In this document: positions 1 through 64,000 of the stretch, piece by piece
How the letters are laid out: each line of letters begins with the position of its first letter
Numbering within the stretch: position 1 is the stretch's first letter
Source: an uncultured bacterium
GTDB taxonomy: Bacteria; Verrucomicrobiota; Kiritimatiellia; CAIKKV01; CAITUY01
Length of the DNA: 64,000 nucleotides
Direction: 5' to 3'
Assembly: GCA_903908715.1 (NCBI GenBank)
Contig: CAIVSY010000106.1
Location: forward strand, 1-64,000
The notes under the pieces: generated by a model
Told to the model about the DNA's origin: nothing
Databases searched by the model: none
What the model saw: only the letters and a program-made list of their open reading frames with translations
Program-made: the position numbers and the translations under genes

Positions 1-124
1 AGCGCCGGCGGCGTGTATCGCACCGGCGGCACGATGACTAACTGCGTTGTCTACGGGAACCAGTCCGGTTACGCCAACTACAGCGGCGCTGCGTCGGCCG
101 CGACGTACTCCTGCGCGCCGGAAT
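1..124 (+). repeat. 124-bp exact duplicate of 4173-4296
   Basis: Bases 1-124 match 4173-4296 without a mismatch; the match ends exactly where the stop codon TAG begins at 124. After an unmatched stretch of about 11 bases, sequence from 136 follows a different part of the paralogue (5502 onwards) with scattered mismatches. The perfect identity contrasts with the divergence elsewhere between the paralogues. It therefore suggests recent gene conversion, or an assembly join at a contig end where a k-mer-length repeat branches. Confidence 0.85.
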
Positions 125-702
125 AGATACTTCAATGCACGATCGCGAGCAATAGCAACTCGTCGGCGACGGTGGGAGCCGGGGTTCATCGTAGCGGGGG
201 TACGCTCACAAATTGCATCGTGTACGGCAATTCTGGCCCCAGTGGCCTGAACTTCAGTGGAACCGCCACTTCTGCCGCCTACTCCTGTGCTCCCGAGTTG
301 ACCCACGGTTCGCAGGGGAATACCACCAACAATCCGCTGTTCATCAGCCTGGCGACGGGCAACTGCCAACTGGGCACCGGGTCGCCGTGCATCGACACCG
401 GCACGAACTTGGTGAGTGTCACCAACGACCTGCTCCGCGCCGTTCGGCCGCAGAACGGGGACAGTATCGGCGAAACGAATGTCGACATGGGTTGCTACGA
501 AATGCGCGATCCGGGAGCCGGGGCGTTCACCGTCAGTTTCACCGGCACTCCAACCTACGGGTTCACTCCCATGCAGGTCGTATTCACCGCCACGCTCATG
601 GGTGCGGACACGAACGTCACGTGGTGGGGCTGGGACTTCGACAATAACGGCACGTGGGACCAGGCCGGCTCCGGCCTCCGGGTGGTCACCAACACATACT
701 AG
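1..702 (+). pseudogene. beta-helix/PKD secreted protein, broken 5' part
   Basis: This is the left-truncated front of a large secreted protein with right-handed beta-helix coils, a choice-of-anchor Q motif (DMGCYE near 484-501) and a PKD domain. Reading frame 1 is open apart from TAG at 124-126 and TAG at 700-702, and the same frame continues through 3300. The second stop falls inside the PKD strand motif, between VTNTY and TPGTYTV; paralogous sites have Ser or Phe there, so TCG to TAG is the simplest explanation. The first stop sits at the chimeric junction. An ATG at 172 lacks a convincing ribosome binding site. Recent inactivation and sequencing or assembly error are both possible. TAG is an ordinary stop elsewhere in the window, so readthrough is unlikely. 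Confidence 0.6.
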
Positions 703-720
703 ACCCCGGGCACTTATACG

Positions 721-3300
721 GTGATGATGCGCGCCACCAACAGCAGCGAGACCGCAGAGTCGAGCACCAACGTCAACTATCTCACGGCTGTGAACCAATA
801 CGTTTACGTGTCGCCAGGCGGTTCGCACTTCTCGCCGTTTACCAACTGGGTGACGGCTGCCACCAACATCAATGACGCCGTGGCGATCGCGACGAACGGC
901 CAGACGGTGCTGGTCACGAACGGGGCGTATGCGGTGACCACGAACCTTGCTGTTGGAGCCTTCTCGGTGAAGAGTGTCAATGGCCCTGCCGTGACCACCG
1001 TGTACCGACAGCAGGTGACGGCGACACAGTTCGCGATCTTCAATCTGGCGGACAATAATGCGTTCGTCAGCGGGTTCACGATCACCAACGGGCAGTGGAC
1101 GGCCGGCGGCGTGGGCGGCGCCGTCCACATGACGGCCGGCACGGTAAGCAACTGTGTGATGACACGTTGTATCAATCTCAATGGCACTCCCAATGACAAC
1201 GGTGTCATTTACATGAACGGCGGGTTGATGACGGGGTGCGTTATCTCGAACAATGCACCCCGATCGTGGGGCATAAAGGTGGCGGGCGGTACACTGGAGA
1301 ACAGCATCATTACCCTGTTTTCTTCGGGCAACGACGATGCGTCGCTGGTACTCAGCGGGGGCACGGCCCGTCGCTGTAAGGTCGTGTCCAACGCCCCGTG
1401 GGGCAACCATCCTGCCGTCAATATCGCTGCCGCTACTGCCCGTCTGGAGAACTGTCTGGTCTGGGGAAACACCGGCAGCGCCTACGGTGGTGTTCGCCTC
1501 CAGAACGGCACGATGGTGAATTGTACTGTGGCGAGCAACATGATCGTTGCGGGCGCCTCGGCCGGCGGCGTTACCCGGACCGGCGGCACGATGACCAACT
1601 GCATTGTCTACGGAAACCAATCGGGCTACGCGAACTACAGCGGCTCCGCATCAGCCGCCGCCTATTCCTGCGCGCCGGAACTGACACTGGGAGATCAGGG
1701 GAATATCAATACGGATCCAAAGTTCCGTAACGTAGCTGCTGGAGACTGCCATTTGCAGGGGTCATCCCCCTGTTTTAATGCCGGAACGAATCTGGCATCG
1801 ATCACGGTCGATCTGGACGGCACAAGCCGCGATGCGTCGTGCGACATGGGCGCATACGAATATGACTCAACGACCGGTCCAATGGAAATCGGTTTCTCCG
1901 GAATTCCGTTGTCGGGCATTGGGTCCGTGACAAGCGTATTCACGGCTGTCGCCGTGGGATCCAATACGACGATCACCTGGTATGGATGGGACTTCGATAA
2001 CGACGGAACATTCAACCTTGCCGGCGCCGATCTCCGGGTTGTAACAAATGTCTATTCACCCGGCCGATACACGGTTTCGTTGTTGGCCAGCAACGCCGTG
2101 TCCGAGTCATCCTGGTTGACGAATGTGAATTATGTCTCGGTTCAGTCCGCTGGCACCGACGTCTATGTATCCACCAACGGCTCGAATACCTTCCCCTTCG
2201 AAACCTGGGCAAAGGCCACAACCAACCTGAATGACGCCGTTGCCAATGCCGCTCGCGGCGGAAGCACAGTCTGGGTCAGCAACGGTGCCTACAAGGTGAC
2301 GGGCGGGCTGACCCTGTCGACCAATATCACCGTGCGGAGCGTCAACGGTCCGTCTGTGACATTGATTTCCCGTGAGTCGGCGGCCGGCACAGGCTTCCCG
2401 ATCTTCTACCTGTCGCAGTCCGGAGCGCTGGTGGCGGGTGTGACGCTATCCAACGGATGCTGGGGGGTTTCGTCCGGCGCGGGCGGTGCGGTAACCATGA
2501 CCGCGGGATTAGTGACCAACTGCGTGATGGTGGGAACGGTGGCGGATTCCTACAACAACGGCGTGCTGGGGTTGTGGGGCGGAACAGTGGCCGGTTGCGT
2601 GATCTCGAACAACACGCCGCGGTCGTTCACGGTATATGTGACGGCGGGTGTGATGGAGGATACGATTATCACAGGAACGACGGCAGGCCATGACGCGGCG
2701 CCGCTGGTCATGGGCTACGGCCCGAGCGGCGGGACCGTGCGGCGCTGCAAGATTATCAACAACAATCCGCCGGGCAACATCGCCGGCGCGGTGCAGATTC
2801 ACGGGGGTGCCCGTCTGGAGAACTGCCTGATCTGGGGGAACAAAGCCGCGAGCAGTTCGTATGGCGCTGTTCTGATGGGCGGGGGTGGGAATGAGACAAG
2901 GGGCGGGACGATGGTAAACTGCACGATCGCAAGCAACAGCACGGTCAGCGGCGCGTCCGGCGTGACCATGCTGGGCGGCGGCACGATGACCAACTGCATC
3001 GTGTATGGAAACGATCCTGCTTTTGCCAACTACAGCGGATCGGCTTCCGCCGCCGCCTTCTCCTGCGCACCGGAACTGACGCATGGCAGCCAAGGCAACA
3101 TCACGAATAATCCGTTGTTCGTCGATTTGGCGGCCGGCAATGGCCGCCTGCAGGATGCTTCGCCCTGCATTAACGCGGGCACGAACCTGCCCTCCCTGAT
3201 TGGCACCGTTGATCTCGATGGACTGCGGCGAGTACGGAATGTGGTGGATATGGGTGCGTATGAAAGAGTTCCGCCAGGTTCGGCTTTCCGATTCCGATAA
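721..3300 (+). CDS. beta-helix repeat protein with PKD domain and choice-of-anchor Q motifs (downstream part of a broken gene)
   Basis: About 860 residues continue the frame that stops at 700-702. The order is the end of a PKD domain, a helix module (about 790-1860, ending DMGAYE), a complete PKD domain (about 1880-2145, with the core GWDFDNDGTF), and a second helix module (about 2150-3290, ending DMGAYE). Each helix module opens with a YVS...G strand motif and has rungs of the type GGTMTNCIVYGN. Families of this type are secreted or cell-surface parallel beta-helix proteins, often bound to polysaccharide or acting as lyases; no catalytic residues can be assigned here. There is no signal peptide and no good Shine-Dalgarno at the GTG at 721, so it is probably not translated alone. 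The tail after the Q motif is only a few residues, with no sorting anchor visible. Confidence 0.6.
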   Translation: MMMRATNSSETAESSTNVNYLTAVNQYVYVSPGGSHFSPFTNWVTAATNINDAVAIATNGQTVLVTNGAYAVTTNLAVGAFSVKSVNGPAVTTVYRQQVTATQFAIFNLADNNAFVSGFTITNGQWTAGGVGGAVHMTAGTVSNCVMTRCINLNGTPNDNGVIYMNGGLMTGCVISNNAPRSWGIKVAGGTLENSIITLFSSGNDDASLVLSGGTARRCKVVSNAPWGNHPAVNIAAATARLENCLVWGNTGSAYGGVRLQNGTMVNCTVASNMIVAGASAGGVTRTGGTMTNCIVYGNQSGYANYSGSASAAAYSCAPELTLGDQGNINTDPKFRNVAAGDCHLQGSSPCFNAGTNLASITVDLDGTSRDASCDMGAYEYDSTTGPMEIGFSGIPLSGIGSVTSVFTAVAVGSNTTITWYGWDFDNDGTFNLAGADLRVVTNVYSPGRYTVSLLASNAVSESSWLTNVNYVSVQSAGTDVYVSTNGSNTFPFETWAKATTNLNDAVANAARGGSTVWVSNGAYKVTGGLTLSTNITVRSVNGPSVTLISRESAAGTGFPIFYLSQSGALVAGVTLSNGCWGVSSGAGGAVTMTAGLVTNCVMVGTVADSYNNGVLGLWGGTVAGCVISNNTPRSFTVYVTAGVMEDTIITGTTAGHDAAPLVMGYGPSGGTVRRCKIINNNPPGNIAGAVQIHGGARLENCLIWGNKAASSSYGAVLMGGGGNETRGGTMVNCTIASNSTVSGASGVTMLGGGTMTNCIVYGNDPAFANYSGSASAAAFSCAPELTHGSQGNITNNPLFVDLAAGNGRLQDASPCINAGTNLPSLIGTVDLDGLRRVRNVVDMGAYERVPPGSAFRFR

Positions 3301-3344
3301 GAGCCTTGACCAAATCTCTCGATAAGCGACAGGAGACACAACCA

Positions 3345-5894
3345 ATGAGCCATCTTGGCCTGAGGAACATTGCAATCGGGTATTTGATTGTTTCAACCTT
3401 GTCGGCTGCGTCCCTTTACGGGGCGACGATCTATGTATCGCCCTCCGGCACGAATGATGTGGCAGCCCGTTACAATACCTGGGAAGGCGCCGCGCAAGAC
3501 ATCGGCGCCGCAGTAGCCCTCGCCGTGGCCAACGACGAGGTGGTGGTGACCAACGGTGCCTACCCCGTCAGCACAAATCTCTATGTGACCAACTTCACGG
3601 TCCGCAGCGTCAACGGCCCTGACGTGACCACGGTGTACCGAACATCCGGCGACTATCCAGTCTTCCGATTGGCGCATTCCAATGCCTGGATGTCAGGCTT
3701 TACGGTCACGAACGCCAGCTACACGCAGGGCGGCGGAGCCATACACATGACTGCCGGCACGGTAAGCAACTGCGTCATGACCAGGAACTTCCTCCGGGCC
3801 GGCAACGGGAACGGCACCGCATGGATGTCCGGCGGCCTGATGACGGGGTGTATCTTCTCGAACAACACACCGCGATCCTGGGGTGTGACGGTAGCGGGTG
3901 GAACACTGGAGAACAGCGTACTCACCCTGTTCACACAGCATAACGACGATGCCCCTTTAGTACTCAGCGCCGGCACTGTGCGACGCTGCCGTATTGTTGC
4001 CAACTCCCCCAGCGTGAATACCAGGCCGAACGGCGTGAACTTGTCCGGAAGCGGGCGGTTGGAGAACTGTCTTGTCTGGGGTAATAGCGGGGGCATCTAT
4101 GGCGGAGTCTGGATGTCGGGCGGCACAATGGTGAATTGCACGGTGGCCAGCAACAGCGTGTCTGCAGGGTCGAGCGCCGGCGGCGTGTATCGCACCGGCG
4201 GCACGATGACTAACTGCGTTGTCTACGGGAACCAGTCCGGTTACGCCAACTACAGCGGCGCTGCGTCGGCCGCGACGTACTCCTGCGCGCCGGAATTGAC
4301 CTTGGGTGCTCAGGGGAATGTCACCGATAACCCGCGCTTCGTGAATCTCGCCGCAGGCGATTGCCGTCTGTCGTTCGGTTCTTCCGCCGTGAATTCCGGC
4401 ACGAACACGGGCCTCACTGTGGATCTGGAAGGAACCAACCGTGACACGCAGTATGACATGGGCGCCTACGAGAGGGTGCCGGCCGGCGGAGCGTTGGCCG
4501 TGGCTTTCAGCGGATTGCCTCAAACCGGAATCGGCTCAGTCACCAGCGTATTTACTGCCGTCCTGGAAGGCTCTAATACAAATGTCACATCATGGGGTTG
4601 GGACTTTAACAATGACGGCGGTTTTGAAGCAACCGGATCGGGCTTGCAGACAGTCACGAACATTTTCTTCGAGGGAAGGCATTCGATATCCGTTTGGGTC
4701 GCAAACGGAGTACCGGAGGAGGCGGCTTGGACGAACCTGGATTATGTAACCGTGCAATCAACTGGCACGTATGTCTTCGTCGCCACCAACGGCTCCAACA
4801 CTTTCCCGTATGACACCTGGTCCAAGGCTGCCACGAATCTTGCGGAAGCCTGCGCCAGTGCGGCGTACGGCGGCATGACTGTCTGGGTCAGCAATGGTGT
4901 ATACGATGTTACGGCTGGAATCAACCTGAGTACAAACATAACCGTGCGCAGCCTGAACGGTCCGAATGTGACGACTGTATATCGGCCGGATTCTGCCGGC
5001 ACAGGATTTGCGATCTTCAACCTGAGCCACTCGAACGCATGGGTGTCCGGATTCATCATCACCAACGGTTTCTGGTCGGCGAACAACGACTGCGGCGGTT
5101 CGATCCATATGACCGCTGGTACGGTCACCAATTGCTGGATCATCAATACACGATTCATCGGAGGGACCCAGAGCGGCGCAGTCTACATGAACGGCGGGTT
5201 GATGACCGCATGTTTGATCTCCAACAGTGTTCCGCGTTCATTTGCGTTAAAGCTGGCTGGAGGCACGATAGAGGACTCTATCCTTACCCGGAACACGGAT
5301 CCGTATGATGAGAGCCCTGTGCGCGTGTTTGGAGGAACCATGCGTCGCTGTAAAGTACTCTATAACCGATCCCAAGGCGGCACCGCCGTAGGCCCTGTGT
5401 GGCTAAGCAGTGGCCTGCTGGAAAACTGCCTGATCTATGGCAATGTCAGCTTGAATAACGGCGCAGGCGGAGTCGGTCAGGGCGGCGGGCGGATGGTTAA
5501 CTGCACGATCGCGAGCAATAGCAACTCGTCGGCAACGGTGGGAGCCGGGGTCCATCGTAGCGGGGGTACGCTCACAAATTGCATCGTATACGGCAATTCC
5601 GGCCCGAGTGGCTTGAACTTCAGTGGCGCTGCCACATCCACCGCCTACTCCTGTGCGCCGGAACTGACCAACAGCGTCCAGGGGAATATCACCAACAACC
5701 CGCAGTTCATCAGCCTGACGACGGGCGATTGCCATCTGCAAAAAACGTCGCCGTGCCTTAACAAGGGTTACACGGATACCGCCATGCGCTCGACCATCGA
5801 CCTCGATGGAACTCCCAGAGTCAGGCAAGGGAATACCGATATGGGCTGTTATGAGACCGCCCCCTCAGCTGGCACCTTGCTGTTGCTGCAATAG
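3345..5894 (+). CDS. secreted beta-helix/PKD protein with two choice-of-anchor Q modules
   Basis: The 849-residue product begins with a signal peptide (hydrophobic residues about 9-26, likely cleavage after SLYGA). Then come a helix module (to about 4473, ending DMGAYE), a PKD domain (about 4490-4760, GWDFNNDGGF) and a second helix module ending DMGCYE near 5850. ATG 3345 is chosen over the upstream in-frame codon at 3306 because AGGAGA lies at a good distance before it and the signal peptide starts here. It is a close modular paralogue of the gene ending 44 bp upstream, with near-identical coils. The protein is inferred to be exported and to contact extracellular polysaccharide; its catalytic status is unknown. 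It ends in a short Leu-rich tail, not a recognisable anchor. Confidence 0.8.
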   Translation: MSHLGLRNIAIGYLIVSTLSAASLYGATIYVSPSGTNDVAARYNTWEGAAQDIGAAVALAVANDEVVVTNGAYPVSTNLYVTNFTVRSVNGPDVTTVYRTSGDYPVFRLAHSNAWMSGFTVTNASYTQGGGAIHMTAGTVSNCVMTRNFLRAGNGNGTAWMSGGLMTGCIFSNNTPRSWGVTVAGGTLENSVLTLFTQHNDDAPLVLSAGTVRRCRIVANSPSVNTRPNGVNLSGSGRLENCLVWGNSGGIYGGVWMSGGTMVNCTVASNSVSAGSSAGGVYRTGGTMTNCVVYGNQSGYANYSGAASAATYSCAPELTLGAQGNVTDNPRFVNLAAGDCRLSFGSSAVNSGTNTGLTVDLEGTNRDTQYDMGAYERVPAGGALAVAFSGLPQTGIGSVTSVFTAVLEGSNTNVTSWGWDFNNDGGFEATGSGLQTVTNIFFEGRHSISVWVANGVPEEAAWTNLDYVTVQSTGTYVFVATNGSNTFPYDTWSKAATNLAEACASAAYGGMTVWVSNGVYDVTAGINLSTNITVRSLNGPNVTTVYRPDSAGTGFAIFNLSHSNAWVSGFIITNGFWSANNDCGGSIHMTAGTVTNCWIINTRFIGGTQSGAVYMNGGLMTACLISNSVPRSFALKLAGGTIEDSILTRNTDPYDESPVRVFGGTMRRCKVLYNRSQGGTAVGPVWLSSGLLENCLIYGNVSLNNGAGGVGQGGGRMVNCTIASNSNSSATVGAGVHRSGGTLTNCIVYGNSGPSGLNFSGAATSTAYSCAPELTNSVQGNITNNPQFISLTTGDCHLQKTSPCLNKGYTDTAMRSTIDLDGTPRVRQGNTDMGCYETAPSAGTLLLLQ
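4173..4296 (+). repeat. source copy of the 124-bp exact repeat
   Basis: This is identical to bases 1-124. It encodes beta-helix coils ending in the CAPE motif of the first module of the intact paralogue. Confidence 0.85.
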
Positions 5895-5932
5895 TGGAAC
5901 CGCTCTCTGCCGCAGCTTTACCGTCAAACGGT

Positions 5933-7477
5933 TTACGATCCCGGTCGTTGTTTGCCGATCCAGCTCCCTGCACGCTCCGGCATGACACCGTAATGGCCGT
6001 CGGGAACAGGACCGCTCAATCCGAATACGCTGAGATCGCATACCCCCACCCCCACCCCGTCTGGCCGTCCGGTTACAACGAGGCGTATCTCCCTCGCCTT
6101 TCGCGGTGAAAATGTCCGGTAATCCACAAGTAAATCATCCTGGCTCTCAGTCCGATCCAGAAGGGTGAACCAATCGCCTTGCTTCGAGTCACGCCCTTCC
6201 AGGCGGTATTTCATCGGTCCGGGCGGTGCGTTCCGATAGTTCATTCCCGGTTCCGCCCAGATGATCCGCACTGCGTGGACCATGAAGGGAGTCATCGCGC
6301 CCAGGTCGACATAGAACCACGGCTGCACATCCCCCTCGGCCGCCTGCCACCAGGTTCGCATGGAATTGTCGACGGCATAAATGGGCTCCCGGCCAGGCGC
6401 GGAACTGCTGGCGACAGGCCGCTTGTTGATACTCACCGGGAGGAGTCCGGTGGCGTTTCCCTCTTCCGGATGCGTAAGCACACCGGGCCCCCATTGGGGA
6501 GTTTCGGACGCGCCTCGCACATACAGGTTGCCTTGAGAATCGACCCCAACCGGATCCATGCCGATGCGGCGTTCGAAAATGTGATGCACGCATCGTGTGC
6601 AGGTGTAGAAGGACCAGAGGGTGCCATTCGGGCCCCGGACAATGCATCCGTGCCCCGGCCCGCGCACTAAACCGTCGGGATCGCGCAGAATGGGGTTGCG
6701 CTCGGCATAGCGGAATGGCCCCAGGGGCGAGTCAGCCTCATAGGCACCCATCCCGTAACTGCCGAAGGAGGTCCCCGGCGCAGTATAGGTCAGATAGTAA
6801 CGGCCCTTATGTTTGAGCATCCAGGAACCTTCACACCAGCAGGTGGAAGCATCCTCGTTGTATTCGCCATAACGCTCCCAGACATGTTCGGGGGCGTACG
6901 CGAATAGAAGCGTCGGTTGGCCCAGCGCCTTCAAGGGGTCATCGGCATCCAGTTCGATCCCGAATATGGCCGGGGCGCCCAGGCCCCAGTACAGGTAAAG
7001 ACGACCATCCTCATCCGAAAACAGCATCGGGTCGGCATGATCGTCCAGCAGGACCCCGTCGTTGAAGCGGATATGGCCGATATCCTCCCACGGCCCGAGC
7101 GGATGGTCAGCGCGGTAGAGATTGGATTCACAGGCCGTCAGGTAGAACCTTCCGCGATGCTCGACAATCGTGGGTGCATACCCCACATCATCGATATTCA
7201 TTGCCTGCCGCTTCCAGGTAACGAAGTCTTCCGAAACCCATGCCATGCCGGCAGAAGGATACAGGTACCAGCGACCCTGCCAATACAGGACACTCGGATC
7301 CGCCGTCTCCCGAAAGTCGACAACCGCATCCCCGTTCAGCCACCCACCCTTCCACTTCAAGCGGCAGGCCCGTCCCTGCGGATAATCGGGCAACGGAAGC
7401 GGGTTGCAGTACGTTCGGGATATGGGAGCCGGCATCGGATCACGCCAGACGCCGCGGTCGGTTTGTTCAAAGTTCAT
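5933..7477 (-). CDS. GH43-like glycoside hydrolase with C-terminal discoidin-like domain
   Basis: The 514-residue protein has a five-bladed propeller of the GH43 type followed by an F5/8-type C (discoidin-like) domain at about 350-500. The expected acidic triad is visible: Asp60 in TADPSV (base), Asp149 in HADPMLF (pKa modulator) and Glu216 in WCEGSWM (acid). The family removes arabinose, xylose or galactose units from polysaccharide side chains; the substrate here cannot be read from sequence. No signal peptide is present, suggesting cytoplasmic action on imported oligosaccharides, although C-terminal lectin-like domains are more usual on exported enzymes. AAGGAGA precedes the ATG. It is the last gene of a minus-strand group, 12 bp after the lyase-like gene. 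Confidence 0.85.
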   Translation of the reverse strand: MNFEQTDRGVWRDPMPAPISRTYCNPLPLPDYPQGRACRLKWKGGWLNGDAVVDFRETADPSVLYWQGRWYLYPSAGMAWVSEDFVTWKRQAMNIDDVGYAPTIVEHRGRFYLTACESNLYRADHPLGPWEDIGHIRFNDGVLLDDHADPMLFSDEDGRLYLYWGLGAPAIFGIELDADDPLKALGQPTLLFAYAPEHVWERYGEYNEDASTCWCEGSWMLKHKGRYYLTYTAPGTSFGSYGMGAYEADSPLGPFRYAERNPILRDPDGLVRGPGHGCIVRGPNGTLWSFYTCTRCVHHIFERRIGMDPVGVDSQGNLYVRGASETPQWGPGVLTHPEEGNATGLLPVSINKRPVASSSAPGREPIYAVDNSMRTWWQAAEGDVQPWFYVDLGAMTPFMVHAVRIIWAEPGMNYRNAPPGPMKYRLEGRDSKQGDWFTLLDRTESQDDLLVDYRTFSPRKAREIRLVVTGRPDGVGVGVCDLSVFGLSGPVPDGHYGVMPERAGSWIGKQRPGS

Positions 7478-7489
7478 CCAGCCTTCTCC

Positions 7490-10486
7490 TTAATTTCCTG
7501 TCTTGCGAAGCTCAACTTGTCTTACGCCGGCGGGTATGCTCACCTTCATCCGCCCGTCCGCCTGGGGCACAAGCCCGGCCCCCGTCCCCTGCCCAAGCTC
7601 CCAACGGCCGGGCGCCAGCAGGGTAACCTCACCCCCGCTCCAAGGCTCTGAACAGGTGATCAACAGTTTCGCAGCCTCAACGCTCAAGGCTGCTGGAATC
7701 TCCCCGGAAATCCCATAGTCCTTATAGCGAACCATCCCGGGAGCCGAGAGCACCAGCATCAGGCCCATGGCGCGGTCCAGGATCGCACCCGCCGTACCCT
7801 CGAATGCAACTCCACCCTCTGAAACCTTCTGCCTCTGCAGCCCGCCAAGGAAACAATAATCGGTGCCGAACACCCCCGCCAAACGGATGATCCGCCCGTC
7901 CGCAAGAGTCGCACGTTCCACAGTTCCACTGCTGGCAGGAATCAGGGCCGCATAGTAGGCGCCCCTGCCCGGCAACTGCAGATTGAAACCGTCGCTTGCC
8001 TTCTGCGCAGGGCTGACCACATAACTTTCGAGCGCGCCAGGAACGGCGGGGAATGTCCATTGTGAAGCCCGTTCAATATCCAGGCTATCACGCAGGATGA
8101 GATAGTTGATACCCTCCGGATGTCGATCCCCTACGAGGAGCAATTGCGTGGTCCAAGCGTAGTCATCTATCGCCCCGCGGAACGCGAGCGGATTCTTTGG
8201 ACATCCACCGCAATGGCATCCCCACGACGGGCCGGCGGGATCGCCCGCATAACTGAAGCTCGAACTGATGTAGTCCGCACAGGGCAGGAGCGCAAACCCG
8301 TTGGATCGTGACTTGGCAAAGGTCCCCTCCTTGGCGATGCCGTCGATCCTGACATGGGGTTCAAACGCCCAGTCCGCCCGTGTCCGCTTTGCAGGATGCC
8401 ACCCGGCGACCGGCTTGCCACCCGCGTACCAGCTTGCAATGCTGGCCACCTGATGAGGCCAGATCTCCCCATCAGCGCACTGGGCACGATACGGCAGGTA
8501 AAGGAGGTAGTTCTCGCGCGGGGTCGTCGCATGACTCCGGAGAATGAACCCGAAATGGGGGATGTGTTCCGACGTCCAGTCCGCCTGCCGCGAACCGCCC
8601 AGATTACTGCCGATCCCGCGCCCGTACGGGACAATCGATCCGCTTGGCGTGGCGATCCTTCCATAGTAGAACTGCATCATGGCCTTGTATCGCGGATCCT
8701 CCGCAACCCTGTAGCCGTCATTCCTCGACGAAGCGCCCGCAAAGTGCCTCATCGCGGCAATGCTGACCTCGGTATAATGCGCGCTCTCGGGCCAATACCC
8801 CTTTTCCGTAACCGTTTCGGCCATCCAGTACTTCATCCAGCCGTTGGCATATTCAAACCATTCCCGGCTCATGGGATGCCCTTTGAGCGTCAATCCGAAC
8901 AACCCGATATTGCAGACCCGGGTTGCCGTCATGTTCGGGTTCCCGGAACTGTATCCACGCTCGAAGGACCAATGTCGCGGATCGGCGGACATGTAGGCGA
9001 GATACGCCATCTGCGCCTTGTTGAGTCGGCGTTGCGCAGGTGAAACAGCCGCGCCCAGCAAACGCGTGCAGTGATGGAAAATACCATGGCGCTCGTTCAT
9101 CCGGAACAGGTCAAGGTTCCCCAGGGTATCCAGAATGCTATCCCCGGATACCGGGGCCCCCGTATCAGCGGGAACCGTAGCCGGCACCGCGTCCGGCCAG
9201 TCGAGAACCATATCCTTGACCTCGTCCAACAACGGGAGATTGCAGTGCGTCGTGATCTCCTTGCGAAGGAACGTGTTCATCACATTGGTTCCATCCGTAT
9301 CGCTGGTCATGGTCCAATGCCGGCGTCCGGACATCAGGTTGACCTGCATCCGGACCGCCCCATCCTTGTCGGCAAACAGCGGAATTCTCCGATTCTGCCA
9401 GCCGGACCACATGTACGGGACCGTCACAAGCGCATTCGACCAGGTCGCAAAGTTGCTCCACGAAGGCTTGGCCTGCGGATTGACCCAGTCGGCGACATCT
9501 CTCACGCACAACTGCAATTCCCGATTCCCCTGATCCCGCCGCAACCGGATGATCGCGGGGCTATCCGGAAACCAGTAGTCCCCCGCCCAGGGGCTCAGAT
9601 ACGCCAGCGGCTTCTCTCCAGACTCAGCGGGAATCTTCACGTTGTTCTCACGCATCCAGCTCCCGATTCCGTAGACGTTCTGCATATCCCGGAACGGTGG
9701 ATTCGGGGCAAGCACCAGACGCCAGCCGCCCCCCGGCTGCTCCCCCTGGACGTCCATATCCACGCGAACGGTATTCCCGCCGCTGGAGGCCTGCACATGC
9801 ACCGTCAGGACTGTACCGTCCTCGTATTCATAACGGGATTCGACGCGCGAAAAGACCGGTCCGCGGTCCACAAGCTTCGCACTCCATCCCCGGATCCGCA
9901 CATCCCCGTACATACAGCCTTCCCCAAACCAGGGCTCATCGGATATCCGGAGGCCGGAAATCGGGGGCGGCACCTGATCCGGCGGGACCGGCGCCTCATA
10001 ACTCCGGCTCCCGACAGGCACACGCGCCGCAATCCTGGGTGTGCTGATCTCGACATACGACGCCTCCGTCTTGACCTGGACGCCTCCCGCGACTGCAGGT
10101 GTTGGCTTCCTGCCAAACTGGAGCGTATAGGTGTTCTGTGTGAGCGGCTTCAGTTCCTCCACCACAAAAGCAATCCGGCCCGATTGGACGAATTGGCCGT
10201 CCGGCCAATAGGTCAGATCGTACAGTTGGACGGCCTGCCGGCCCGCCGGCCCCGTCAAGTCCACCGAACCGGCAACACATTGCCCCTCCCCAGCCTGGAA
10301 CGGGTAACTGACAAGCTGCCCTGCCCAGCGACGGTTAAGGGATTCCTGAACGACAATATTGGTCTCGCCCGCCACAAGCTCGCAAGCCTCACAAAGCAAC
10401 GCCGCACCCAGGATAATGCCTGTGGATACGCGACTGGAATTCGACAAGCGTTGCGAACCGGATAACCGTGTATTCTTTTTTTTCAT
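7490..10486 (-). CDS. exported heparinase II/III-like or alginate-lyase-like protein
   Basis: The product is about 998 residues from ATG 10486, which has GGAG upstream and begins MKKKN followed by a hydrophobic stretch (about 23-40) typical of an export signal. A beta-sandwich-like N-terminal half precedes an alpha/alpha-toroid-like region (about 430-720, with motifs such as WPESAHYTE and WTSEHIPHFGF) and a C-terminal beta-rich part with LILRDSL, a pattern seen in heparinase II/III-type proteins. I infer periplasmic or surface cleavage of a uronic-acid-containing polysaccharide. I cannot assign a polysaccharide lyase family or catalytic residues with confidence. It sits between the creatininase-like gene and GH43 on the same strand, so the three are probably co-transcribed. 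Confidence 0.55.
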   Translation of the reverse strand: MKKKNTRLSGSQRLSNSSRVSTGIILGAALLCEACELVAGETNIVVQESLNRRWAGQLVSYPFQAGEGQCVAGSVDLTGPAGRQAVQLYDLTYWPDGQFVQSGRIAFVVEELKPLTQNTYTLQFGRKPTPAVAGGVQVKTEASYVEISTPRIAARVPVGSRSYEAPVPPDQVPPPISGLRISDEPWFGEGCMYGDVRIRGWSAKLVDRGPVFSRVESRYEYEDGTVLTVHVQASSGGNTVRVDMDVQGEQPGGGWRLVLAPNPPFRDMQNVYGIGSWMRENNVKIPAESGEKPLAYLSPWAGDYWFPDSPAIIRLRRDQGNRELQLCVRDVADWVNPQAKPSWSNFATWSNALVTVPYMWSGWQNRRIPLFADKDGAVRMQVNLMSGRRHWTMTSDTDGTNVMNTFLRKEITTHCNLPLLDEVKDMVLDWPDAVPATVPADTGAPVSGDSILDTLGNLDLFRMNERHGIFHHCTRLLGAAVSPAQRRLNKAQMAYLAYMSADPRHWSFERGYSSGNPNMTATRVCNIGLFGLTLKGHPMSREWFEYANGWMKYWMAETVTEKGYWPESAHYTEVSIAAMRHFAGASSRNDGYRVAEDPRYKAMMQFYYGRIATPSGSIVPYGRGIGSNLGGSRQADWTSEHIPHFGFILRSHATTPRENYLLYLPYRAQCADGEIWPHQVASIASWYAGGKPVAGWHPAKRTRADWAFEPHVRIDGIAKEGTFAKSRSNGFALLPCADYISSSFSYAGDPAGPSWGCHCGGCPKNPLAFRGAIDDYAWTTQLLLVGDRHPEGINYLILRDSLDIERASQWTFPAVPGALESYVVSPAQKASDGFNLQLPGRGAYYAALIPASSGTVERATLADGRIIRLAGVFGTDYCFLGGLQRQKVSEGGVAFEGTAGAILDRAMGLMLVLSAPGMVRYKDYGISGEIPAALSVEAAKLLITCSEPWSGGEVTLLAPGRWELGQGTGAGLVPQADGRMKVSIPAGVRQVELRKTGN

Positions 10487-10554
10487 CGGGACTCCATGAT
10501 GCCTCCGTTGCGAATCAACACCGGGCGGCGCTCCGACCGGTCCCTGCAACCGAT

Positions 10555-11364
10555 TCAGATGCCAGGGTTTTCCGCCGTCTTGTAGAACTCGGCCAGCAAG
10601 CGCTCAGCAATCTCCGTCCGCTTGATCTGCCGGATCATTCCAGCAAGGTTGGCGGCCTTGAAGTCGAGTACGTCATTCCCATAGGCGACGGAGGCGCCTT
10701 CAGGAGTCCCGGCCATCTGCTGGGGGTAACTGCCATACCAGTTCAGCGCGGTAAATATCCCGTGATGTTCCAGGGAATCCAACCGGTTCAGCGAGTCACC
10801 GCTCCCCTCTTTCCACCTCTCCATGTGAACGGATTCGGGCGCAATGGCCATCATGCAGGCGGTCTCCACCGTATCGCCATGCCGGTTCACTGGCCGGACA
10901 CCATGCTTGGCGGTGAGCGCCTGCTCCTGCTCCGCCGTGAGCCCCCAAACATCACAAACATACACCAGGTAGTCACAACGTCGATCCAACTGGGATTGGG
11001 CGAAGGCACGCAAGGAATAGGTATTGCCGCCATGTGCGTTCCCCAGGACAATCTTGCGACACCCGCTCCGGGCAATCTCCCGGCACAATTGGTCAAGGAT
11101 CTGATACTGGAGCGTGGCTTCCAGGCTCACGGTTCCTCGCATGTGTCGGACCTCGCTCACGAAACCAAACGGGTAATACGGGAAAATCAGGAACTCCTCG
11201 ATGAGGCTCGCGCGCCGGGCCACCTCGCGGCCGATCGCGATATCCGTACCCAGCGGCAGGTGATCCCCATGCTTTTCCAAGCATCCGATCGGGATCAGGC
11301 AGACACCGCCGGCCTTTTCAAGACTCCTCGCGAAATCACCACAAGTCAGTTTTTCCCAGTGCAT
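10555..11364 (-). CDS. creatininase family amidohydrolase
   Basis: This 269-residue protein carries the metal-site motif of the creatininase/MftE/FAPy-deformylase family: Glu30 and His32 in CLEKHGDH, Asp41 in PLGTD, and His111 in GNAHGGN. Family members are zinc or iron enzymes that hydrolyse cyclic or linear amides or trim peptides; many in sugar loci have no known substrate. The ATG at 11364 is preceded by AAAGGA, and the upstream in-frame alternative has no such site. It is the first gene of the minus-strand group and divergent from the SDR operon. Its role with carbohydrate enzymes is unknown; hydrolysis of an amide on a modified sugar is a guess. Confidence 0.8.
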   Translation of the reverse strand: MHWEKLTCGDFARSLEKAGGVCLIPIGCLEKHGDHLPLGTDIAIGREVARRASLIEEFLIFPYYPFGFVSEVRHMRGTVSLEATLQYQILDQLCREIARSGCRKIVLGNAHGGNTYSLRAFAQSQLDRRCDYLVYVCDVWGLTAEQEQALTAKHGVRPVNRHGDTVETACMMAIAPESVHMERWKEGSGDSLNRLDSLEHHGIFTALNWYGSYPQQMAGTPEGASVAYGNDVLDFKAANLAGMIRQIKRTEIAERLLAEFYKTAENPGI

Positions 11365-11448
11365 GGATATCCTTTGCGTGGGTTCACAAGGAACCCGAGC
11401 CATGAGTGTCATTCTCAGCGCATGAGTCAGTAAAGTCAAGACAGGCCA

Positions 11449-11468
11449 ATGCATCCTGCAGGGTGCAT
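11449..11468. promoter_or_regulatory. 20-bp near-perfect palindrome between divergent sugar operons, possible operator
   Basis: The sequence ATGCATCCTGCAGGGTGCAT is a palindrome at 18 of 20 positions, lying in the 207-bp gap between the divergent creatininase-like and SDR genes. A TTGACG box follows at 11480-11485 on the + strand, with only a weak -10 candidate about 17-18 bases later. Position and symmetry fit an operator for a dimeric sugar-responsive repressor; no regulator gene lies nearby. I did not see a second copy in the other gaps of the locus. Confidence 0.35.
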
Positions 11469-11571
11469 AGCCTCCGTAATTGACGCCATGCTGCGGATTT
11501 GCGAATGTTTATGACGTCCATTTCGTCCGGGGTTGGAACCGGCACCATCATCGTATTCGGGAGGCTTCAAC

Positions 11572-12387
11572 ATGAGACTGCAAGGAAAGATTACAGCAAT
11601 TACAGGTGCAGGACGCGGCATCGGACGCGCTGCCGCCGAGTTGTTTGCACGTGAGGGTGCAAAAGTGGCCATCCTCGAACTGGATGAGAAGAGCGGAAAG
11701 GATGCCGAAGCAACCATCCGGAAAAGCGGCGGAACCGCGCAGTTCATCCGCACCGACGTCTCCAACGAGGAAAGCGTGCGCACCGCCTTTACGGAAGTCG
11801 ACCGTGTGTTCGGCGGCCTGCACGTCCTGTACAACAACGCCTCCGTCTACCTTGGCAAGCACGACACTTCGGTCACAAAGCTTCCCAGCGAGATCTGGCG
11901 GCGAGTCCTCGGCATCAATCTGGACAGCGTCTACCTCTGCAGCAAGTATGCGATTCCCATCATGATCCGTTGCGGCGGCGGTTCCGTGATCAACACATCC
12001 TCCAGCGCCGGCCAGATCGGCATTCCCTTCTGCGACGCCTATACCGCCACCAAGGGCGGCACAACCACGTTGACACGCTCCATGGCTGTCGAATACGGGC
12101 CGCACGGTGTCCGCACGAACTGTATCGCCCCCGCCGCCATCGCAACCGACATGGTCCGTGAGTCCAACACAAGCAGCCCGGATTTCGATGAGAAGTTGTT
12201 CATCCGCTCGACCCCCCTCCGGCGCTGGGGAACCCCCGGGGAAATCGCCAAGATCGCGCTATTCCTCGCTTCCGACGATTCCTCGTACATGAACGGGGCT
12301 GTCCTTGTCGCGGACGGCGGCATCACCCTTGTGTGCGCCTATCACAACAACCCCGAGTTGCCCGAAGGCAGGCCAGGCCTGAAATGA
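11572..12387 (+). CDS. SDR family oxidoreductase
   Basis: A classical short-chain dehydrogenase of 271 residues. It has the NAD(P) motif TGAGRGIG at 11-18, NNAS near 88-91, and the catalytic Ser144, Tyr157 and Lys161 (YTATK). The residue after the second beta strand is acidic (LELDE), favouring NAD over NADP. The likely role is oxidation or reduction of a sugar or sugar acid hydroxyl. GGGAGG precedes ATG 11572. It is the first gene of a six-gene plus-strand operon and overlaps the next gene by four bases (ATGA), so the two are probably translationally coupled. Confidence 0.9.
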   Translation: MRLQGKITAITGAGRGIGRAAAELFAREGAKVAILELDEKSGKDAEATIRKSGGTAQFIRTDVSNEESVRTAFTEVDRVFGGLHVLYNNASVYLGKHDTSVTKLPSEIWRRVLGINLDSVYLCSKYAIPIMIRCGGGSVINTSSSAGQIGIPFCDAYTATKGGTTTLTRSMAVEYGPHGVRTNCIAPAAIATDMVRESNTSSPDFDEKLFIRSTPLRRWGTPGEIAKIALFLASDDSSYMNGAVLVADGGITLVCAYHNNPELPEGRPGLK

Positions 12388-13541
12388 CACACCGGCGCTG
12401 GCGCGAGTTTGACCTTTCTGCCCGTTGCGCAAGGATCGAACGGGCTTTCCGCCGCGAAGAGGTCCGTTCTGCCGATGATTTTCCACTGGTGATACACACC
12501 CCGTGCTACTTCGGGTTCGGGAACCGACCAATGCCGGCCGGCTACTGGGACAGTCCGGCTGTCATGGTCCGCTACCAGGAGGAAGGCTTCGCCCGACACC
12601 TCTCCGCAGTGGAGGATGATACGGTCCCCTATTTCATGCCCTGGTTCGGAACCGGCGTACTCGCCTCCGCCTTCGGGTGCCCCGTCAAGGAGGCGACCGG
12701 CAACGGCGATGATCCCGGTATTAATGGCCCGGCGGTCTCTTCACTGTCGGAATTGGCCCGGCTACGGGCCCCGGATCCGGAAAAGGATGGTCTGATGCCG
12801 CGCGTGCTTGCCTGCATCGACTATGCGCGGGCCCATAGCGATCTTCCCATCGGACTGACGGACATGAATAGCCCTCTCTCCACAGCCGCCCAGATCTGCG
12901 GGTATGACAAGCTTTTCGCATGGATGTATGACGAGCCGAACGCCGTGCATGACCTCATGGATCTGATCACCACCAGTTTCATCGACTGGACCCGGCTGCA
13001 AAAGCAACGGGCCGGCGATGCAATCGATAGCAGCAACGGATTGCAGGGCGTCTGGTCTCCCAAAGGCGTCGGGGTCTGGGTCTCGGATGACGATCTGGTC
13101 TCCATCGGACCGGATCTGTATGAGGCCTTTGCCGTCCCGGCAAATTCCCGCGTCTTCGAAGCCTTTGGCGGCGGGCATCTTCACTTCTGCGGAAATGGAC
13201 TGCATCAGATCCCGAATCTGCTCAGGACTCGCAACCTTCGTGCAGTGAACAATTCCCCGATGGGTAACTTCCCGGTGTTCTGGTCCCTCTTAAAGGGACT
13301 GGGAGGAAACGTAACCGTCCAGATCCAGGATGCCGCCCCCATTGAAGTCGAAACCTATTACACATCGCTTTTCGAGGGGATCGACAACCTCCGTGGCCTG
13401 ATGCTGGCGACTTTCGTGGAGGATCTGCTGGGCATCACCATGGGAGGAGCCACCAAACCCGTGGAACGGGACCCCTTGGAGACCGCGGGGAGAATCGCCC
13501 GCACCATACGCGAGATCATCCGGAAACGATTGGAGAAGTGA
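12384..13541 (+). CDS. uroporphyrinogen decarboxylase (UroD)-like protein
   Basis: The 385-residue TIM-barrel protein of the UroD superfamily has recognisable patterns such as GLTDMNSPLS and a late HFCGNG segment. The superfamily includes true haem decarboxylases and cobamide-dependent methyltransferases such as MtaA and CmuA. The sequence is diverged and the gene sits in a sugar operon, so haem synthesis is unlikely. Transfer of a methyl group, for instance from an O-methylated substrate, is a possible but unproven role. The start overlaps the SDR stop as ATGA. No corrinoid-binding protein is found next to it. Confidence 0.7.
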   Translation: MTHRRWREFDLSARCARIERAFRREEVRSADDFPLVIHTPCYFGFGNRPMPAGYWDSPAVMVRYQEEGFARHLSAVEDDTVPYFMPWFGTGVLASAFGCPVKEATGNGDDPGINGPAVSSLSELARLRAPDPEKDGLMPRVLACIDYARAHSDLPIGLTDMNSPLSTAAQICGYDKLFAWMYDEPNAVHDLMDLITTSFIDWTRLQKQRAGDAIDSSNGLQGVWSPKGVGVWVSDDDLVSIGPDLYEAFAVPANSRVFEAFGGGHLHFCGNGLHQIPNLLRTRNLRAVNNSPMGNFPVFWSLLKGLGGNVTVQIQDAAPIEVETYYTSLFEGIDNLRGLMLATFVEDLLGITMGGATKPVERDPLETAGRIARTIREIIRKRLEK

Positions 13542-13585
13542 GCCATTTTCGTCCGCACAATACTCAAGGCAAGGAGACCGAACCC

Positions 13586-14653
13586 ATGAAGGACTTCGTG
13601 ATTCAAAACGACAGGAAGCATATCATGCAGCGCATGGGAGATGTCTCCCAACTGGCCGGCGCCAAGCGGTACGAATTGATTGACGGCAAGGCCAAGGGGG
13701 TTGAAGCCGTCGATTTCTGGACCGGAACCGGGTTTGCATTCACAGTCCTGCCCGGCCGCGGAATGGACATCGCCTGGGCATCCTACAAAGGTGTGCCCGT
13801 CGGCTACATGTCGAAGACCGGCGTTGTCTCGCCCTCCTATTACGAGAGCGACGGTTTCCGCTGGCTCAGGACCTTCTTTGCAGGGTTGTTGACCACTTGC
13901 GGATTGTCCAACGCCGGCTTGCCCTGCACCGACAAGGACACTCTTCTGGGAACAGAGGACTTCGGGTTGCACGGCCGGATCACAAACACCGGTGCTGACA
14001 ATGTGTGTGTCCGGGAGGAATGGCTCGAAGATCACTTCGCGATGAGTGTCTCGGGCCGCGTACGGGAATCGCGCCTGTTCGGCGAAAACCTGACGTTGAC
14101 CCGTACGATTTCAACCGGGATGGGAGAATCCAGCCTGCGCATAAAAGACGTTGTGGAGAATGAAGGATTCCAGGCGCAGCCTGTCATGATCCTGTATCAC
14201 ATCAACCTGGGGTACCCGCTGCTGGACGAGGGAAGCCGGATGGTCTGCCGCTCACGCAGCATCAAGGCCAACACGCCGGAGGCAGAGGCGGAACAGGCGA
14301 CCTTTGACCATATGGGCCCGCCCGTCATAGGCGCCCAGGAGAAACTGTATTTCCATGTGCCCGAAGGCGACACAAACGGGAACGCAGCCGCCGCACTGGT
14401 GAACGAGAAGCTTGAACTCGGCGCCTACATCCGGTTCAACACCAGGCAATTGCCCTACATGAGCCAGTGGAAATCTCTCTGTGCCGCCGAATACGTGCTT
14501 GGCATCGAGCCGGGCAACTGCTTACCTGTCGGACGCGTAAAACAGCGCGAGCGGGGTGATCTTGAGATGCTTGCCCCGGGGGCGAAGAAGACCATCGAGG
14601 TCGAAATCGGTATTCTCGACGGCAAGAAGGCGATTGCCGCGTTTCGTCCTTGA
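13586..14653 (+). CDS. DUF4432 / aldose 1-epimerase-like protein
   Basis: A 355-residue beta-sandwich protein related to galactose mutarotases. Family signatures are LPGRGMDI, LLTTCGLSNAG and FGLHGRI, the last carrying a conserved His. Such proteins interconvert anomers or epimerise free sugars before an isomerase or kinase acts. AAGGAGA lies before ATG 13586, 44 bp after the UroD-like gene. The neighbouring isomerase and kinase support preparation of a reducing sugar in the cytoplasm. The exact reaction is unknown. Confidence 0.8.
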   Translation: MKDFVIQNDRKHIMQRMGDVSQLAGAKRYELIDGKAKGVEAVDFWTGTGFAFTVLPGRGMDIAWASYKGVPVGYMSKTGVVSPSYYESDGFRWLRTFFAGLLTTCGLSNAGLPCTDKDTLLGTEDFGLHGRITNTGADNVCVREEWLEDHFAMSVSGRVRESRLFGENLTLTRTISTGMGESSLRIKDVVENEGFQAQPVMILYHINLGYPLLDEGSRMVCRSRSIKANTPEAEAEQATFDHMGPPVIGAQEKLYFHVPEGDTNGNAAAALVNEKLELGAYIRFNTRQLPYMSQWKSLCAAEYVLGIEPGNCLPVGRVKQRERGDLEMLAPGAKKTIEVEIGILDGKKAIAAFRP

Positions 14654-14687
14654 TCCGACAGGGCAAGCCATTGGGAGGGTTTTTCGT

Positions 14688-16616
14688 ATGCGAGAATGGA
14701 AGAAGTTCACTATCGATGCGCTTTCGCCCACACACCTGGCCGAATTCGGGGACTTCGCCCGCAAGGCGCGCGGCGACATCCTGAAAATGACGACTTTCGC
14801 AGGTTCCGGGCATCCCGGCGGCGCCCTCTCTTCCGCGGACATCTACACGATCCTGTGGCACTGCGCGAATCTTTCACCCGAAACAATCAGGGATCCTGGT
14901 CGAGATATCATCCTGGCAAGCCATGGTCACACCGCGGCGGCCGTCTATGCCGTCATGGGCAATCTGGGTTACTATGATATCTCGCGGATCGACGCGACCT
15001 ATCGCCAACTGGACACCTGTTTCGACGGCCACCCGAATCACCATCTCCCTGGGATTGAATGGTGCAGCGGCAGCCTGGGCCAGGGATTGTCTGCAGCCAG
15101 CGGCTTCGCCCTTGCGGGCCGGATGCAGAAGCAGGACCGTCATGTTTTTGTGGTCATGGGCGATGGCGAACAGCAGAAGGGCCAGATGATGGAGGCCTGC
15201 GAGTTTGCCGCCAAGCATCAACTCTGGAACCTGACGGCGATCGTCGACCTGAATGGGCTTCAAGCGTCCGGAAAGACCCGCGAGGTGATGCCCCAGAGAC
15301 TCGACCTGAAATACCAGTCGGCAGGCTGGAATGTCCTGAAGATCAACGGGCATGATATGCAGGAAATCTACCAGGCACTGCGTGCCGGCTACCTGTGCCG
15401 AACCGCCCCAACCCTCATTCTGGCGGAAACCGTCATGGGGAAAGGCGTGTCGTTCATCGAGAACCGTTTTGAATTCCATGGCGCCGTGCTTTCGCGTGAC
15501 CAATACAAGCAGGCAATGGCTGAACTGGGCGTTGAAGCCATATCACCCAAGCCGGCAACAGCCACCGCGCCCTGCGTGGACCGCTGCGCACGTCCTCCGG
15601 TTGAAGAGCGCGTGTCGTTCGGTAATCCGATTGAATACGGCAAGGATAAACAGGTGGACAATCGGTCAGCCTTCGGGGCCGCGCTGCTGGATGTGGTAAA
15701 GGCCAATTCAGGACCGGGTGCCGTGCCGATCGCCGTCCTGGATTGCGATCTGGCGCCCTGCGTTCGGACTCAGGCGGTGGCAGACCAGTTCCCGGGCCAT
15801 TTCATTCAATGCGGCATACAGGAACACAATGCCACAACGGTCGGAGGCGCCCTTGCCAAAGCCGGTGTGCTGGCATTCTTCGCTGAATTCGGGGTTTTTG
15901 GACTGGATGAAACATATGGCCAGCACCGGATCCTGGATCTCAATGAAGTCGGATTCAAACAGGTCATCACGCATTGCGGCCTGGATGTCGGTGAAGACGG
16001 CAAGACACATCAGTGCATCGACTATATTTCCCTGGCCGCCAACCTGCTGAGTTATCGCCTGATTCTCCCGGCCGATGCCAACCAGACGGATCGGGTGATC
16101 CGGTATGTCGCCACCACGCCCGGGAACTTCATCGTAGCCATGGGCCGATCCAAGATTCCCGTTCTGCAGACTGCGGCCGGCCACCTGGCCTATCCGGCCG
16201 CCTACCGATTCGAGTATGGGAAAGCCGACTGGCTGGCCCGCGGGAAGCATGGCGTCGTGATCAGCTACGGGACCCTGCTCCACAGGGCGCTCCAGGCCCG
16301 CGCGAAACTGCAGGCGAAAGGGGTGGACATCGGAGTCCTGAACCTGTCTTGCCCGCTGGAACTGGATAAGGGCGCAATCGAGGAAGCGGCCGCCACAGGC
16401 CTGATCGTATGCTACGAAGATCATCACATCCGGACAGGGGCCGGCGCCCTGCTGGGCGCGCATCTGGCCGAAACCGGCTTGCGATGCACCTATCACCGGA
16501 TGGGAATTGAGCGCCATGGGTCCTCCGGCACACCCGAGGACCAATTCCGCCAGCATCATCTGGACACGGATAGCCTGGTTAAGGCAGTGTTGCGATTTCA
16601 CGGGAAACAGGAGTAG
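14688..16616 (+). CDS. transketolase, single-chain
   Basis: At about 642 residues it has the length of a full transketolase. The N-terminal thiamine diphosphate module carries MGDGEQQKG followed about 25 residues later by VDLNG (the GDG...N motif). The second module has the catalytic Glu in CGIQEHNATT, and a C-terminal domain follows. It moves two-carbon units between ketose and aldose phosphates. GGGAGG lies upstream of ATG 14688. A dedicated copy inside a sugar operon, directly before an isomerase and a kinase, suggests that the pathway's phosphorylated ketose enters or is cut by transketolase chemistry. Loops differ from housekeeping enzymes, so a non-standard ketose is possible. Confidence 0.88.
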   Translation: MREWKKFTIDALSPTHLAEFGDFARKARGDILKMTTFAGSGHPGGALSSADIYTILWHCANLSPETIRDPGRDIILASHGHTAAAVYAVMGNLGYYDISRIDATYRQLDTCFDGHPNHHLPGIEWCSGSLGQGLSAASGFALAGRMQKQDRHVFVVMGDGEQQKGQMMEACEFAAKHQLWNLTAIVDLNGLQASGKTREVMPQRLDLKYQSAGWNVLKINGHDMQEIYQALRAGYLCRTAPTLILAETVMGKGVSFIENRFEFHGAVLSRDQYKQAMAELGVEAISPKPATATAPCVDRCARPPVEERVSFGNPIEYGKDKQVDNRSAFGAALLDVVKANSGPGAVPIAVLDCDLAPCVRTQAVADQFPGHFIQCGIQEHNATTVGGALAKAGVLAFFAEFGVFGLDETYGQHRILDLNEVGFKQVITHCGLDVGEDGKTHQCIDYISLAANLLSYRLILPADANQTDRVIRYVATTPGNFIVAMGRSKIPVLQTAAGHLAYPAAYRFEYGKADWLARGKHGVVISYGTLLHRALQARAKLQAKGVDIGVLNLSCPLELDKGAIEEAAATGLIVCYEDHHIRTGAGALLGAHLAETGLRCTYHRMGIERHGSSGTPEDQFRQHHLDTDSLVKAVLRFHGKQE

Positions 16617-16669
16617 AGTCGGGTTGGATCTCAATCGGAAGCGTAGGCTGAAAAAAAAGGAGAGCAGGC

Positions 16670-18076
16670 ATGCAAAAGGTAAAGATTGGTTTCATTCCTT
16701 CAAGCTGGGACGCATGGAACGGGGACGACTACGCCCAGAAGATGCGCGATCGCTGTGTCGCGGTCCTGAAGAGCATTCCCGGTCTCGACTTGGTGGTGCC
16801 GCCGAAAAACCTTACGGAATTCGGATGCGTCAGCACCGTCGAGGAAGGCAAGGCTGCCCTCGCCCTCTTCAAGCGCGAGGAGATTCAAGGCCTCCTGATC
16901 GGCAACATGACCTTCGGCATGGAAGTCGCCGTCGGTACCGTGCTGAACGGACTTCGCAAGGATATGCCCATCCTGCACTTCTGCACCAAGAGCGGCCCTT
17001 ACACGGCCGAGGGCGTGCGCCTGACCGACAACTGGTGCGGGCAGTTCATGACGATATCCGCCATCAAGCGGCGCGGGTTCCGCTATGAACATCTTGTAAC
17101 CTGCAACCCCGAGGAGGAACCTTTCAAGGCCAAGGCGGAGGCCTTTACCCGCGCCTGCAATGCAATCCAGCGCTTCAAGGGCGCTAAGATCGGACAACTC
17201 GGAGCCAAACCGCAGCTCTTCGAGTCGGAAAACTGGAGCGAACAGGCCATGCAGAGGGACTTCTCCCAAATGGTCGTTCCCATGGATCTGGATCGCGTGC
17301 TGACCATCATCGAAAACATCAGCCCCAAGGATCCTGCGGTGAAGCGGGTCATGGCCCAGATCACAGACGGCGTGGATGTCGCCGAAGAAACCGAAAACAG
17401 CGTGATGAACCTGGCGCGTTGCGAGGTAGGCTATCTGCGGATCGCGGAACAGCTCGATGTGAATGCCCTCGCGATCAACTGCTGGACCCGTGTACAGGAG
17501 CGGCTGGGCTGCTCCGTCTGCTCGGTGATCGGCCGCCTGAACAACCAGGACATGCCAACCGCCTGCGAGGTGGATATCTATGGAGCGGCCACAATGCTGG
17601 CTCTGCACGCCGCCGGGCTCGGCGAAGCCAAGCCTCACTTCATCGACTTCACCGACCTGCATCCTGCCGAGGCAAACACCTGGCTGGCCTGGCACTGCGG
17701 CAACGCGCCGCGGAAAGCCTGCGCTCCGGATTGCCGGCCCAAACTTCTGAAAAATGAACGCCTGATGCAATGGTGTACAAACTGTCATGGAGCCCTTGAG
17801 TTCCGCCTGAAGGACGGTCCGGTAACCTGCGCCCGCCTGGTAGAGTACAACAGCAAGTTCACGATGTTCTTCGGCTCCGGAGAGGTCGTGAATGTTCCTC
17901 CGAACCTGCGTGGAACCTACGGCTGGGTCAAGGTCAATGATGTCGCCGACTGGGAGGCGAAAATGGCTGAACACGGCGTGATTCATCACGGCGCCCTCAT
18001 CCACGACGGCAAGGCGGCTGACGCATTGGAGATGTTCTGCAAGTTCCTGGGTATCGAGGCGGTGCGAGGCGCCTGA
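16670..18076 (+). CDS. L-fucose/L-arabinose isomerase-like protein
   Basis: The 468-residue protein resembles the FucI/AraA fold. It has an N-terminal Rossmann-like domain (GFIPSSWDAWNGDD, then LLIGNMTFGMEVAVG), a central metal domain and a C-terminal barrel. These enzymes convert aldoses to ketoses with a divalent metal. A perfect AAAGGAGAG lies before the ATG. It lies between transketolase and the FGGY kinase, giving the order expected for aldose to ketose to ketose phosphate. A Cys-rich C-terminal segment (CGNAPRKACAPDC, WCTNC) is noticeable and might bind metal. The true sugar cannot be decided between fucose, arabinose and others. Confidence 0.75.
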   Translation: MQKVKIGFIPSSWDAWNGDDYAQKMRDRCVAVLKSIPGLDLVVPPKNLTEFGCVSTVEEGKAALALFKREEIQGLLIGNMTFGMEVAVGTVLNGLRKDMPILHFCTKSGPYTAEGVRLTDNWCGQFMTISAIKRRGFRYEHLVTCNPEEEPFKAKAEAFTRACNAIQRFKGAKIGQLGAKPQLFESENWSEQAMQRDFSQMVVPMDLDRVLTIIENISPKDPAVKRVMAQITDGVDVAEETENSVMNLARCEVGYLRIAEQLDVNALAINCWTRVQERLGCSVCSVIGRLNNQDMPTACEVDIYGAATMLALHAAGLGEAKPHFIDFTDLHPAEANTWLAWHCGNAPRKACAPDCRPKLLKNERLMQWCTNCHGALEFRLKDGPVTCARLVEYNSKFTMFFGSGEVVNVPPNLRGTYGWVKVNDVADWEAKMAEHGVIHHGALIHDGKAADALEMFCKFLGIEAVRGA

Positions 18077-18145
18077 TCCCGATTGAAGCACGATGACGCC
18101 CAGATGCTCCCTGGCATCCGGGCGTTCCACATCCCGGGGTTTCTC

Positions 18146-19657
18146 ATGAGCCTTCTTGGAATCGACATTGGATCGAGCAGTTGCAAGGGTGTGGTTTTTG
18201 ACGAGGAGGGACGCCCTCTGGTATCAGCCTCAAAAGCTTACGAAACCACTTCCCCTGCCCCGGGCAGAATGGAAATGGATGCAGGGCGGTTCTGGGACGC
18301 CGTTGCCGGCGTAATCCGGGAATTGGCGCGGCAGACGCCAGCAGATCCGATTGCCGCCCTCAGCGTCAGCTGTCACGGCGAAACGCTTGTTCCCCTGGGG
18401 CCCGACGGTGCAGCCTGCGGCCCTGCCATGTTGAATTCAGATCACCGGGCAGGCGCGCAGGCGAATCGTCTGAGCAAGGCTCTTGGCACGGAGGCCATAC
18501 ATCGGATTACCGGCTCCCCACCCCATGCGATGTTCCCGCTTTGCAAGGTGCTCTGGCTGAAGGAAAACGAACCGGATGCCTTTGACCGGGTCAGGCGCTT
18601 CGTAAGCGTTGGAGCCTACATCCTGTCCCGGATGGGCTTGGAGCCGCTTACAGACCACTCCCTGGCCTCGCGCATGATGGCTTTTGATATCCGGTTGCGG
18701 CAATGGTCGGACAGTCTTTTAAAGGCAGCCGGCATTTCCCCGGACCAGTTGGATCTTATTCGTCCAGCAGGCGAACCGGCGGGTGCCCTCCCTGCAAACG
18801 CAGCACGGGACCTTGGATTGCCGAAGGGAACCGTGGTGGTCATGGGAGGTCACGACCAGCCGTGCGGTGCCTTGGGTGCGGGAATCGTCGATCCCGGTGA
18901 GGTCAGCGATTCTGCCGGCACTTTCGAATGTCTCGTCGCGGCCTCGCAGTCCCCGGCAGATGCCCGGGCAGCCTTTGTTCATTCCCTGAACTCCTATTGC
19001 CACGTCGTTCCTCACCGGTATGTAACGCTTGCCTTCTTCCCCGGAGGGATTGCCTCGCAATGGTTTCTCGACCAGTTTTGCGGCGAGGACTGCGTGCAGG
19101 CCGCAAAAGAGGGCCGCAGCTTGCATGAGCTCCTGGCCGAACGGGTCAAGTCAGCCGGTGCGGATCCAACGGGCATCATCTTTACACCGCACCTGATCGG
19201 ATCCTTTAATCCACGCTGGAACGCCAACGCACGGGGAGCAATCGCCGGGCTCGGAATCGGCTCCACCCGCCACCATCTGTATAAGGCTGTTTTCGAGGGA
19301 CTCGCCTGCGAACTCTCCCTGAATATTCACGCACTCGAGGAAGCTGTCGGCCCGATCGGCCAGATCCGGATCTTCGGCGGTAACGCTCGTTCCTTGTTCA
19401 CGGTCCAACTGCGTGCGGATATCACCGGACACGACATGGTGCTGCTGGATACGTCCGAGGCCGTCTGCCGGGGTGCCGCCATGCTTGCGGGCATCGGGAT
19501 CGGCCTCTACAGGGATGCAAAGGATGCCGTCCTGCGGGCCGTGCGAACCACACAGGTCATCGCCAGCGATCACCGCCGGACAAGCCTGTACTCCGCGCAG
19601 TTTGGACGATACCAGTCGCTCTACGACTCGCTCCACCCCGCCAATCCCAGACCCTAG
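18146..19657 (+). CDS. FGGY family carbohydrate kinase
   Basis: A 503-residue sugar kinase of the xylulokinase/fuculokinase type. It begins with the phosphate-binding strand GIDIGSSSCKG, carries GGHDQPCGALGAG in the middle and ends with the second ATPase half (FEGLACELSLNI, FGGNARS). It phosphorylates a ketose or polyol, presumably the product of the isomerase upstream. ATG 18146 is chosen because the conserved start follows at once; the ribosome binding site is weak. It is the last gene of the plus-strand operon and runs tail to tail with the GH2-GNAT gene 26 bp away. No clear terminator hairpin separates them. Confidence 0.85.
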   Translation: MSLLGIDIGSSSCKGVVFDEEGRPLVSASKAYETTSPAPGRMEMDAGRFWDAVAGVIRELARQTPADPIAALSVSCHGETLVPLGPDGAACGPAMLNSDHRAGAQANRLSKALGTEAIHRITGSPPHAMFPLCKVLWLKENEPDAFDRVRRFVSVGAYILSRMGLEPLTDHSLASRMMAFDIRLRQWSDSLLKAAGISPDQLDLIRPAGEPAGALPANAARDLGLPKGTVVVMGGHDQPCGALGAGIVDPGEVSDSAGTFECLVAASQSPADARAAFVHSLNSYCHVVPHRYVTLAFFPGGIASQWFLDQFCGEDCVQAAKEGRSLHELLAERVKSAGADPTGIIFTPHLIGSFNPRWNANARGAIAGLGIGSTRHHLYKAVFEGLACELSLNIHALEEAVGPIGQIRIFGGNARSLFTVQLRADITGHDMVLLDTSEAVCRGAAMLAGIGIGLYRDAKDAVLRAVRTTQVIASDHRRTSLYSAQFGRYQSLYDSLHPANPRP

Positions 19658-19683
19658 CCGGGGTAGACCCGTGTCACCCCTGC

Positions 19684-22017
19684 TCAAAGATCCAGTTGAA
19701 GGGCACGTTCCACAGAAGGGTGCTTCAGTTTCGAGTTCAAGCCAGCCCAGGTGCTTCGCGCATTGGCCGTTCTCATGTCCGGCTCAAATCCGAAACCCAA
19801 GTACAAGGCAATGGCGCCAGTCCGTTCCGTCGTCGTGACAAGGTAACAGTTGTCGTGCCACTCCGCCAGGCAGTTCATGGCGTGTGTCATCATCGCCTTG
19901 CCAACACCCTTGCCCTGGAAGCGCGGGCGTACCGCCACCCAGTGAATCCGGCCAGCATCCCGTCCATGAAAGTCGCGGTTGTACCAGGCGCTGATTGTCC
20001 CCACTCCGAGCCCGCGCGAATCCGTCACGATGAAGCACCGTCGTGGCACGGCACCAGGATCGTCGCCGAACTCTTCGCGGAACAAACCGTCCTTGATCGT
20101 GAGGTACGGTTCGGCGTCGCGCCATATGTCTGTCCAAAGGCCGATATCATCCACTGTCATGGGGCGGATGCCATAGCCCGCCGGCATGGGCATTTGCGGG
20201 ATGCCGCGCATATGCGGCCGGCTCATGATCACTGTCGTTCCAGTTGGCGCCGCCGACAACCGCGGCATGGCTCCTTGCCGGGCCCGGAACATCTTCTGGG
20301 CCGTCCAGTATGGCAACAACCGGCGCCGGTCGCGACTGACAACGCCAAACGGCGCGGTCGCCAGCCCGTTAAAAAAACGACCAGCCGGCCAGGAATGATC
20401 CGCCCAACACCAGATCGTGGCTCCGCAGAGGTACGGGGCATCGAACGTGGCAAACTCCGCCTCGAGGGAGCGCGCGTGTTCGTCTTCGCCAAGCGCATGG
20501 CCGAATGTCCCGGCGAACGAAGCATACCCGAACTCGGCAATCAGAACCGGTTTGGCGGGGTATTGGCTGTGCAACCCGGCGATCCGCTCACGTTGCCAAG
20601 CAACGGATCCTGCCAGATCGAAAGTCCCCGGCTGATGACCGCGTGCCTCGAAGTCCATTACGGGATAGGAGTTGATGCAGACGACGTCATCTTCATCGAA
20701 TTGCGAATGTCCGTCCTCCCAGCGGTTCATCACGTGGACACACAGCCGAGAAGGATCGAGCGCTCGTGCCAGCCGGATCAGCGCCTGATTTCCTTCCGCC
20801 ACGCCAGGCTCTCCTTCGGGCGTTTCGTTGCTCACCGACCAGAAGATGACGGCGGGATGATTGAAGTCGCGCTCAATCATCCGCTCCAACTGCCGGGAGG
20901 CGGAGACCACGCGGGCGGCCTGGGTACGGCGGCCCTCTTCGCCCTGGTTCCAGAAATAGAGCGGAATCTCTGCGAACACCAGTAACCCCAGCCGGTCACA
21001 CAGGTCCAGTTCGGCCGGATGGTGCGGATAATGGCAGAGCCGAACGAAATTGGCGCCGGCCTCTTTTATCCGCTCCAGATCCTGCCTTGTCGTCTCGAGA
21101 TCTGTCGCCATCGCCGTCCGTGGCGAATCCTCATGCCGGTTGAACCCGGTCAGGAAGATTTTTTCGCCGTTGAGCAGAAGCCCCTCCGGAGTCGCCTCGA
21201 TATGCCTGAACCCGAATGTCGTTGCTACCTCATCCATCACCCCGTCCCCAGCCGCAAGGCGGACGCGAGCCTGGTAAAGCACCGGGGCCGACGGCGACCA
21301 GGCGCGGGCGCCCGCAAGCGTACCGTTCAGTTTCACCTCTTCCGCTGAGCCCGCCTCAAGCCTGACGGGAGGCGCCTGCAACCGCAGGCATGGATTCCCG
21401 TCCGCCTCATGGATAGCCACCTCAAGCCCCGTGACGGCCGCCATGATGCCGGTGTTACGGATTCGCGCCTGGACATTCAGCCTGCCGCCCGCCGCTCCCG
21501 GTTTAGCGCTGATCCGCAGCTGATCGACGTACAGCGGTGCGGTCGAATAGAGGAGCACCTCGCGAATGATGCCGCCGTAGCCGCGCCAGCCGACATGCAT
21601 GCCCGGGACATCCCCCTCGTGGTGAGAGTTGTCCACCAGGACAGCCAGCACGTTCCGGCCATCCCAACCTATCTGGTCGCCCACCTCAAATTCAAACGGC
21701 AGAAAACCATCCCGGTGTTCTCCCAGGCACTCCCCGTTCAGCCAAACCTTCGCCCTGTAATTCACGGCCTCAAAGCGCAGGACCACCCGCCGACCGCGCC
21801 ACCCGGCAGGAACAAAGAACGTCCGGCGATACCAAACCAAGCCTTCGTAGTAATCAATGCCCGCACAGCACGCCTCGAAACAGGACGGCACGGCTACCTC
21901 CCGCCACAACGGAAAATCCCGGTCGGCCCGCCAAAAACCCAGCACCTCCCCATCCCCATGCGGGTCAGGGCTACACCGCCACGGGGAAGCAAGTTCCAGC
22001 GTCTGTCGTTCGCTCAT
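19684..22017 (-). CDS. GH2 glycosidase fused to GNAT acetyltransferase
   Basis: A 777-residue fusion. Residues 1-585 form a GH2 enzyme (sugar-binding, immunoglobulin-like and TIM-barrel domains) with acid/base Glu398 in SVSNETPEG and nucleophile Glu495 in LIAEFGYAS. Residues about 598-777 are a complete GNAT domain with the acetyl-CoA loop RPRFQGKGVGKAMM (697-710) and a C-terminal GFGFEP strand. GH2 enzymes are beta-galactosidases, glucuronidases or mannosidases. No signal peptide is present, which fits the need for cytosolic acetyl-CoA. The linker is short and uninterrupted. An internal ATG at 20226 could start the GNAT alone but has no Shine-Dalgarno. GAGGGAG precedes ATG 22017. The acetyl acceptor is unknown; an amino sugar released by this locus is a guess. 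Confidence 0.88.
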   Translation of the reverse strand: MSERQTLELASPWRCSPDPHGDGEVLGFWRADRDFPLWREVAVPSCFEACCAGIDYYEGLVWYRRTFFVPAGWRGRRVVLRFEAVNYRAKVWLNGECLGEHRDGFLPFEFEVGDQIGWDGRNVLAVLVDNSHHEGDVPGMHVGWRGYGGIIREVLLYSTAPLYVDQLRISAKPGAAGGRLNVQARIRNTGIMAAVTGLEVAIHEADGNPCLRLQAPPVRLEAGSAEEVKLNGTLAGARAWSPSAPVLYQARVRLAAGDGVMDEVATTFGFRHIEATPEGLLLNGEKIFLTGFNRHEDSPRTAMATDLETTRQDLERIKEAGANFVRLCHYPHHPAELDLCDRLGLLVFAEIPLYFWNQGEEGRRTQAARVVSASRQLERMIERDFNHPAVIFWSVSNETPEGEPGVAEGNQALIRLARALDPSRLCVHVMNRWEDGHSQFDEDDVVCINSYPVMDFEARGHQPGTFDLAGSVAWQRERIAGLHSQYPAKPVLIAEFGYASFAGTFGHALGEDEHARSLEAEFATFDAPYLCGATIWCWADHSWPAGRFFNGLATAPFGVVSRDRRRLLPYWTAQKMFRARQGAMPRLSAAPTGTTVIMSRPHMRGIPQMPMPAGYGIRPMTVDDIGLWTDIWRDAEPYLTIKDGLFREEFGDDPGAVPRRCFIVTDSRGLGVGTISAWYNRDFHGRDAGRIHWVAVRPRFQGKGVGKAMMTHAMNCLAEWHDNCYLVTTTERTGAIALYLGFGFEPDMRTANARSTWAGLNSKLKHPSVERALQLDL

Positions 22018-22185
22018 AGCTCCCTCATTGCCACGCAGCGCGCCGTCGACTGCCGCATATGCACGTTCGGAACGGGGGCGCCGCGTTCAATAAGCACGTC
22101 CCGCAGATCATCAGCCTCAACAGAAATACTTTCGCACGCGCAAATAGTCAAAGTGGACGCACATCAAAATACCAACCGCAACTGG

Positions 22186-24060
22186 TCAGAGACTGCGGAT
22201 GGCGCGGCGATACAACGCCAGCGTGATCCGGATCTCGCTGGGCCGGTTCCGGGCCATCCAAAGCTTCACAAAGCGCGCCCGGAGCCCCATCATCTCACGT
22301 TTCAGGGCGCGGCGTACTTCCGGCGTATCACGGCCACCCGGTCCAAACGCTTTCATTTTACGAATCGCACACGCCATGGTATCGGCGGCAAACTCCCAAT
22401 AAGGAAGAACCTTCAGGGGGTCCGCGCCCTTCTGCCGGGATGCCGCCGCCAACGTCTTGCGGACCCGATGGATCCGTGGCAAATACCCGGCCGCAAAAGC
22501 TGCGTCCACCCGCTTCTTCCGCTTCACAACGCGGCCATTCAACGCTTCAATGACTTCTACGGGCTTGGTCCGTCTAAATACATCATCGCCCGGCGCGGCG
22601 AAGAGAGTATGCCGCCACAGGCTTTGATAGTATCCGGCGGCATTGACCTCCGCGATCTCGCCCATTTCCGAAACCGCGTCGGCAAGCGCCTTGTCGTTCG
22701 AGCGCAGGAACAGGCGGGCAAACCGGGCGTGAAAACTTTTCTGGTTCGCCCCCGTATTCCACCCCTGCTCGGCTCCGAACAGATATCCGTGCCACGAGAA
22801 CTCCATGAAGTTATAGTGGCCGCCATCCCCCCAATCGGTGTTCAGCAGCCCGTCGGCACCATGCCGGTATCCCGCCTTCGCAAACCCATGTATGTTTTCC
22901 ATGGCCTCCGGTAAACGCGGGAAGAGTGCAACCCACGAAGAAGTGCCCGGGCACGCGAAGAACGGCAAATCAGCTTTTTCAAAGTCCTTGATGCGATCGA
23001 AAGGATGGTCGTAGCCGTAACCCCAGTCGAGGACCGTCATGTCCGACGGAATCCGCCCGATGAGTTCCGGATAGTGGCGGATGATGTCGCCCCAGAACAT
23101 GACGCTCTTGCCGTATTTCGCCGCAAGATCGCGCACCTTGCGGACATGATTCAGATAGACCACGCCCTTGCCCAGTTTCTTGCACAATGTGTAACTCTGC
23201 CCCAGACCAAGATCCCACGTTTCATCGCAACAGATGTTGAATCTTGTAGAACGGAAGAGTGGCAGGAACTCGGCAAACAGGCTATCCAGGAAAGAATAAA
23301 CCCCGGGGACAGCCGGTGAAAGCGACCAGGCGATCAGCCGCTGCCAGGCCTGGCGATCATCCGGGGTCTCGTACTTGCCAATGCCACGGTCTTCCGCCAG
23401 GTGATGATATTCAGGATGCTTAAGGACGGTCGCCAGATGACCGAAGGTGGCCAGAGACGGCACCAACTCTATGCCGCGCGCATCGCAGTACGCATCGAGC
23501 GTCAGAATGTCCTCGGCCGTTAACGGCGAGGCGCCCTGACCGATCCGGGGATGACCGCGGAACGCGAACGTGTGCTCAATGTAAAGCTGCAACTGGTTGA
23601 TCTTGTATTGCGCCAGATGGTCGGCCATCTTCATGAGCCATTCCAGTTTCGGCACACGGCCGCGGCAAACATCATAATAGACACCCCGATCCGCAAAATC
23701 AGGCCAATCCTCGATTGCCAGGCATGGCAGTACACCGTTTGACTGAGCAACCAGCTGACGCAATGTTTGAACACCATGACTCACAGCGGCCGCAGTCCGG
23801 CCCGCAATGGTCACGCCGGCCGGACTTACCCTCAGGGTATAGCCGCCTGGCCGGAGCTTCGGGTTCAGGGAAAGCGCGATTGTGTCCGCCACCCCGGGAA
23901 CGGAAACATAAACCTTCGTGCACGGCAGGAATTCACGAACCAGGGTCGCGGCTCCAAAGAGGGATTGCGAGGCAATACCGATATGGATTTTCCCGGTTAA
24001 CGGCATACATCCGTTGGTGAGTTTGACCTTCTTGGGTTCCGGCAGAAATACAGGCTTCAT
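22186..24060 (-). CDS. GH20-like beta-N-acetylhexosaminidase
   Basis: The 624-residue protein has an N-terminal hexosaminidase alpha/beta domain (about 1-115, with the typical GVQTLRQL) and a TIM barrel opening DRGVYYDVCRGRVP. The catalytic pair is Asp279-Glu280 in ICCDETWDLG. GH20 enzymes remove terminal GlcNAc or GalNAc through the substrate's own acetamido group. No signal peptide is seen, so it probably acts in the cytoplasm. ATG 24060 follows AGGAAAGG and leaves 53 bp to the upstream nitrilase gene; a longer in-frame start would overlap that gene. The C-terminal 120 residues are basic and helical. Confidence 0.85.
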   Translation of the reverse strand: MKPVFLPEPKKVKLTNGCMPLTGKIHIGIASQSLFGAATLVREFLPCTKVYVSVPGVADTIALSLNPKLRPGGYTLRVSPAGVTIAGRTAAAVSHGVQTLRQLVAQSNGVLPCLAIEDWPDFADRGVYYDVCRGRVPKLEWLMKMADHLAQYKINQLQLYIEHTFAFRGHPRIGQGASPLTAEDILTLDAYCDARGIELVPSLATFGHLATVLKHPEYHHLAEDRGIGKYETPDDRQAWQRLIAWSLSPAVPGVYSFLDSLFAEFLPLFRSTRFNICCDETWDLGLGQSYTLCKKLGKGVVYLNHVRKVRDLAAKYGKSVMFWGDIIRHYPELIGRIPSDMTVLDWGYGYDHPFDRIKDFEKADLPFFACPGTSSWVALFPRLPEAMENIHGFAKAGYRHGADGLLNTDWGDGGHYNFMEFSWHGYLFGAEQGWNTGANQKSFHARFARLFLRSNDKALADAVSEMGEIAEVNAAGYYQSLWRHTLFAAPGDDVFRRTKPVEVIEALNGRVVKRKKRVDAAFAAGYLPRIHRVRKTLAAASRQKGADPLKVLPYWEFAADTMACAIRKMKAFGPGGRDTPEVRRALKREMMGLRARFVKLWMARNRPSEIRITLALYRRAIRSL

Positions 24061-24113
24061 ACACAACCTTTCCTGTTCTTTTGTTATTGCATTACGTTTC
24101 AATGAAATTCCCA

Positions 24114-24971
24114 TCATGGCTTACTTGCCCCATCAGCCTGCCTGGCGTGACGCGAAGGGCGTCCCAGGAACATCCGCTGCCCCTTGGCCAGAAGCATCGG
24201 GCAATAGTTATGCAGCCATCCGTTCCTCGACAACCCGTCGGGGAAATCATGAAAAAGCATTCCGGCGCGATGCTGGGGCAACTGCTTGGCGATCGTCGCG
24301 TCAGGCCTGGCGACAAATGTCCCCCAGTTGGAATACCTCCGGGATGAATTATTGGCGACGGCCCACATCCGGTTGTCCGCGCAACGTGTGGGCACCTGCC
24401 CCTCTGTCAGGCAATCGAGGCAGCTGGCGCCGTCGTGATGCGCGTTATAGAAGGAGTGCAGCATCAATGTAACGCCCTTCTCCCGATACGCCGCATAGAT
24501 CTGCGGATAGCACGCGTCATAGCAGATGGCAAAACCCACCTTGACCCCGCGGATCGTCCGGGTCACCAGCCGGTTGCCGGCGGAATAGTACTGCCGGTCT
24601 GATGAAGTAAGCATGCACTTGTCATAACGGTCCACAATGCGGCCATCCGGCCCGATCAGATAGAGGCAATTCATGGGCGGATTCTTTGCATCGAGAAAAT
24701 GGGAGGAACCTAGCACGAGCCAGATTCCCAGATCCGCGACCAGATCCTGCAGGTGTGCGGTCTCAGTGCGCAGAAGATCCCAGTTGAACCCGCGGAACGA
24801 GTCGAAATCCAGCCGGGCGTATCCCGAAAGGCAGGTCTCGGAGGTATGCAGCAGGTGTGCGCCACCGTTCTTGGCGGCCTTCAGGTAACGCCGGATATAT
24901 CCGGCGTTCCGGCGGATATCATCGCTGACTGGGAACTGGCAGGACGCAACTCGCAACTGATTCTGTTTCAT
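24114..24971 (-). CDS. nitrilase superfamily carbon-nitrogen hydrolase
   Basis: A 285-residue enzyme with the complete Glu-Lys-Cys triad: Glu45 in HTSETCLSG, Lys118 in DRYDKCML and Cys150 in FAICYDACYP. The family hydrolyses amides, carbamoyl groups or nitriles. The gene lies between a Gfo/Idh oxidoreductase and GH20 with short spacers, so it is part of the sugar-catabolic series. With the creatininase-like protein it is the second amide-hydrolysing family in the locus, consistent with nitrogen-containing sugars. The substrate is unknown. Confidence 0.85.
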   Translation of the reverse strand: MKQNQLRVASCQFPVSDDIRRNAGYIRRYLKAAKNGGAHLLHTSETCLSGYARLDFDSFRGFNWDLLRTETAHLQDLVADLGIWLVLGSSHFLDAKNPPMNCLYLIGPDGRIVDRYDKCMLTSSDRQYYSAGNRLVTRTIRGVKVGFAICYDACYPQIYAAYREKGVTLMLHSFYNAHHDGASCLDCLTEGQVPTRCADNRMWAVANNSSRRYSNWGTFVARPDATIAKQLPQHRAGMLFHDFPDGLSRNGWLHNYCPMLLAKGQRMFLGRPSRHARQADGASKP

Positions 24972-25008
24972 TGTTCGTATTCCCCGACTGTAGCAGATGA
25001 AAGAGCAC

Positions 25009-26196
25009 TCATGCCGGATACGGAACTTCCAGGAATTGTCGACGCTCCGCCGATGTCCTGCAGGTCAGGCAAACCAATGCACTCTGGATCCCCGCAGTCA
25101 GCGGACTTCTCCCGGAATCCCTGTGCCGCATGGCACGCACAAAATCATGCGCCAGCTCAATGTCTCCGCCTCCATGGCCATCGATCTCCGAGCCCATGTT
25201 ATACGAAATCGTCTCATGTTCATGATGACGCGTCAGCTTAAGTATGTTCTTGCACCAGTCGAACTGAATGGTTCCGTCATAGCCGATCAGCGTGGCACCG
25301 CGCTCACCGGCATCCCTGCGGACAAAGAAGTTCTGGGTGTAGACCGCCTGAAGTCCCGACTCGAACTGAAGGAGGCAGGATGAGGAATCCTCATTGCAAC
25401 CTGTCTTGTCGTCACCGATATCCTTCCCGAAGCAGCAAGGATGGTCCTCGTTTCCTCGCCACGCGGGCTGAAGGCCCTTGACTTTCCTCTTCCAGAAGGG
25501 GCTCTCCGGACAGGACTCAACCTCATCGCAAGCCGAACACCACAACCCCGCCGGCTTCCGTCCCCCGTACACACGACCCCGGCTCATCATTGCCGCGACG
25601 AGTTTCGGCCTCTCTCCGGCAATGAAGCTGACATAATCAATGTCGTGCGTGGCCTTTTGGAGGAACAGCCCCTGCGTGACGCGGTAATCACGGTACCAGC
25701 TGTCGAAATAGACAGAACCGTACGACACATTATTGACGGCCTGGATGTGCTCCAACTTCCCGATGGCCCCATCGAGAATAAGTTGCCGCGCCTTCATCGC
25801 CAACGGGCTAAGACGCATCGGGAATGACACAACACATGGAGCAGTGTACCGTTTGGCCGCATAATGAAGCGCCAGGACCTGATCCATGCTCGTGGCAACG
25901 GGTTTCTCGAGGTACATGGGAAGATTGCGCGACATCACCTTGATCGCCATGGGCGTGTGCATATCACAGCGCGTACCGATGAGGACCCCATCCAACCGCT
26001 CGGCATCCAGCATCCGGTCCGCATCATCGTAAAAGCGGATGCTCTCCGCGGCAGATCCCAACTCGCCGCGGATTTCCTCGTTCCGGATATCGGTAATGGC
26101 CACCACATTGGCGGCGGGATCCAGAACCCGTATGAAGGAGTCTATGACGCCCCGTATCCGTCCCCCATATCCTATTACACCCATCTGAAGTGCCAT
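25009..26196 (-). CDS. Gfo/Idh/MocA family oxidoreductase with Cys-rich insertion
   Basis: The 395-residue protein has an N-terminal Rossmann domain (MGVIGYGGRIRG), the catalytic EKP motif at 97-99 and the usual alpha/beta C-terminal domain with HDIDY. Family members oxidise or reduce sugars with tightly or loosely bound NAD(P). An insertion at about 220-275 carries seven cysteines (220, 223, 229, 254, 255, 267, 274), enough for a zinc or other metal site. GAGGGAGG lies before the ATG. The gene is followed 37 bp later by the nitrilase. Confidence 0.88.
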   Translation of the reverse strand: MALQMGVIGYGGRIRGVIDSFIRVLDPAANVVAITDIRNEEIRGELGSAAESIRFYDDADRMLDAERLDGVLIGTRCDMHTPMAIKVMSRNLPMYLEKPVATSMDQVLALHYAAKRYTAPCVVSFPMRLSPLAMKARQLILDGAIGKLEHIQAVNNVSYGSVYFDSWYRDYRVTQGLFLQKATHDIDYVSFIAGERPKLVAAMMSRGRVYGGRKPAGLWCSACDEVESCPESPFWKRKVKGLQPAWRGNEDHPCCFGKDIGDDKTGCNEDSSSCLLQFESGLQAVYTQNFFVRRDAGERGATLIGYDGTIQFDWCKNILKLTRHHEHETISYNMGSEIDGHGGGDIELAHDFVRAMRHRDSGRSPLTAGIQSALVCLTCRTSAERRQFLEVPYPA

Positions 26197-26272
26197 ATCT
26201 CTACCTCCCTCAATCTAAGAGTCGGCCCACGCCGTACCTAGCGGGCGAGAATGCCCGAATCTCAAGCCCGCC

Positions 26273-27565
26273 CTAACAATTCGTCCCTTGCCACAGCCGA
26301 TCATACAACTGGTCACACCGCCCGCTCAGCCGGGCAAGGTTCGCCCCGGCCTGCGGATCGCCGCCGGCATGCGCCATCATCAACCGCCCCTCTTCCTCAC
26401 AAAGCTCATCATGAAGCGGAAGGATTTCACGACTCAGGAAAAGCGCGTACTTGACCAACCGGTAAGCACCGCGCGGACGCACCGTATCGCCCGGCAAGTC
26501 CTCGACCGCCACCGACCAACCGCCGCGTATGGAATCGAGTAACTTCTCCCGGCAGGGCGCGAACGCAATTGTGTAGTACCAACCGAAAAGGTCGTTGTGG
26601 CACCCGTGCGCGTCGCTCGCTCCCACCACAGGCACGGCACGCCCCCGGGCAATCTGTTCGGTATACCAGGCGGACTGCAACTGGTTCGATTCAAGCTGGC
26701 TTCTCCAGTAACCGCCAATCAGCTCGAAGGCATCGAACGGGCGTTCCTGGAACAACCAGTCATTCAAGGCCTCGGCTACGTTGTAGGTGCAGGCGTGAAT
26801 CCAGTGCGGATGACAGAAAACCGAAAGCCCCCCTGCCTCGCGGATCTTCGCCAACGTCCAGAGGCAGCCTGCCGCATGGCCGGGAACCACGCCTGGGGGC
26901 AGCCTGCCGGCCAGCGCGGCGGCCAGTGTCCGCACCTCCCGCTTGTAGCGCGCGGTCCGGAACTGCTCGTTTACACTGAAGCGCCCGCCGAAGTTGATCA
27001 TGTGCACCGGCACGTCCGGCGGATGCACCTCCTCGCCGGGATACATCGTGAGATCATGTCGTACACCGGCAAACGCCTCAATTGCCTCAAGGGATGGCGC
27101 GTAGCGATGATGATCGGTCACCGCCATGAAATCCAGGCCGATCCTGCGGCACGCAGCGGCCACATAGGCCGGCGATTCCCCCCCGTCGGAGTGCGAGGAA
27201 TGCATGTGCGTGTCGCCCTTGCACGGTCGGCGTGCGAAGAGGTCGGGCCGTAGCGAGTACACGCGCAACTCGATGGGTGGCCCCCCGTCTTTGGGAGAGG
27301 TAATCCGCAGGCAATGCTCCTGCTCGCCGGGAAAACGGCTGCGGATACGCAACATCCCATCCCGGCCCGGCTTGAACTGCCGATCAAGAATGCAGGGCGA
27401 GGAGTTTCCAGGCAGTGGGCCGTCCATCAGGTAATGCTCCACCCGATAGGCCTTGCCCGCGGCAAAACGGACGTGACCGAAAAGGGGACGCACAGTAAGT
27501 ACAGCCTCTTCGTCCGCCCGTAACACCCTCGGCGTCACGTCATAATGCCGGATCTCACTCTTCAT
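26273..27565 (-). CDS. PHP-domain metallohydrolase, CehA/McbA type
   Basis: A 430-residue protein with a beta-rich N-terminal region (1-110) and a PHP domain bearing the expected metal ligands: His120 and His122 in GDTHMHSSHSDG, the VTDHH motif at 149-153, a Glu pair at 178-179, HPH near 250 and a late SDAHG. CehA/McbA relatives hydrolyse phosphate or carbamate esters; other PHP proteins are phosphoesterases. The substrate is unknown. It lies 70 bp after GH94 and shares its strand, so it is likely part of the same transcript. AGAGGA precedes the start. Confidence 0.8.
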   Translation of the reverse strand: MKSEIRHYDVTPRVLRADEEAVLTVRPLFGHVRFAAGKAYRVEHYLMDGPLPGNSSPCILDRQFKPGRDGMLRIRSRFPGEQEHCLRITSPKDGGPPIELRVYSLRPDLFARRPCKGDTHMHSSHSDGGESPAYVAAACRRIGLDFMAVTDHHRYAPSLEAIEAFAGVRHDLTMYPGEEVHPPDVPVHMINFGGRFSVNEQFRTARYKREVRTLAAALAGRLPPGVVPGHAAGCLWTLAKIREAGGLSVFCHPHWIHACTYNVAEALNDWLFQERPFDAFELIGGYWRSQLESNQLQSAWYTEQIARGRAVPVVGASDAHGCHNDLFGWYYTIAFAPCREKLLDSIRGGWSVAVEDLPGDTVRPRGAYRLVKYALFLSREILPLHDELCEEEGRLMMAHAGGDPQAGANLARLSGRCDQLYDRLWQGTNC

Positions 27566-27635
27566 CCATGTTCCTCTCGCTGAAGGTACCCATGCGGTTC
27601 CCGGTTCCAGACCGCCAACCGCAACCCCCTTTTAC

Positions 27636-30077
27636 CTATCCGAGGGTTACCACCACCTTCACGGTATCCTTGCCCTTCGGCGGCGGGATCACATTCCCTT
27701 TGACCGGAACGCCGTCCACTGTCAAGGCCGCCACACCCTTGCATACACTCCGCGGATTGTTCACTGTGATCTCATAACGGACGCCGCGGAACACCCTGCT
27801 GACCGTGAATCCCTTCCACGCTTTCGGGATGCACGGATCCACGCGCAACCCCGCGTAATCCGGCTGGATCCCCAGGATCCCCTGGCTGGCCGCCACAAAC
27901 GTCCACGCCGCCGTTCCGGTTAGCCAACTATTCTTGGCCTCGCCGAAACACGGGGCATCCTTCCCGGCGATCATCTGCGCGTAGACATACGGCTCGCTCC
28001 GGTAGGTCTCGATCTGGCTCTCCTTGGCCGACGGGCATATGCTGAGGTAATACTCCAGCGCCCGTTCGCCGTCGCCCAACAGGCACCACGCCAGATGGAT
28101 CCAGGTGTTGTTGTGGCAGAAGATGCCACCATTCTCCTTCACCCCTGGCGGATAGGATGTGACCTCGCCAAGCTCCAGTTGGTAGGTGCTGTATGCGGGC
28201 TGCTGCAAAACGATGCCGTTCGGAGTGTAAAGGTACCGGTGCACGCTCTCCATCGCCTGCCGCGCCCGGCCATTATCGGTTCCGGCTCCGCCCAGCACGC
28301 ACCATCCCTGGCTTTCGATGAAGATCTTCCCTTCCTCGTTGTCATTGGAGCCGACAGGCTTGCCGGCCGCGTCGTAGGCACGCCGGTACCATTCCCCATC
28401 CCATGCCGTGGCCTCAACAGCCTTGAGGATATCCGCATAATGCCCTTCCATCCGCCGCGCATCGGATTCCTGCCCTTTCGCCCGGTACATGGCGGCCATC
28501 TCGCGGCTCGCATAGAGGAAAAGGCCGGCAATCATAACCGATTCGGCAATCGAATCCTTGACGTCACCCGCGGTCTGAAAAGACTCGTTGGGCTCCTTGG
28601 AGAAGCAGTTCAGATTCATGCAGTCATTCCAGTCCGCATGCCCAATCAACGGCAACCCGTGCGGGCCCCGCTTCTTCATGGTATAGGTAATACTCGTCTC
28701 CAGATGGTGCAACAGCGTGGTTCCCGCATCGGGACGATCCGCATACCCCGCAGGGGCGTCAAGGATTGAGAAATCTCCGGTCTCACGGATATACGAGCAG
28801 GCCGACAGCACCAGCCACAGGTGGTCGTCATAGAAGTCGCCACCGATGTCCGCATTGCCCTTCTTGGTCAGCGGCTGATACTGATGAAAGCACGTCCCGT
28901 CCGACAACTGTGTGGCGGCAATATCAAGAATCCGCTCCCTTGCCCGTTCGGGAATCATGTGAACGAAGCCGAGGATATCCTGATTACTGTCCCGGAAACC
29001 CATGCCGCGGCCGATACCGGTCTCGTACATGGAGGCCGACCTGGACAGGTTGAAAGTCGCCATGCACTGATACTGGTTCCAGGTGTTGACCATACGGTTG
29101 GCATGCTCGTCTGGACACCGTGCCTGGAATCGTGAAAGCAGGGTCTCCCAACCCCGCTGCAATTCCGCAAAGGCCCTGTCCACCGACCCGGGCCGGCTGT
29201 ACTTCTCGACAAGTGCACGCCCGACACTCTTGTTCATGACAAACAGACCGTCGAACTTGGGTGCATCCCCCTGCTCCACATAAGCCAGGATAAAACTGAA
29301 CGTCTCTTCCTGACCCGGCGCAAGATCGAGCGTCACCTCGTGAGAGCCGATCGGATTCCAGCCAAAGGCCCGGCTATTAACCGCCTGCGCGCGGAACGGC
29401 ACCCTGGCCTCATGCAGACCCTCGTGAATCCCAACGAATGCGTCACGGCTTGTATCGTATCCGCTGACACTACGCGTACACGCAAACAAGGTGTAGTGGT
29501 TGCGCCGTTCCCGGTATTCGGTCTTGTGATAGATAGCGCTTCCCTCGATTTCGACCTCGCCCAGCGAATAGGTGCGCTGGTAATTGGTCATGTCGTTCAA
29601 GGCCTCAAAGAAACAGAACTCCTGATAGGAATACAGCTTGATCTTCTTGGCCTTGGCCGACTTGTTGCGTACCGTCACCTTCCACAGTTCGCAGTTCTCG
29701 CGGTTGGGCACAAAGAAGAGGCTTTCCACCTCCAAGCCGGCCTTTTCCCCTGTAATCCGGGTGTACCCCATCCCGTGGCGGCACTCATACCGATCCAGTT
29801 GCGCCTTCACAGGCTTCCACCCTGGATTCCAGACTGAACCCGAATCGTTTATGTACAAGTACCTGCCGCCCAGATCGTAAGGAACATTGTTGTAGCGGTA
29901 GCGAGTCAGCCGCCGCAACTTGGCATCCTTCCAGAACGTATATCCACCGGCCGTATTGGTGCAAAGGCCGAAAAAATCGTCCTGTCCGAGGTAGTTGAGC
30001 CACGGCAGGGGCGTATCCGGGCGCTGGATCACGTATTCACGCCGCGCATCGTCAAAGTACCCGTAGGGATTCTTCAT
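27636..30077 (-). CDS. GH94 phosphorylase (cellobiose/chitobiose phosphorylase-like)
   Basis: The 813-residue length matches GH94 disaccharide phosphorylases. The N-terminal beta-sandwich starts with YGYFDDARREYVI, and the alpha/alpha barrel carries GIGRGMGFRDSNQD and the catalytic Asp in HADWNDCMNL. These enzymes split a beta-linked disaccharide with phosphate, releasing an alpha-sugar-1-phosphate and a free sugar, which saves ATP. No signal peptide is present, as expected. The GH20 neighbour makes N,N'-diacetylchitobiose a reasonable substrate, but cellobiose-like specificity is equally compatible. AAAGGA lies before the ATG. Confidence 0.92.
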   Translation of the reverse strand: MKNPYGYFDDARREYVIQRPDTPLPWLNYLGQDDFFGLCTNTAGGYTFWKDAKLRRLTRYRYNNVPYDLGGRYLYINDSGSVWNPGWKPVKAQLDRYECRHGMGYTRITGEKAGLEVESLFFVPNRENCELWKVTVRNKSAKAKKIKLYSYQEFCFFEALNDMTNYQRTYSLGEVEIEGSAIYHKTEYRERRNHYTLFACTRSVSGYDTSRDAFVGIHEGLHEARVPFRAQAVNSRAFGWNPIGSHEVTLDLAPGQEETFSFILAYVEQGDAPKFDGLFVMNKSVGRALVEKYSRPGSVDRAFAELQRGWETLLSRFQARCPDEHANRMVNTWNQYQCMATFNLSRSASMYETGIGRGMGFRDSNQDILGFVHMIPERARERILDIAATQLSDGTCFHQYQPLTKKGNADIGGDFYDDHLWLVLSACSYIRETGDFSILDAPAGYADRPDAGTTLLHHLETSITYTMKKRGPHGLPLIGHADWNDCMNLNCFSKEPNESFQTAGDVKDSIAESVMIAGLFLYASREMAAMYRAKGQESDARRMEGHYADILKAVEATAWDGEWYRRAYDAAGKPVGSNDNEEGKIFIESQGWCVLGGAGTDNGRARQAMESVHRYLYTPNGIVLQQPAYSTYQLELGEVTSYPPGVKENGGIFCHNNTWIHLAWCLLGDGERALEYYLSICPSAKESQIETYRSEPYVYAQMIAGKDAPCFGEAKNSWLTGTAAWTFVAASQGILGIQPDYAGLRVDPCIPKAWKGFTVSRVFRGVRYEITVNNPRSVCKGVAALTVDGVPVKGNVIPPPKGKDTVKVVVTLG

Positions 30078-30222
30078 TCCATCTTCCTTTCACATAGACC
30101 GTCGTCCGGTTCCCATTTCCTTCCTCTATCCCATCCACACACGCCGGGATCGTTGCGCATCCGGATCATGGCCGTGGATTCATTATCACATCCGGGCTGT
30201 CGTATCCACAGCCAACAGAACT

Positions 30223-32721
30223 TCAGTCGATTTCAGTCGCGATCCTACATCGTTGTCCCTGCCCGTTTGTCTGCCACTCATATATGGATCGTGGATTCGC
30301 CGTCGGTCGCGCCGGCAGCCCGCCTGGCGGCGCCGGCCTGGCCCGGTTCTCCTTATTCACAAGAACGTCGGCCACACCATCGACAATTCGCCCGTTTCCG
30401 CCATAAACAACATTCCCGACAAGCTCAAAACCGACACAATCGGGAGTGCGCAGGAATAACATGGGTAAATGTGTTCCTCCCAGCACAAAAACATTGTTCC
30501 GGAGAATGGCATCAAAGAAACCGCCATCCGCATAGAACCCGACACCGTCCTTCACCACAAACCGGTTGTGAAGAAAGAGCCAGTTCTCACTCACACCACG
30601 GGCGTAGACTCCGGCCTTGTCGGATTCAACATCACAGTTGTACACCACATTCCGGGGGCCGTTGGGCCCATGCGTTTCATCCATGGAGGGAGTTGAGTAC
30701 ATTCCATACCCGTAGCTTCCGTAAGGCCCCGTGGGACCAACCCGGCAGTTCTCAAAAAGGTTCTCGGTTGACCAACCGGCATGCCACTGGGCGTCGCTCC
30801 CTTCAAAGACAGAGTTTCGGATGACATTGCCCTGTGCCCCGAATTGCACTTGGGGGGCATGCCTGAATCTGCGGCACACCACATTCTCCATCAGGCAGTC
30901 CCATGAGCATGTGAACCCACCGTATGCGCCCCAGTTGACGTTGGCCTTATGGATCCGGAAGTCAAACCCGTCAAACTCACAATCCCGGACCTCACACCAC
31001 TTGGCCTCCTGCAGGTGGATAGCCGAGCAACCGCTCTGGATCACATTGACTCGCCGGGCCCAGCAGTTCCAGGCCCAATGCGAATTGACAGTGTGGAAGG
31101 GCATCCGGCACATGTGCTCGATGGTCAGATCCTCAATCCCGCACCGCTCCACGGGCTGGATGAGCCGTATGTAGGATCCGTCAACCACGGGGAAATCGAT
31201 ACGCAACGGCTGGGACAGGACCAGAGTGCTCCCCTCGACAGCCTTGACCTCATATGCGTTGATCCGGACTCCCCACCCGATGGACTCCTTGTGACCGGTC
31301 AATGCTTCCCACCGGGGCGTTGATGGCGCGCGGATATAGAATTTGTCGCCGCGGCCAATCCCACTGGCATCCCTGAGAGTCAGTCTTGTATCGCCGCGCT
31401 TGCCATCTTCCGCAAGCAGCCGGTCCTGCCCATCAGGCGCCATGTTCCCCGACCACGTGAACACAGAGGCCTCAGGCCATGTTTTCGGGAACTGTGCCTC
31501 TGTGTGTACGATACTGTACCGGAAAACAAGGCGGGTGCGCTCGCGGCCAGCCCCCCGAATCACAACCCCGCTATGTCGGATCACCACCGGATCATTCAGA
31601 TAGAAGGTTCCCGGATCAATCCGGATTGCACCGCCGCCCTTGGCCGCCACCTGCTCGCAGGCCAGGGCCAGCATACCTGAAATATTCGTTTTAGGTTTCG
31701 CGCCTAGATCCTTCAATTCCAATACCACAGGCACATCGGGAATACCTCCTTGGACGCCTACGTTCTGCCAGTTTGGATACACAATCCCATCCGGTCCGGG
31801 TACATCAGCCGGCGTCATCCGGTTCGTCTCCCCCGCCCGGATCTTATACTGGCTGGGCCACGGAGGAATCGCCATACGGACCGGTTCTCCCGACATACTT
31901 CCGCCCTCGTAGTAGCGAGGCACCGCTTGCCCGACCCGCGCAGCCTCTTCGGCAGGAGGCACTGCATCCGGCGATATCGCCTGATGCAGTTTTTCCAGGC
32001 CGGCACGAGCAAACGCCACATCCGATACCCAGGTCGCATCGTCCGCGAAAATCAGATGTCCCCACTTACGAGGATTCAACACAATCCCTCCGGGGATCGG
32101 CACCCAGGCTGATTGCCGCATCGTATCAAAGTCGTAGGCGCCGGGATAATCGGCCCGCATAAGGTTTAAGCCCCAAACATCTGCCGGTCGAGGTGCCGGA
32201 ACGTTTAAACCCGACCAGGGGATCCGGACATCCGCCTGCCATCCGCCGGCTGTATTGGTGACCGCAGTAACAAGCCCTTCCACATTAAACTTCGGATCAA
32301 CGCCCCGCGCATCGTTAACCACTCCGCCGGCCGTCACTTGCACCATGAACACATTGCTGAATGCATGCGTATGACCAGGATCAATCCAGACATAGACGCT
32401 ATCATCCTTCCACAACTTTGAACTGTCCCGACCCTCCTGCTGAGCCAAAACCGCCCGATCCTCACAGTGGAACACAATACGAAGGCCATCGGCATACGTC
32501 TCAACGGAGACTTTCGTTCTTTCCTGCGGCGGGACCATGCTGTCGATAATCCGGAATTCCGGCACAACGGCACCCTTGCCCCGGCCAATTGTCAGGATCC
32601 CAGCCGCATTACCGGGGGACGGAATTTCGGGCCGTGCAACGCCGGGGGGCATAGTCTTGCACCCAGCAAGGAAAGCCATAATCCCGAGAATCGAAACGAC
32701 AACCTTCAGTGTTCTCTTCAT
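30223..32721 (-). CDS. lipoprotein with CBM9-like domain and pectate-lyase-like beta-helix
   Basis: The 832-residue protein has a lipoprotein signal with lipidation Cys21 (AFLAGC). A CBM9/DOMON-like sugar-binding domain follows (about 45-240, with KLWKDDSVYVWIDPGHTH) and then a right-handed beta-helix from about 350 on, opening GGAIRIDPGTFYL as in pectate-lyase-type proteins. It is inferred to sit on a membrane facing the periplasm or the cell surface, where it may bind or cleave polysaccharide. The helix family holds lyases, epimerases and hydrolases; catalytic residues cannot be chosen by eye. The CBM9-like domain is a close relative of both domains in the protein encoded at 37398-38861. 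Confidence 0.8.
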   Translation of the reverse strand: MKRTLKVVVSILGIMAFLAGCKTMPPGVARPEIPSPGNAAGILTIGRGKGAVVPEFRIIDSMVPPQERTKVSVETYADGLRIVFHCEDRAVLAQQEGRDSSKLWKDDSVYVWIDPGHTHAFSNVFMVQVTAGGVVNDARGVDPKFNVEGLVTAVTNTAGGWQADVRIPWSGLNVPAPRPADVWGLNLMRADYPGAYDFDTMRQSAWVPIPGGIVLNPRKWGHLIFADDATWVSDVAFARAGLEKLHQAISPDAVPPAEEAARVGQAVPRYYEGGSMSGEPVRMAIPPWPSQYKIRAGETNRMTPADVPGPDGIVYPNWQNVGVQGGIPDVPVVLELKDLGAKPKTNISGMLALACEQVAAKGGGAIRIDPGTFYLNDPVVIRHSGVVIRGAGRERTRLVFRYSIVHTEAQFPKTWPEASVFTWSGNMAPDGQDRLLAEDGKRGDTRLTLRDASGIGRGDKFYIRAPSTPRWEALTGHKESIGWGVRINAYEVKAVEGSTLVLSQPLRIDFPVVDGSYIRLIQPVERCGIEDLTIEHMCRMPFHTVNSHWAWNCWARRVNVIQSGCSAIHLQEAKWCEVRDCEFDGFDFRIHKANVNWGAYGGFTCSWDCLMENVVCRRFRHAPQVQFGAQGNVIRNSVFEGSDAQWHAGWSTENLFENCRVGPTGPYGSYGYGMYSTPSMDETHGPNGPRNVVYNCDVESDKAGVYARGVSENWLFLHNRFVVKDGVGFYADGGFFDAILRNNVFVLGGTHLPMLFLRTPDCVGFELVGNVVYGGNGRIVDGVADVLVNKENRARPAPPGGLPARPTANPRSIYEWQTNGQGQRCRIATEID

Positions 32722-32926
32722 AGATCATTCCCTCGAAACACCTCTCATCGCCACAATATGTGATAACTGGCATCAAAATGAATACCATTGCAAGATCAGG
32801 CCCGATATCCATCTCCTGAAAAATCGATGAATCACACACTGATCCCGGCATTGTCCAGCATGTATTGCTACCACCGGTTCGATTCGACCCTGTACAGCCC
32901 GTATTGCAGACCGAGACGGTGGCGCA

Positions 32927-35284
32927 CTACCTGCGAACACCAATCAGCGCCACCATTTCATACCCGCCAAGGGCTATTTCCAAGTCACTTGCATCCATCG
33001 TGACAGGTACGGGATCAGATTTACCGAGTCGGAGCACTTGCCATTCGAGCATGGATTCCGTCTGCGGCAACTCGAGCTTTACAGCCACATCCCGTCCCAC
33101 TTCGTTCAACAGCAGGACGAGCGATTCGCCATCGGGTGAGCGCCACACCGTGTTGCGGACTGCTGGACGATCAATTAGCACAGGCCGCTCCTTCATCGCC
33201 CAGTTTGCGGGAATCATGACTTTCAGGCGTTCGTCCTGCATAAGGTCCAAAGGCGCTTCCATCTGTCCAAAATGAAGAAACTTTCGAATTTGCGAACGCA
33301 ATCTTGCCAGGTTGCGCACATATGAAACCGCTTGCGGGAAATTGAGGATTTCATCTGTCATCCACCCCAATTGTCCGCCAAACAGCATCTGTTCCCCCTG
33401 AATCAGCACCAACCACTGCATATCAGCCATGGTTTCCACAGGAGTGGAACGGCCCATGACCGTAGTATAACCGCTATAGATAGCCGGATGTAACGGGACA
33501 TAGTCCTCAAGCGGAGGCACAAAGGTCATGTAAAGGTCAATCCGGTCAAGATAAGCATCCGCCATCAATTCACTGGATACAAAGCGGCGCGGATTTTCCC
33601 GGATGATCGGTGCAAGGTCACCCAGGAGCTGGTCATATCCCTTCCACCAGTGTTCTCCCCCACCTGGCGGATGCATATGGCCAGCGTGATAGCACAAGGA
33701 AGGCGGCATGGATGTGATCTGGTCAAAATACACCCCATCCACACCGTAGTCGCGCCACAACATTCTCGCCGTCGCCACCCATTGCTGCCGGCACCAGGGC
33801 TCGCCAGGACATAGCGCAAGAGGCCAGTCATCCCGGAAGGTATATTGCTCCATATACGGCTGCCCCTTGTCTCCGATGCTGGCATGCGTCCGCTCGCTCT
33901 CGAATGTTGGCCGATCCCGATAAAGCAATCGCCCCTGGCAGTAAGGCATCAAAACAATCCCTTCGTCCTGCAATCTCCTGACGACATCCGCAAACCCATC
34001 CACCGGCGGGTTATGGTCAGGGAATCGCGTGTGCCAATTGAAGGCATGCCAATGATACCAGTGTACTCCAAATGGCATCTGGAAAGTGTCCTGAAGCCGG
34101 TCAACCGCCTCCTGAAAATCTGTCGCCGGTGCAGGCTCCGAAGACCATGGCGGAAATCCGTACTTGCAGAACCAGAGATCGATCCCTGCCAACGCCGCTG
34201 AAGCATCCTTCCGGTCCGCCAAACGACCGCGCCTGCACCAGCGCTGCTGGGTCGCCCACTCCCGATGAATGCGTGCAGCATCATACCAACTTCCGGTAAA
34301 CCCCTTGAGCACGACCGGATAGGGACAAATCCACTCATTCGTCATGATCGGCCAGTGATGACAGCGCAACTGCATGGCAGGCGAAAGATTGGCAGCCAGA
34401 CGTGCCGACAAGGGAGTCCGTACAGCAGGCGCAGGCGTACGCTTGCCCTCCTGCAGAAAGCGCTTATCCGCACCCATGGGCGCCGGTTCGCCGCCCTGCA
34501 CGTACTGCATATCTATTCCGGTGTGGCTTGAATTGGGGTCAAGAATACCAATGTAGAGCCCATTGTCCTGATGCAGCCAGGCTGTCATCTGGCACCAATT
34601 GGCATGGGATGGATACTGACCGCAATACGAGGTCATATCCTCCAACGGATTGCTCCGCAAAACGCCCCACGTCTCGGGATACAGCAACGCATCCTCGCCC
34701 GGATTCGCGCGATCACCCAGTCCGCGAATTCTGGGGAAACTGAAGCGCTTAAGAGCCCATCCATCAGGCAGAGAAACCCGGCTCCTGAACTCCAGCCGGT
34801 CTCTTTCGCCACCGGCGATGCTGACTACGACAGTCCCTGTCCCGCCCGGAACCGGGATCGGCCATTTGAGGATCACATTGCCGCGGTTCGTGAAAATATC
34901 CGGAGCGGGAAGCGCATCACAGTCGATCGCAAGATCAGAACAATATTCATCGCGGTTTGCGAACCACTCGTGTCCCTCGTATTTTACTGACGGAATCTTG
35001 ATCGGTGGCAACGGGTCCTTGTAGGTGACATTCCGCATAATTCCCATTTGCCATAAACCCACGGGCACACTCTGGGCGGAAAGAAACTCATACCCTGAAT
35101 CCAGGCTGCGAACCGATACAACTCGCGCCCGATCATCCAGGTCGAGGGAAAGCGTCTTGCAGCAAATGCCGACCATGGGAACAAGGCTACAAGCAAAATG
35201 CTCGCAGCGACGGGCATATACCCTCAGGCTATTCAATGCTCCCTGATAAACCCGGGAACACAGGTTTACATCTAAACCCTTCAA
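32927..35284 (-). CDS. DUF6259-like putative glycoside hydrolase
   Basis: A large TIM-barrel protein with an N-terminal beta-sandwich (LDLDDRARVVSVRSL onward) and a barrel holding DGVYFDQIT, whose Asp (about residue 521) is the likely nucleophile, and FVSSELMAD downstream as a possible acid/base. This pattern is that of DUF6259, which resembles alpha-glycosidase clans. The start is uncertain: TTG 35284 has AAGGAG five bases upstream and gives 785 residues. GTG 35332 is longer without a site, and ATG 35176 would start nearer the first conserved strand but also lacks one. No clear signal peptide is visible. The two flanking gaps of about 200 bp suggest its own promoter. Confidence 0.65.
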   Translation of the reverse strand: MKGLDVNLCSRVYQGALNSLRVYARRCEHFACSLVPMVGICCKTLSLDLDDRARVVSVRSLDSGYEFLSAQSVPVGLWQMGIMRNVTYKDPLPPIKIPSVKYEGHEWFANRDEYCSDLAIDCDALPAPDIFTNRGNVILKWPIPVPGGTGTVVVSIAGGERDRLEFRSRVSLPDGWALKRFSFPRIRGLGDRANPGEDALLYPETWGVLRSNPLEDMTSYCGQYPSHANWCQMTAWLHQDNGLYIGILDPNSSHTGIDMQYVQGGEPAPMGADKRFLQEGKRTPAPAVRTPLSARLAANLSPAMQLRCHHWPIMTNEWICPYPVVLKGFTGSWYDAARIHREWATQQRWCRRGRLADRKDASAALAGIDLWFCKYGFPPWSSEPAPATDFQEAVDRLQDTFQMPFGVHWYHWHAFNWHTRFPDHNPPVDGFADVVRRLQDEGIVLMPYCQGRLLYRDRPTFESERTHASIGDKGQPYMEQYTFRDDWPLALCPGEPWCRQQWVATARMLWRDYGVDGVYFDQITSMPPSLCYHAGHMHPPGGGEHWWKGYDQLLGDLAPIIRENPRRFVSSELMADAYLDRIDLYMTFVPPLEDYVPLHPAIYSGYTTVMGRSTPVETMADMQWLVLIQGEQMLFGGQLGWMTDEILNFPQAVSYVRNLARLRSQIRKFLHFGQMEAPLDLMQDERLKVMIPANWAMKERPVLIDRPAVRNTVWRSPDGESLVLLLNEVGRDVAVKLELPQTESMLEWQVLRLGKSDPVPVTMDASDLEIALGGYEMVALIGVRR

Positions 35285-35506
35285 ATCGTTCTCCTTGCCG
35301 CGTGGCGTCTCACGTTCCCCGTTTTCCTGCACTCCAATAAGGCATCATCACGGATTACGCCATCGGCACAATATCCCACCGGAAGCTCGATGCATAAATC
35401 AAACGGGAAGAAAGGGAATACTATTCAATAGCCCCTGGCTCAGCCAAGTTCATTTTTGGAAACTAGCGGGCACGGAAACAACAGTCCAGACAAGAACAGC
35501 CGTGGT

Positions 35507-36541
35507 TTATGTCATGCGACTCAACCGTACCTCGTCGATCTCCCATTGCAGCGGCTCGCCGGCAATGAAGCGGCGGACATTCTCAAGCGCATACCGTTCA
35601 TTCCGCCCGAATCCGGGATTGTTGAACCGGTTGGCCGGTCCGACATGACAGGTCAGAATGCAGTTCGGAAGCTGGCGGACCGGGTGATCGGCGTCGAGCT
35701 GATCCGGATCCAGCACATCCAGCCCTGCGCGCAAACGCCCTTTAAGAAGTTCATCAAAAAGGGCATCCTGATCCAGAATCTCTCCGCGGGCTGTGTTGAT
35801 GACCAGGCCACCGTCCGGGAGCCGCGCCAGCAATTCCCGTGTTACCGACTTATAAGTCTCGCGGGTGTGCGCGGCACAGACGACCAGGGCGTCTATCCCG
35901 TCAAACAACGCTTCAAGACTTGTCACCCTGCGTACATCGTCCGGCCAGGGCGATGCATAGGGATCGTAGCCGCTCAGCACGAATCCCATTCCCCGGGCCA
36001 TGGGGAGGAAGGCGCGGCCGGCAAAACCGAGCCCGTAGACTCCGACCCGCAGCCCCTCCGGCTGCCCGCCCCACACGCGATCCATGCACGGGCAGTCGGA
36101 TCCGAGCCGCCAGCGCTTCGCGCGGACTTCCAGGATCTGCGCGGGAAGATCCCGCAGCAGGGCCATGATCAGGGTCATGGACAAGTAAGCCAGCCCATAG
36201 CCCGGCGAATCGCCCCAGTTGGTTACCTTCAAGCCGCCGCGTAGCAGCTCGGCCGACACGATGCCGCGCACACCCCCGTGGAGGCAGCAGATATAGCGAA
36301 GGCGACCCAGCCCCTTGACCAGTGCCTCGTCGGTCACCGGGGCGGCATAGCTGATCAGGATCTCATGCTCGCGCACCAGGCGGAGAGCCTCCTCCTGCGG
36401 GGTGCCGGCCGGGGCGACCGTCACATCGCCAAGGCTGCGGAGCGCCTCGAGGAACCGTTGCGGCTTTCCCTCTGCGAAATAGACATTGCGCCATTCCCAG
36501 GACTCATCGCCCGCCTGGAAGAACAGGATCCTCGGCTTCAT
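35507..36541 (-). CDS. D-isomer-specific 2-hydroxyacid dehydrogenase
   Basis: The 344-residue protein has the NAD-binding motif GVYGLGFAGRA, the arginine-bearing NTARGEILD segment and a C-terminal HVGP carrying the catalytic His. The family, which includes SerA- and glyoxylate-reductase-like enzymes, interconverts 2-hydroxy and 2-oxo acids. In this locus it could act on a sugar-derived hydroxy acid. Its start codon overlaps the preceding isomerase's stop (ATGA), so translation is probably coupled. The substrate is unknown. Confidence 0.88.
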   Translation of the reverse strand: MKPRILFFQAGDESWEWRNVYFAEGKPQRFLEALRSLGDVTVAPAGTPQEEALRLVREHEILISYAAPVTDEALVKGLGRLRYICCLHGGVRGIVSAELLRGGLKVTNWGDSPGYGLAYLSMTLIMALLRDLPAQILEVRAKRWRLGSDCPCMDRVWGGQPEGLRVGVYGLGFAGRAFLPMARGMGFVLSGYDPYASPWPDDVRRVTSLEALFDGIDALVVCAAHTRETYKSVTRELLARLPDGGLVINTARGEILDQDALFDELLKGRLRAGLDVLDPDQLDADHPVRQLPNCILTCHVGPANRFNNPGFGRNERYALENVRRFIAGEPLQWEIDEVRLSRMT

Positions 36542-37401
36542 GTACTCATGGCCTCCTTGAGCATCTGCAAATCCGCCACCGCGTTACGGTACAAGGTCTC
36601 GACATCCGGCTGCGGGGCGCCCCAATGGATCCCGGTTGTAAATTCCACCGTGATGCTGCCGGCAAAGCCGTGATCCTGCAGGATCTTCACCATCTCGCGA
36701 ACGGCCGACATTCCATACTCCGCAACCCGCGGCGCGTGCACATGCCCGAGCCGCGGCCCGAGGGCCTTGACCCATTCGACGAAAGAATGACCGTCGTCGT
36801 AAACCTTCTTGAAATGAACCGTCCCCACAAAGCGCGCGTCACCGAGTTCCGCCAGCATGGCCGCGGCATCGGCAGGTCCGGCGTAGAGCCCCCCGCTGTG
36901 ACACTCGTCAATAAGCCTCACCGCAGGATCGAGCCCCTCCGCCCAAGCGCGGAGGTTTCGGATACTCTCAGCCTGGCGCGAATTGTCATGGCCGAAGTTG
37001 TACTTTACCCCTCGGGCGCCCAGTGAATGGACCAGTTCCTGCGCAAGCTCGCGGCGCAGCTTACCCTCGTCCTCGAGGTCAAAATAGGAACTGTAGACGG
37101 CAATCGGGAGGGGGCCGCTGGCCAAAGCCCTCAACTCCGCCGCGGAGGCAAAGAGGGCGTGGTTCTCCCACAACTCCACGCCATCGAACCCGTCGGAGGC
37201 GGCACGACCCATCCACTCGCTCACCAGCGTCCTGGGCGGGCCCTGGTTCGTACCAGCCTCACGGGTCATGCGGGTTACATATGGGAAGCAGCTCGAATCC
37301 CGGTCCGGCCAGCGGTTCGGTTCCAGAAGAATGGAACCCAGATAGACCGGCCATCCCGATGAGCAGGAGGCTCCGGCTCCCTGGCCTGCTCCTTTGTTCA
37401 C
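36538..37401 (-). CDS. sugar phosphate isomerase/epimerase-like TIM-barrel protein
   Basis: A 287-residue barrel of the xylose isomerase-like/AP endonuclease 2 family. Candidate metal ligands are Glu in DGVELWEN, Asp-Glu in RLIDECHSGG, His in GTVHFKKVYDDGH and Glu in SITVEFT. Relatives include sugar isomerases, epimerases and lyases acting on 3-keto sugars. It starts with GTG overlapping the upstream stop (GTGA), with AGGGAG eight bases before. It is tightly coupled to the genes on both sides (CBM9-like and 2-hydroxyacid dehydrogenase), and a Gfo/Idh oxidoreductase lies one gene upstream. That set is compatible with an oxidation-elimination route for glycosides. Confidence 0.8.
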   Translation of the reverse strand: MNKGAGQGAGASCSSGWPVYLGSILLEPNRWPDRDSSCFPYVTRMTREAGTNQGPPRTLVSEWMGRAASDGFDGVELWENHALFASAAELRALASGPLPIAVYSSYFDLEDEGKLRRELAQELVHSLGARGVKYNFGHDNSRQAESIRNLRAWAEGLDPAVRLIDECHSGGLYAGPADAAAMLAELGDARFVGTVHFKKVYDDGHSFVEWVKALGPRLGHVHAPRVAEYGMSAVREMVKILQDHGFAGSITVEFTTGIHWGAPQPDVETLYRNAVADLQMLKEAMST

Positions 37402-38861
37402 TTGGAATTCTCCCTGATGGCCGCGCGACGCGCCTCGTGCGACTTCCGGATATTCTCCTGCCCTTTCGCCATGTCGGACTCGGTCGCGGCAAACACAAGA
37501 TGCCCCCAGCGATCCAAGGCCAGCACATCACCGTCCAGCACCGGTCTCCAGGAGGAACTCTGCATGTTCTCAAAGTCAATCTTACCAGGCTGGTCCATCC
37601 TCATGAAGTTGATGCCCCAGACATCCCCTGGCTTCGGGGTGTCAACACCCATGCCTTTCCAAGACAAAACAAGGTGCGCACGCCAGCCTTTGCCGTTCTT
37701 TGACACCTCCATTACAGGATCCGCGATATCATACTTGGGATCCGCGTTGCGAATGTCGTGGAACGCACCGGACACGGAAAGCTGTACCATCGCCAACTCG
37801 CGGGTCGCACTGTGCATATGGCCGATATCCAGCCACAAATATGCGCAGTCATCCTTCCAAAGCTTGATGTTGTCACGCCCCTGCTGTTCGCCAAAGACAG
37901 CCGTGTCCGCGCAGTCAAACACCACATCCAGCCCCTTGGGACTCCAGCTGGCCGTTACCGTCGTCTCCTGCTTCGGCGCGGCTCCCGACGGCACCACCGT
38001 GAAGCCCTTGGCAACCGCCGGATTCTTTTCGGTGGCAATGAGAACATCCCCTTCATGCGGGAAAATGGACGTATCCGCCACGGCGGTATGCTCCTTCTTT
38101 ATCGTCTCGCGCAGGACAGCCACGGCCGCCTGGTCCACAGCCGCATCCTTTGCGGCGAACACCAGATGCCCGAAATACTGCAGCCCTTCATACGTTCCGA
38201 GCACATCCTTGCCCTGGCTGAAAGGCGCCCATGTGGAGATCTTCGCCTTGCCCATGCCGTCGTACTTCCCATCATGGTCCAACCGGGTGAAGTTCACTCC
38301 CCAGATCTCGCCTTCCCGGGGTGTAACGCCCAGCCCTTTCCACGGAATCCGGATCATCCCCTTCCACCCCTTGTCCGTCCGGGTCACCTCCGAGTAGGAA
38401 CCCCAGGCGGACCAGCTGATATTCCGGTTATTGCCCTGGGCATCCTGCAACGCGCCCGCCGCGGAAAGCTTGAACGACACGAAATTGCCGCCCGGCACAT
38501 GCTTATGCCCCATATCCAGCAGAACGGCCACGCTGTCGTCTTTCCAGGTCTTGTCGGAATCACGGTCCTTCGCCCACTCGGCGGCCACCCCGGCATCCGC
38601 GCAATCGAAAACAACGGTCAGATTCTCGTCGTCCCATGTCACCGTGATATCCGTGCCCTGGGCCGCGGGCACCCCAACACCCATGGTCATTCCCGAAACC
38701 GTCACGGGCTTGCCTTTCGGAGCCGCCAGCACCAGGCTGTCCTTCGGCAGGGCTGGCCAAACCGGATCCGCGGCCCTCGCTTGCGAACCGGCCACAACCA
38801 GAATCAGAATCAAAAACACAACGACTCTACGCGATGCTGCCACGATCTTGTTCTTTTTCAT
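37398..38861 (-). CDS. secreted protein with two CBM9-like domains
   Basis: The 487-residue product has a signal peptide (hydrophobic about 13-26, cleavage near SQARA). Two related CBM9/DOMON-like domains follow, at about 30-250 and 265-470; each has a WKDD-x-LD-GH motif (KTWKDDSVAVLLDMGHKH and KLWKDDCAYLWLDIGHMH). Such domains bind sugar ends or haem in other proteins; no catalytic domain is attached. The second domain is especially close to the one in the lipoprotein encoded at 30223-32721, so the domains probably duplicated within this locus. A periplasmic or secreted sugar-binding role is inferred. The stop overlaps the isomerase start. Confidence 0.8.
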   Translation of the reverse strand: MKKNKIVAASRRVVVFLILILVVAGSQARAADPVWPALPKDSLVLAAPKGKPVTVSGMTMGVGVPAAQGTDITVTWDDENLTVVFDCADAGVAAEWAKDRDSDKTWKDDSVAVLLDMGHKHVPGGNFVSFKLSAAGALQDAQGNNRNISWSAWGSYSEVTRTDKGWKGMIRIPWKGLGVTPREGEIWGVNFTRLDHDGKYDGMGKAKISTWAPFSQGKDVLGTYEGLQYFGHLVFAAKDAAVDQAAVAVLRETIKKEHTAVADTSIFPHEGDVLIATEKNPAVAKGFTVVPSGAAPKQETTVTASWSPKGLDVVFDCADTAVFGEQQGRDNIKLWKDDCAYLWLDIGHMHSATRELAMVQLSVSGAFHDIRNADPKYDIADPVMEVSKNGKGWRAHLVLSWKGMGVDTPKPGDVWGINFMRMDQPGKIDFENMQSSSWRPVLDGDVLALDRWGHLVFAATESDMAKGQENIRKSHEARRAAIRENSK

Positions 38862-38880
38862 GATTCGTCACTTCCTTTGG

Positions 38881-39972
38881 TTATCTACTGCTCTCAACAT
38901 CCGCCAGCCCGACCGGGGCCCCGTTTCTTGCCATGGACATGTCGGCTGCCAGACAGGTCACGGTGGATAGATAGGCATCGTCCGGGGAGATGAACTCCCG
39001 CTTGCCGGAAGACACACGGTCGACAATATCCCGCGCTTCATCCTGCAGATTGTAGTACAGTTTCCAGGATGGCAGGTCCGCATAATCTTCCACACGCGCC
39101 ACCCGTGGATAGTACTTGTCCCCGCTATAATTGTGAATGACCCGGACCTGGGGATGCCAGATATCCACGAAAGCATTCCCCCGGCTGCCAATCACGTTGA
39201 ATTCCAAACGGTGCCCCGCCCGGTAGCATTCCGCCGCACTGCTCCCGTAAGGCAAGGCCGTAGTGGTCTGGTTGAACAGGATGTGAGCAACCGCCCCGCC
39301 CTCGAAGCGGAAGACCGTCAGCGCGTTGTCCGTGAACTCGTAATACGGAATGACCTTTGGCGCCGTGACACAAGACACATCGCGCAATGGCTTCCCAATC
39401 ATCCAGCGCAGCAGATCGACATAATGGTTCAGCTTGTTCGCGAACAACCCCCCGGATGACGCCTTGACTTTCCACGCCGCGGCATCCAGGGTCCATGGCC
39501 CGGGAGTATAATGACAATAGACCTGGGCTATCTCCCCCAGTTCACCGCTGTCGATCAGATCCTTAAGCCTTTGATACAGCAGGGAATAACGGCACTCGAA
39601 ACCGATCTGCATAAAAACCCCCGTGCGATTCGCTGCATCCCGCATCGCACGGGCATCATCCAGCGTCACACCCATCGGCTTCTGGCAGTGGACGGCAATT
39701 CCGCGACGGATAGCCTCAAGGGTCATTTCCCGATGCGTCTCGTTGGTCGACGTAATCGCCACCAGGTCCAGCGGATGCTTGTCGAGCAGTTCAAGCCAGT
39801 TCTGGTACACCGGCACTCCAAACCGTTGCGACAATTCACGCGCGGCCTCCGGTGTTCGGCGCACACCGGCAACGAACTCGGCATTCGGCATGGAACGCAC
39901 CACCTCGGCTTCCGTCGTGCCGAAACCGCCCAACCCGATAATACCGACCCGGATACGCCGTAGACTGCTCAT
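38881..39972 (-). CDS. Gfo/Idh/MocA family oxidoreductase
   Basis: The 363-residue protein has a Rossmann motif GIIGLGGFGTTE and the family catalytic motif in the variant HCQKPMG (QKP instead of EKP); the later NKLNHYVD supplies the conserved His. NAD(P)-dependent sugar oxidation or reduction is expected. ATG 39972 follows CGGAGGGA; an upstream in-frame extension has no site. It is the first gene of the long minus-strand series. It lies about 165 bp downstream of a good promoter and 19 bp before the CBM9-like gene. Confidence 0.88.
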   Translation of the reverse strand: MSSLRRIRVGIIGLGGFGTTEAEVVRSMPNAEFVAGVRRTPEAARELSQRFGVPVYQNWLELLDKHPLDLVAITSTNETHREMTLEAIRRGIAVHCQKPMGVTLDDARAMRDAANRTGVFMQIGFECRYSLLYQRLKDLIDSGELGEIAQVYCHYTPGPWTLDAAAWKVKASSGGLFANKLNHYVDLLRWMIGKPLRDVSCVTAPKVIPYYEFTDNALTVFRFEGGAVAHILFNQTTTALPYGSSAAECYRAGHRLEFNVIGSRGNAFVDIWHPQVRVIHNYSGDKYYPRVARVEDYADLPSWKLYYNLQDEARDIVDRVSSGKREFISPDDAYLSTVTCLAADMSMARNGAPVGLADVESSR

Positions 39973-40134
39973 CGTTCCCTCCGTCCTAATCCCATCCGGG
40001 AATGTCGGATACTGCGGACCATCCCACCGGATCATCCGCAACTGGCCGTCTCCCTTTTCCCATCCCGGGAACCATCGCATACCCGGGACGAAACGATTTA
40101 CGCCTCTCGCAGATGTACTTATAAATACCGCGAA

Positions 40135-40162
40135 ATCCTAACCAGCTTGGCCCCATAGTCAA
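40135..40162 (-). promoter_or_regulatory. candidate sigma-70-type promoter for the minus-strand glycan operon
   Basis: On the minus strand TTGACT and TAGGAT are separated by 16 bases, upstream of the Gfo/Idh gene. The leader before the start codon is about 160 bases and contains two CCCGGG-centred symmetric sites (about 40063-40088), which might be regulatory. Confidence 0.4.
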
Positions 40163-40210
40163 TCGGATTCGTCAACCCGAACACCCTGTTGCCCGGCAGT
40201 CAATGACAGG

Positions 40211-40238
40211 TTGCCAATGCAAGACACCCTGCTATACT
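40211..40238 (+). promoter_or_regulatory. candidate promoter for the TPR lipoprotein gene
   Basis: TTGCCA and TATACT lie 16 bases apart, 33 bases upstream of the start codon at 40272. Confidence 0.5.
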
Positions 40239-40271
40239 GGGACCGGTTGAGTTCAGTGTCCTTTTTTTCAC

Positions 40272-41426
40272 ATGAGCAACAGAAATGAAAGCTTGGTGAT
40301 CGTCATAGGATTGACGGCTATCGTTCTGGCGTTAACCGGATGCAAGCGAGATCCGGTCAACCGCGCCATGCGCGCCCTGGCCGCAGGGAATCCTGCCTTG
40401 GCTGAATCGCTTCTCGCCCACGGGGCCGATTCAGCGGATCCATCCTTGCTGGCCAATCTTGCCCTGGCACGCATGAAACTGGGGCAAATCGATGAGGCTA
40501 TGACTGGGTTTCGCCGATCTGCCGACCTTGTTCCGGATGACCCCCGCCCACTGGAATTCATGGCAGCCATGGCTGCAGAGGATTCACGTTGGCGCATGAG
40601 TCACCAGTTGCTTCTGGAGGCCTCACGCCGGAACCCGCGATCTCCTCGGATTCAGACTGCACTTGCCACTATCGAATTGCGCACCTACGGGGCTCAAGCC
40701 GCGGTCACTCGCCTGACTCAGGTTCTTGCATCAGCACCGAACTATTCACCGGCCCTGTTCAACCTTGCCCTGATCCAGAAGGAAACATTGAATAATCCTT
40801 CGGAGTCCATTCGCCTGTTGGAGCGCTTCCTGTCCACCTCCGGCGACTCCGAGCGTCTTGCGGTTGCACGCCAGATCCTGTCCGAACTTCGGACATCGGC
40901 CCCCATGCAGGGCAATTCCACCACGGTTCGCTCGCAGGCATCGGCAGAGCGACCCTCCCGGCGCTCAAATGGAACGGCGCTGTATAACCAGGGTGTGAAA
41001 CACCATTCAGCCGGAAATCTGGATCAAGCATCGGAAGCGTACCGCAACGCCCTGGAAATCGACCCTTCCATGGCCAATGCTCATTACAACCTCGGATTGA
41101 TTTGCAAGTCGAGGAATAACCTGCCGGAAGCACGTGTTTCATTTGAGAAGGCGCTGGAACTCCAACCGGAATTCTCGGATGCACGCTATATGCTGGGCTG
41201 CATACTCAAGGATGAAAAAAAGCCCCTTGCCGCGGTGGAGCAATGGGAAACGCTTATCTCCTCGAACCCGAATCATGCCCAGGCGTTTCATGCCTTGGGA
41301 CTCCTCTATAAGGATTCACCGGCAAAACAGTCCGAAGCTAGACGTTGCTTCGAGAAATATCTTGAACTTACCCCAGGCGGTTCACAGGCACAAGTAGTCC
41401 GAGAGTGGCTGAAGTCTCATGATTAA
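40272..41426 (+). CDS. TPR-repeat lipoprotein
   Basis: The 384-residue protein has a lipoprotein signal (lipidation Cys24 in LALTGC). TPR helices occur at about 40-200 and again at 240-380, with consensus units such as AHYNLGLICKSRNNLPEA. A Ser/Arg-rich linker near 215-235 divides them. TPR lipoproteins act as scaffolds for envelope assembly or protein complexes; no more specific role can be read. It starts the plus-strand housekeeping run and is followed 65 bp later by cvpA. Confidence 0.85.
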   Translation: MSNRNESLVIVIGLTAIVLALTGCKRDPVNRAMRALAAGNPALAESLLAHGADSADPSLLANLALARMKLGQIDEAMTGFRRSADLVPDDPRPLEFMAAMAAEDSRWRMSHQLLLEASRRNPRSPRIQTALATIELRTYGAQAAVTRLTQVLASAPNYSPALFNLALIQKETLNNPSESIRLLERFLSTSGDSERLAVARQILSELRTSAPMQGNSTTVRSQASAERPSRRSNGTALYNQGVKHHSAGNLDQASEAYRNALEIDPSMANAHYNLGLICKSRNNLPEARVSFEKALELQPEFSDARYMLGCILKDEKKPLAAVEQWETLISSNPNHAQAFHALGLLYKDSPAKQSEARRCFEKYLELTPGGSQAQVVREWLKSHD

Positions 41427-41491
41427 CCCCCCCCGAAGGCGCGGACGGGAAGCTCTGCCCAATGCAAGAATGGCTATAGAGGAGACTGAGC

Positions 41492-42061
41492 ATGAGCGAG
41501 TTATTCACCGGCTTCAATTACGCCGATCTTGCCGCCGGCATCCTGATTGCCGTATGGACGCTGTTTGGTATGAAGAAAGGCATGAGCGGTCAGGTCGCCT
41601 TCTTCCTCTCCGGCCTGGCCGTCGTACTGTCGTTGTATTTCGGCCTCGCTCCCTGCCGTGACTGGCTGGTCAAGGAGTACACCATGACAGCCGACCTGGC
41701 CCGCATTGTGGCCGTCATGGCACTGGTTTCCATCCCCCTCCTCCTCGTGCTGCTTGTGCATGCTCTGGCGGGCTATGTGGTAAAGGTCACCTTTACCGCC
41801 TGGATGGATCGCGCCTGCGGGGCCATTGCCGCATTATTCACCTCTTGTGCATTTATTGCCCTTCTGTTTGTTCTCCTGAACGTGCTCCCGGCGAACATAC
41901 GGCCGGCATCTGCCGGCAAGGAATCCTGGATCGGGCGCCAGGTTTTACGCGGCAAGACCAAGGTTTTCCGCAACCTTGAATCCCGCATGGGCGGCACACG
42001 GAACGTCCTTGAGCAAGCCAGGGAGCAGCGCACCTCCAAACGGGAAAAATGGGAAGAATGA
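41492..42061 (+). CDS. cvpA: CvpA family membrane protein
   Basis: A 189-residue inner-membrane protein with four hydrophobic segments (about 12-25, 34-50, 66-90 and 108-130) and the CvpA-type start NYADLAAGILIAVWTLFGMKKG. CvpA relatives affect colicin V secretion, envelope homeostasis and purine-linked phenotypes; the molecular role is poorly known. The basic, soluble tail runs into dnaG, with a 13-base overlap if dnaG starts at 42049. GAGGAGA precedes the ATG. Confidence 0.85.
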   Translation: MSELFTGFNYADLAAGILIAVWTLFGMKKGMSGQVAFFLSGLAVVLSLYFGLAPCRDWLVKEYTMTADLARIVAVMALVSIPLLLVLLVHALAGYVVKVTFTAWMDRACGAIAALFTSCAFIALLFVLLNVLPANIRPASAGKESWIGRQVLRGKTKVFRNLESRMGGTRNVLEQAREQRTSKREKWEE

Positions 42062-43905
42062 TCTCCAAGGCTGTCCTGGATGATATCCGTTTCCGCTGCG
42101 ATATTGTGGACGTTGTTGACGCCTACATCACTCTCCCCAGGAAAAGCGGGGCGATCAAAACCCTCTGCCCGTTCCACAAGGAAAAAACGCCCTCGTTTCA
42201 TGTGAACCAGCAAAGGCAGATGTTCCACTGTTTCGGCTGCGGAGCCGGCGGAGATGTTTTCCGCTTCGTCATGATGCACGAACAGGTTGAGTTTATGACG
42301 GCTGTCCGGATCCTCGCCGAAAAGGCAGGCGTTCCGCTGGAGTTCGAGCAGGGCAGCCCCGCAGCCAGTGAACGGGAGCAAATCCTTGCCGTGCAGGAAA
42401 AACTGGCTCAGGCGTATCACACCATGCTCAGGAAAAGTCCGGAAGCCCAGGAAGCAAGGGACTATCTTGCCCGCCGCGGACTGAACGCCGATATCCAGGA
42501 GTCATTCCTTATCGGATATGCACCAGACAAGCGCGACGCCATCTTTCAATGGGCACAGAAGAACGGATTTTCCCCGTCGATCCTGCAACTGGCCGGCGTG
42601 CTGGCAGGCCGCAATGAGGAGGGACACGGAGCCAGCGCCTTCTACGACCGCTTCCGCGGACGCATCATGTTCCCGATCCGGAATGAGCAGGGGCGCGTCA
42701 TTGGATTCAGCGGAAGAACACTGCTAAAGGATGCAAAGACAGCCAAGTACGTCAACAGCCCGGAAACACCTGTCTTCCGGAAAAGCCAGGTGCTATATGC
42801 CCTGGACAAGGCTCGCCGGGAAATTGCGGAAAAACGCGAAGCTATTGTGTGTGAAGGACAGATCGATGTCATCCGCTGTCATCAGGCAGGCTTTACGCAG
42901 GCAGTCGCCGCGCAGGGGACCGCCTTTACCGACGACCATGCACGTATCCTGCGCCGCTATGCAGACGGGGTAATCCTGGTGTTCGACTCCGACGAAGCGG
43001 GCCGTAATGCCGCACTGAAGGCCAGTGCGGTCTTCCTTCGCGCAGGCCTCGCCGTCCGCGTGGCCTCCCTGCCAACCGGCGAGGACCCCGATTCCCTTAT
43101 CCTCCGGGAGGGCGCAGCCTCCTTCAGCCGCATCCTGCAACAATCCGCATCGGCACTCGACTTCCAGATCAACCTGCTCCTGACGCGCGAAGATATTCGA
43201 ACGGAGGCAGGACTCCTTCGCGTATCCCGCGCTGTCCTTGCGACGATCTGCCAGGCCCCGAATGCAATCCAGCGCGACATTCTCCTCAACAACGCCGCGC
43301 GCCGATTGAACGTTGCTGTTTCAGCCCTTCAATCGGAAATCCGCCCCCTTCTAAGGAAAACAGGGCAACCTGAAACGGAAGTGCCCCCATCCGGCACTAG
43401 CGATATCCCCCGGAACGAGGAACTGCTGGCCGAACATCTTGGCGCCTGCCCTGAACTCGCCGGACTGGTGGACTCCTTCCTGCCGCTCGACAGGATCTCC
43501 AGCCCTCTTTGCCGGCAACTCATCGAGGCAATACTGGAGTCTCGCCGGGAGCATCAGGACTTGACCACCACGATCAGCCAGCGGGACAACGAAAGCAGGG
43601 ATCTATCGGCTTTTGCCGCAAGGATACTGAGCGCACCCGCCAAAACCGGCTCCGAATCATCCCGTCAAGAGGCGGTTGAATCGCTTATCCTGGGCATCTG
43701 GCGCAATGAATGGCAAAGCGCCAGGCGCACACTGGAACAACAGGCATCGGGCACACAGGATGAAGCGGAAAAAGACAGACTGATCGCTCAAGCACAGCAA
43801 CTCACAACCGACTTGAAGCGCTTGCAGAAATGGTCAACGGCTGAACCGGTTCTTCGTCTTTACCTTGAGACCTTGCACGCCTCCCGGCCGGAAACAGCCC
43901 CGTGA
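42049..43905 (+). CDS. dnaG: DNA primase DnaG
   Basis: The 618-residue protein synthesises RNA primers at the replication fork. It has an N-terminal CHC2 zinc ribbon (LCPFHKEKTPSFH...HCFGCGAGGDV), a TOPRIM domain with CEGQIDVI and VFDSDEAG (the acidic metal-binding residues), and a variable C-terminal helicase-binding region. I chose ATG 42049 because the start MGRMI resembles other primases. ATG 42058, which overlaps the cvpA stop as ATGA, is a good alternative. The usual dnaG-rpoD pairing is not seen here. Confidence 0.95.
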   Translation: MGRMISKAVLDDIRFRCDIVDVVDAYITLPRKSGAIKTLCPFHKEKTPSFHVNQQRQMFHCFGCGAGGDVFRFVMMHEQVEFMTAVRILAEKAGVPLEFEQGSPAASEREQILAVQEKLAQAYHTMLRKSPEAQEARDYLARRGLNADIQESFLIGYAPDKRDAIFQWAQKNGFSPSILQLAGVLAGRNEEGHGASAFYDRFRGRIMFPIRNEQGRVIGFSGRTLLKDAKTAKYVNSPETPVFRKSQVLYALDKARREIAEKREAIVCEGQIDVIRCHQAGFTQAVAAQGTAFTDDHARILRRYADGVILVFDSDEAGRNAALKASAVFLRAGLAVRVASLPTGEDPDSLILREGAASFSRILQQSASALDFQINLLLTREDIRTEAGLLRVSRAVLATICQAPNAIQRDILLNNAARRLNVAVSALQSEIRPLLRKTGQPETEVPPSGTSDIPRNEELLAEHLGACPELAGLVDSFLPLDRISSPLCRQLIEAILESRREHQDLTTTISQRDNESRDLSAFAARILSAPAKTGSESSRQEAVESLILGIWRNEWQSARRTLEQQASGTQDEAEKDRLIAQAQQLTTDLKRLQKWSTAEPVLRLYLETLHASRPETAP

Positions 43906-43958
43906 GACGGATGAGCAGGTGACAGGCCCGCGCTTTCCTCCCGCAGACTGTAACACAA

Positions 43959-43987
43959 TTGACACCCCCGCATATGCCCAGTATGAT
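43959..43987 (+). promoter_or_regulatory. strong sigma-70-type promoter
   Basis: A perfect TTGACA box is followed by a 17-base spacer and TATGAT, 23 bases before the start codon at 44011. This is the closest consensus promoter in the window. Confidence 0.75.
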
Positions 43988-44010
43988 GAGACTCAATAAC
44001 TCGAGGAAGC

Positions 44011-44655
44011 ATGAAGCACATTATTCATAAAGTTAAGACATGGATGCGCGGCAAGCAGGACTCCGCCGCATCGCCAACACTGGTGTATGTTATGGTGACC
44101 CCCAGGCCCATGCCGGCGGCGGATATGATCGCCTCGGATCCGGGAGCCGTATTACGTCGCCTGATCTCCTTCTCCAGCCGTGAAGCCCTACCCCTGGCGG
44201 TGATTCTGCCCGGAAGGCCAAACCGACGGTATCCCGATGGTAGCCAGCAGAACGGTGTTCTTGTGCGCTATGCAACAAATGACCAGGCTCTGAAGGTCAC
44301 GGAATCGACGATGGATGAGATTGGCCGCACTCATCCCGTTGTTGTCATTACCGATAACCCCGCTATTGAAAAGTTCGCTGCCGGCAGGCACTGCAAGACA
44401 TTGCGAATCGAAACCTTCGAGAAAGCTGTCGAATCCGTGGCCGGCCCATTGCGCCGTGAGGCCCGCCCGCAAAAGGAAGGCCCCCGCCCGGCCACGCCGG
44501 ACAACCGTCCGCCGATCCCCACGACACGTACACCCCAACCTTCCGCCCCTTCGGCACCTAAACCGACCGCCCAGGAACCCGCCGAACAGTCAGCGCCTCC
44601 ACCGGAGAAGAAGGAACGGGACCAGGCTATCCTCGACCTCATTGACCCGCTATAA
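44011..44655 (+). CDS. small protein with a possible NYN/PIN-like fold, unknown function
   Basis: The 214-residue product has a basic start, an alpha/beta region of about 140 residues (LPLAVILPGRPN, then VLVRYATNDQAL and HPVVVITDNPAIEKF) and a Pro/Ala-rich disordered tail. The order of an initial strand, an Asp-containing middle motif and VVITDN is reminiscent of NYN/YacP or PIN-type RNases, but the key acidic set is not clear enough to claim activity. It has its own strong promoter and is followed 19 bp later by a lipoprotein gene. RNA metabolism is a weak guess. Confidence 0.55.
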   Translation: MKHIIHKVKTWMRGKQDSAASPTLVYVMVTPRPMPAADMIASDPGAVLRRLISFSSREALPLAVILPGRPNRRYPDGSQQNGVLVRYATNDQALKVTESTMDEIGRTHPVVVITDNPAIEKFAAGRHCKTLRIETFEKAVESVAGPLRREARPQKEGPRPATPDNRPPIPTTRTPQPSAPSAPKPTAQEPAEQSAPPPEKKERDQAILDLIDPL

Positions 44656-44674
44656 TCGAAGCAAGGAGACAACC

Positions 44675-45118
44675 ATGAAATGGAATCCCGCTAGCCCCCT
44701 GTTGCTGTCTCTCGCTCTGGCCTGCGCAGGCGTACTGATTTGGGCCGGATGTGAAGCCGACTCCTCAAGCGAATCGGTGGTCATTTCCCCGCAATCCATC
44801 GTTGTGAAGCGCGGCCAGACCGTGGAATTCAAGGCATCCGGCGGCTATGATTATCGCTGGAGCCTCAATCCGGATGATGGGAGCGGAGCCCTGAACACCT
44901 TCTATGGCGATACTGTGATTTACACCTGCCTCGCAACCAACGGCACCAGCCCCAAAAAGATCATTGTAAAGTCGACGATTGAGGGATCATCCACCGGGAC
45001 GACGAATACGCCATCCTATTCAGCTGAGGCATACGCCGAGATCTATTACACCGTCCCGACCGGATCCTCCGGTACATCCACGAATTCCTCGAGCACATCC
45101 ACGAATTCGCCCCCCTGA
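44675..45118 (+). CDS. small putative lipoprotein, Ig-like
   Basis: The 147-residue protein has a signal with probable lipidation Cys26 (WAGC; Trp at -3 is unusual). A single beta-rich domain follows (about 35-125, with VVKRGQTVEFKASGGYDYRWSL in the style of immunoglobulin-like or PKD folds, running into a strand-rich end), and then a Ser/Thr/Asn-rich tail. The function is unknown. AAGGAGA precedes ATG 44675. Confidence 0.7.
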   Translation: MKWNPASPLLLSLALACAGVLIWAGCEADSSSESVVISPQSIVVKRGQTVEFKASGGYDYRWSLNPDDGSGALNTFYGDTVIYTCLATNGTSPKKIIVKSTIEGSSTGTTNTPSYSAEAYAEIYYTVPTGSSGTSTNSSSTSTNSPP

Positions 45119-45132
45119 CCCGATTCATTCGA

Positions 45133-45969
45133 ATGGCACTCCCGGAAACACGGATTACCAGTCTTCAGAACACCCGCGTCAAGGCAGTGGTGGCCTTGCG
45201 GCAGCGTTCCACCCGGGATGAACGGGATGAAATGATCATCGAGGGGTACCGCGAACTCAAGCGCGCACTCGACAACCAGATCCGGCCCAAGGCCCTTTTT
45301 CACTGTCGTGAGCTTTTCATGGGTTCCAATGAACCCGCGCTCATCGAACGGTGCCGTGAAATCGGCACCGAGTTGTTTGAGTGCGCGGCACCGGTCTTCG
45401 AGAAGATGTCCTATCGCGACCGCCCTGAAGGCCTGCTGGCCGTAGCTCCACAGATCCACTTCTCTCTGACAGACCTCACGCTCCCCGCCAATCCCCTGAT
45501 CGTGGTTGCAGAAGCCATCGAGAAGCCCGGCAACCTCGGGACTATACTGCGTACATCCGACGCGGCGGGAGTGCATGCCGTGATCGTTTGCGATCGCTGC
45601 ACCGATATTCACAACCCGAACGTTGTCCGGGCAAGCATCGGGACCCTTTTCTCACTTCCCGTGGTCGAAGCCTCCACAAGCGATACCCTCTCATGGCTCC
45701 GCAAGAATGGCATCCAGGTTCTCGCGGCAACCCCACACGCCGAACTTGAGTACTACTCAACCAACCTCTCCACAGGCACCGCGATCGTTGTGGGCACGGA
45801 ACAATACGGCCTTAGCCATGCATGGATGGATGCCGCGGATCTGAAAGTCCGGATCCCCATGCTGGGCCAGGCGGATTCACTCAACGTGGCAGCTGCCACA
45901 ACCATCCTTCTTTTCGAAGCAGTCCGCCAGCGGCGCACTTCGCCATCCCATACCCCGGCAATGGGCTGA
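45133..45969 (+). CDS. TrmH/SpoU family RNA 2'-O-methyltransferase
   Basis: A 278-residue SPOUT enzyme with an N-terminal substrate-binding domain (1-105) and the knotted catalytic domain. Motif 1 is AIEKPGNLGTILRT, motif 2 is IVVGTEQYGLS and motif 3 is IPMLGQADSLNVAAAT. It transfers a methyl group from S-adenosylmethionine to a ribose 2'-OH of rRNA or tRNA; RlmB-like and TsnR-like members cannot be told apart here. It runs tail to tail with ribE. Confidence 0.92.
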   Translation: MALPETRITSLQNTRVKAVVALRQRSTRDERDEMIIEGYRELKRALDNQIRPKALFHCRELFMGSNEPALIERCREIGTELFECAAPVFEKMSYRDRPEGLLAVAPQIHFSLTDLTLPANPLIVVAEAIEKPGNLGTILRTSDAAGVHAVIVCDRCTDIHNPNVVRASIGTLFSLPVVEASTSDTLSWLRKNGIQVLAATPHAELEYYSTNLSTGTAIVVGTEQYGLSHAWMDAADLKVRIPMLGQADSLNVAAATTILLFEAVRQRRTSPSHTPAMG

Positions 45970-45992
45970 CGCGTCGGCGCTGCCGCGGCTCC

Positions 45993-46631
45993 TTAATGGA
46001 AACCGGCAGAAGTCAACGCCTCCAGGGTTACACCGCCACGCGCACTTCCCTGCACGTATCTCATCACATACTTTCCCAGGATATCCGTTTCCAGATTCAC
46101 ATGCCCGCCCTCGCGTAAGTTGTGCAGGGAGGTGTTTTCCCAAGTGTGCGGGATGAGGTGTACACTGAAGGCTCGAGGGGTCATGCCGGCAATCGTCAGG
46201 CTGACCCCGTCAATCGTTATGCTTCCTTTTTGGACAAGTTGTGACAGCATATCGGGTCCGCTTTCGACTTCAAGAATCCAGTCCGCCCCCCGCAATTTCA
46301 GATCCGTCACCCGTCCAACCCCATCAACATGCCCTGTCACAAAATGACCGCCCAGCCGGTCACTCGCACGCAAGGCACGCTCCAGATTCACCTCAGCACC
46401 CACGGAATGCCGGCTCAAAGTTGTCCGATCGAGTGTCTCGCGCAGGACATCGCACTCGAACTCGCCAGCCGAACACACCGCCACCGTTAGGCACGCACCC
46501 TGCACAGCAACGCTCTCCCCCCTCTCCAGGGGCTCAGTCCATGGGTCATGCCGGATGCAGATCCGCTTGCCGTCACTGCGCGGTTTGACGGCAACCAATC
46601 TGCCGACTTTCTGTACCAGTCCCGTGAACAT
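45993..46631 (-). CDS. ribE: riboflavin synthase alpha chain
   Basis: The 212-residue protein consists of two lumazine-binding repeats (1-97 and 98-195) and starts with the diagnostic MFTGLVQ. It dismutates two 6,7-dimethyl-8-ribityllumazine molecules to riboflavin. Other signatures are NLERAL and the second repeat's GHFVTGHVDG. It is the last gene of the FMN-controlled operon, 6 bp after ribD. The symbol ribC is used in some species. Confidence 0.95.
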   Translation of the reverse strand: MFTGLVQKVGRLVAVKPRSDGKRICIRHDPWTEPLERGESVAVQGACLTVAVCSAGEFECDVLRETLDRTTLSRHSVGAEVNLERALRASDRLGGHFVTGHVDGVGRVTDLKLRGADWILEVESGPDMLSQLVQKGSITIDGVSLTIAGMTPRAFSVHLIPHTWENTSLHNLREGGHVNLETDILGKYVMRYVQGSARGGVTLEALTSAGFH

Positions 46632-46637
46632 CGCAAA

Positions 46638-47732
46638 CTACCTCCTGACTGCATAGCGCAACATAAGATCCCCGCCGGATGGCTTGCATTCCAGCAGGTT
46701 AAGCCGTGGCGCTCTCGCAAGACTCCATCCCGATCCTCCAACGCAAGACACGCCCGATCTTCCCAGGATGAGCGGCGCCGCAAAAAGGATAACCTCATCA
46801 ACCAGTCTTGCCTTCAACAAAGATTCCGACAGGATGCCGCCCCCCTCAACCATAACGCGCATGGCGCCCGCATCCGCCAGTTTCTTCAGCAATGCGGGCA
46901 GGGAAACGCCGTTTTCCGCCCCGGGCAGGACCCACACCTGCCCACCCGCAGACTCGTACGCACGACGCCTTTGCCCCGGACATCTGCGGGTCGTGGCAAG
47001 AATGGTCTGGCCGTATTCCTGGCCTTGGAAGACTCTTGCCGAAGGTGAAACATGGCCCCGGCTATCCACGACAATACGGAGGGGCTTCCTGCCACGCGAC
47101 GGACGTGGCAGCAGGGACGGATCATCCGCCATAACCGTTCCGCTTCCCACCAACACTGCATCACATCGAGACCTCAACTCCTGTACCTGCTTCCGCGACG
47201 AACTACCGCTGATCCACTTCGAATGCCCCGAAGCGTCCGCAATCCTTCCGTCCAGCGAAACAGCAAGCTTCAGGATAACCTCAGGGCGACCATACAACAT
47301 GCGGCGGGTGAACGGACCCACCAACAATTCCGCCTCGCGGCGGCAAATCCCCACATCCACCTGAATGCCGGCCGATCGGAGCAAACGAAAACCGCGGCCG
47401 GAATGACAGGGATTTGGATCTGTGACCGCAGCTACAACCCGACGGATCCCCGCCGCAATGATGGCATCCGTACAGGGGGGCGTGCGACCCCAACTACAGC
47501 AGGGCTCAAGGGTCACATACAGCGTCCCCCCGTGCGCAGCCCTAGCCGCCCGGCGAAGCGCGTACACCTCCGCATGCGGTCCTCCTGCCTTGCGGTGGTA
47601 CCCCTTTCCAAGAACCCGCCCACTCTTGACCACAAGAGCACCCACCGGCGGATTCGGACGCGTAAGGCCTTCCCCGAGACGAGCCAAGCGAATGGCCTCT
47701 CTCATCCAGAACAGGTCACTGGCTTGATGCAT
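46638..47732 (-). CDS. ribD: bifunctional riboflavin deaminase/reductase RibD
   Basis: The roughly 364-residue enzyme has an N-terminal zinc deaminase (HAEVYALR and PCCSWGRTPPCTDAI) and a C-terminal DHFR-like reductase (KLAVSLDGRIA, MVEGGGILSES). It converts the pyrimidine product of GTP cyclohydrolase II by deamination and ribose reduction. ATG 47732 is chosen; a GTG at 47756 overlapping the ftsY stop is an alternative, and neither has a strong site. Confidence 0.93.
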   Translation of the reverse strand: MHQASDLFWMREAIRLARLGEGLTRPNPPVGALVVKSGRVLGKGYHRKAGGPHAEVYALRRAARAAHGGTLYVTLEPCCSWGRTPPCTDAIIAAGIRRVVAAVTDPNPCHSGRGFRLLRSAGIQVDVGICRREAELLVGPFTRRMLYGRPEVILKLAVSLDGRIADASGHSKWISGSSSRKQVQELRSRCDAVLVGSGTVMADDPSLLPRPSRGRKPLRIVVDSRGHVSPSARVFQGQEYGQTILATTRRCPGQRRRAYESAGGQVWVLPGAENGVSLPALLKKLADAGAMRVMVEGGGILSESLLKARLVDEVILFAAPLILGRSGVSCVGGSGWSLARAPRLNLLECKPSGGDLMLRYAVRR

Positions 47733-47752
47733 CGTCGGATTCCCGCCCTTTA

Positions 47753-48655
47753 TCACGATTCTGCCGCGCCCTCTCCGAGAAAACCATCCACAAAGGCTGC
47801 GGCTGAAAAAGGCTGAATGTCATCCTCACCCTCACCGAGCCCCACGTAGCGAACGGGCAAATCCAATTCCCGCAGGACACTAAAGACAAAACCTCCCTTG
47901 GAGGATCCATCCAGCTTCGAAACCACGACTCCCGTAAGGTTCACACATTCCTTGAAAACTCGCGCCTGAGATACCGCGTTATGCCCAAGGGTCGCATCCA
48001 GCACAATCCAACATTCATGCGGCGCACCCGTCATCGCCTTTTCTGCCGCACGCCGAACCTTCTGCAACTCCTCCATCAGCGGTTGCCTGGTATGCATCCG
48101 GCCTGCCGTATCCACAAGAACAACATCGGATTTCCTCGCCTGTCCGGCGCGGATCGAATCAAACACAACCGCGGCGGCATCCCCCCCGTGCTGCCCGACA
48201 ACAGAATCTACGCCCAGACGGTCCGCCCACGTCTTTAGTTGATGGGATCCTGCAGCACGGAACGTGTCCGCAGCGGCCAGAAGCGGCGCAAACCCGTCTT
48301 TCATGAATCGGCGCCCCAGCTTTGCCGCAGTGGTCGTCTTCCCTGAACCATTCACGCCGGTAATCAGGATCACCGCAGGCCGCGGATGCAGAGCAAGGGA
48401 AAATCCCACGTCGGGCGGAAACACACTCATCAGCATCGTTCGGATGAACTCCCGCATATCCCCGCGACCCACTCGACGCCGAACCTCCTCCATCCAGTCA
48501 CCGACCATACGCGGTGCAATGTCAGCGGCAATCAGTGCGCGCTCCCATTCATCCAACGCCACAGGGTCCGCCTTGGCAAGCCCCGGCATCAAACGGACAA
48601 AACCGCCGGCAATGCGGTCGCGCGTCTTGGCCAGCGCCTGGATCCACGACTTCAC
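47753..48655 (-). CDS. ftsY: signal recognition particle receptor FtsY
   Basis: A 300-residue SRP GTPase with the NG domain only; the acidic A domain of enterobacterial FtsY is missing. The G motifs are intact: GVNGSGKTTT (100-109), the DTAGR segment, SKLDGSSKGG and the closing GLGEGEDDIQPF. It docks ribosome-nascent chain complexes at the inner membrane. It lies inside the riboflavin operon, overlapping the nusB end by four bases, so its expression may follow FMN level. Confidence 0.95.
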   Translation of the reverse strand: MKSWIQALAKTRDRIAGGFVRLMPGLAKADPVALDEWERALIAADIAPRMVGDWMEEVRRRVGRGDMREFIRTMLMSVFPPDVGFSLALHPRPAVILITGVNGSGKTTTAAKLGRRFMKDGFAPLLAAADTFRAAGSHQLKTWADRLGVDSVVGQHGGDAAAVVFDSIRAGQARKSDVVLVDTAGRMHTRQPLMEELQKVRRAAEKAMTGAPHECWIVLDATLGHNAVSQARVFKECVNLTGVVVSKLDGSSKGGFVFSVLRELDLPVRYVGLGEGEDDIQPFSAAAFVDGFLGEGAAES

Positions 48656-49110
48656 TGCGTTTCCCCAAGCCCGGCCCGCGGGCCCTGACTCTTCCTGCCG
48701 CCCAGCCCAAGCTCTTTGCGAACTCGATCCAGAATTCCATTCACAAAACGTGGAGAGCCCACGTCGCCCATACCCTTTGCGATCTCCACCGCTTCATTGA
48801 TGGACACCGCAGGCGGGATTTCGGGCTTGCACAGCATCTCAAACACCGCAACCCGGAGAATATTCCGATCCACACCCGCCATCCGGGCCAGTTGCCAGTT
48901 CTGCGCCGATTTCTGGATGACCTCGTCAATCCGCGATCGGTTACCCATAACTCCTTGAACAATCTCCTCCACGAATGCACGGGACTTGGGCTTTGCCTCG
49001 GCCCGCTCGGACCAGAATGCCCTGAAGGCCGCGTCCAGCTCGCCTGGATTGTAATCCAGTTGGAACAGCAATTGAACCGCCCACTCCCTGGCGTCCCGTC
49101 GCGAACCCAT
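48652..49110 (-). CDS. nusB: transcription antitermination factor NusB
   Basis: The 152-residue all-helical protein has NusB signatures: REWAVQLLFQLDY at the start, DRNILRVAVFEML and VSINEAVEIAK. It binds boxA RNA with NusE (ribosomal protein S10) to prevent early termination of rRNA transcripts. ATG 49110 is 4 bp from the ribH stop; longer in-frame starts would run into ribH. The ribH-nusB pairing is common in bacteria. The C-terminal tail is Gly/Arg-rich. Confidence 0.93.
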   Translation of the reverse strand: MGSRRDAREWAVQLLFQLDYNPGELDAAFRAFWSERAEAKPKSRAFVEEIVQGVMGNRSRIDEVIQKSAQNWQLARMAGVDRNILRVAVFEMLCKPEIPPAVSINEAVEIAKGMGDVGSPRFVNGILDRVRKELGLGGRKSQGPRAGLGETQ

Positions 49111-49114
49111 GTTC

Positions 49115-49588
49115 CTACGCTCCCATCTGTTGATAGAGGTTGGCCATCTCAATGGCGGCAAGGGCTCCACTCCACCCCTTGTTTCCCGCCTTCGTCCCAC
49201 ATCGCTCAATCGCTTGCTCAATGTTGTCGGCACAGACAACTGCATTAATGACGGGAATATGGCTCTCCTGGGCGATCCCCGCCAGGGAGCGGGAGACTTG
49301 CGAGTTGATCAGATCGGCATGCGGCGTGGCACCCTGAATGACAACCCCGAGCGCGATCACCGCATCGATGCGGCCCTTCACCGCCAGTTTCTGCACGACC
49401 ATCGGGATTTCGTTCGCACCCGGAACCCAGGCAAGAACCACATCCTTTTCGGCCACACCATGCCGCACCAGGCAATCAACGGACCCGGAAACAAGCTCCT
49501 TGGTAAACAGGTCATTGAACCGACTCACCACAATGCCAATCCTCAATCCTTTTCCAACCAGGCCACCCGACAGCTCCTTCATACTCAT
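49115..49588 (-). CDS. ribH: 6,7-dimethyl-8-ribityllumazine synthase
   Basis: A 157-residue lumazine synthase with VVSRFNDLFT at the start (the N-terminal phenylalanine loop), the catalytic His of GATPHADLI, and a late Arg near the end. It condenses the pyrimidinedione from RibD with dihydroxybutanone phosphate and assembles into capsids or pentamers. AAGGAGG precedes the ATG. It lies 37 bp after ribBA. Confidence 0.95.
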   Translation of the reverse strand: MSMKELSGGLVGKGLRIGIVVSRFNDLFTKELVSGSVDCLVRHGVAEKDVVLAWVPGANEIPMVVQKLAVKGRIDAVIALGVVIQGATPHADLINSQVSRSLAGIAQESHIPVINAVVCADNIEQAIERCGTKAGNKGWSGALAAIEMANLYQQMGA

Positions 49589-49625
49589 AGTCTCCTCCTT
49601 GTCGTCCTATCGTATTCCAATACTC

Positions 49626-50852
49626 CTACAGCCAATGTCCCATTTTCCTGCGCTTGGTCTCGAGATACCTCTTGCTGTGCTCCGTTGCAGGCAGTACCAA
49701 CGGGATTCGCTTGACGATTTTCAACCCGTGCGCCTGAAGCCCCACTAGTTTGCTCGGGTTGTTCGTGATGAGCCGGAGATGCCGCAAACCAAGAGAGGAA
49801 AGAATCTGGGCGCCAACACCGTAATCCCGCAGATCCGGCTGAAAACCCAGCTTTTCATTTGCTTCAACCGTATCCAGCCCCTTCTCCTGCAAGGCATAAG
49901 CATGAATCTTGTTCGCCAGCCCGATCCCCCGCCCTTCCTGCCGCATGTATAAGACAACCCCCACACCCTCGCGCGCCACCATCTTCATGGCCTCCGCCAG
50001 CTGGGAGCCGCAATCGCAACGCATGGATCCGAACACATCACCAGTAAGACACTCGCTATGAACCCTCACAAGCGGCGCCTTCGCCTTTCGCAAATCGCCC
50101 ATCACCAGCGCAACGTGCAGTTGATCATCCACAACAGAACGGTAGAGGTGCAATTTGAACATCCCCGCATGGGTCGGCATGTCAACCTTCCGGACAAACT
50201 CGACGAGTTTCTCCCTGAAGCGCCGGTATGCGATCAGGTTCTCCACGGAGGTGATCTTGAGCTTGTGCCGGGACGCAAAAGCGAGCAACTCGGGCAACCT
50301 CGCCATGCTCCCATCGTCCCGCAGGATCTCGCAAATCACACCGGCGGGCTTGCGGCCCGCCATCCGGGCAAGATCGACAGCCGCCTCGGTATGGCCGGCT
50401 CGGCGCAATACCCCGCCATCCTTGGCCTGCAATGGGAATACATGCCCGGGGCTGACCAAGTCCCTGCGCTCTGTAGCACCATCAACCAGCAACCGGATTG
50501 TCCTGGCCCTATCGTGCGCACTGATACCGGTCGTAATGCCATGCCGGGCATCCACCGATTCCATAAAGGCTGTACCAAAGGAATCACCTTCCCCCCGGGT
50601 ATTCATCCGGTGAATCGATAAGTCGTTCAGACGGTCCGCACTCATTGCCACGCAGATCAAACCCCGCCCATATCGGGCCATGAAGTTGATCGCCTTGTCG
50701 CTCACGCGGTCCGCGGCCATAACGAGATCCCCCTCATTTTCCCGGTTCTCGTCATCCGCAATAACAACAAGTTCCCCCGCACGGATCGCCGCAATCACAT
50801 CCTCGACCGGCGAAAAGATATCCAGACGGGTTTTCCTGCCTGACGTTTTCAT
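49626..50852 (-). CDS. ribBA: bifunctional DHBP synthase / GTP cyclohydrolase II
   Basis: The 408-residue fusion has a RibB half (about 1-205, ADDENRENEGDLVMAA, and DGSMARLPEL near its end) and a RibA half (about 210-408, zinc motif CLTGDVFGSMRCDCGSQL, catalytic RQEGRGIGL). The two reactions supply both precursors of the riboflavin ring. ATG 50852 is used because the transcript must first pass the riboswitch and the terminator hairpin; AAGG lies six bases upstream, and an in-frame reading further upstream lies in the leader. First gene of the operon. Confidence 0.95.
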   Translation of the reverse strand: MKTSGRKTRLDIFSPVEDVIAAIRAGELVVIADDENRENEGDLVMAADRVSDKAINFMARYGRGLICVAMSADRLNDLSIHRMNTRGEGDSFGTAFMESVDARHGITTGISAHDRARTIRLLVDGATERRDLVSPGHVFPLQAKDGGVLRRAGHTEAAVDLARMAGRKPAGVICEILRDDGSMARLPELLAFASRHKLKITSVENLIAYRRFREKLVEFVRKVDMPTHAGMFKLHLYRSVVDDQLHVALVMGDLRKAKAPLVRVHSECLTGDVFGSMRCDCGSQLAEAMKMVAREGVGVVLYMRQEGRGIGLANKIHAYALQEKGLDTVEANEKLGFQPDLRDYGVGAQILSSLGLRHLRLITNNPSKLVGLQAHGLKIVKRIPLVLPATEHSKRYLETKRRKMGHWL

Positions 50853-50868
50853 CTTCATCCTTGCCACC

Positions 50869-50895
50869 AAAAAAAAACCGAAGCAAACGCTTCGG
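50869..50895 (-). terminator. intrinsic terminator of the FMN riboswitch
   Basis: On the minus strand CCGAAGC and GCTTCGG form a seven-base-pair stem with a four-base loop, followed by nine T. It lies between the riboswitch and the ribBA start and forms the expression platform: with FMN bound, transcription should stop here. Confidence 0.9.
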
Positions 50896-50924
50896 GTTGA
50901 CGCAACGGGTATAGAACCCATCGC

Positions 50925-51076
50925 TTGTCTCCTCCCATCCAGACTCAGAAGCCATCCAGCTTCATTACTGTCGGCCATGGAATTTCACCATGTCTGTTCC
51001 TATAAGAGGAACTCGCGGGCTTTAACCGCCGGTTGGGAATTTCTGCCATGGGCAGAGCACCCGGTCCCGAAGACAA
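50925..51076 (-). ncRNA. FMN riboswitch (RFN element)
   Basis: The minus strand shows the conserved RFN blocks in order: a CTTCGGG segment after the first strand of P1 (near 51063-51072), AATTCCCAACCGGCGGT, AAAGCCCGCGAG, GGTGAAATTCCATGGCCGACAGT and finally AGTCTGGATGGGAGGAGA. Bases TTGTCT and AGACAA at the two ends pair as P1. It binds flavin mononucleotide and controls the riboflavin operon by transcription attenuation, judging from the terminator downstream. Confidence 0.95.
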
Positions 51077-51150
51077 TCTCTAGAATCCAGCATTTCCAAC
51101 GGCATTTCTCCGCCGCTGGTGATCAAAAATACCGCATCGGCCCGGCAATA

Positions 51151-52152
51151 TCAATAGGATTCCCCTCCATATCCATATCCGCTCAATTGTCCATGCTCGC
51201 GAGCCCCGCACAGGAGATTCTGAAGCGCCTGTAGCACCTCGGATACCTCCAGGGTGGGCACACCGTCTGCGCATTCATGTCGACGAAGAACATGTACGTG
51301 TCTTCCGCGGGGCGCCCAGATGGCCGGGTCCGTCCCTCCAAACAGGCCGATTACGGGTATACCGAGCGCGGCCGCCAGATGAGTGACACCAGAATCATTT
51401 CCGACATAGGCGGCACACGCGCCAAGGAAACCCGCTAAGTCGGTTATGTCAATTCCCTTCAACACCGGAGTATCACACCTCAAGGACTGCAGAACCGGCT
51501 CTGCATCCGATTCCGCCTCCCCAAGAACCAGTATAGGTTGCCCCAAGCCGGACTCCCTCACTCGCGTGGACAGTTCAGCAAACTTCCTCAACGGCCAGTT
51601 CTTTCTCCTGGAACCGCTTCCGGGATGCATGGCGATAACCCGTCGGCCCAGATTCTCAACCATTCGTCGCCCGACCAGCACCCTATCAGCGTGCAGGGAC
51701 AGATGCGGAAAGGCACACGTGGGTGTGCCATCCTGATTGGATCCCGCGGCACCTTCCAGTATTCCCATGAAATAGTCTGCCGCATGGCCAACATCGACAA
51801 TTGGGGAACGGTACAGGATGCTCCTGATTCCTGCCCTCTCCAGTCTTCGCCGGAAGAGCCCGTCCTCATCCGGGATAAACGTAACAACCAGGTTAAACGA
51901 GCTGAGCCATTCGGCACACGCAAGTCCATCCTGTTGGTCCGGGGCAAACCACTCGGCTACATCAGCCGAATCCAGCGACACGAACTCATCTGCCAGATCA
52001 CCTGCAAGAATCAACTTCCCCTGCGGCAGGTAGCCCGCATAACACACATGGGCATTCGGCCAGCGTGAACGAATCCCGGCAAACACCGGAAGGGTAAGAA
52101 TCAAGTCTCCCAGCGCTCCACCCCGGCATAACAGTATCCGCTGCACACTCAC
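51151..52152 (-). CDS. glycosyltransferase family 9 (heptosyltransferase-like)
   Basis: A 333-residue GT-B enzyme with the N-terminal RGGALGDLILTLPV, the middle IAMHPGSGSRRKNWP and the C-terminal VGNDSGVTHLAAALGIPVIGLFGG motifs of ADP-heptose transferases. It probably adds a heptose or related sugar to lipopolysaccharide core at the inner membrane. It lies 5 bp after the EEP-family gene, so the two form an operon. The last 20 residues are Gly/Tyr-rich. Confidence 0.9.
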   Translation of the reverse strand: MSVQRILLCRGGALGDLILTLPVFAGIRSRWPNAHVCYAGYLPQGKLILAGDLADEFVSLDSADVAEWFAPDQQDGLACAEWLSSFNLVVTFIPDEDGLFRRRLERAGIRSILYRSPIVDVGHAADYFMGILEGAAGSNQDGTPTCAFPHLSLHADRVLVGRRMVENLGRRVIAMHPGSGSRRKNWPLRKFAELSTRVRESGLGQPILVLGEAESDAEPVLQSLRCDTPVLKGIDITDLAGFLGACAAYVGNDSGVTHLAAALGIPVIGLFGGTDPAIWAPRGRHVHVLRRHECADGVPTLEVSEVLQALQNLLCGAREHGQLSGYGYGGESY

Positions 52153-52157
52153 GGGAC

Positions 52158-52925
52158 TCAGGAAACGGCAGGCTTGTTGGTCGCATCCTCCCCATCAATT
52201 TCAAAGTCACAAATCAATGGCAGATGGTCGCTATGCGTGACACAGGGGGCTTCAAAATGAGTTACCCTTACGCCGGGACTGTGGAGAATGAAATCCAGTT
52301 CCCGCTTCGGCGCCCAACTTGGATAGGTTGAGACACCCTGCTGGTTCGCGCTGCGAAGCCCGGTCGCCGCCAGGAATAGCTCGATTTCAGGATCACCCCA
52401 GAATACATTGAAATCTCCGGCAACCAGATAGGGCTTGCGTACATCCCGCACCAGTGAATACAGATCGCACAACTGGTGCTGACGGTGACGGAAACGGATC
52501 GACAGATGGACAAGGAAGACCGTGAGTTTCTGCAATTCAAGCTGGATCACCAGTCGCTTGATACCATGGTCAAAGTACAGGAACCTTTCTTCATGAATAA
52601 CATCACTGCTTAAAAAGGCATTCATCTGCTTGTTCGCTACAGGGAAGTACCGCACCCAGGAACGATCCCCATACTTTGTGCTGAACGAATGATAATGCCC
52701 CAGTGACGTGGCAATGTATTCCGCCTGATTGATCCACCCGGACCGGAAGGATCCGCCATCCACTTCCACCAACCCCACAATATCCGGCTTCACCTCACCG
52801 ATAAATGCAGTGACCTGATCCAGAACCTGATGTGTTCGCTTGAGGTAACCACTTCCGGGAAAAGGCATGTGGAAACGCCGCCCGATCCCTGCGCAGTAAC
52901 GGACATTATACAGTAAAAACCGCAT
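52158..52925 (-). CDS. endonuclease/exonuclease/phosphatase (EEP) family protein
   Basis: The 255-residue protein has the EEP motifs: FLLYNVRY (Asn), VGLVEVDGG (metal Glu), VHLSIRF, VAGDFNVF (Asp/Asn) and VTHSDHLPLI (catalytic His). The family covers nucleases and lipid or sugar phosphatases. The open frame continues far upstream opposite pyrF, but the conserved start is at 52925. This start has no Shine-Dalgarno, and a -10-like box lies seven bases upstream. Confidence 0.85.
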   Translation of the reverse strand: MRFLLYNVRYCAGIGRRFHMPFPGSGYLKRTHQVLDQVTAFIGEVKPDIVGLVEVDGGSFRSGWINQAEYIATSLGHYHSFSTKYGDRSWVRYFPVANKQMNAFLSSDVIHEERFLYFDHGIKRLVIQLELQKLTVFLVHLSIRFRHRQHQLCDLYSLVRDVRKPYLVAGDFNVFWGDPEIELFLAATGLRSANQQGVSTYPSWAPKRELDFILHSPGVRVTHFEAPCVTHSDHLPLICDFEIDGEDATNKPAVS

Positions 52926-52932
52926 GCCGGAT

Positions 52933-52960
52933 TTATAAATCAAGAGCCGCGTAACGACAA
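52933..52960 (-). promoter_or_regulatory. possible promoter giving a leaderless EEP transcript
   Basis: On the minus strand TTGTCG and TTATAA are 16 bases apart, and TTATAA ends seven bases before the ATG at 52925. Transcription would then begin at or next to the start codon. The absence of a ribosome binding site agrees with this. Confidence 0.35.
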
Positions 52961-53048
52961 CCTGCAAATCGGCACCATATTTCTCTAGAAATCGCGGCAT
53001 CGCTCGGCTAATTTGCTGCCTATCCGTAGCATCTGATAAGGCATCCAT

Positions 53049-53768
53049 ATGAAACCTGAAGTCATCCTTGCACTCGACGTGCCAAACTCGGCCGCAGTCC
53101 CCCCTATACTGGCAAAGCTGCCTCCACAGCTGATGTGGATGAAAATTGGCCTGGAGCTCTTTACCGCGTCCGGCCCCGACATCGTCCGCACCCTTTCGCA
53201 GGACAAAAGGAATATCTTCCTGGACCTCAAGCTCCATGACATACCCAGAACGGTGGCCAATGCCGTCTCCGTGGCCGGCACACTCGGGGTCTCCCTGATG
53301 ACCGTTCATGCCATTGGGGGTAAAGCAATGCTGGAGGCTGCCGCCGATGCCGCAAAGAGCTTCGGCCCGAACCGACCCCGCCTGGTCGCAGTCACCACCC
53401 TTACCAGCCTGAACCAACAGGATTTCACCGACCTTGGGATCGGCCGATCCATGACGGATCAAGCTCTGAAGTTGACAGAACTGGCTCTCCAGGCAGGGAT
53501 AGATGGCGTGGTAACTTCTGTGCTGGAAGCCGCGGCCCTGCGCAAGGCGTTCGGGCCAGAACCGATACTCGTCACGCCAGGAATCCGGCCCGCCGGTTCG
53601 GCTGTCGGTGACCAGAAGCGGGTCGCAACCCCGGCTGGGGCTGTGGAAGCCGGAGCAAGCTACCTGGTCGTCGGCCGACCCATCATGGAGGCTGCCGACC
53701 CGGCACAGGCAACCCGGGACATCCAGGCTGAGATTTCCCAGGCTTGGAACAAGCTGAAAACCGCATGA
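53049..53768 (+). CDS. pyrF: orotidine 5'-phosphate decarboxylase
   Basis: The 239-residue enzyme has the PyrF start VILALDVPN, the catalytic Asp-Lys-Asp array in FLDLKLHDIP, and the C-terminal phosphate loop VTPGIRPAGS...VGRPIM. It decarboxylates OMP to UMP in the last step of pyrimidine synthesis. It lies divergent to the EEP gene, 9 bp before the exonuclease-like gene. Confidence 0.96.
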   Translation: MKPEVILALDVPNSAAVPPILAKLPPQLMWMKIGLELFTASGPDIVRTLSQDKRNIFLDLKLHDIPRTVANAVSVAGTLGVSLMTVHAIGGKAMLEAAADAAKSFGPNRPRLVAVTTLTSLNQQDFTDLGIGRSMTDQALKLTELALQAGIDGVVTSVLEAAALRKAFGPEPILVTPGIRPAGSAVGDQKRVATPAGAVEAGASYLVVGRPIMEAADPAQATRDIQAEISQAWNKLKTA

Positions 53769-53777
53769 GGGGCATCG

Positions 53778-54566
53778 GTGCTGAACAGGTTCCTCCCCTT
53801 CATCCTCCTGTCGCTGCTGGCATACCATGCCGTCGCCTCACAACCTCTGCCCGCCATGGAATACCTGAGCCCAACCAATCGCGTGCGTAACACAACGTTT
53901 GTCATCTTTGACCTTGAAACTACCGGATTGAAAGAGGATCGGGACCGGGTGCTGGAGATTGGCGCAGTGCGGGTCACCGGCGACAGGATAACGGCGCGTT
54001 CCACATGGCTGGTCAACCCGCATATTCCAATCCCAGAGGGGGTCCAGCGAATCCACGGCATCACACCCGAAATGGTAAAGGACGCCCCCTCCTTTTCCCA
54101 AGTCTACCCCCGGTTCATGCACTTTATCGGCGACAGCATCCTGATGAGTCACAACGCCCGGTTTGACATCTCCTTTCTTGCCGCGGAGATCCACCGCTGC
54201 AACCTGCCAGTGCCCGATCTTGCCGTCCTGGATACGCTGCGATTGTTCCAGCACGCTTTCCCGAAACGCCGGAGTTACTCCCTGAAGAACCTGACACTGG
54301 ATCTCTGCCCGAACCTGTCTGGACAGACCAACGCTGCGATGCCCTCAGATATCCCGCGGGAACAGCGTTTTCATAGTGCGGGATGGGACGCCGAATGCAC
54401 GGCGGAATTGCTCATCCTGGCCCTCGGCCGCATACAGGACGATACAACGGTCGAGCTCTTCGAGAAGTATTGCCGGGGACGGATCCCGTTGACTAGGCCT
54501 GCTCGTCCTGATCGGCCTCCGGGCTTGCCGCAAACCGGCAAATCCCTCGATGCGCCTGCTCGATGA
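53778..54566 (+). CDS. DnaQ-like 3'-5' exonuclease with an N-terminal signal peptide
   Basis: The 262-residue protein begins with a typical export signal (MLNRF, hydrophobic to about residue 18, AVAS cleavage site). A DEDDh exonuclease domain follows: Asp45-x-Glu47 in FDLETTG, Asp in HNARFDISF, and His...Asp in FHSAGWDAE. All five catalytic residues are present, as in DnaQ and RNase T. A periplasmic location would be unusual for this family. It starts with GTG after GAGGGG. The last 74 bases overlap lpxA tail to tail, so the Pro/Arg-rich end is coded opposite lpxA. Confidence 0.75.
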   Translation: MLNRFLPFILLSLLAYHAVASQPLPAMEYLSPTNRVRNTTFVIFDLETTGLKEDRDRVLEIGAVRVTGDRITARSTWLVNPHIPIPEGVQRIHGITPEMVKDAPSFSQVYPRFMHFIGDSILMSHNARFDISFLAAEIHRCNLPVPDLAVLDTLRLFQHAFPKRRSYSLKNLTLDLCPNLSGQTNAAMPSDIPREQRFHSAGWDAECTAELLILALGRIQDDTTVELFEKYCRGRIPLTRPARPDRPPGLPQTGKSLDAPAR

Positions 54567-55305
54567 ACGAAGCGAATTCGGCCGCTGGCCCGCTCGTAAA
54601 AAGCCCCCTCAGTACCTCAAGGGCCTGATGCACATTCATCCCCCCCTGGTACAGGGTCCGGAACGCATCCTTGATGGCTTTCCTCTCGTCGGGTGTAATT
54701 CCACCCCTGCGCATTCCAACCACATTAAGCCCCGCAACAATGTTGCGCCCCATGCTTTGAACAAGACAGAAAGGCGGTACATCCTTCGATAAGCCGGCGG
54801 CCCCACCAACCATGGCTAAACGGCCGATCTTCACAAATTGATGAACCGTCACACTACCGCTGATGAACGCACGGTCCCCTATTTCCACATATCCGCCCAG
54901 CATCGTCCCATTTGCAATGATAACGCGGTTTCCCAGCTTGACGTTGTGCGCCAGGTGAACCAATGCCATGAGAAAGCAATCGTCCCCTACCTCGGTCACC
55001 GTGTCCGGCTTTGTCCCGCGATGAATCGTCACATATTCACGAATCGTGCATCGCTTTCCGATACGGACATAGGACACCTCGCCCTTGTAACCGAGATCCT
55101 GCGGCTCCCCGCCGACCACCGCACCCGTATGAAGATGGCAGCCATCGCCGAGCGTGGTGTGCCCCACCACCGCCGCATGCGAGTCCAGCACACACCCGTC
55201 CCCGATCACCGCAGGCGCTTCTACAAAAACAAATGGCCCGATTTTGACGTCTGCCCCGATCCTCGCGCCCGGCTGAATCACCGCTGTGGGATGTATGTTG
55301 CTCAT
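54493..55305 (-). CDS. lpxA: acyl-ACP--UDP-N-acetylglucosamine O-acyltransferase
   Basis: The 270-residue left-handed beta-helix protein has hexapeptide repeats from the start (IHPTAVIQPGARIGADV) and the catalytic His in ALVHLAHNVKLGN. It catalyses the first step of lipid A synthesis in the cytoplasm, which shows a lipopolysaccharide-bearing outer membrane. It ends a five-gene operon, 9 bp after radC. Other lpx genes are not in the window. Confidence 0.95.
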   Translation of the reverse strand: MSNIHPTAVIQPGARIGADVKIGPFVFVEAPAVIGDGCVLDSHAAVVGHTTLGDGCHLHTGAVVGGEPQDLGYKGEVSYVRIGKRCTIREYVTIHRGTKPDTVTEVGDDCFLMALVHLAHNVKLGNRVIIANGTMLGGYVEIGDRAFISGSVTVHQFVKIGRLAMVGGAAGLSKDVPPFCLVQSMGRNIVAGLNVVGMRRGGITPDERKAIKDAFRTLYQGGMNVHQALEVLRGLFTSGPAAEFASFIEQAHRGICRFAASPEADQDEQA

Positions 55306-55314
55306 GATCGGCTC

Positions 55315-56088
55315 CTAATGGACGAATTCCACCATACCTGCTTCGCGCATGCTCATGTAATCCTTTGCCCCGGCGGTATCCGACCGCCCGAGTACCACGT
55401 GATCCAGCACCTTGATTCCAATCACCTGCCCGGCTTGAACGATCTGCCGCGTAATCCGGATGTCTTCGGCGGACGGCGTCGGATCACCCGACGGATGATT
55501 ATGCACAAGCACAAGCGCCGCGCAACCGGATTGAATGGCCGGCTTGAAAACCTCCCGGGGATGCACCAGACTGGCATCAAGAATGCCTTTTGAAATCTCG
55601 AGTGGAACGCCTTTGACCCGGTTACGCGTATCCAGATGAAGGGTCCAAAAGCGTTCATGGTCCAGAGTCCTGGCCATCTCCCGCAGCACTCCGGCAACGT
55701 CCTCCGGAGAACGTACGGGGCGATCACCCGCATCCCGAGTCTCCTCGGCAAGCCGTCGGGCGAGTTCTAATGCCGCCTTCAGTGTCTGCGCCTTTACCTT
55801 GCCCAACCCTTTGAACTTCTTGTTCCCGGAAAGTTCCGGCAATGCCGCACGCGCAAGTGCCGTGAGGCTCCCATAATGCCGCAGGATCTCCTCAGCGAGG
55901 GAAACCACATTCATCCCCGAGGATCCGCTCCGCAGCAGGACTGCCAGCAAGGCCACATCCGAAACATGCTCCGCGCCCTGCCTGTCCATGGCCTCGCGTG
56001 GACGCAATCTCGCAGGCATGTCACAGATCCGGTATGGGACCGGATTCGGCGCGAGGATGTCGTCCGATTGATTACGCTGTACAGCCAT
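55315..56088 (-). CDS. radC: RadC family JAB-domain protein
   Basis: A 257-residue protein with an N-terminal helix-hairpin-helix region (LLAVLLRSGSSGMNVV) and a C-terminal MPN/JAB metalloprotease-like domain with LVHNHPSGDPTPSAEDI (the His-x-His...Asp zinc set). Its function in bacteria is uncertain; the old DNA-repair assignment is doubted. It starts 4 bp after the miaA stop. Confidence 0.93.
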   Translation of the reverse strand: MAVQRNQSDDILAPNPVPYRICDMPARLRPREAMDRQGAEHVSDVALLAVLLRSGSSGMNVVSLAEEILRHYGSLTALARAALPELSGNKKFKGLGKVKAQTLKAALELARRLAEETRDAGDRPVRSPEDVAGVLREMARTLDHERFWTLHLDTRNRVKGVPLEISKGILDASLVHPREVFKPAIQSGCAALVLVHNHPSGDPTPSAEDIRITRQIVQAGQVIGIKVLDHVVLGRSDTAGAKDYMSMREAGMVEFVH

Positions 56089-56091
56089 GAT

Positions 56092-57111
56092 TCAAATCGC
56101 CAGGGGTACAGCCCCCGTCCTTTCCCAGAATGCGAGCAGCTGGTCCGCCATTAACTCGACCTTCATTCCCGCGTAAAATGGCAGCCATTCGACGGACATC
56201 TGCCCGCGGAACCACGTCATCTGCCTCTTGGCGAACTGCCGGGTGCGAACCACAGTCCGTTCCATCGCCTCCAACTGCGTCAACGTGCCGCTCAGGCACT
56301 CACAAGCTTCCTTGTACCCAATGGCCTGGGCCGCCGTCCGGGATAATTCGCCATGCTTCTTCAACAGTGACTGTACTTCAGCCAGTAATCCCTGCTCATA
56401 CATCCTATGAACTCTGGCAACTACCCTTTCCTGTAATTGTTCCCTCGGCAGAATCATCCCGGCAACCAACGGTGCCCCGGAACGGCTCCAGCGCCGTTCC
56501 GGCACTCCTTCGCCTGCCTCGCATCGTTCGAGGGCGCGAATCAATCGCCGGGGGTTCCCCTTGTCGACTATGGATTCGTACCATTCGGCACTCCGGTCAA
56601 GTAATGCTCTTTGAAGCGCCTCGACCCCGCCCGTCTCGAGTAGTTGGTTCCAACGATCACGCACTTCCGGACGGGATGCGGCCGCACCCTCCAGCCCTTC
56701 CATCAAGGCACGGAGATACAACCCCGTGCCCCCGACGACCAACAGCGGATTCCCCGGCCCGACACGATCGGCACATTTGCGGGCTTCCTCCATAAAATCA
56801 GCCACGGTAAATGTCCGGTCAGGCGTCGTGACATCAACACCCCAATAGCGGACCTGTCGGCGTTCCTCCATCGACGGCTTGGCAGTTCCGATATCCATCC
56901 CGCGATAAACCAGCATGGAATCAGCAGAAAGAACCGACCATCCCTTGCGCTCGGCAATCCATTGAGCGACGGCAGACTTACCGACGGCCGTGGGTCCAAC
57001 GAGAAAATAAGCCGCTACACCTGCCGGGGCACAGGAATACCTGCAGGAATCCGGTGCCGCGGCGCTTCGTTCGCCCGCGGCCGTATCAGCCTGGTTTTCC
57101 TGGCGGTTCAT
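56092..57111 (-). CDS. miaA: tRNA dimethylallyltransferase MiaA
   Basis: The roughly 339-residue enzyme has a P-loop at 39-46 (GPTAVGKS), SADSMLVYRGMDIGTAKP and the late motif RQFAKRQMTWFRGQ. It attaches a dimethylallyl group to adenosine 37 of tRNAs reading UNN codons. A 35-residue polar N-terminal extension precedes the domain. ATG 57111 lies inside the end of lspA (26-base overlap), so translation may be coupled; TTG 57120 is a weaker alternative. Confidence 0.95.
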   Translation of the reverse strand: MNRQENQADTAAGERSAAAPDSCRYSCAPAGVAAYFLVGPTAVGKSAVAQWIAERKGWSVLSADSMLVYRGMDIGTAKPSMEERRQVRYWGVDVTTPDRTFTVADFMEEARKCADRVGPGNPLLVVGGTGLYLRALMEGLEGAAASRPEVRDRWNQLLETGGVEALQRALLDRSAEWYESIVDKGNPRRLIRALERCEAGEGVPERRWSRSGAPLVAGMILPREQLQERVVARVHRMYEQGLLAEVQSLLKKHGELSRTAAQAIGYKEACECLSGTLTQLEAMERTVVRTRQFAKRQMTWFRGQMSVEWLPFYAGMKVELMADQLLAFWERTGAVPLAI

Positions 57112-57580
57112 GATTGCCAAGGTCTCGCAGGGGATGGGACGACGTAAGGAACGCCGTGATCATGTACAACCCCACTCCAATACAAATGGCTGAATCAGCC
57201 ACGTTAAAAGCCGGAAAATGATGCACACCGGCATGAAAATCAAGGAAGTCGACAACGTACTGCAGGCGAACCCGGTCAATCAGATTCCCGACAATCCCGC
57301 CGATCATGAAACCGAATGCGAATCGGTGAGTCAGAGTGTCATTCAGGAAGGATCGCCGGAAGATCACAATGACAAGCAGCATGAGAATGGAAAACACGAC
57401 CAACCAACCCGTTAAACCACCGAGCATCCCCCATGCGGCCCCTGTATTGCGAACGTATACGAGATTGAAAAAACCGGGGATCACGGGAACCCCCTCACCG
57501 GGCAGGAAACGCCCCATAACCAGATCCTTTGTGTATTGATCCAGAACCGTAACGGCTATGCTCAACAGCAATACAAGCAT
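57086..57580 (-). CDS. lspA: lipoprotein signal peptidase (signal peptidase II)
   Basis: A 164-residue inner-membrane aspartic protease with four hydrophobic helices. Motifs are VLDQYTKD, NTGAAWG, GGIVGNLIDR, the catalytic Asp in VVDFLDF and the second in FNVADS. It cleaves lipoprotein precursors before the lipidated Cys, consistent with the lipoproteins predicted in this window. It lies 40 bp after the DksA-like gene. Confidence 0.96.
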   Translation of the reverse strand: MLVLLLSIAVTVLDQYTKDLVMGRFLPGEGVPVIPGFFNLVYVRNTGAAWGMLGGLTGWLVVFSILMLLVIVIFRRSFLNDTLTHRFAFGFMIGGIVGNLIDRVRLQYVVDFLDFHAGVHHFPAFNVADSAICIGVGLYMITAFLTSSHPLRDLGNHEPPGKPG

Positions 57581-57620
57581 GATACACCCGAGTCAGGGCA
57601 CGGGCCCCGCTGGCTGGCCG

Positions 57621-58298
57621 CTACTCGTTCTCTTCCGGCTCAACGACCTCAGGGACATCTTGCTCAACGCCCTGCTCCAACGCCTCGCCAAATGGACGGA
57701 ACCGGGCACGACCCCTTTCCGAAGCAGACTGGCACTTGATGCACATACGGGCAAACGGAAGTGCCTGAAGCCTGGCCTTTTCGATGGGACAACCGCAGAA
57801 ATCACACATCCCGTACGTGCCTTCCTTGATCCGCCGCAAGGCGCTGTCGATTTCGAACACGGACTCCTGCTCTGTGCTCATCAGGTTTAAAGCGAACTCG
57901 CGATCGAAATCGTCTGTCCGATCCTCGGACGAACTGTCGTCAATGTACTTCAGCGACTCATCCGACAACGCCGTGATCTGCCCTGTCAATCGATCGCGCA
58001 TCTTGATCAGGATCTCCTTGATACGCTCCAGAGTCTTGCCGTCCAAATGCCCGCCACGCGCACCCTTCATAGCCTTTTTCTGGGGTGCCGCAGGCGTCAC
58101 ATTCCCGCTCTTACCTTTCGCCTGAACCTTGGCGGGCTTGGCGGCCCGGACGACCGGGACCACCCGCTTGATCTTGCGGCTGACAACTGCCGACTTGGCC
58201 CGCACAACCTTTACCGCTGACGGTTTCGAACGTGCAGATCCCGTCGACTTCAAGGAAGGGCTCTTTCTTGCAGCTGGTTTCTTTGTTTTGCTAGCCAT
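57621..58298 (-). CDS. TraR/DksA-type zinc finger protein with histone-like N-terminal extension
   Basis: The 225-residue protein has about 80 N-terminal residues rich in Lys, Arg, Ala, Pro and Ser, resembling a histone H1-like DNA-binding tail. Then come a coiled-coil-like helix (about 90-150) with DDFDREFALNL, and a four-Cys zinc finger CDFCGCPIEKARLQ...CIKC. DksA proteins bind the RNA polymerase secondary channel and act with ppGpp. Typical DksA lacks the basic tail. ATG 58298 follows GAGGA at eight bases. It has its own promoter and heads the lspA-miaA-radC-lpxA operon. Confidence 0.85.
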   Translation of the reverse strand: MASKTKKPAARKSPSLKSTGSARSKPSAVKVVRAKSAVVSRKIKRVVPVVRAAKPAKVQAKGKSGNVTPAAPQKKAMKGARGGHLDGKTLERIKEILIKMRDRLTGQITALSDESLKYIDDSSSEDRTDDFDREFALNLMSTEQESVFEIDSALRRIKEGTYGMCDFCGCPIEKARLQALPFARMCIKCQSASERGRARFRPFGEALEQGVEQDVPEVVEPEENE

Positions 58299-58354
58299 AC
58301 TTACCATCCTCGTATCCGTTCTTCAGCCTGGTTCCCGTTACAAAATAGCCGCCC

Positions 58355-58384
58355 TAGTTACCAAAACATCGCTCACAATGTCAA
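58355..58384 (-). promoter_or_regulatory. sigma-70-type promoter for the dksA-like operon
   Basis: On the minus strand TTGACA and TAACTA are separated by 18 bases, between the infC terminator and the start of the DksA-like gene. Confidence 0.6.
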
Positions 58385-58406
58385 CTGATTCCGCTTATCA
58401 CGCTGC

Positions 58407-58439
58407 AAAAAAAGATGCCTCCGCATATGCGGAGGCATC
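58407..58439 (-). terminator. intrinsic terminator after infC
   Basis: A perfect 26-base palindrome (58414-58439) forms an 11-base-pair stem with an ATAT loop and is followed on the minus strand by seven T. It ends the thrS-infC transcript before the dksA-like promoter. Confidence 0.93.
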
Positions 58440-58470
58440 CAACAATCCAGCCAGGGTAAATGCCGCCCAC

Positions 58471-59091
58471 TTAAGGCGTAACAGGCGCCGCTGGAGCGGG
58501 ATTCGCCTGCTGGGCCGTCGGCGTCTTCAGGGCGCTAAACGGGGAAGCCACCCCTTCCCTTTCAGGACGAGGGGCTGCCTTGGCTGCCCGCTGGCTTAAT
58601 ACCATCACGATGCTGTTCCCGATCAATTTCGGAGCCAGGTCAGCCTGCCCAACGTCATCACATGATTTGACCACTCGCTCCATAACTTCAAACCCTAACT
58701 CCCTGTGGGCATTCTCACGACCCCGGAAGAACAGGGAACACTTAACCTTGATTCCCTTCTCCAGGAAACCACGGATATGATTCACCTTGGTTTCAAAATC
58801 ATGCTCACCGACATTCGCGTGAAACTTGATTTCCTTCATTTCCGCCGAATGCTGATGCTTCCGGGCTTCACGCTCCTTGCGGCTTTGCTCGTACTTGAAC
58901 TTGCCGAAATCCATAACACGGCAAACCGGCGGTTCCGCATTTGGCGAAATCTCCACCAGGTCAAGACCGTTTCGGACTGCTATGGCCATGGCCTCACTGA
59001 TCGTGACAACACCCATCATGTTGCCATTGGGATCGAGCAACCGCACTTGCGGCGCACGAATCCGGTGATTTACTCTGACCGTCGGACGAAT
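58471..59091 (-). CDS. infC: translation initiation factor IF-3, AUU start
   Basis: A 206-residue IF-3 if started at ATT 59091, which sits six bases after a perfect AAGGAGG (59098-59104). This start restores the conserved N-terminal RVNHRIRAPQVRLLDPNG; the first standard start (GTG 59046) would cut off 15 of these residues. AUU start codons in infC let IF-3 repress its own translation in other bacteria, so the same control is likely. The N-domain, linker and C-domain are complete (FGKFKYEQ; later LFFRGREN). A Pro/Ala-rich tail of about 35 residues is additional. It lies 41 bp after thrS. Confidence 0.93.
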   Translation of the reverse strand: MRPTVRVNHRIRAPQVRLLDPNGNMMGVVTISEAMAIAVRNGLDLVEISPNAEPPVCRVMDFGKFKYEQSRKEREARKHQHSAEMKEIKFHANVGEHDFETKVNHIRGFLEKGIKVKCSLFFRGRENAHRELGFEVMERVVKSCDDVGQADLAPKLIGNSIVMVLSQRAAKAAPRPEREGVASPFSALKTPTAQQANPAPAAPVTP

Positions 59092-59132
59092 TGCCTGCCT
59101 CCTTGTTGCGGACCTGTTTCAGTCCCTTTGTT

Positions 59133-60935
59133 CTACCTGATCTTGCCGGCCGATTCCTCTACCAGCCGGCTTATCACATCATCCAGTTTCATAACTCCGA
59201 GATCCCCGCCGGCACGATGGCGGACGGATACAGTCCCTTGCTCGACCTCTCGCCCGCCCAGCACCAGCATGTACGGAATCTTGGACATCTGGGCATCCCG
59301 GATCTTTGCTCCAATCTTTTCCGCGCCACAATCGACGCCAACCCGGAATCCCTTCTCCCGCAAGACCCCGGCAAGACTGTCCGCCGCTCCAACCTGCTTG
59401 TCGGTAATCGGCAGTACCCTGACCTGCTCCGGCGCCAACCAAAGGGGAAACGCTCCGCCATAATGCTCGACCAGCACGCCAAAGAATCGCTCGAGACTGC
59501 CCAGCAGTGCACGGTGGACCATGAACGGCCGATGCTCCTTCCCGTCATCACCGTGAAAGGTCAAATCAAACCTCTCTGGCAGGTTGAAATCGAACTGTAT
59601 TGTACTCATCTGCCATTCCCGGCCGATGGCATCCTTGACCTTCAGGTCGATCTTCGGTCCATAGAATGCACCGCCCCCCTCATCCACCACAAAGGGAATG
59701 CTCTCCGCCCGCAACGCACTCTCCAGCGATCGCGTCGCCTGATCCCACCTTTCCGCTTCGCCAACCGCCTTTTCCGGACGTGTGGCAAGGTAGGCCGTGA
59801 TCTCGGTAAACCCGAACGCGCGCCAGATCCCAAGCGCAAACTTAACCGTGCGCTTGACTTCATCCTCGATCTGGCCGGGCGTACAGAAAATATGCGCGTC
59901 ATCCTGCGTGAATCCACGCACCCGCAAGAGACCGTGCAACACCCCTGTCTTCTCGTATCGGTACACAGTACCCAGTTCGGCCCATCGTAGCGGCAGGTCA
60001 CGATAGGATCGCTTGTGGGTCTTGTAGATCTGGATATGGAACGGACAATTCATCGGCTTGACGAAGTACGATACCTCGTCAATGTCCATGGGCGCATACA
60101 TGTTCTCACGGTAGAAGCCAAGATGGCCCGAGGTCTCCCACAAACCGGACCGTCCGATGTGCGGGGTATAAAGAATCTCATAACCAGCCTTGAAATGCTC
60201 CTGCCGCCAGAACTCCTCGATAATGGATCGGATACGGGCACCCTTGGGGTGCCAATGGATTAACCCGGGACCGACATCCTCCTGTATGCTGAACAAATCC
60301 AATTCCTTGCCAAGCTTCCGATGGTCACGCTTCTGGGCTTCCTCAATCCGGTGGACCTGTTCATCCAAGGCCTGCTGGGATTCCGCAACAAGCCCATATA
60401 GCCTCTGCAACATGGGATTCGTCTCAATCCCGCGGAAATAGGAACCGGCGACGGATAGCAGCTTGAAAGCCCGCACCTGCCCTGTACTCTGCAGATGGGG
60501 TCCCCGGCAAAGGTCATAGAAATCGCCGCAACGGTAGAAGGTAATAACATCCCCGTCAGGAATATCCGCCAGACGCTGGAGCTTGTATCGCTGTCCCCGT
60601 GACTCCAGCATCTTGCCGGCCTCCGCCCGGGACATCTCCATCCGCTCGAAGGGAAGATCCTGGCGCACAATGTCAGCCATTGCTGCCTCAATCGCAGGAA
60701 AGTCCTCCGGGGCAAGCCGATGTGGCAGGTCAAAGTCGTAGTAAAACCCACTGTCGGTTGCAGGCCCGATATCCAATTGAACGTTTTCGTACAGCCGGGA
60801 TACCGCTGCCGCCATCACATGCGCCGTACTATGGCGCAAAAGTTCCAAATCCAAAGGTCTTACTCCTCCTCGATGTTTAAAAACATACCCATTGAACCGA
60901 AAAGGATTTTGCCAGTCAATCATGAACTGTCCCAT
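59133..60935 (-). CDS. thrS: threonyl-tRNA synthetase lacking the TGS domain
   Basis: About 600 residues: a short lead of 30, the editing (N2) domain starting RHSTAHVMAAAV, the class II catalytic core (zinc ligand Cys in PMNCPFH, motif 2 TVYRYEKTGVLHGLLRVRGF, motif 3 MVHRALLGSLERF) and the anticodon-binding domain. The N-terminal TGS domain of usual ThrS is absent. The start may be ATG 60935, GTG 60941 or ATG 60923; none has a clear site. It is the first gene of thrS-infC. Confidence 0.94.
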   Translation of the reverse strand: MGQFMIDWQNPFRFNGYVFKHRGGVRPLDLELLRHSTAHVMAAAVSRLYENVQLDIGPATDSGFYYDFDLPHRLAPEDFPAIEAAMADIVRQDLPFERMEMSRAEAGKMLESRGQRYKLQRLADIPDGDVITFYRCGDFYDLCRGPHLQSTGQVRAFKLLSVAGSYFRGIETNPMLQRLYGLVAESQQALDEQVHRIEEAQKRDHRKLGKELDLFSIQEDVGPGLIHWHPKGARIRSIIEEFWRQEHFKAGYEILYTPHIGRSGLWETSGHLGFYRENMYAPMDIDEVSYFVKPMNCPFHIQIYKTHKRSYRDLPLRWAELGTVYRYEKTGVLHGLLRVRGFTQDDAHIFCTPGQIEDEVKRTVKFALGIWRAFGFTEITAYLATRPEKAVGEAERWDQATRSLESALRAESIPFVVDEGGGAFYGPKIDLKVKDAIGREWQMSTIQFDFNLPERFDLTFHGDDGKEHRPFMVHRALLGSLERFFGVLVEHYGGAFPLWLAPEQVRVLPITDKQVGAADSLAGVLREKGFRVGVDCGAEKIGAKIRDAQMSKIPYMLVLGGREVEQGTVSVRHRAGGDLGVMKLDDVISRLVEESAGKIR

Positions 60936-61005
60936 TCTCACCCACCACCCACAAGCCTATCCCTCCACAATTCAGCAATCGTCCCACCATTCTCTCGAAA
61001 AGCCA

Positions 61006-61034
61006 TTGTTTTGCACGAGGTCGCTTGGTACCAT
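61006..61034 (+). promoter_or_regulatory. candidate promoter for the malic enzyme gene
   Basis: TTGTTT and TACCAT are separated by 17 bases, 33 bases before the start codon at 61068, in the gap divergent to thrS. Confidence 0.4.
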
Positions 61035-61067
61035 TTTGCGTCCAACATTCCGCTCACAAGGAACCAT

Positions 61068-62369
61068 ATGAAGCTCACAACCGAAGAAATCCTGAATTAC
61101 CATCTCGGCGGCAAGATCGGCATGCGCGTGACAAAGGAATTGCGCGGCCTGCGTGAACTGTGCCTGGCATACACACCCGGCGTCGCTGTCCCGGTTAAGG
61201 AAATCGCAAAGGACCCCTCCTGCCTCTTCCGTTACACGGCAAAAAGCAATCTTGTCGCGGTTGTCACCGATGGCACCGCCATCCTGGGCCTTGGCGATCT
61301 GGGAGCCGAGGCCAGTATCCCGGTCATGGAGGGTAAAGCCGTTCTTTTCAAAGCATTTGGAGACGTGGATGGATGGGCAGTCCCCCTGAACCACTGCCGC
61401 ATGAACGGGGCCAACTCAGGCAAAACCGACCCCCAGCGAGTCATCGACGCCGTTTGCGCCATTGCCCCAATGTATGGCGGAATCAACCTGGAAGATATCG
61501 CCGCGCCCGCCTGTTTCGAGATCGAGGACCGCCTGGATGCGATGCTCGATATACCCGTCTTTCACGACGACCAGTGGGGAACCGCTGTTATCACTCTGGC
61601 GGCAACCATGAACTACACCCTGCTCGCCGGACGGCCGATGGGGGAATTGCGGATCGTAATCAATGGCGCGGGAGCCGCCGGAATCCGGATCTGCGAAATG
61701 CTCAAAGCGGCCGGTGCAGGGCATGTGATCCTTTGCGACTCTAAAGGAGTCATCCGCAACGAACGACAGGATCTGTCGGGCAAGAAGAAGGAACATGCGG
61801 TTCACACAAGCGCAAGAACCCTGTCCGAAGCCCTGGTAAACGCCCACGTGTTTATTGGCGTCTCGGTGGCAAATTGCGTAACCGGCGCGGACGTGAAAAC
61901 CATGGCCCCTTACCCTGCCATTTTTGCCATGGCGAATCCCGATCCCGAGATTCTGCCGGACGCCGTCGCCGAAGCCTTGAGCGGAAAACCCTACGTTATG
62001 GCCACGGGCCGCTCGGACTTCCCGAACCAGATCAACAATGTTCTTGGATTCCCCTTCCTCTTCCGCGGAGCCCTGGATGTTCGCGCCCGATCCATTACAA
62101 TGGAGATGAAAGTAGCCGCCGCCAAAGCCCTTGCAACACTGGCCCGGCAACCGGTCCCGGATGAGGTGAACAGCCTGTATGGAACCAGGCTTTCCTTCGG
62201 CGCAAACTATATCATCCCGAAACCCTTTGACCGTCGGCTTTTTATGGAAGTACCTGCAGCCGTGGCCAACGCATACGTCACGAATAGTGGCGCACCCGGA
62301 TTCGATCCGGCCGTCTACGCCCGCAATCTGGCGCAACGGGATCAATCGCGAACCTTTCTCGGATCATGA
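61068..62369 (+). CDS. NAD(P)-dependent malic enzyme
   Basis: The 433-residue protein has the malic enzyme domain (YTPGVAVPVKEI with the catalytic Tyr, VVTDGTAILGLGDLG, and metal-binding residues in FHDDQWGTA) and an NAD-binding domain (INGAGAAGIRICEML). It converts malate to pyruvate and CO2 with NAD(P). It corresponds to the short bacterial form without the C-terminal phosphotransacetylase-like domain of MaeB. AAGGA lies before ATG 61068. It overlaps dusB by four bases. Confidence 0.93.
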   Translation: MKLTTEEILNYHLGGKIGMRVTKELRGLRELCLAYTPGVAVPVKEIAKDPSCLFRYTAKSNLVAVVTDGTAILGLGDLGAEASIPVMEGKAVLFKAFGDVDGWAVPLNHCRMNGANSGKTDPQRVIDAVCAIAPMYGGINLEDIAAPACFEIEDRLDAMLDIPVFHDDQWGTAVITLAATMNYTLLAGRPMGELRIVINGAGAAGIRICEMLKAAGAGHVILCDSKGVIRNERQDLSGKKKEHAVHTSARTLSEALVNAHVFIGVSVANCVTGADVKTMAPYPAIFAMANPDPEILPDAVAEALSGKPYVMATGRSDFPNQINNVLGFPFLFRGALDVRARSITMEMKVAAAKALATLARQPVPDEVNSLYGTRLSFGANYIIPKPFDRRLFMEVPAAVANAYVTNSGAPGFDPAVYARNLAQRDQSRTFLGS

Positions 62370-63349
62370 CGATTCCAGCCCAGGTTGACATTGCCGGTTT
62401 ATCCGTAACTCCGGCCATCCTGCTTGCCCCGATGGCCGGGTATTCCGACCTGGCATTCCGTATGAGTTTGCGCGAACTCGGCGGCGTCGGCCTGGCCTTC
62501 ACCGAAATGCTGTCCCCTGCCAGCCTGCTCCAAGGCAAAGGCAACAAACGCAAAACCCTTCTCGCCACCTGCCCCGCCGATCAACCGCTGGGTCACCAGA
62601 TTTACGGGAGTCATGCCGGGAGTTTGAGCAAGGCAGCACAATGGCTCTCCGGCAACGGCGCCACACTGATCGATATCAACATGGGTTGCCCCCAACGCAA
62701 GATCTCGAGTCACGGGGCAGGCGCAGGACTCCTTCGCGAACCGGAAGAAGCCATCCGGATTGCGGAATCCGTCGTTCAGGCGGCAGGCGTCCCCGTAAGC
62801 GTTAAACTTCGGCTCGGATGGGACCACAACCGCCTCGTGGCCCACGAAATGATTGCGGGTCTTGAAAATGCCGGCGTCGCGGCCATAACCATTCACGGCA
62901 GAACCCGCGGACAGGGCTATACCGGAAAAGCCGATCTCGATGAAATCCGACGGGTTGTCCAGGCTGCCCGCAGGGTTCCGATTGTCGGTAACGGCGATAT
63001 TACTTCACCCGAGTCGGCCCGCGCCATGTACAACTTCACCGGTTGTGCGGCAATCATGATCGGGCGGGGCGCACTCTCGAATCCATGGTTGATCCGGGAC
63101 ATCGCCCGTGATCTCGCCAACCAGCCACCTCTTCCGGCGCCAAGCCGGGAAGAACGTGTCGCGTTTGCGCTAACTCACTTCGAAAGAATGGTGGATCTGT
63201 ACGGCGCCCGCGGCGCGACCCTGCTTTACCGGAAATGGATCCCCCAATACCTGCGACGTCTCCTCAACGACCGACAGCATATGGTTGCCTTGCTGCAGCT
63301 TGAGTGTCCCGAAACAATGAGGAGATCGCTCACCGCACTGGCGAACTGA
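62366..63349 (+). CDS. dusB: tRNA dihydrouridine synthase
   Basis: A 327-residue flavoprotein with LLAPMAGYSDLAFR at the FMN site, the catalytic Cys in INMGCPQRKI, VKLRLGW and TIHGRTRGQGYTG, followed by the helical RNA-binding domain. It reduces uridine to dihydrouridine in the tRNA D-loop using NADPH. The length and motifs fit DusB rather than DusA or DusC. ATGA overlap with the malic enzyme stop suggests coupled translation. Confidence 0.92.
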   Translation: MTIPAQVDIAGLSVTPAILLAPMAGYSDLAFRMSLRELGGVGLAFTEMLSPASLLQGKGNKRKTLLATCPADQPLGHQIYGSHAGSLSKAAQWLSGNGATLIDINMGCPQRKISSHGAGAGLLREPEEAIRIAESVVQAAGVPVSVKLRLGWDHNRLVAHEMIAGLENAGVAAITIHGRTRGQGYTGKADLDEIRRVVQAARRVPIVGNGDITSPESARAMYNFTGCAAIMIGRGALSNPWLIRDIARDLANQPPLPAPSREERVAFALTHFERMVDLYGARGATLLYRKWIPQYLRRLLNDRQHMVALLQLECPETMRRSLTALAN

Positions 63350-63376
63350 AAAAGAAACGCCGGGGGGCCCCCGGCG
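63349..63376 (-). terminator. intrinsic terminator after rpmB
   Basis: A G+C-only stem (CGCCGGGGG with CCCCCGGCG, 63358-63376) is followed on the minus strand by a T-rich run (TTTCTTTTT). The A-rich side overlaps the dusB stop. On the plus strand no T run follows, so it mainly serves rpmB. Confidence 0.75.
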
Positions 63377-63400
63377 TCGCTTCTGGAATGATGGGACCGC

Positions 63401-63628
63401 TTATCCCTTGGTGATCCGCTTCGACCGGATGCAAGCACTGCAAACCGTCTTGCGAACTTTGGATCCATTTTCCAATACCCGAATCTTCTGGAGATTCGGC
63501 AGAAAACGCCTGCGGGTTATCCCCGTCGTGTGCAATCCAATACCTCCCTTGGCCTTTGCAAGACCGTGACGGACGATCCGGTTCCCCATCCCCATTGTCT
63601 TTCCACAAATATCACATGCCCTAGCCAT
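63401..63628 (-). CDS. rpmB: 50S ribosomal protein L28
   Basis: A 75-residue L28 starting MARACDICGK, with GNRIVRHGLAK and TRRRFLPNLQ. Two Cys pairs (CDIC and CSAC) mark the zinc-binding (C+) type. ATG 63628 follows AAGGAGAG; the in-frame sequence further upstream is leader. It lies opposite dusB, tail to tail. Confidence 0.95.
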   Translation of the reverse strand: MARACDICGKTMGMGNRIVRHGLAKAKGGIGLHTTGITRRRFLPNLQKIRVLENGSKVRKTVCSACIRSKRITKG

Positions 63629-63655
63629 CTCATCTCTCCTTATTGATAGGCGCGA

Positions 63656-63684
63656 ATGATAGGTATCAGCCAAATCACGCGCAA
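63656..63684 (-). promoter_or_regulatory. candidate promoter for rpmB
   Basis: On the minus strand TTGCGC and TATCAT are 17 bases apart, about 28 bases before the rpmB start codon. Confidence 0.5.
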
Positions 63685-63703
63685 GAAAAAAAGCACATCC
63701 CCA

Positions 63704-63862
63704 TCACCGGTCAGACGGTGTGAAACCGGGTAATCCCATTGTGCCCTCCCACGGCTGGGGCACATTCCAAGGCATATCCCCATCCTGTGTGGTTGCACAA
63801 CCCGCGGCAAAGGCCACTACCAGCAGGACACACCCGAGCAAAATAGATTTCACCATTGTCAT
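63704..63862 (-). CDS. small lipoprotein
   Basis: A 52-residue product with a lipoprotein signal (VVAFAAGC, lipidation Cys22) and a mature part of only 31 residues with MPWNVPQPWEG. The Trp/Pro-rich motif looks conserved rather than random, but I cannot name a family. ATG 63862 or ATG 63856 may be the start; both lack a strong site, so translation may depend on the gene ending 25 bp upstream. Confidence 0.6.
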   Translation of the reverse strand: MTMVKSILLGCVLLVVAFAAGCATTQDGDMPWNVPQPWEGTMGLPGFTPSDR

Positions 63863-63887
63863 GCCCGGAAAGCGGTCGTTTCCAATC

Positions 63888-64000
63888 TCAATAAAATACA
63901 TAGTCACCCTTGGACAACGGCATTTGCTGCCAGTCGCCCAGGATCTCCCCAAACGCAAACCGCTGCTCCATCATAACTTCCGAGACCCGTACCTTGCCAA
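63888..64000 (-). CDS. C-terminal end of an unidentified gene, cut by the window edge
   Basis: The minus strand is open from the edge to TGA at 63888-63890 and encodes 37 residues including EVMMEQRFAFGEILGDW and ending KGDYVFY. I do not recognise it. It would be the gene upstream of the small lipoprotein in the same transcript. Confidence 0.45.
   Translation of the reverse strand, partial: GKVRVSEVMMEQRFAFGEILGDWQQMPLSKGDYVFY

Follow-up and report, generated by a model that had tools for sequence, protein, structure and literature searches.

Chimeric start of a tandem beta-helix gene at a metagenome contig end: most likely an assembly seam, with a separate in-frame TAG downstream

The left end of contig C106, which opens inside a gene of tandem modules, combines an exact copy of a distant segment, an abrupt change of sequence at bases 124-136 and two in-frame TAG codons. 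In the reading that we favour, at a probability of about three in four, the join is an assembly seam at a broken contig end, and the second stop (TAG 700) is an independent lesion or an error. Bases 1 to approximately 135 are most likely such a seam, and bases 1-124 are most likely an assembly tip and not the true upstream sequence. The whole stretch of DNA that was analyzed (the window) comprises bases 1-64,000 of C106 (80,925 bases), which belongs to a 118-contig draft genome with a size of 3.05 Mb and a completeness of 91%. Base 1 of the window is base 1 of the contig, so that the join sits on a physical contig end. The features of this region are the following:

1-124, + strand: contig tip, identical to 4173-4296 in the tail of U3 (module of the downstream gene)
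124-126, + strand: in-frame TAG on the seam, its first base being the last base of the copy
125-135, + strand: seam, 11 bases of uncertain origin, AT-rich (27% G+C), 6/11 alike to 5491-5501
136-504, + strand: module U0, beta-helix end and choice-of-anchor Q domain (NF041518 at 355-504, 30.2 bits)
535-774, + strand: PKD of U0 (PF00801, profile positions 3-78 of 80) with one TAG inside
700-702, + strand: in-frame TAG inside the PKD
721-3300, + strand: remainder of gene 1 (U1 and U2), without a stop until a TAA
3345-5894, + strand: gene 2, intact tandem paralogue of 849 aa, modules U3 and U4, ending in TAG
4173-4296, + strand: interior copy identical to the tip (exact repeat)
5502-5756, + strand: stretch of U4 most similar to 136-390 (86% identity)

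The upstream gene (gene 1) contains at least three modules, U0 (truncated at the contig end), U1 and U2, the last two of which share 55% identity with U3 and U4 of gene 2. The choice-of-anchor Q domain (NCBIfam NF041518) was matched by all five modules of the window; against a cut-off of 25 bits, scores were 57.7 for gene 2, 63.8 for gene 1 from base 721 and 29.1 for 127-699. PKD (PF00801) was matched by U0 and U1, and no match to a Pfam beta-helix domain was found. An AlphaFold2 model of gene 2, built on an alignment of seven sequences, was of moderate quality (mean pLDDT 75.4, pTM 0.49). In Foldseek searches with this model, PL6 alginate lyases came first by E-value (TM-score by target 0.22-0.26), and the pectate lyase 1ru4 and Rhombotarget A were also retrieved (TM-scores by target 0.56 and 0.43-0.46, respectively); all of these we take to be beta-helix proteins, and the gene 2 product is predicted from the model to have a beta-helix fold. 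Read from the sequence, the N-terminus of gene 2 is hydrophobic, and inspection of gene 1 downstream of TAG 700 by eye, without a prediction tool, revealed no visible signal peptide. The modules, which are approximately 460 aa long and arranged in tandem, resemble known choice-of-anchor Q proteins in every case, and differ from them only in module number and in the PKD linkers. The named relatives come from genomes that were recovered from metagenomes and bear labels such as Lentisphaerae and Spartobacteria, including two contigs of Lentisphaerae bacterium RIFOXYC12_FULL_60_16; one of these holds an ORF with three module tails, so a gene of three modules is not unusual.

The same family was seen elsewhere in the genome. 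The left end of C12 (1-959 of the fetched stretch) starts inside a choice-of-anchor Q protein whose 5' part is missing, and the right end of C73 holds a weaker relative (23.9 bits, below the cut-off), so that the family is probably represented there as well. A 540-aa frame lies open opposite the beta-helix gene (1-1620, - strand) and is probably a shadow of G+C-rich codon use. Further into the window, a single ORF (19684-22017, - strand) carries glycoside hydrolase family 2 domains together with a C-terminal GNAT acetyltransferase domain, a pairing that struck us as unusual.

The identity originally claimed between 1-124 and 4173-4296 is base-for-base, with the first mismatch at 125. The second-longest exact direct repeat in the window measures 35 bases (187/5553), which makes the 124-base copy an outlier even among the repeats of this beta-helix family. 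Over the equivalent part of the next module (1558-1681), 100 of 124 positions agree with the copy, and at that level of identity a run of 124 matches has a chance of about 2e-12; an exact copy of this length is therefore unexpected between these paralogues. The 24-mer across the junction had no match in the genome-contig collection that was searched, from which records of this genome may be left out, and the closest of the 38 other genomes searched were relatives at the level of the family (same family). An RNA structure at the seam was ruled out, as 177 of 200 shuffled sequences folded at least as well.

Exact copies at contig ends were then counted across the genome, using the left ends of the 118 contigs (minus 38 masked ones, all shorter than 3,000 bases and read as N) and 61 right ends, those of 19 unmasked contigs being left out, which gave 141 usable ends. 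Copies were sought in contig starts (400 or up to 3,000 bases), contig ends (1,000 bases) and all of C106, so the resulting counts are lower bounds. At least 46 of the 141 ends had an exact copy of 25 bases or more elsewhere in the fetched stretches; 22 copies were of exactly 141 bases and four of exactly 119, and none exceeded 300 bases. The match reached the end of the other stretch in 22 cases, began at its first base in six, and lay inside it in 18. Among these interior matches, 11 continued as near-identical or paralogous sequence, one was intermediate (28/60) and six broke off abruptly, with 9-21 of the next 60 bases alike:

C18, left end: abrupt tip of 98 bases
C46, left end: abrupt tip of 121 bases
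C55, left end: abrupt tip of 119 bases
C63, left end: abrupt tip of 139 bases
C78, right end: abrupt tip of 112 bases
C106, left end (window start): abrupt tip of 124 bases

The tip of the window thus has counterparts of its class at other contig ends of the genome. At the right end of C78 (840-1000 of the fetched stretch) the exact 112-base copy, shared with C99:513-624, extends as far as the anticodon loop of a tRNA-Lys gene, beyond which C99 continues with unrelated sequence; this match represents either another chimeric tip or an integration site.

According to Chen and Banfield (2024, PMC10914622), contigs from MEGAHIT and metaSPAdes that end at repeats carry terminal sequences as long as the largest k; the MEGAHIT k-list given there ends in 99, 119 and 141. 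Because the end overlaps of 141 and 119 bases are values of that list, we infer that the genome is a MEGAHIT assembly. Like the end overlaps and local assembly errors of MEGAHIT as described in that paper and by Chen et al. (2020, PMC7111523), C106 stops inside a repeat and has a non-unique end; it differs from them in that the 124 bases at its end recur within C106 itself and are followed by an abrupt switch. The join is thus on a contig end, in an assembly with end overlaps of k-list values, and its own overlap falls between 119 and 141. A clean largest-k overlap was ruled out on this ground as the whole explanation, and the end of C106 is better described as a chimeric-looking tip.

The seam itself was less clear-cut than had been stated. 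The original prediction placed about 11 unmatched bases at 125-135, but these are not clearly unmatched: six of the 11 agree in register with U4 (5491-5501), a score reached by 2.2% of the 11-mers in 703-5894, so the switch may lie anywhere in 125-135. The predicted paralogy to 5502 onwards held up (136-390 is 86% identical to 5502-5756), as did the continuity of the reading frame over the join: both TAG 124-126 and TAG 700-702 are in frame 1, and apart from TAG 700 no stop interrupts that frame between 127 and the TAA at 3298-3300.

What was not kept across the join is the register of the modules. In the window, tail motifs (YSCAPE or similar) of successive modules are spaced by 456, 461 and 465 aa, whereas the two tail motifs at the tip are 58 aa apart. 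Among relatives, 12 successive pairs of tails (in 15 ORFs with long tail-profile matches, counting those that covered at least 51 profile positions) were 325-705 aa apart. As the tip holds only 41 aa of tail, a looser count was made that accepted any match covering the end of the profile, and it gave 10 relative pairs at 332-896 aa. Short partial matches to the tail profile were found many times at spacings of 13-124 aa, without the tail end; these are single turns of the beta-helix. In register, the tip matches the parts upstream of the tail in U1-U4 at 31-42 of 124 positions. Homologous exchange between modules would preserve register, and the join does not (58 aa, vs. 325-705 aa in the 12 pairs). 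We read TAG 124 as a by-product of the seam.

Of the two explanations offered by the original prediction, a misassembled contig end is therefore the one supported, by the position on a contig end, the overlaps of k-value length and the five similar tips; recombination that inactivates and diversifies a surface protein is not supported for the join, which is out of register and has a stop on the seam. In the sequence of events that we propose, the left end would be a broken contig end in a tandem, modular, presumably secreted beta-helix/PKD gene, on a contig probably made by MEGAHIT. The assembler would have lost the leftward path inside the repeat family, and the contig would have ended in a short tip in which 124 bases of U3 (4173-4296) replace the true sequence upstream of U0, with the switch somewhere in 125-135 giving rise to TAG 124. 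Such a dead-end tip may have grown between the rounds of k=119 and k=141, or by local assembly, and may derive from chimeric reads or from local assembly rather than from an event in the cell. The presence of the choice-of-anchor Q family at another contig end (C12, left) also counts in favour of an artefact.

Several observations count against it. A textbook branch overlap would measure 119 or 141 bases, not 124. In de Bruijn assembly a junction must be present in reads or in local contigs, so that some DNA molecule, whether real, strain-specific or chimeric, probably carried this one. The frame is kept through the seam, which has a chance of one in three; the resemblance of 125-135 to U4 in register is slightly above chance, and a real fusion could also produce it. 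Moreover, 11 of the 18 matches inside another stretch continue without an abrupt break and look like strain variants or true paralogues, and some of the other abrupt tips, one of which involves the tRNA-Lys gene, could be real repeats. A contig-end artefact nevertheless explains the join with fewer assumptions than recombination.

An older exchange can be recognized next to the seam. The closeness of U0 to U4 is lost after base 390, and in their shared tail dN is 0.12 and dS 0.41, while for the other module pairs dS is 1.4 or more, or saturated. Gene conversion occurs between tandem modules of surface proteins, and the pair 136-390 and 5502-5756, in register and far closer than any other, would by these substitution values indicate the trace of an older in-register exchange of that kind. 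It is a different event from the join at 124-136, which is out of register and has an exact copy on one side.

This older exchange, the frame kept across the join, and two stops in one gene, which fit a decaying copy, would agree with a real join, in which a deletion or unequal exchange fused two module tails, one of them recently made identical to U3, and left the upstream gene a pseudogene with TAG 700 as a second lesion. We consider this unlikely. The out-of-register order occurs in none of the 12 pairs from relatives and in none of the 10 by the looser count; 127-3297 contains no stop or frameshift other than TAG 700, although more would be expected in a gene undergoing decay; the join sits on a contig end, and five other ends are alike. 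In addition, the assembly runs through 4173-4296 without a break, as would be expected if the tract in common measured less than 141 bases. The U0/U4 exchange, the kept frame and the 11 non-abrupt matches are the reasons why a real fusion at the join still retains a minor share of the probability. In its more specific form, where a very recent out-of-register fusion of modules and a nonsense codon mean that reshuffling silences the upstream copy and leaves the downstream one intact, it is likewise doubtful.

A tip that came from a minor strain, or from a related organism of the community with a different locus, and was attached by the assembler would be in line with the several contig ends that show only one or two mismatches to another contig over 60 bases, which looks like strain variation, but 124 of 124 identical bases would demand a strain identical to U3 of this genome in that tract and yet rearranged immediately beside it, and we regard this origin as improbable. 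A diversity-generating retroelement was rejected, since the copies are identical and the genome has a single match to a reverse transcriptase (RVT_1), away from C106. That match (C70:1449-2072) lies on a contig of 3.6 kb and is unlinked to the beta-helix genes.

Under the favoured reading, an assembly seam, TAG 700 is a separate matter. It lies 576 bases to the right of TAG 124, in sequence that has diverged from the other modules and is for that reason not open to confusion between copies. Its predicted location inside a PKD was borne out: read across the stop, PF00801 scores 39.4 bits, the best of the three PKD matches in the genome, and the PKD around the stop is otherwise intact. The proposal that the original codon was TCG could not be confirmed, as U1 and U3, the other window modules with a PKD part, have a gap at this position. 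Several sense codons lie one change from TAG, and PKD-like motifs in related ORFs have S, P, T, G, V, A, N or E there (17 cases found with a simple pattern, nine of them from a single Methanosarcina genome). TAG 700 is separate from the seam and an independent lesion in an otherwise intact module. Given the PKD score across the stop and the low dN relative to dS in the tail shared with U4, U0 would seem to have been under selection until recently. The stop may have arisen by nonsense mutation, probably of recent date, or be a variant of some strains, and in either case it would cut the upstream gene; or it may be an error of the consensus.

Homology continues past TAG 700 without a change of frame, as would also be expected if TAG were read as an amino acid in gene 1, by recoding or suppression. 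This organism, however, uses TAG as a normal stop. It has RF1 (472.8 bits), no match to PylS was found in the genome, and TAG ends five of 22 window ORFs (a hand-picked set), including the paralogous gene 2 and one with domains of the threonyl-tRNA-synthetase type. Recoding was ruled out on these three grounds; among the matches listed, with at least 26 other genomes matched, none outside C106 has an internal stop, and a reading of TAG as sense in gene 1 alone is extremely improbable as well.

The odd start of this gene is thus most likely ordinary, and not a new way of changing proteins. It calls for caution where a metagenome contig ends in a repetitive surface-protein gene and biological meaning is sought in its opening 200 bases or so, and the lengths of the exact overlaps among the contig ends of one genome, which can point to the assembler from sequence alone, are cheap to repeat elsewhere. 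If the join were real, it would add one more case of the reshuffling of modular surface proteins, a known kind of event.

Follow-up and report, generated by a model that had tools for sequence, protein, structure and literature searches.

A GH2 glycosidase joined to a GNAT acetyltransferase in a single reading frame, a possible two-activity enzyme of uncultured bacteria

The window, i.e. the whole stretch of 64,000 nucleotides analysed here, carries on its minus strand a gene for a single protein with a GH2 glycosidase region in front and a GNAT acetyltransferase domain at the end. The features of the gene and its nearest upstream neighbour are as follows.

19684..22017, minus strand: GH2-GNAT fusion gene, 777 amino acids plus stop, with the start ATG at 22017 and the stop at 19684 (reading frame and Pfam)
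22020..22026, minus strand: candidate ribosome-binding site GAGGGAG, just 5' of the fusion ATG (from reading the sequence only)
20269..22017, minus strand: GH2 glycosidase region, residues 1-583 (Pfam, AlphaFold2, Foldseek)
Residues 36-159: GH2 N-terminal sugar-binding domain (PF02837, above the curated Pfam cut-off)
Residues 163-271: GH2 middle domain (PF00703, above the curated Pfam cut-off)
Residues 277-506: GH2 TIM-barrel domain (PF02836, above the curated Pfam cut-off)
20824..20826, minus strand: Glu398, predicted acid/base, in the motif WSVSNE, aligned with E413 of Escherichia coli UidA and E461 of LacZ
20533..20535, minus strand: Glu495, predicted nucleophile, in the motif AEFG, aligned with E504 of E. 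coli UidA and E537 of LacZ
20236..20268, minus strand: interdomain linker, about residues 584-594, of low confidence in AlphaFold2 and differing among aligned relatives
19687..20235, minus strand: GNAT acetyltransferase domain, residues 595-777 (Pfam, AlphaFold2)
19900..19917, minus strand: acetyl-CoA pyrophosphate loop QGKGVG, residues 701-706, of the Q/RxxGxG/A pattern (alignments)
19801..19803, minus strand: Tyr739, candidate general acid of the GNAT, invariant in an alignment of 30 relatives
22186..24117, minus strand: GH20-type beta-hexosaminidase-like neighbour, 168 bp upstream of the fusion gene and on the same strand (Pfam)

The initial annotation described one uninterrupted frame of 777 residues, and its coordinates are right. 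No stop codon lies within this frame, while the other two frames of the same strand hold 21 and 29 stops. The G+C pattern by codon position also runs on unbroken through the junction between the two parts. In AlphaFold2 models both parts are folded domains, and the linker between them is short and of low confidence. A separate GNAT translated from an internal start at Met598 was considered and rejected. No ribosome-binding site is visible ahead of Met598, and this methionine is near-invariant across the GNAT family, stand-alone members included. The protein was also said to lack export signals, and none is visible at its N-terminus. We infer that the fusion protein is soluble and cytosolic, since its first 40 residues, judged by eye, contain no hydrophobic stretch.

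A search of related genomes for GH2-GNAT proteins, as the initial annotation had proposed, showed that the fusion recurs in at least six other genomes, all Verrucomicrobiota-type or Planctomycetota MAGs, which makes seven with the window. Identity ranges from 44 to 67% across the five near-complete relatives. Among 97 related genomes, full-length fusions were found in the same family as the window (G003, locus L074, 67% identity) and in the same order (G012, locus L081, 51%). The class search gave a 757-residue frame at 44% identity, aligned to query residues 5-744 (G178, locus L080). A species-wide GNAT scan added L075 (bacterium AS06rmzACSIP_294), L078 (Candidatus Brocadiaceae B1Sed10_231) and L079 (Planctomycetes SM23_32), the last of which starts at a contig end within the GH2 part. 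The scan covered one genome per species for 84,980 GTDB species, using one exact conserved GNAT peptide pattern and keeping the best 80 loci, and more divergent fusions could thus be missed. The two halves are conserved to about the same degree when the window is compared with its nearest relative (68% for GH2 and 65% for GNAT).

It follows that the fusion is real. Chance is excluded in practice, as is an assembly or sequencing artefact that joined two neighbouring genes, because seven independent assemblies have the same in-frame junction; the open frame and the continuous codon-position pattern also speak against it, and the sole ground for doubt is the general one that the sequences come from metagenome assembly. 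The arrangement in relatives that had been named as the refuting case, a GH2 gene next to a separate GNAT gene, was found neither in the 97 related genomes, nor in the searches at class level (346 genomes) and phylum level (388 genomes), both by the GNAT only, nor in the 84,980 GTDB species (searched by the GNAT core pattern). Unfused relatives carry one part only. The GH2 part occurs without GNAT in G010 (57%) and G043 (45%), with no hidden GNAT remnant past the stop of either gene, and the GNAT occurs without GH2 in G016 (59%), L077, L082 and others.

In a GNAT tree of 34 sequences, all seven fused proteins fall into one clade (100/99), along with the stand-alone L076, L077, L082 and L086. 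The GH2 tree places the fused proteins and the two close relatives that are unfused in a single clade (100/100). In its shallower part this tree groups the window with L074, joined next by L075 and after that by L081, and the GNAT tree is compatible with this order. Because the domain trees agree where they are resolved, the best fit is a single old fusion, after which some lineages lost one of the parts; independent fusion events are a possible alternative.

The N-terminal half belongs to GH2, as judged from its three Pfam domains and from Foldseek matches to GH2 structures. The closest folds are GH2 glucuronidases and galactosidases, and among solved sequences the GH2 enzyme AqGalA (7VQM) is closest. 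The catalytic pair Glu398 and Glu495, which the initial annotation called intact, is borne out by the alignment with UidA and LacZ, and N397, E398, E495, H295, H329, Y451 and W536 of the catalytic and -1 site match UidA and/or LacZ. All six fusions in which the site is covered (the window, L074, L075, L078, L081 and L080) retain both glutamates. In UidA, the glucuronate carboxylate is bound by N566 and K568 of an N-x-K motif. The corresponding residues in the window are Ala555 and Phe557, relatives have Ser at the first of these positions and Phe or Tyr at the second, and the position of UidA D163 is a Gly in the alignment with the fusion GH2. As this signature is missing, identification as a beta-glucuronidase was rejected, and the GH2 half is probably not such an enzyme. 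The beta-glucuronidase equivalog PRK10150 scores 226.6 bits against a cut-off of 544, and all NCBIfam beta-glucuronidase and beta-galactosidase equivalogs lie far under their cut-offs. A plasmid search gave merely distant GH2-type matches among the matches listed.

The C-terminal half has the GNAT fold and the Q/RxxGxG/A loop, in agreement with the earlier description of a full GNAT with an acetyl-CoA loop. GNAT domains at residues 638-747 score above the curated Pfam cut-off (PF00583, 47.9 bits against 20.7), and modelled alone the domain reaches a pLDDT of 93.8 (AlphaFold2). The loop is intact as QGKGVG in the window and kept in seven of seven fusions. By analogy with known GNATs, Tyr739 is a candidate for the general acid. 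The closest solved folds are GNATs, including tandem GNATs, mycothiol synthase, RmNag, GNA1, the glucosamine N-acetyltransferase of Clostridium acetobutylicum, N-terminal peptide acetyltransferases and Legionella VipF. Several of these acetylate small amine or amino-sugar compounds, and Naa50-type, RimI-type and spermidine acetyltransferases are also among the sequence and fold matches. Sequence identity to the fold matches is weak, about 11-25%. Loop, tyrosine, model and matches support an active GNAT but leave its acceptor unfixed. In one fusion, L080 / L060:6334-8556 (+), the GNAT ends approximately 30 residues early, directly after the GF motif, and no GNAT remnant was found beyond this end in other frames.

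GNATs of this and more distant kinds also occur fused to other domains. Two genomes from a single genus carry more distant relatives ahead of an Amidohydro_2 domain (L066:2295-3959 and L067:3543-5195, both minus strand), and a distant relative stands ahead of a DUF3604-type domain (L068:2159-4483, minus strand). A GNAT of the same family is fused ahead of an esterase-like alpha/beta hydrolase region (L119:4136-5905, plus strand), which has weak matches to glucuronyl esterases and acetyl-xylan esterases.

The fusion gene closes a minus-strand run that encodes a GH94 protein, a PHP/CehA-type protein, a Gfo/Idh/MocA protein, a carbon-nitrogen hydrolase and the GH20-like protein. The GH94 gene (27636-30077, minus strand) encodes a complete phosphorylase-type protein, and upstream of it lie genes for a CBM9 and beta-helix protein and a DUF6259 protein (30223-35332, minus strand). 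Beside the fusion gene, on the plus strand at 14556-19654, three consecutive genes encode a transketolase, a fucose-isomerase-type protein and an FGGY kinase. The best NCBIfam match of the fucose-isomerase-type protein is sulfoquinovose isomerase, at 111 bits against a cut-off of 700, and the three genes may together serve the catabolism of a sugar or sulfosugar.

NagA and NagB both score above cut-off in the genome. Together with the GH20-like and GH94 neighbours they are weakly compatible with amino-sugar use, although the pair is so common that it carries little weight. We do not take the neighbours in the window as strong evidence, because the genes beside the other fusions are unrelated to each other. 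No neighbour is common to the fusion loci; the adjoining genes differ at every locus and share no amino-sugar theme. Likewise, no common theme was seen among the neighbours of the stand-alone GNAT relatives, whose contexts, inspected by eye on parts of the sequences, are unrelated.

We suggest, with a probability of roughly 0.4, that the protein is a cytosolic enzyme with two activities, in which the GH2 part removes a terminal beta-sugar and the GNAT part N-acetylates an amine, perhaps that of an amino sugar. In brief, the N-terminal part would be a retaining exo-beta-glycosidase with an intact active site that lacks the glucuronate-binding signature. The GNAT would be catalytically competent and use acetyl-CoA to acetylate a primary amine. 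Both halves may work on one sugar stream, the GNAT acetylating the amine-bearing sugar before or after cleavage by the GH2 part, as in RmNag, a fungal glycosidase described below. The intact motifs of both halves, the retention of the fusion across Verrucomicrobiota-type and Planctomycetota MAGs, the amino-sugar GNATs among the fold matches, NagA and NagB, the upstream GH20-like and GH94 genes and the RmNag precedent all point this way. Activity of both halves and an amino sugar as the acceptor are what we infer from these points. Against this reading count the weak and mixed fold matches of the GNAT, which do not single out amino sugars, the differing neighbours of the fusion loci and the unrelated contexts of the stand-alone GNATs.

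It is quite conceivable, if short of even odds, that both domains are active but uncoupled. The GNAT would then acetylate a protein, a peptide N-terminus, a polyamine or another amine, and the fusion would merely co-express or co-localise the two activities. The wide spread of stand-alone members of the GNAT family through unrelated gene contexts, the joining of related or more distant GNATs to amidohydrolase, DUF3604 and esterase-like hydrolase domains, and the Naa50-type, RimI-type and spermidine acetyltransferases among the matches are in line with this. However, at least seven genomes that have diverged widely retain the GH2-GNAT order, which suggests that the pairing itself is of advantage.

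Two further readings are less probable than either of these. The GH2 part might bind or read a sugar and switch the GNAT, as proposed for the fungal protein Ngs1, which has the same layout with the glycosidase domain first and the GNAT last and for which sugar-dependent acetyltransferase output has been published (PMC5063960). We regard such a sensor as rather improbable because the catalytic residues are intact: Ngs1 has lost its glycosidase residues, whereas all six fusions covering the site keep both glutamates. It is very doubtful that the GNAT serves for structure or binding without catalysis, as the GNAT-like domain without acetyl-CoA binding does in animal O-GlcNAcase (PMC3814719), because all seven fusions have an intact loop and the tyrosine does not vary among 30 family members, even though the GNAT at L080 ends early.

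The initial annotation knew of no standard family with a GH2-GNAT order, and we agree, as no NCBIfam equivalog above cut-off matches the architecture. No report of a GH2 and GNAT protein was found in the open literature, and no Pfam or NCBIfam name describes one; subscription journals and the InterPro and CAZy architecture lists were outside the scope of this search. The concept of joining a glycosidase to a GNAT is already known; for GH2 with GNAT, these searches gave no earlier report. The further claim that pairing a glycosidase with an amino-sugar acetyltransferase, or sensing acetylation, would be new lacks support in this form, since RmNag has the paired activities (PMC4680927) and Ngs1 senses GlcNAc (PMC5063960).

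In fold, domain order and catalytic residues the N-terminal part resembles UidA, LacZ and the GH2 enzymes of Bacteroides and Ruminococcus. It differs from GH2 beta-glucuronidases and beta-galactosidases in the absent N-x-K motif, in scores far under the equivalog cut-offs and in the extra GNAT. The GNAT half matches the fold of the C. acetobutylicum glucosamine N-acetyltransferase (PDB 5KF1) at a TM of 0.62 by query length. That enzyme is a stand-alone protein of about 316 residues with 11-12% identity and no glycosidase domain.

O-GlcNAcase likewise combines a glycosidase with a GNAT-fold domain. It consists of a GH84 domain and a pseudo-acetyltransferase, the GNAT-like part of the human protein does not bind acetyl-CoA, and one bacterium encodes the two kinds of parts as neighbouring genes (PMC3814719). 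The fusion does not belong to this type, as it has a GH2 domain and an intact acetyl-CoA loop. Ngs1, the GlcNAc sensor of Candida albicans, also has a glycosidase-like domain and a GNAT in a single chain, and the former controls the latter (PMC5063960). Its domain is GH3-like with lost catalytic residues, and it acts on histones, whereas the GH2 residues of the fusion are intact.

RmNag of Rhizomucor miehei is a GH3 beta-N-acetylglucosaminidase with a C-terminal GNAT region and a measured glucosamine N-acetyltransferase activity; glucosamine units are first acetylated by the GNAT region and then cleaved by the glycosidase (PMC4680927; PDB 4ZM6). Like the fusion, it has the glycosidase first and the GNAT last in a single chain, and it is among the fold matches of the GNAT model. 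It differs in being fungal, in its GH3 domain where Pfam assigns the fusion to GH2, in its tandem GNAT region and in its measured activity, the fusion being known from sequence. It is a tentative and on the whole unlikely proposal that the fusion represents a new bacterial bifunctional family, independent of the fungal GH3-GNAT proteins, in which GH2 and an active GNAT cleave and N-acetylate one amino-sugar substrate in a single cytosolic protein. If both halves do act on one sugar, coupling of glycosidase and acetyltransferase would have arisen at least twice, with different glycosidase families, and would be a general solution for handling partly de-acetylated amino sugars. The fusion also supplies a directly testable substrate lead for a widespread, uncharacterised GNAT family.
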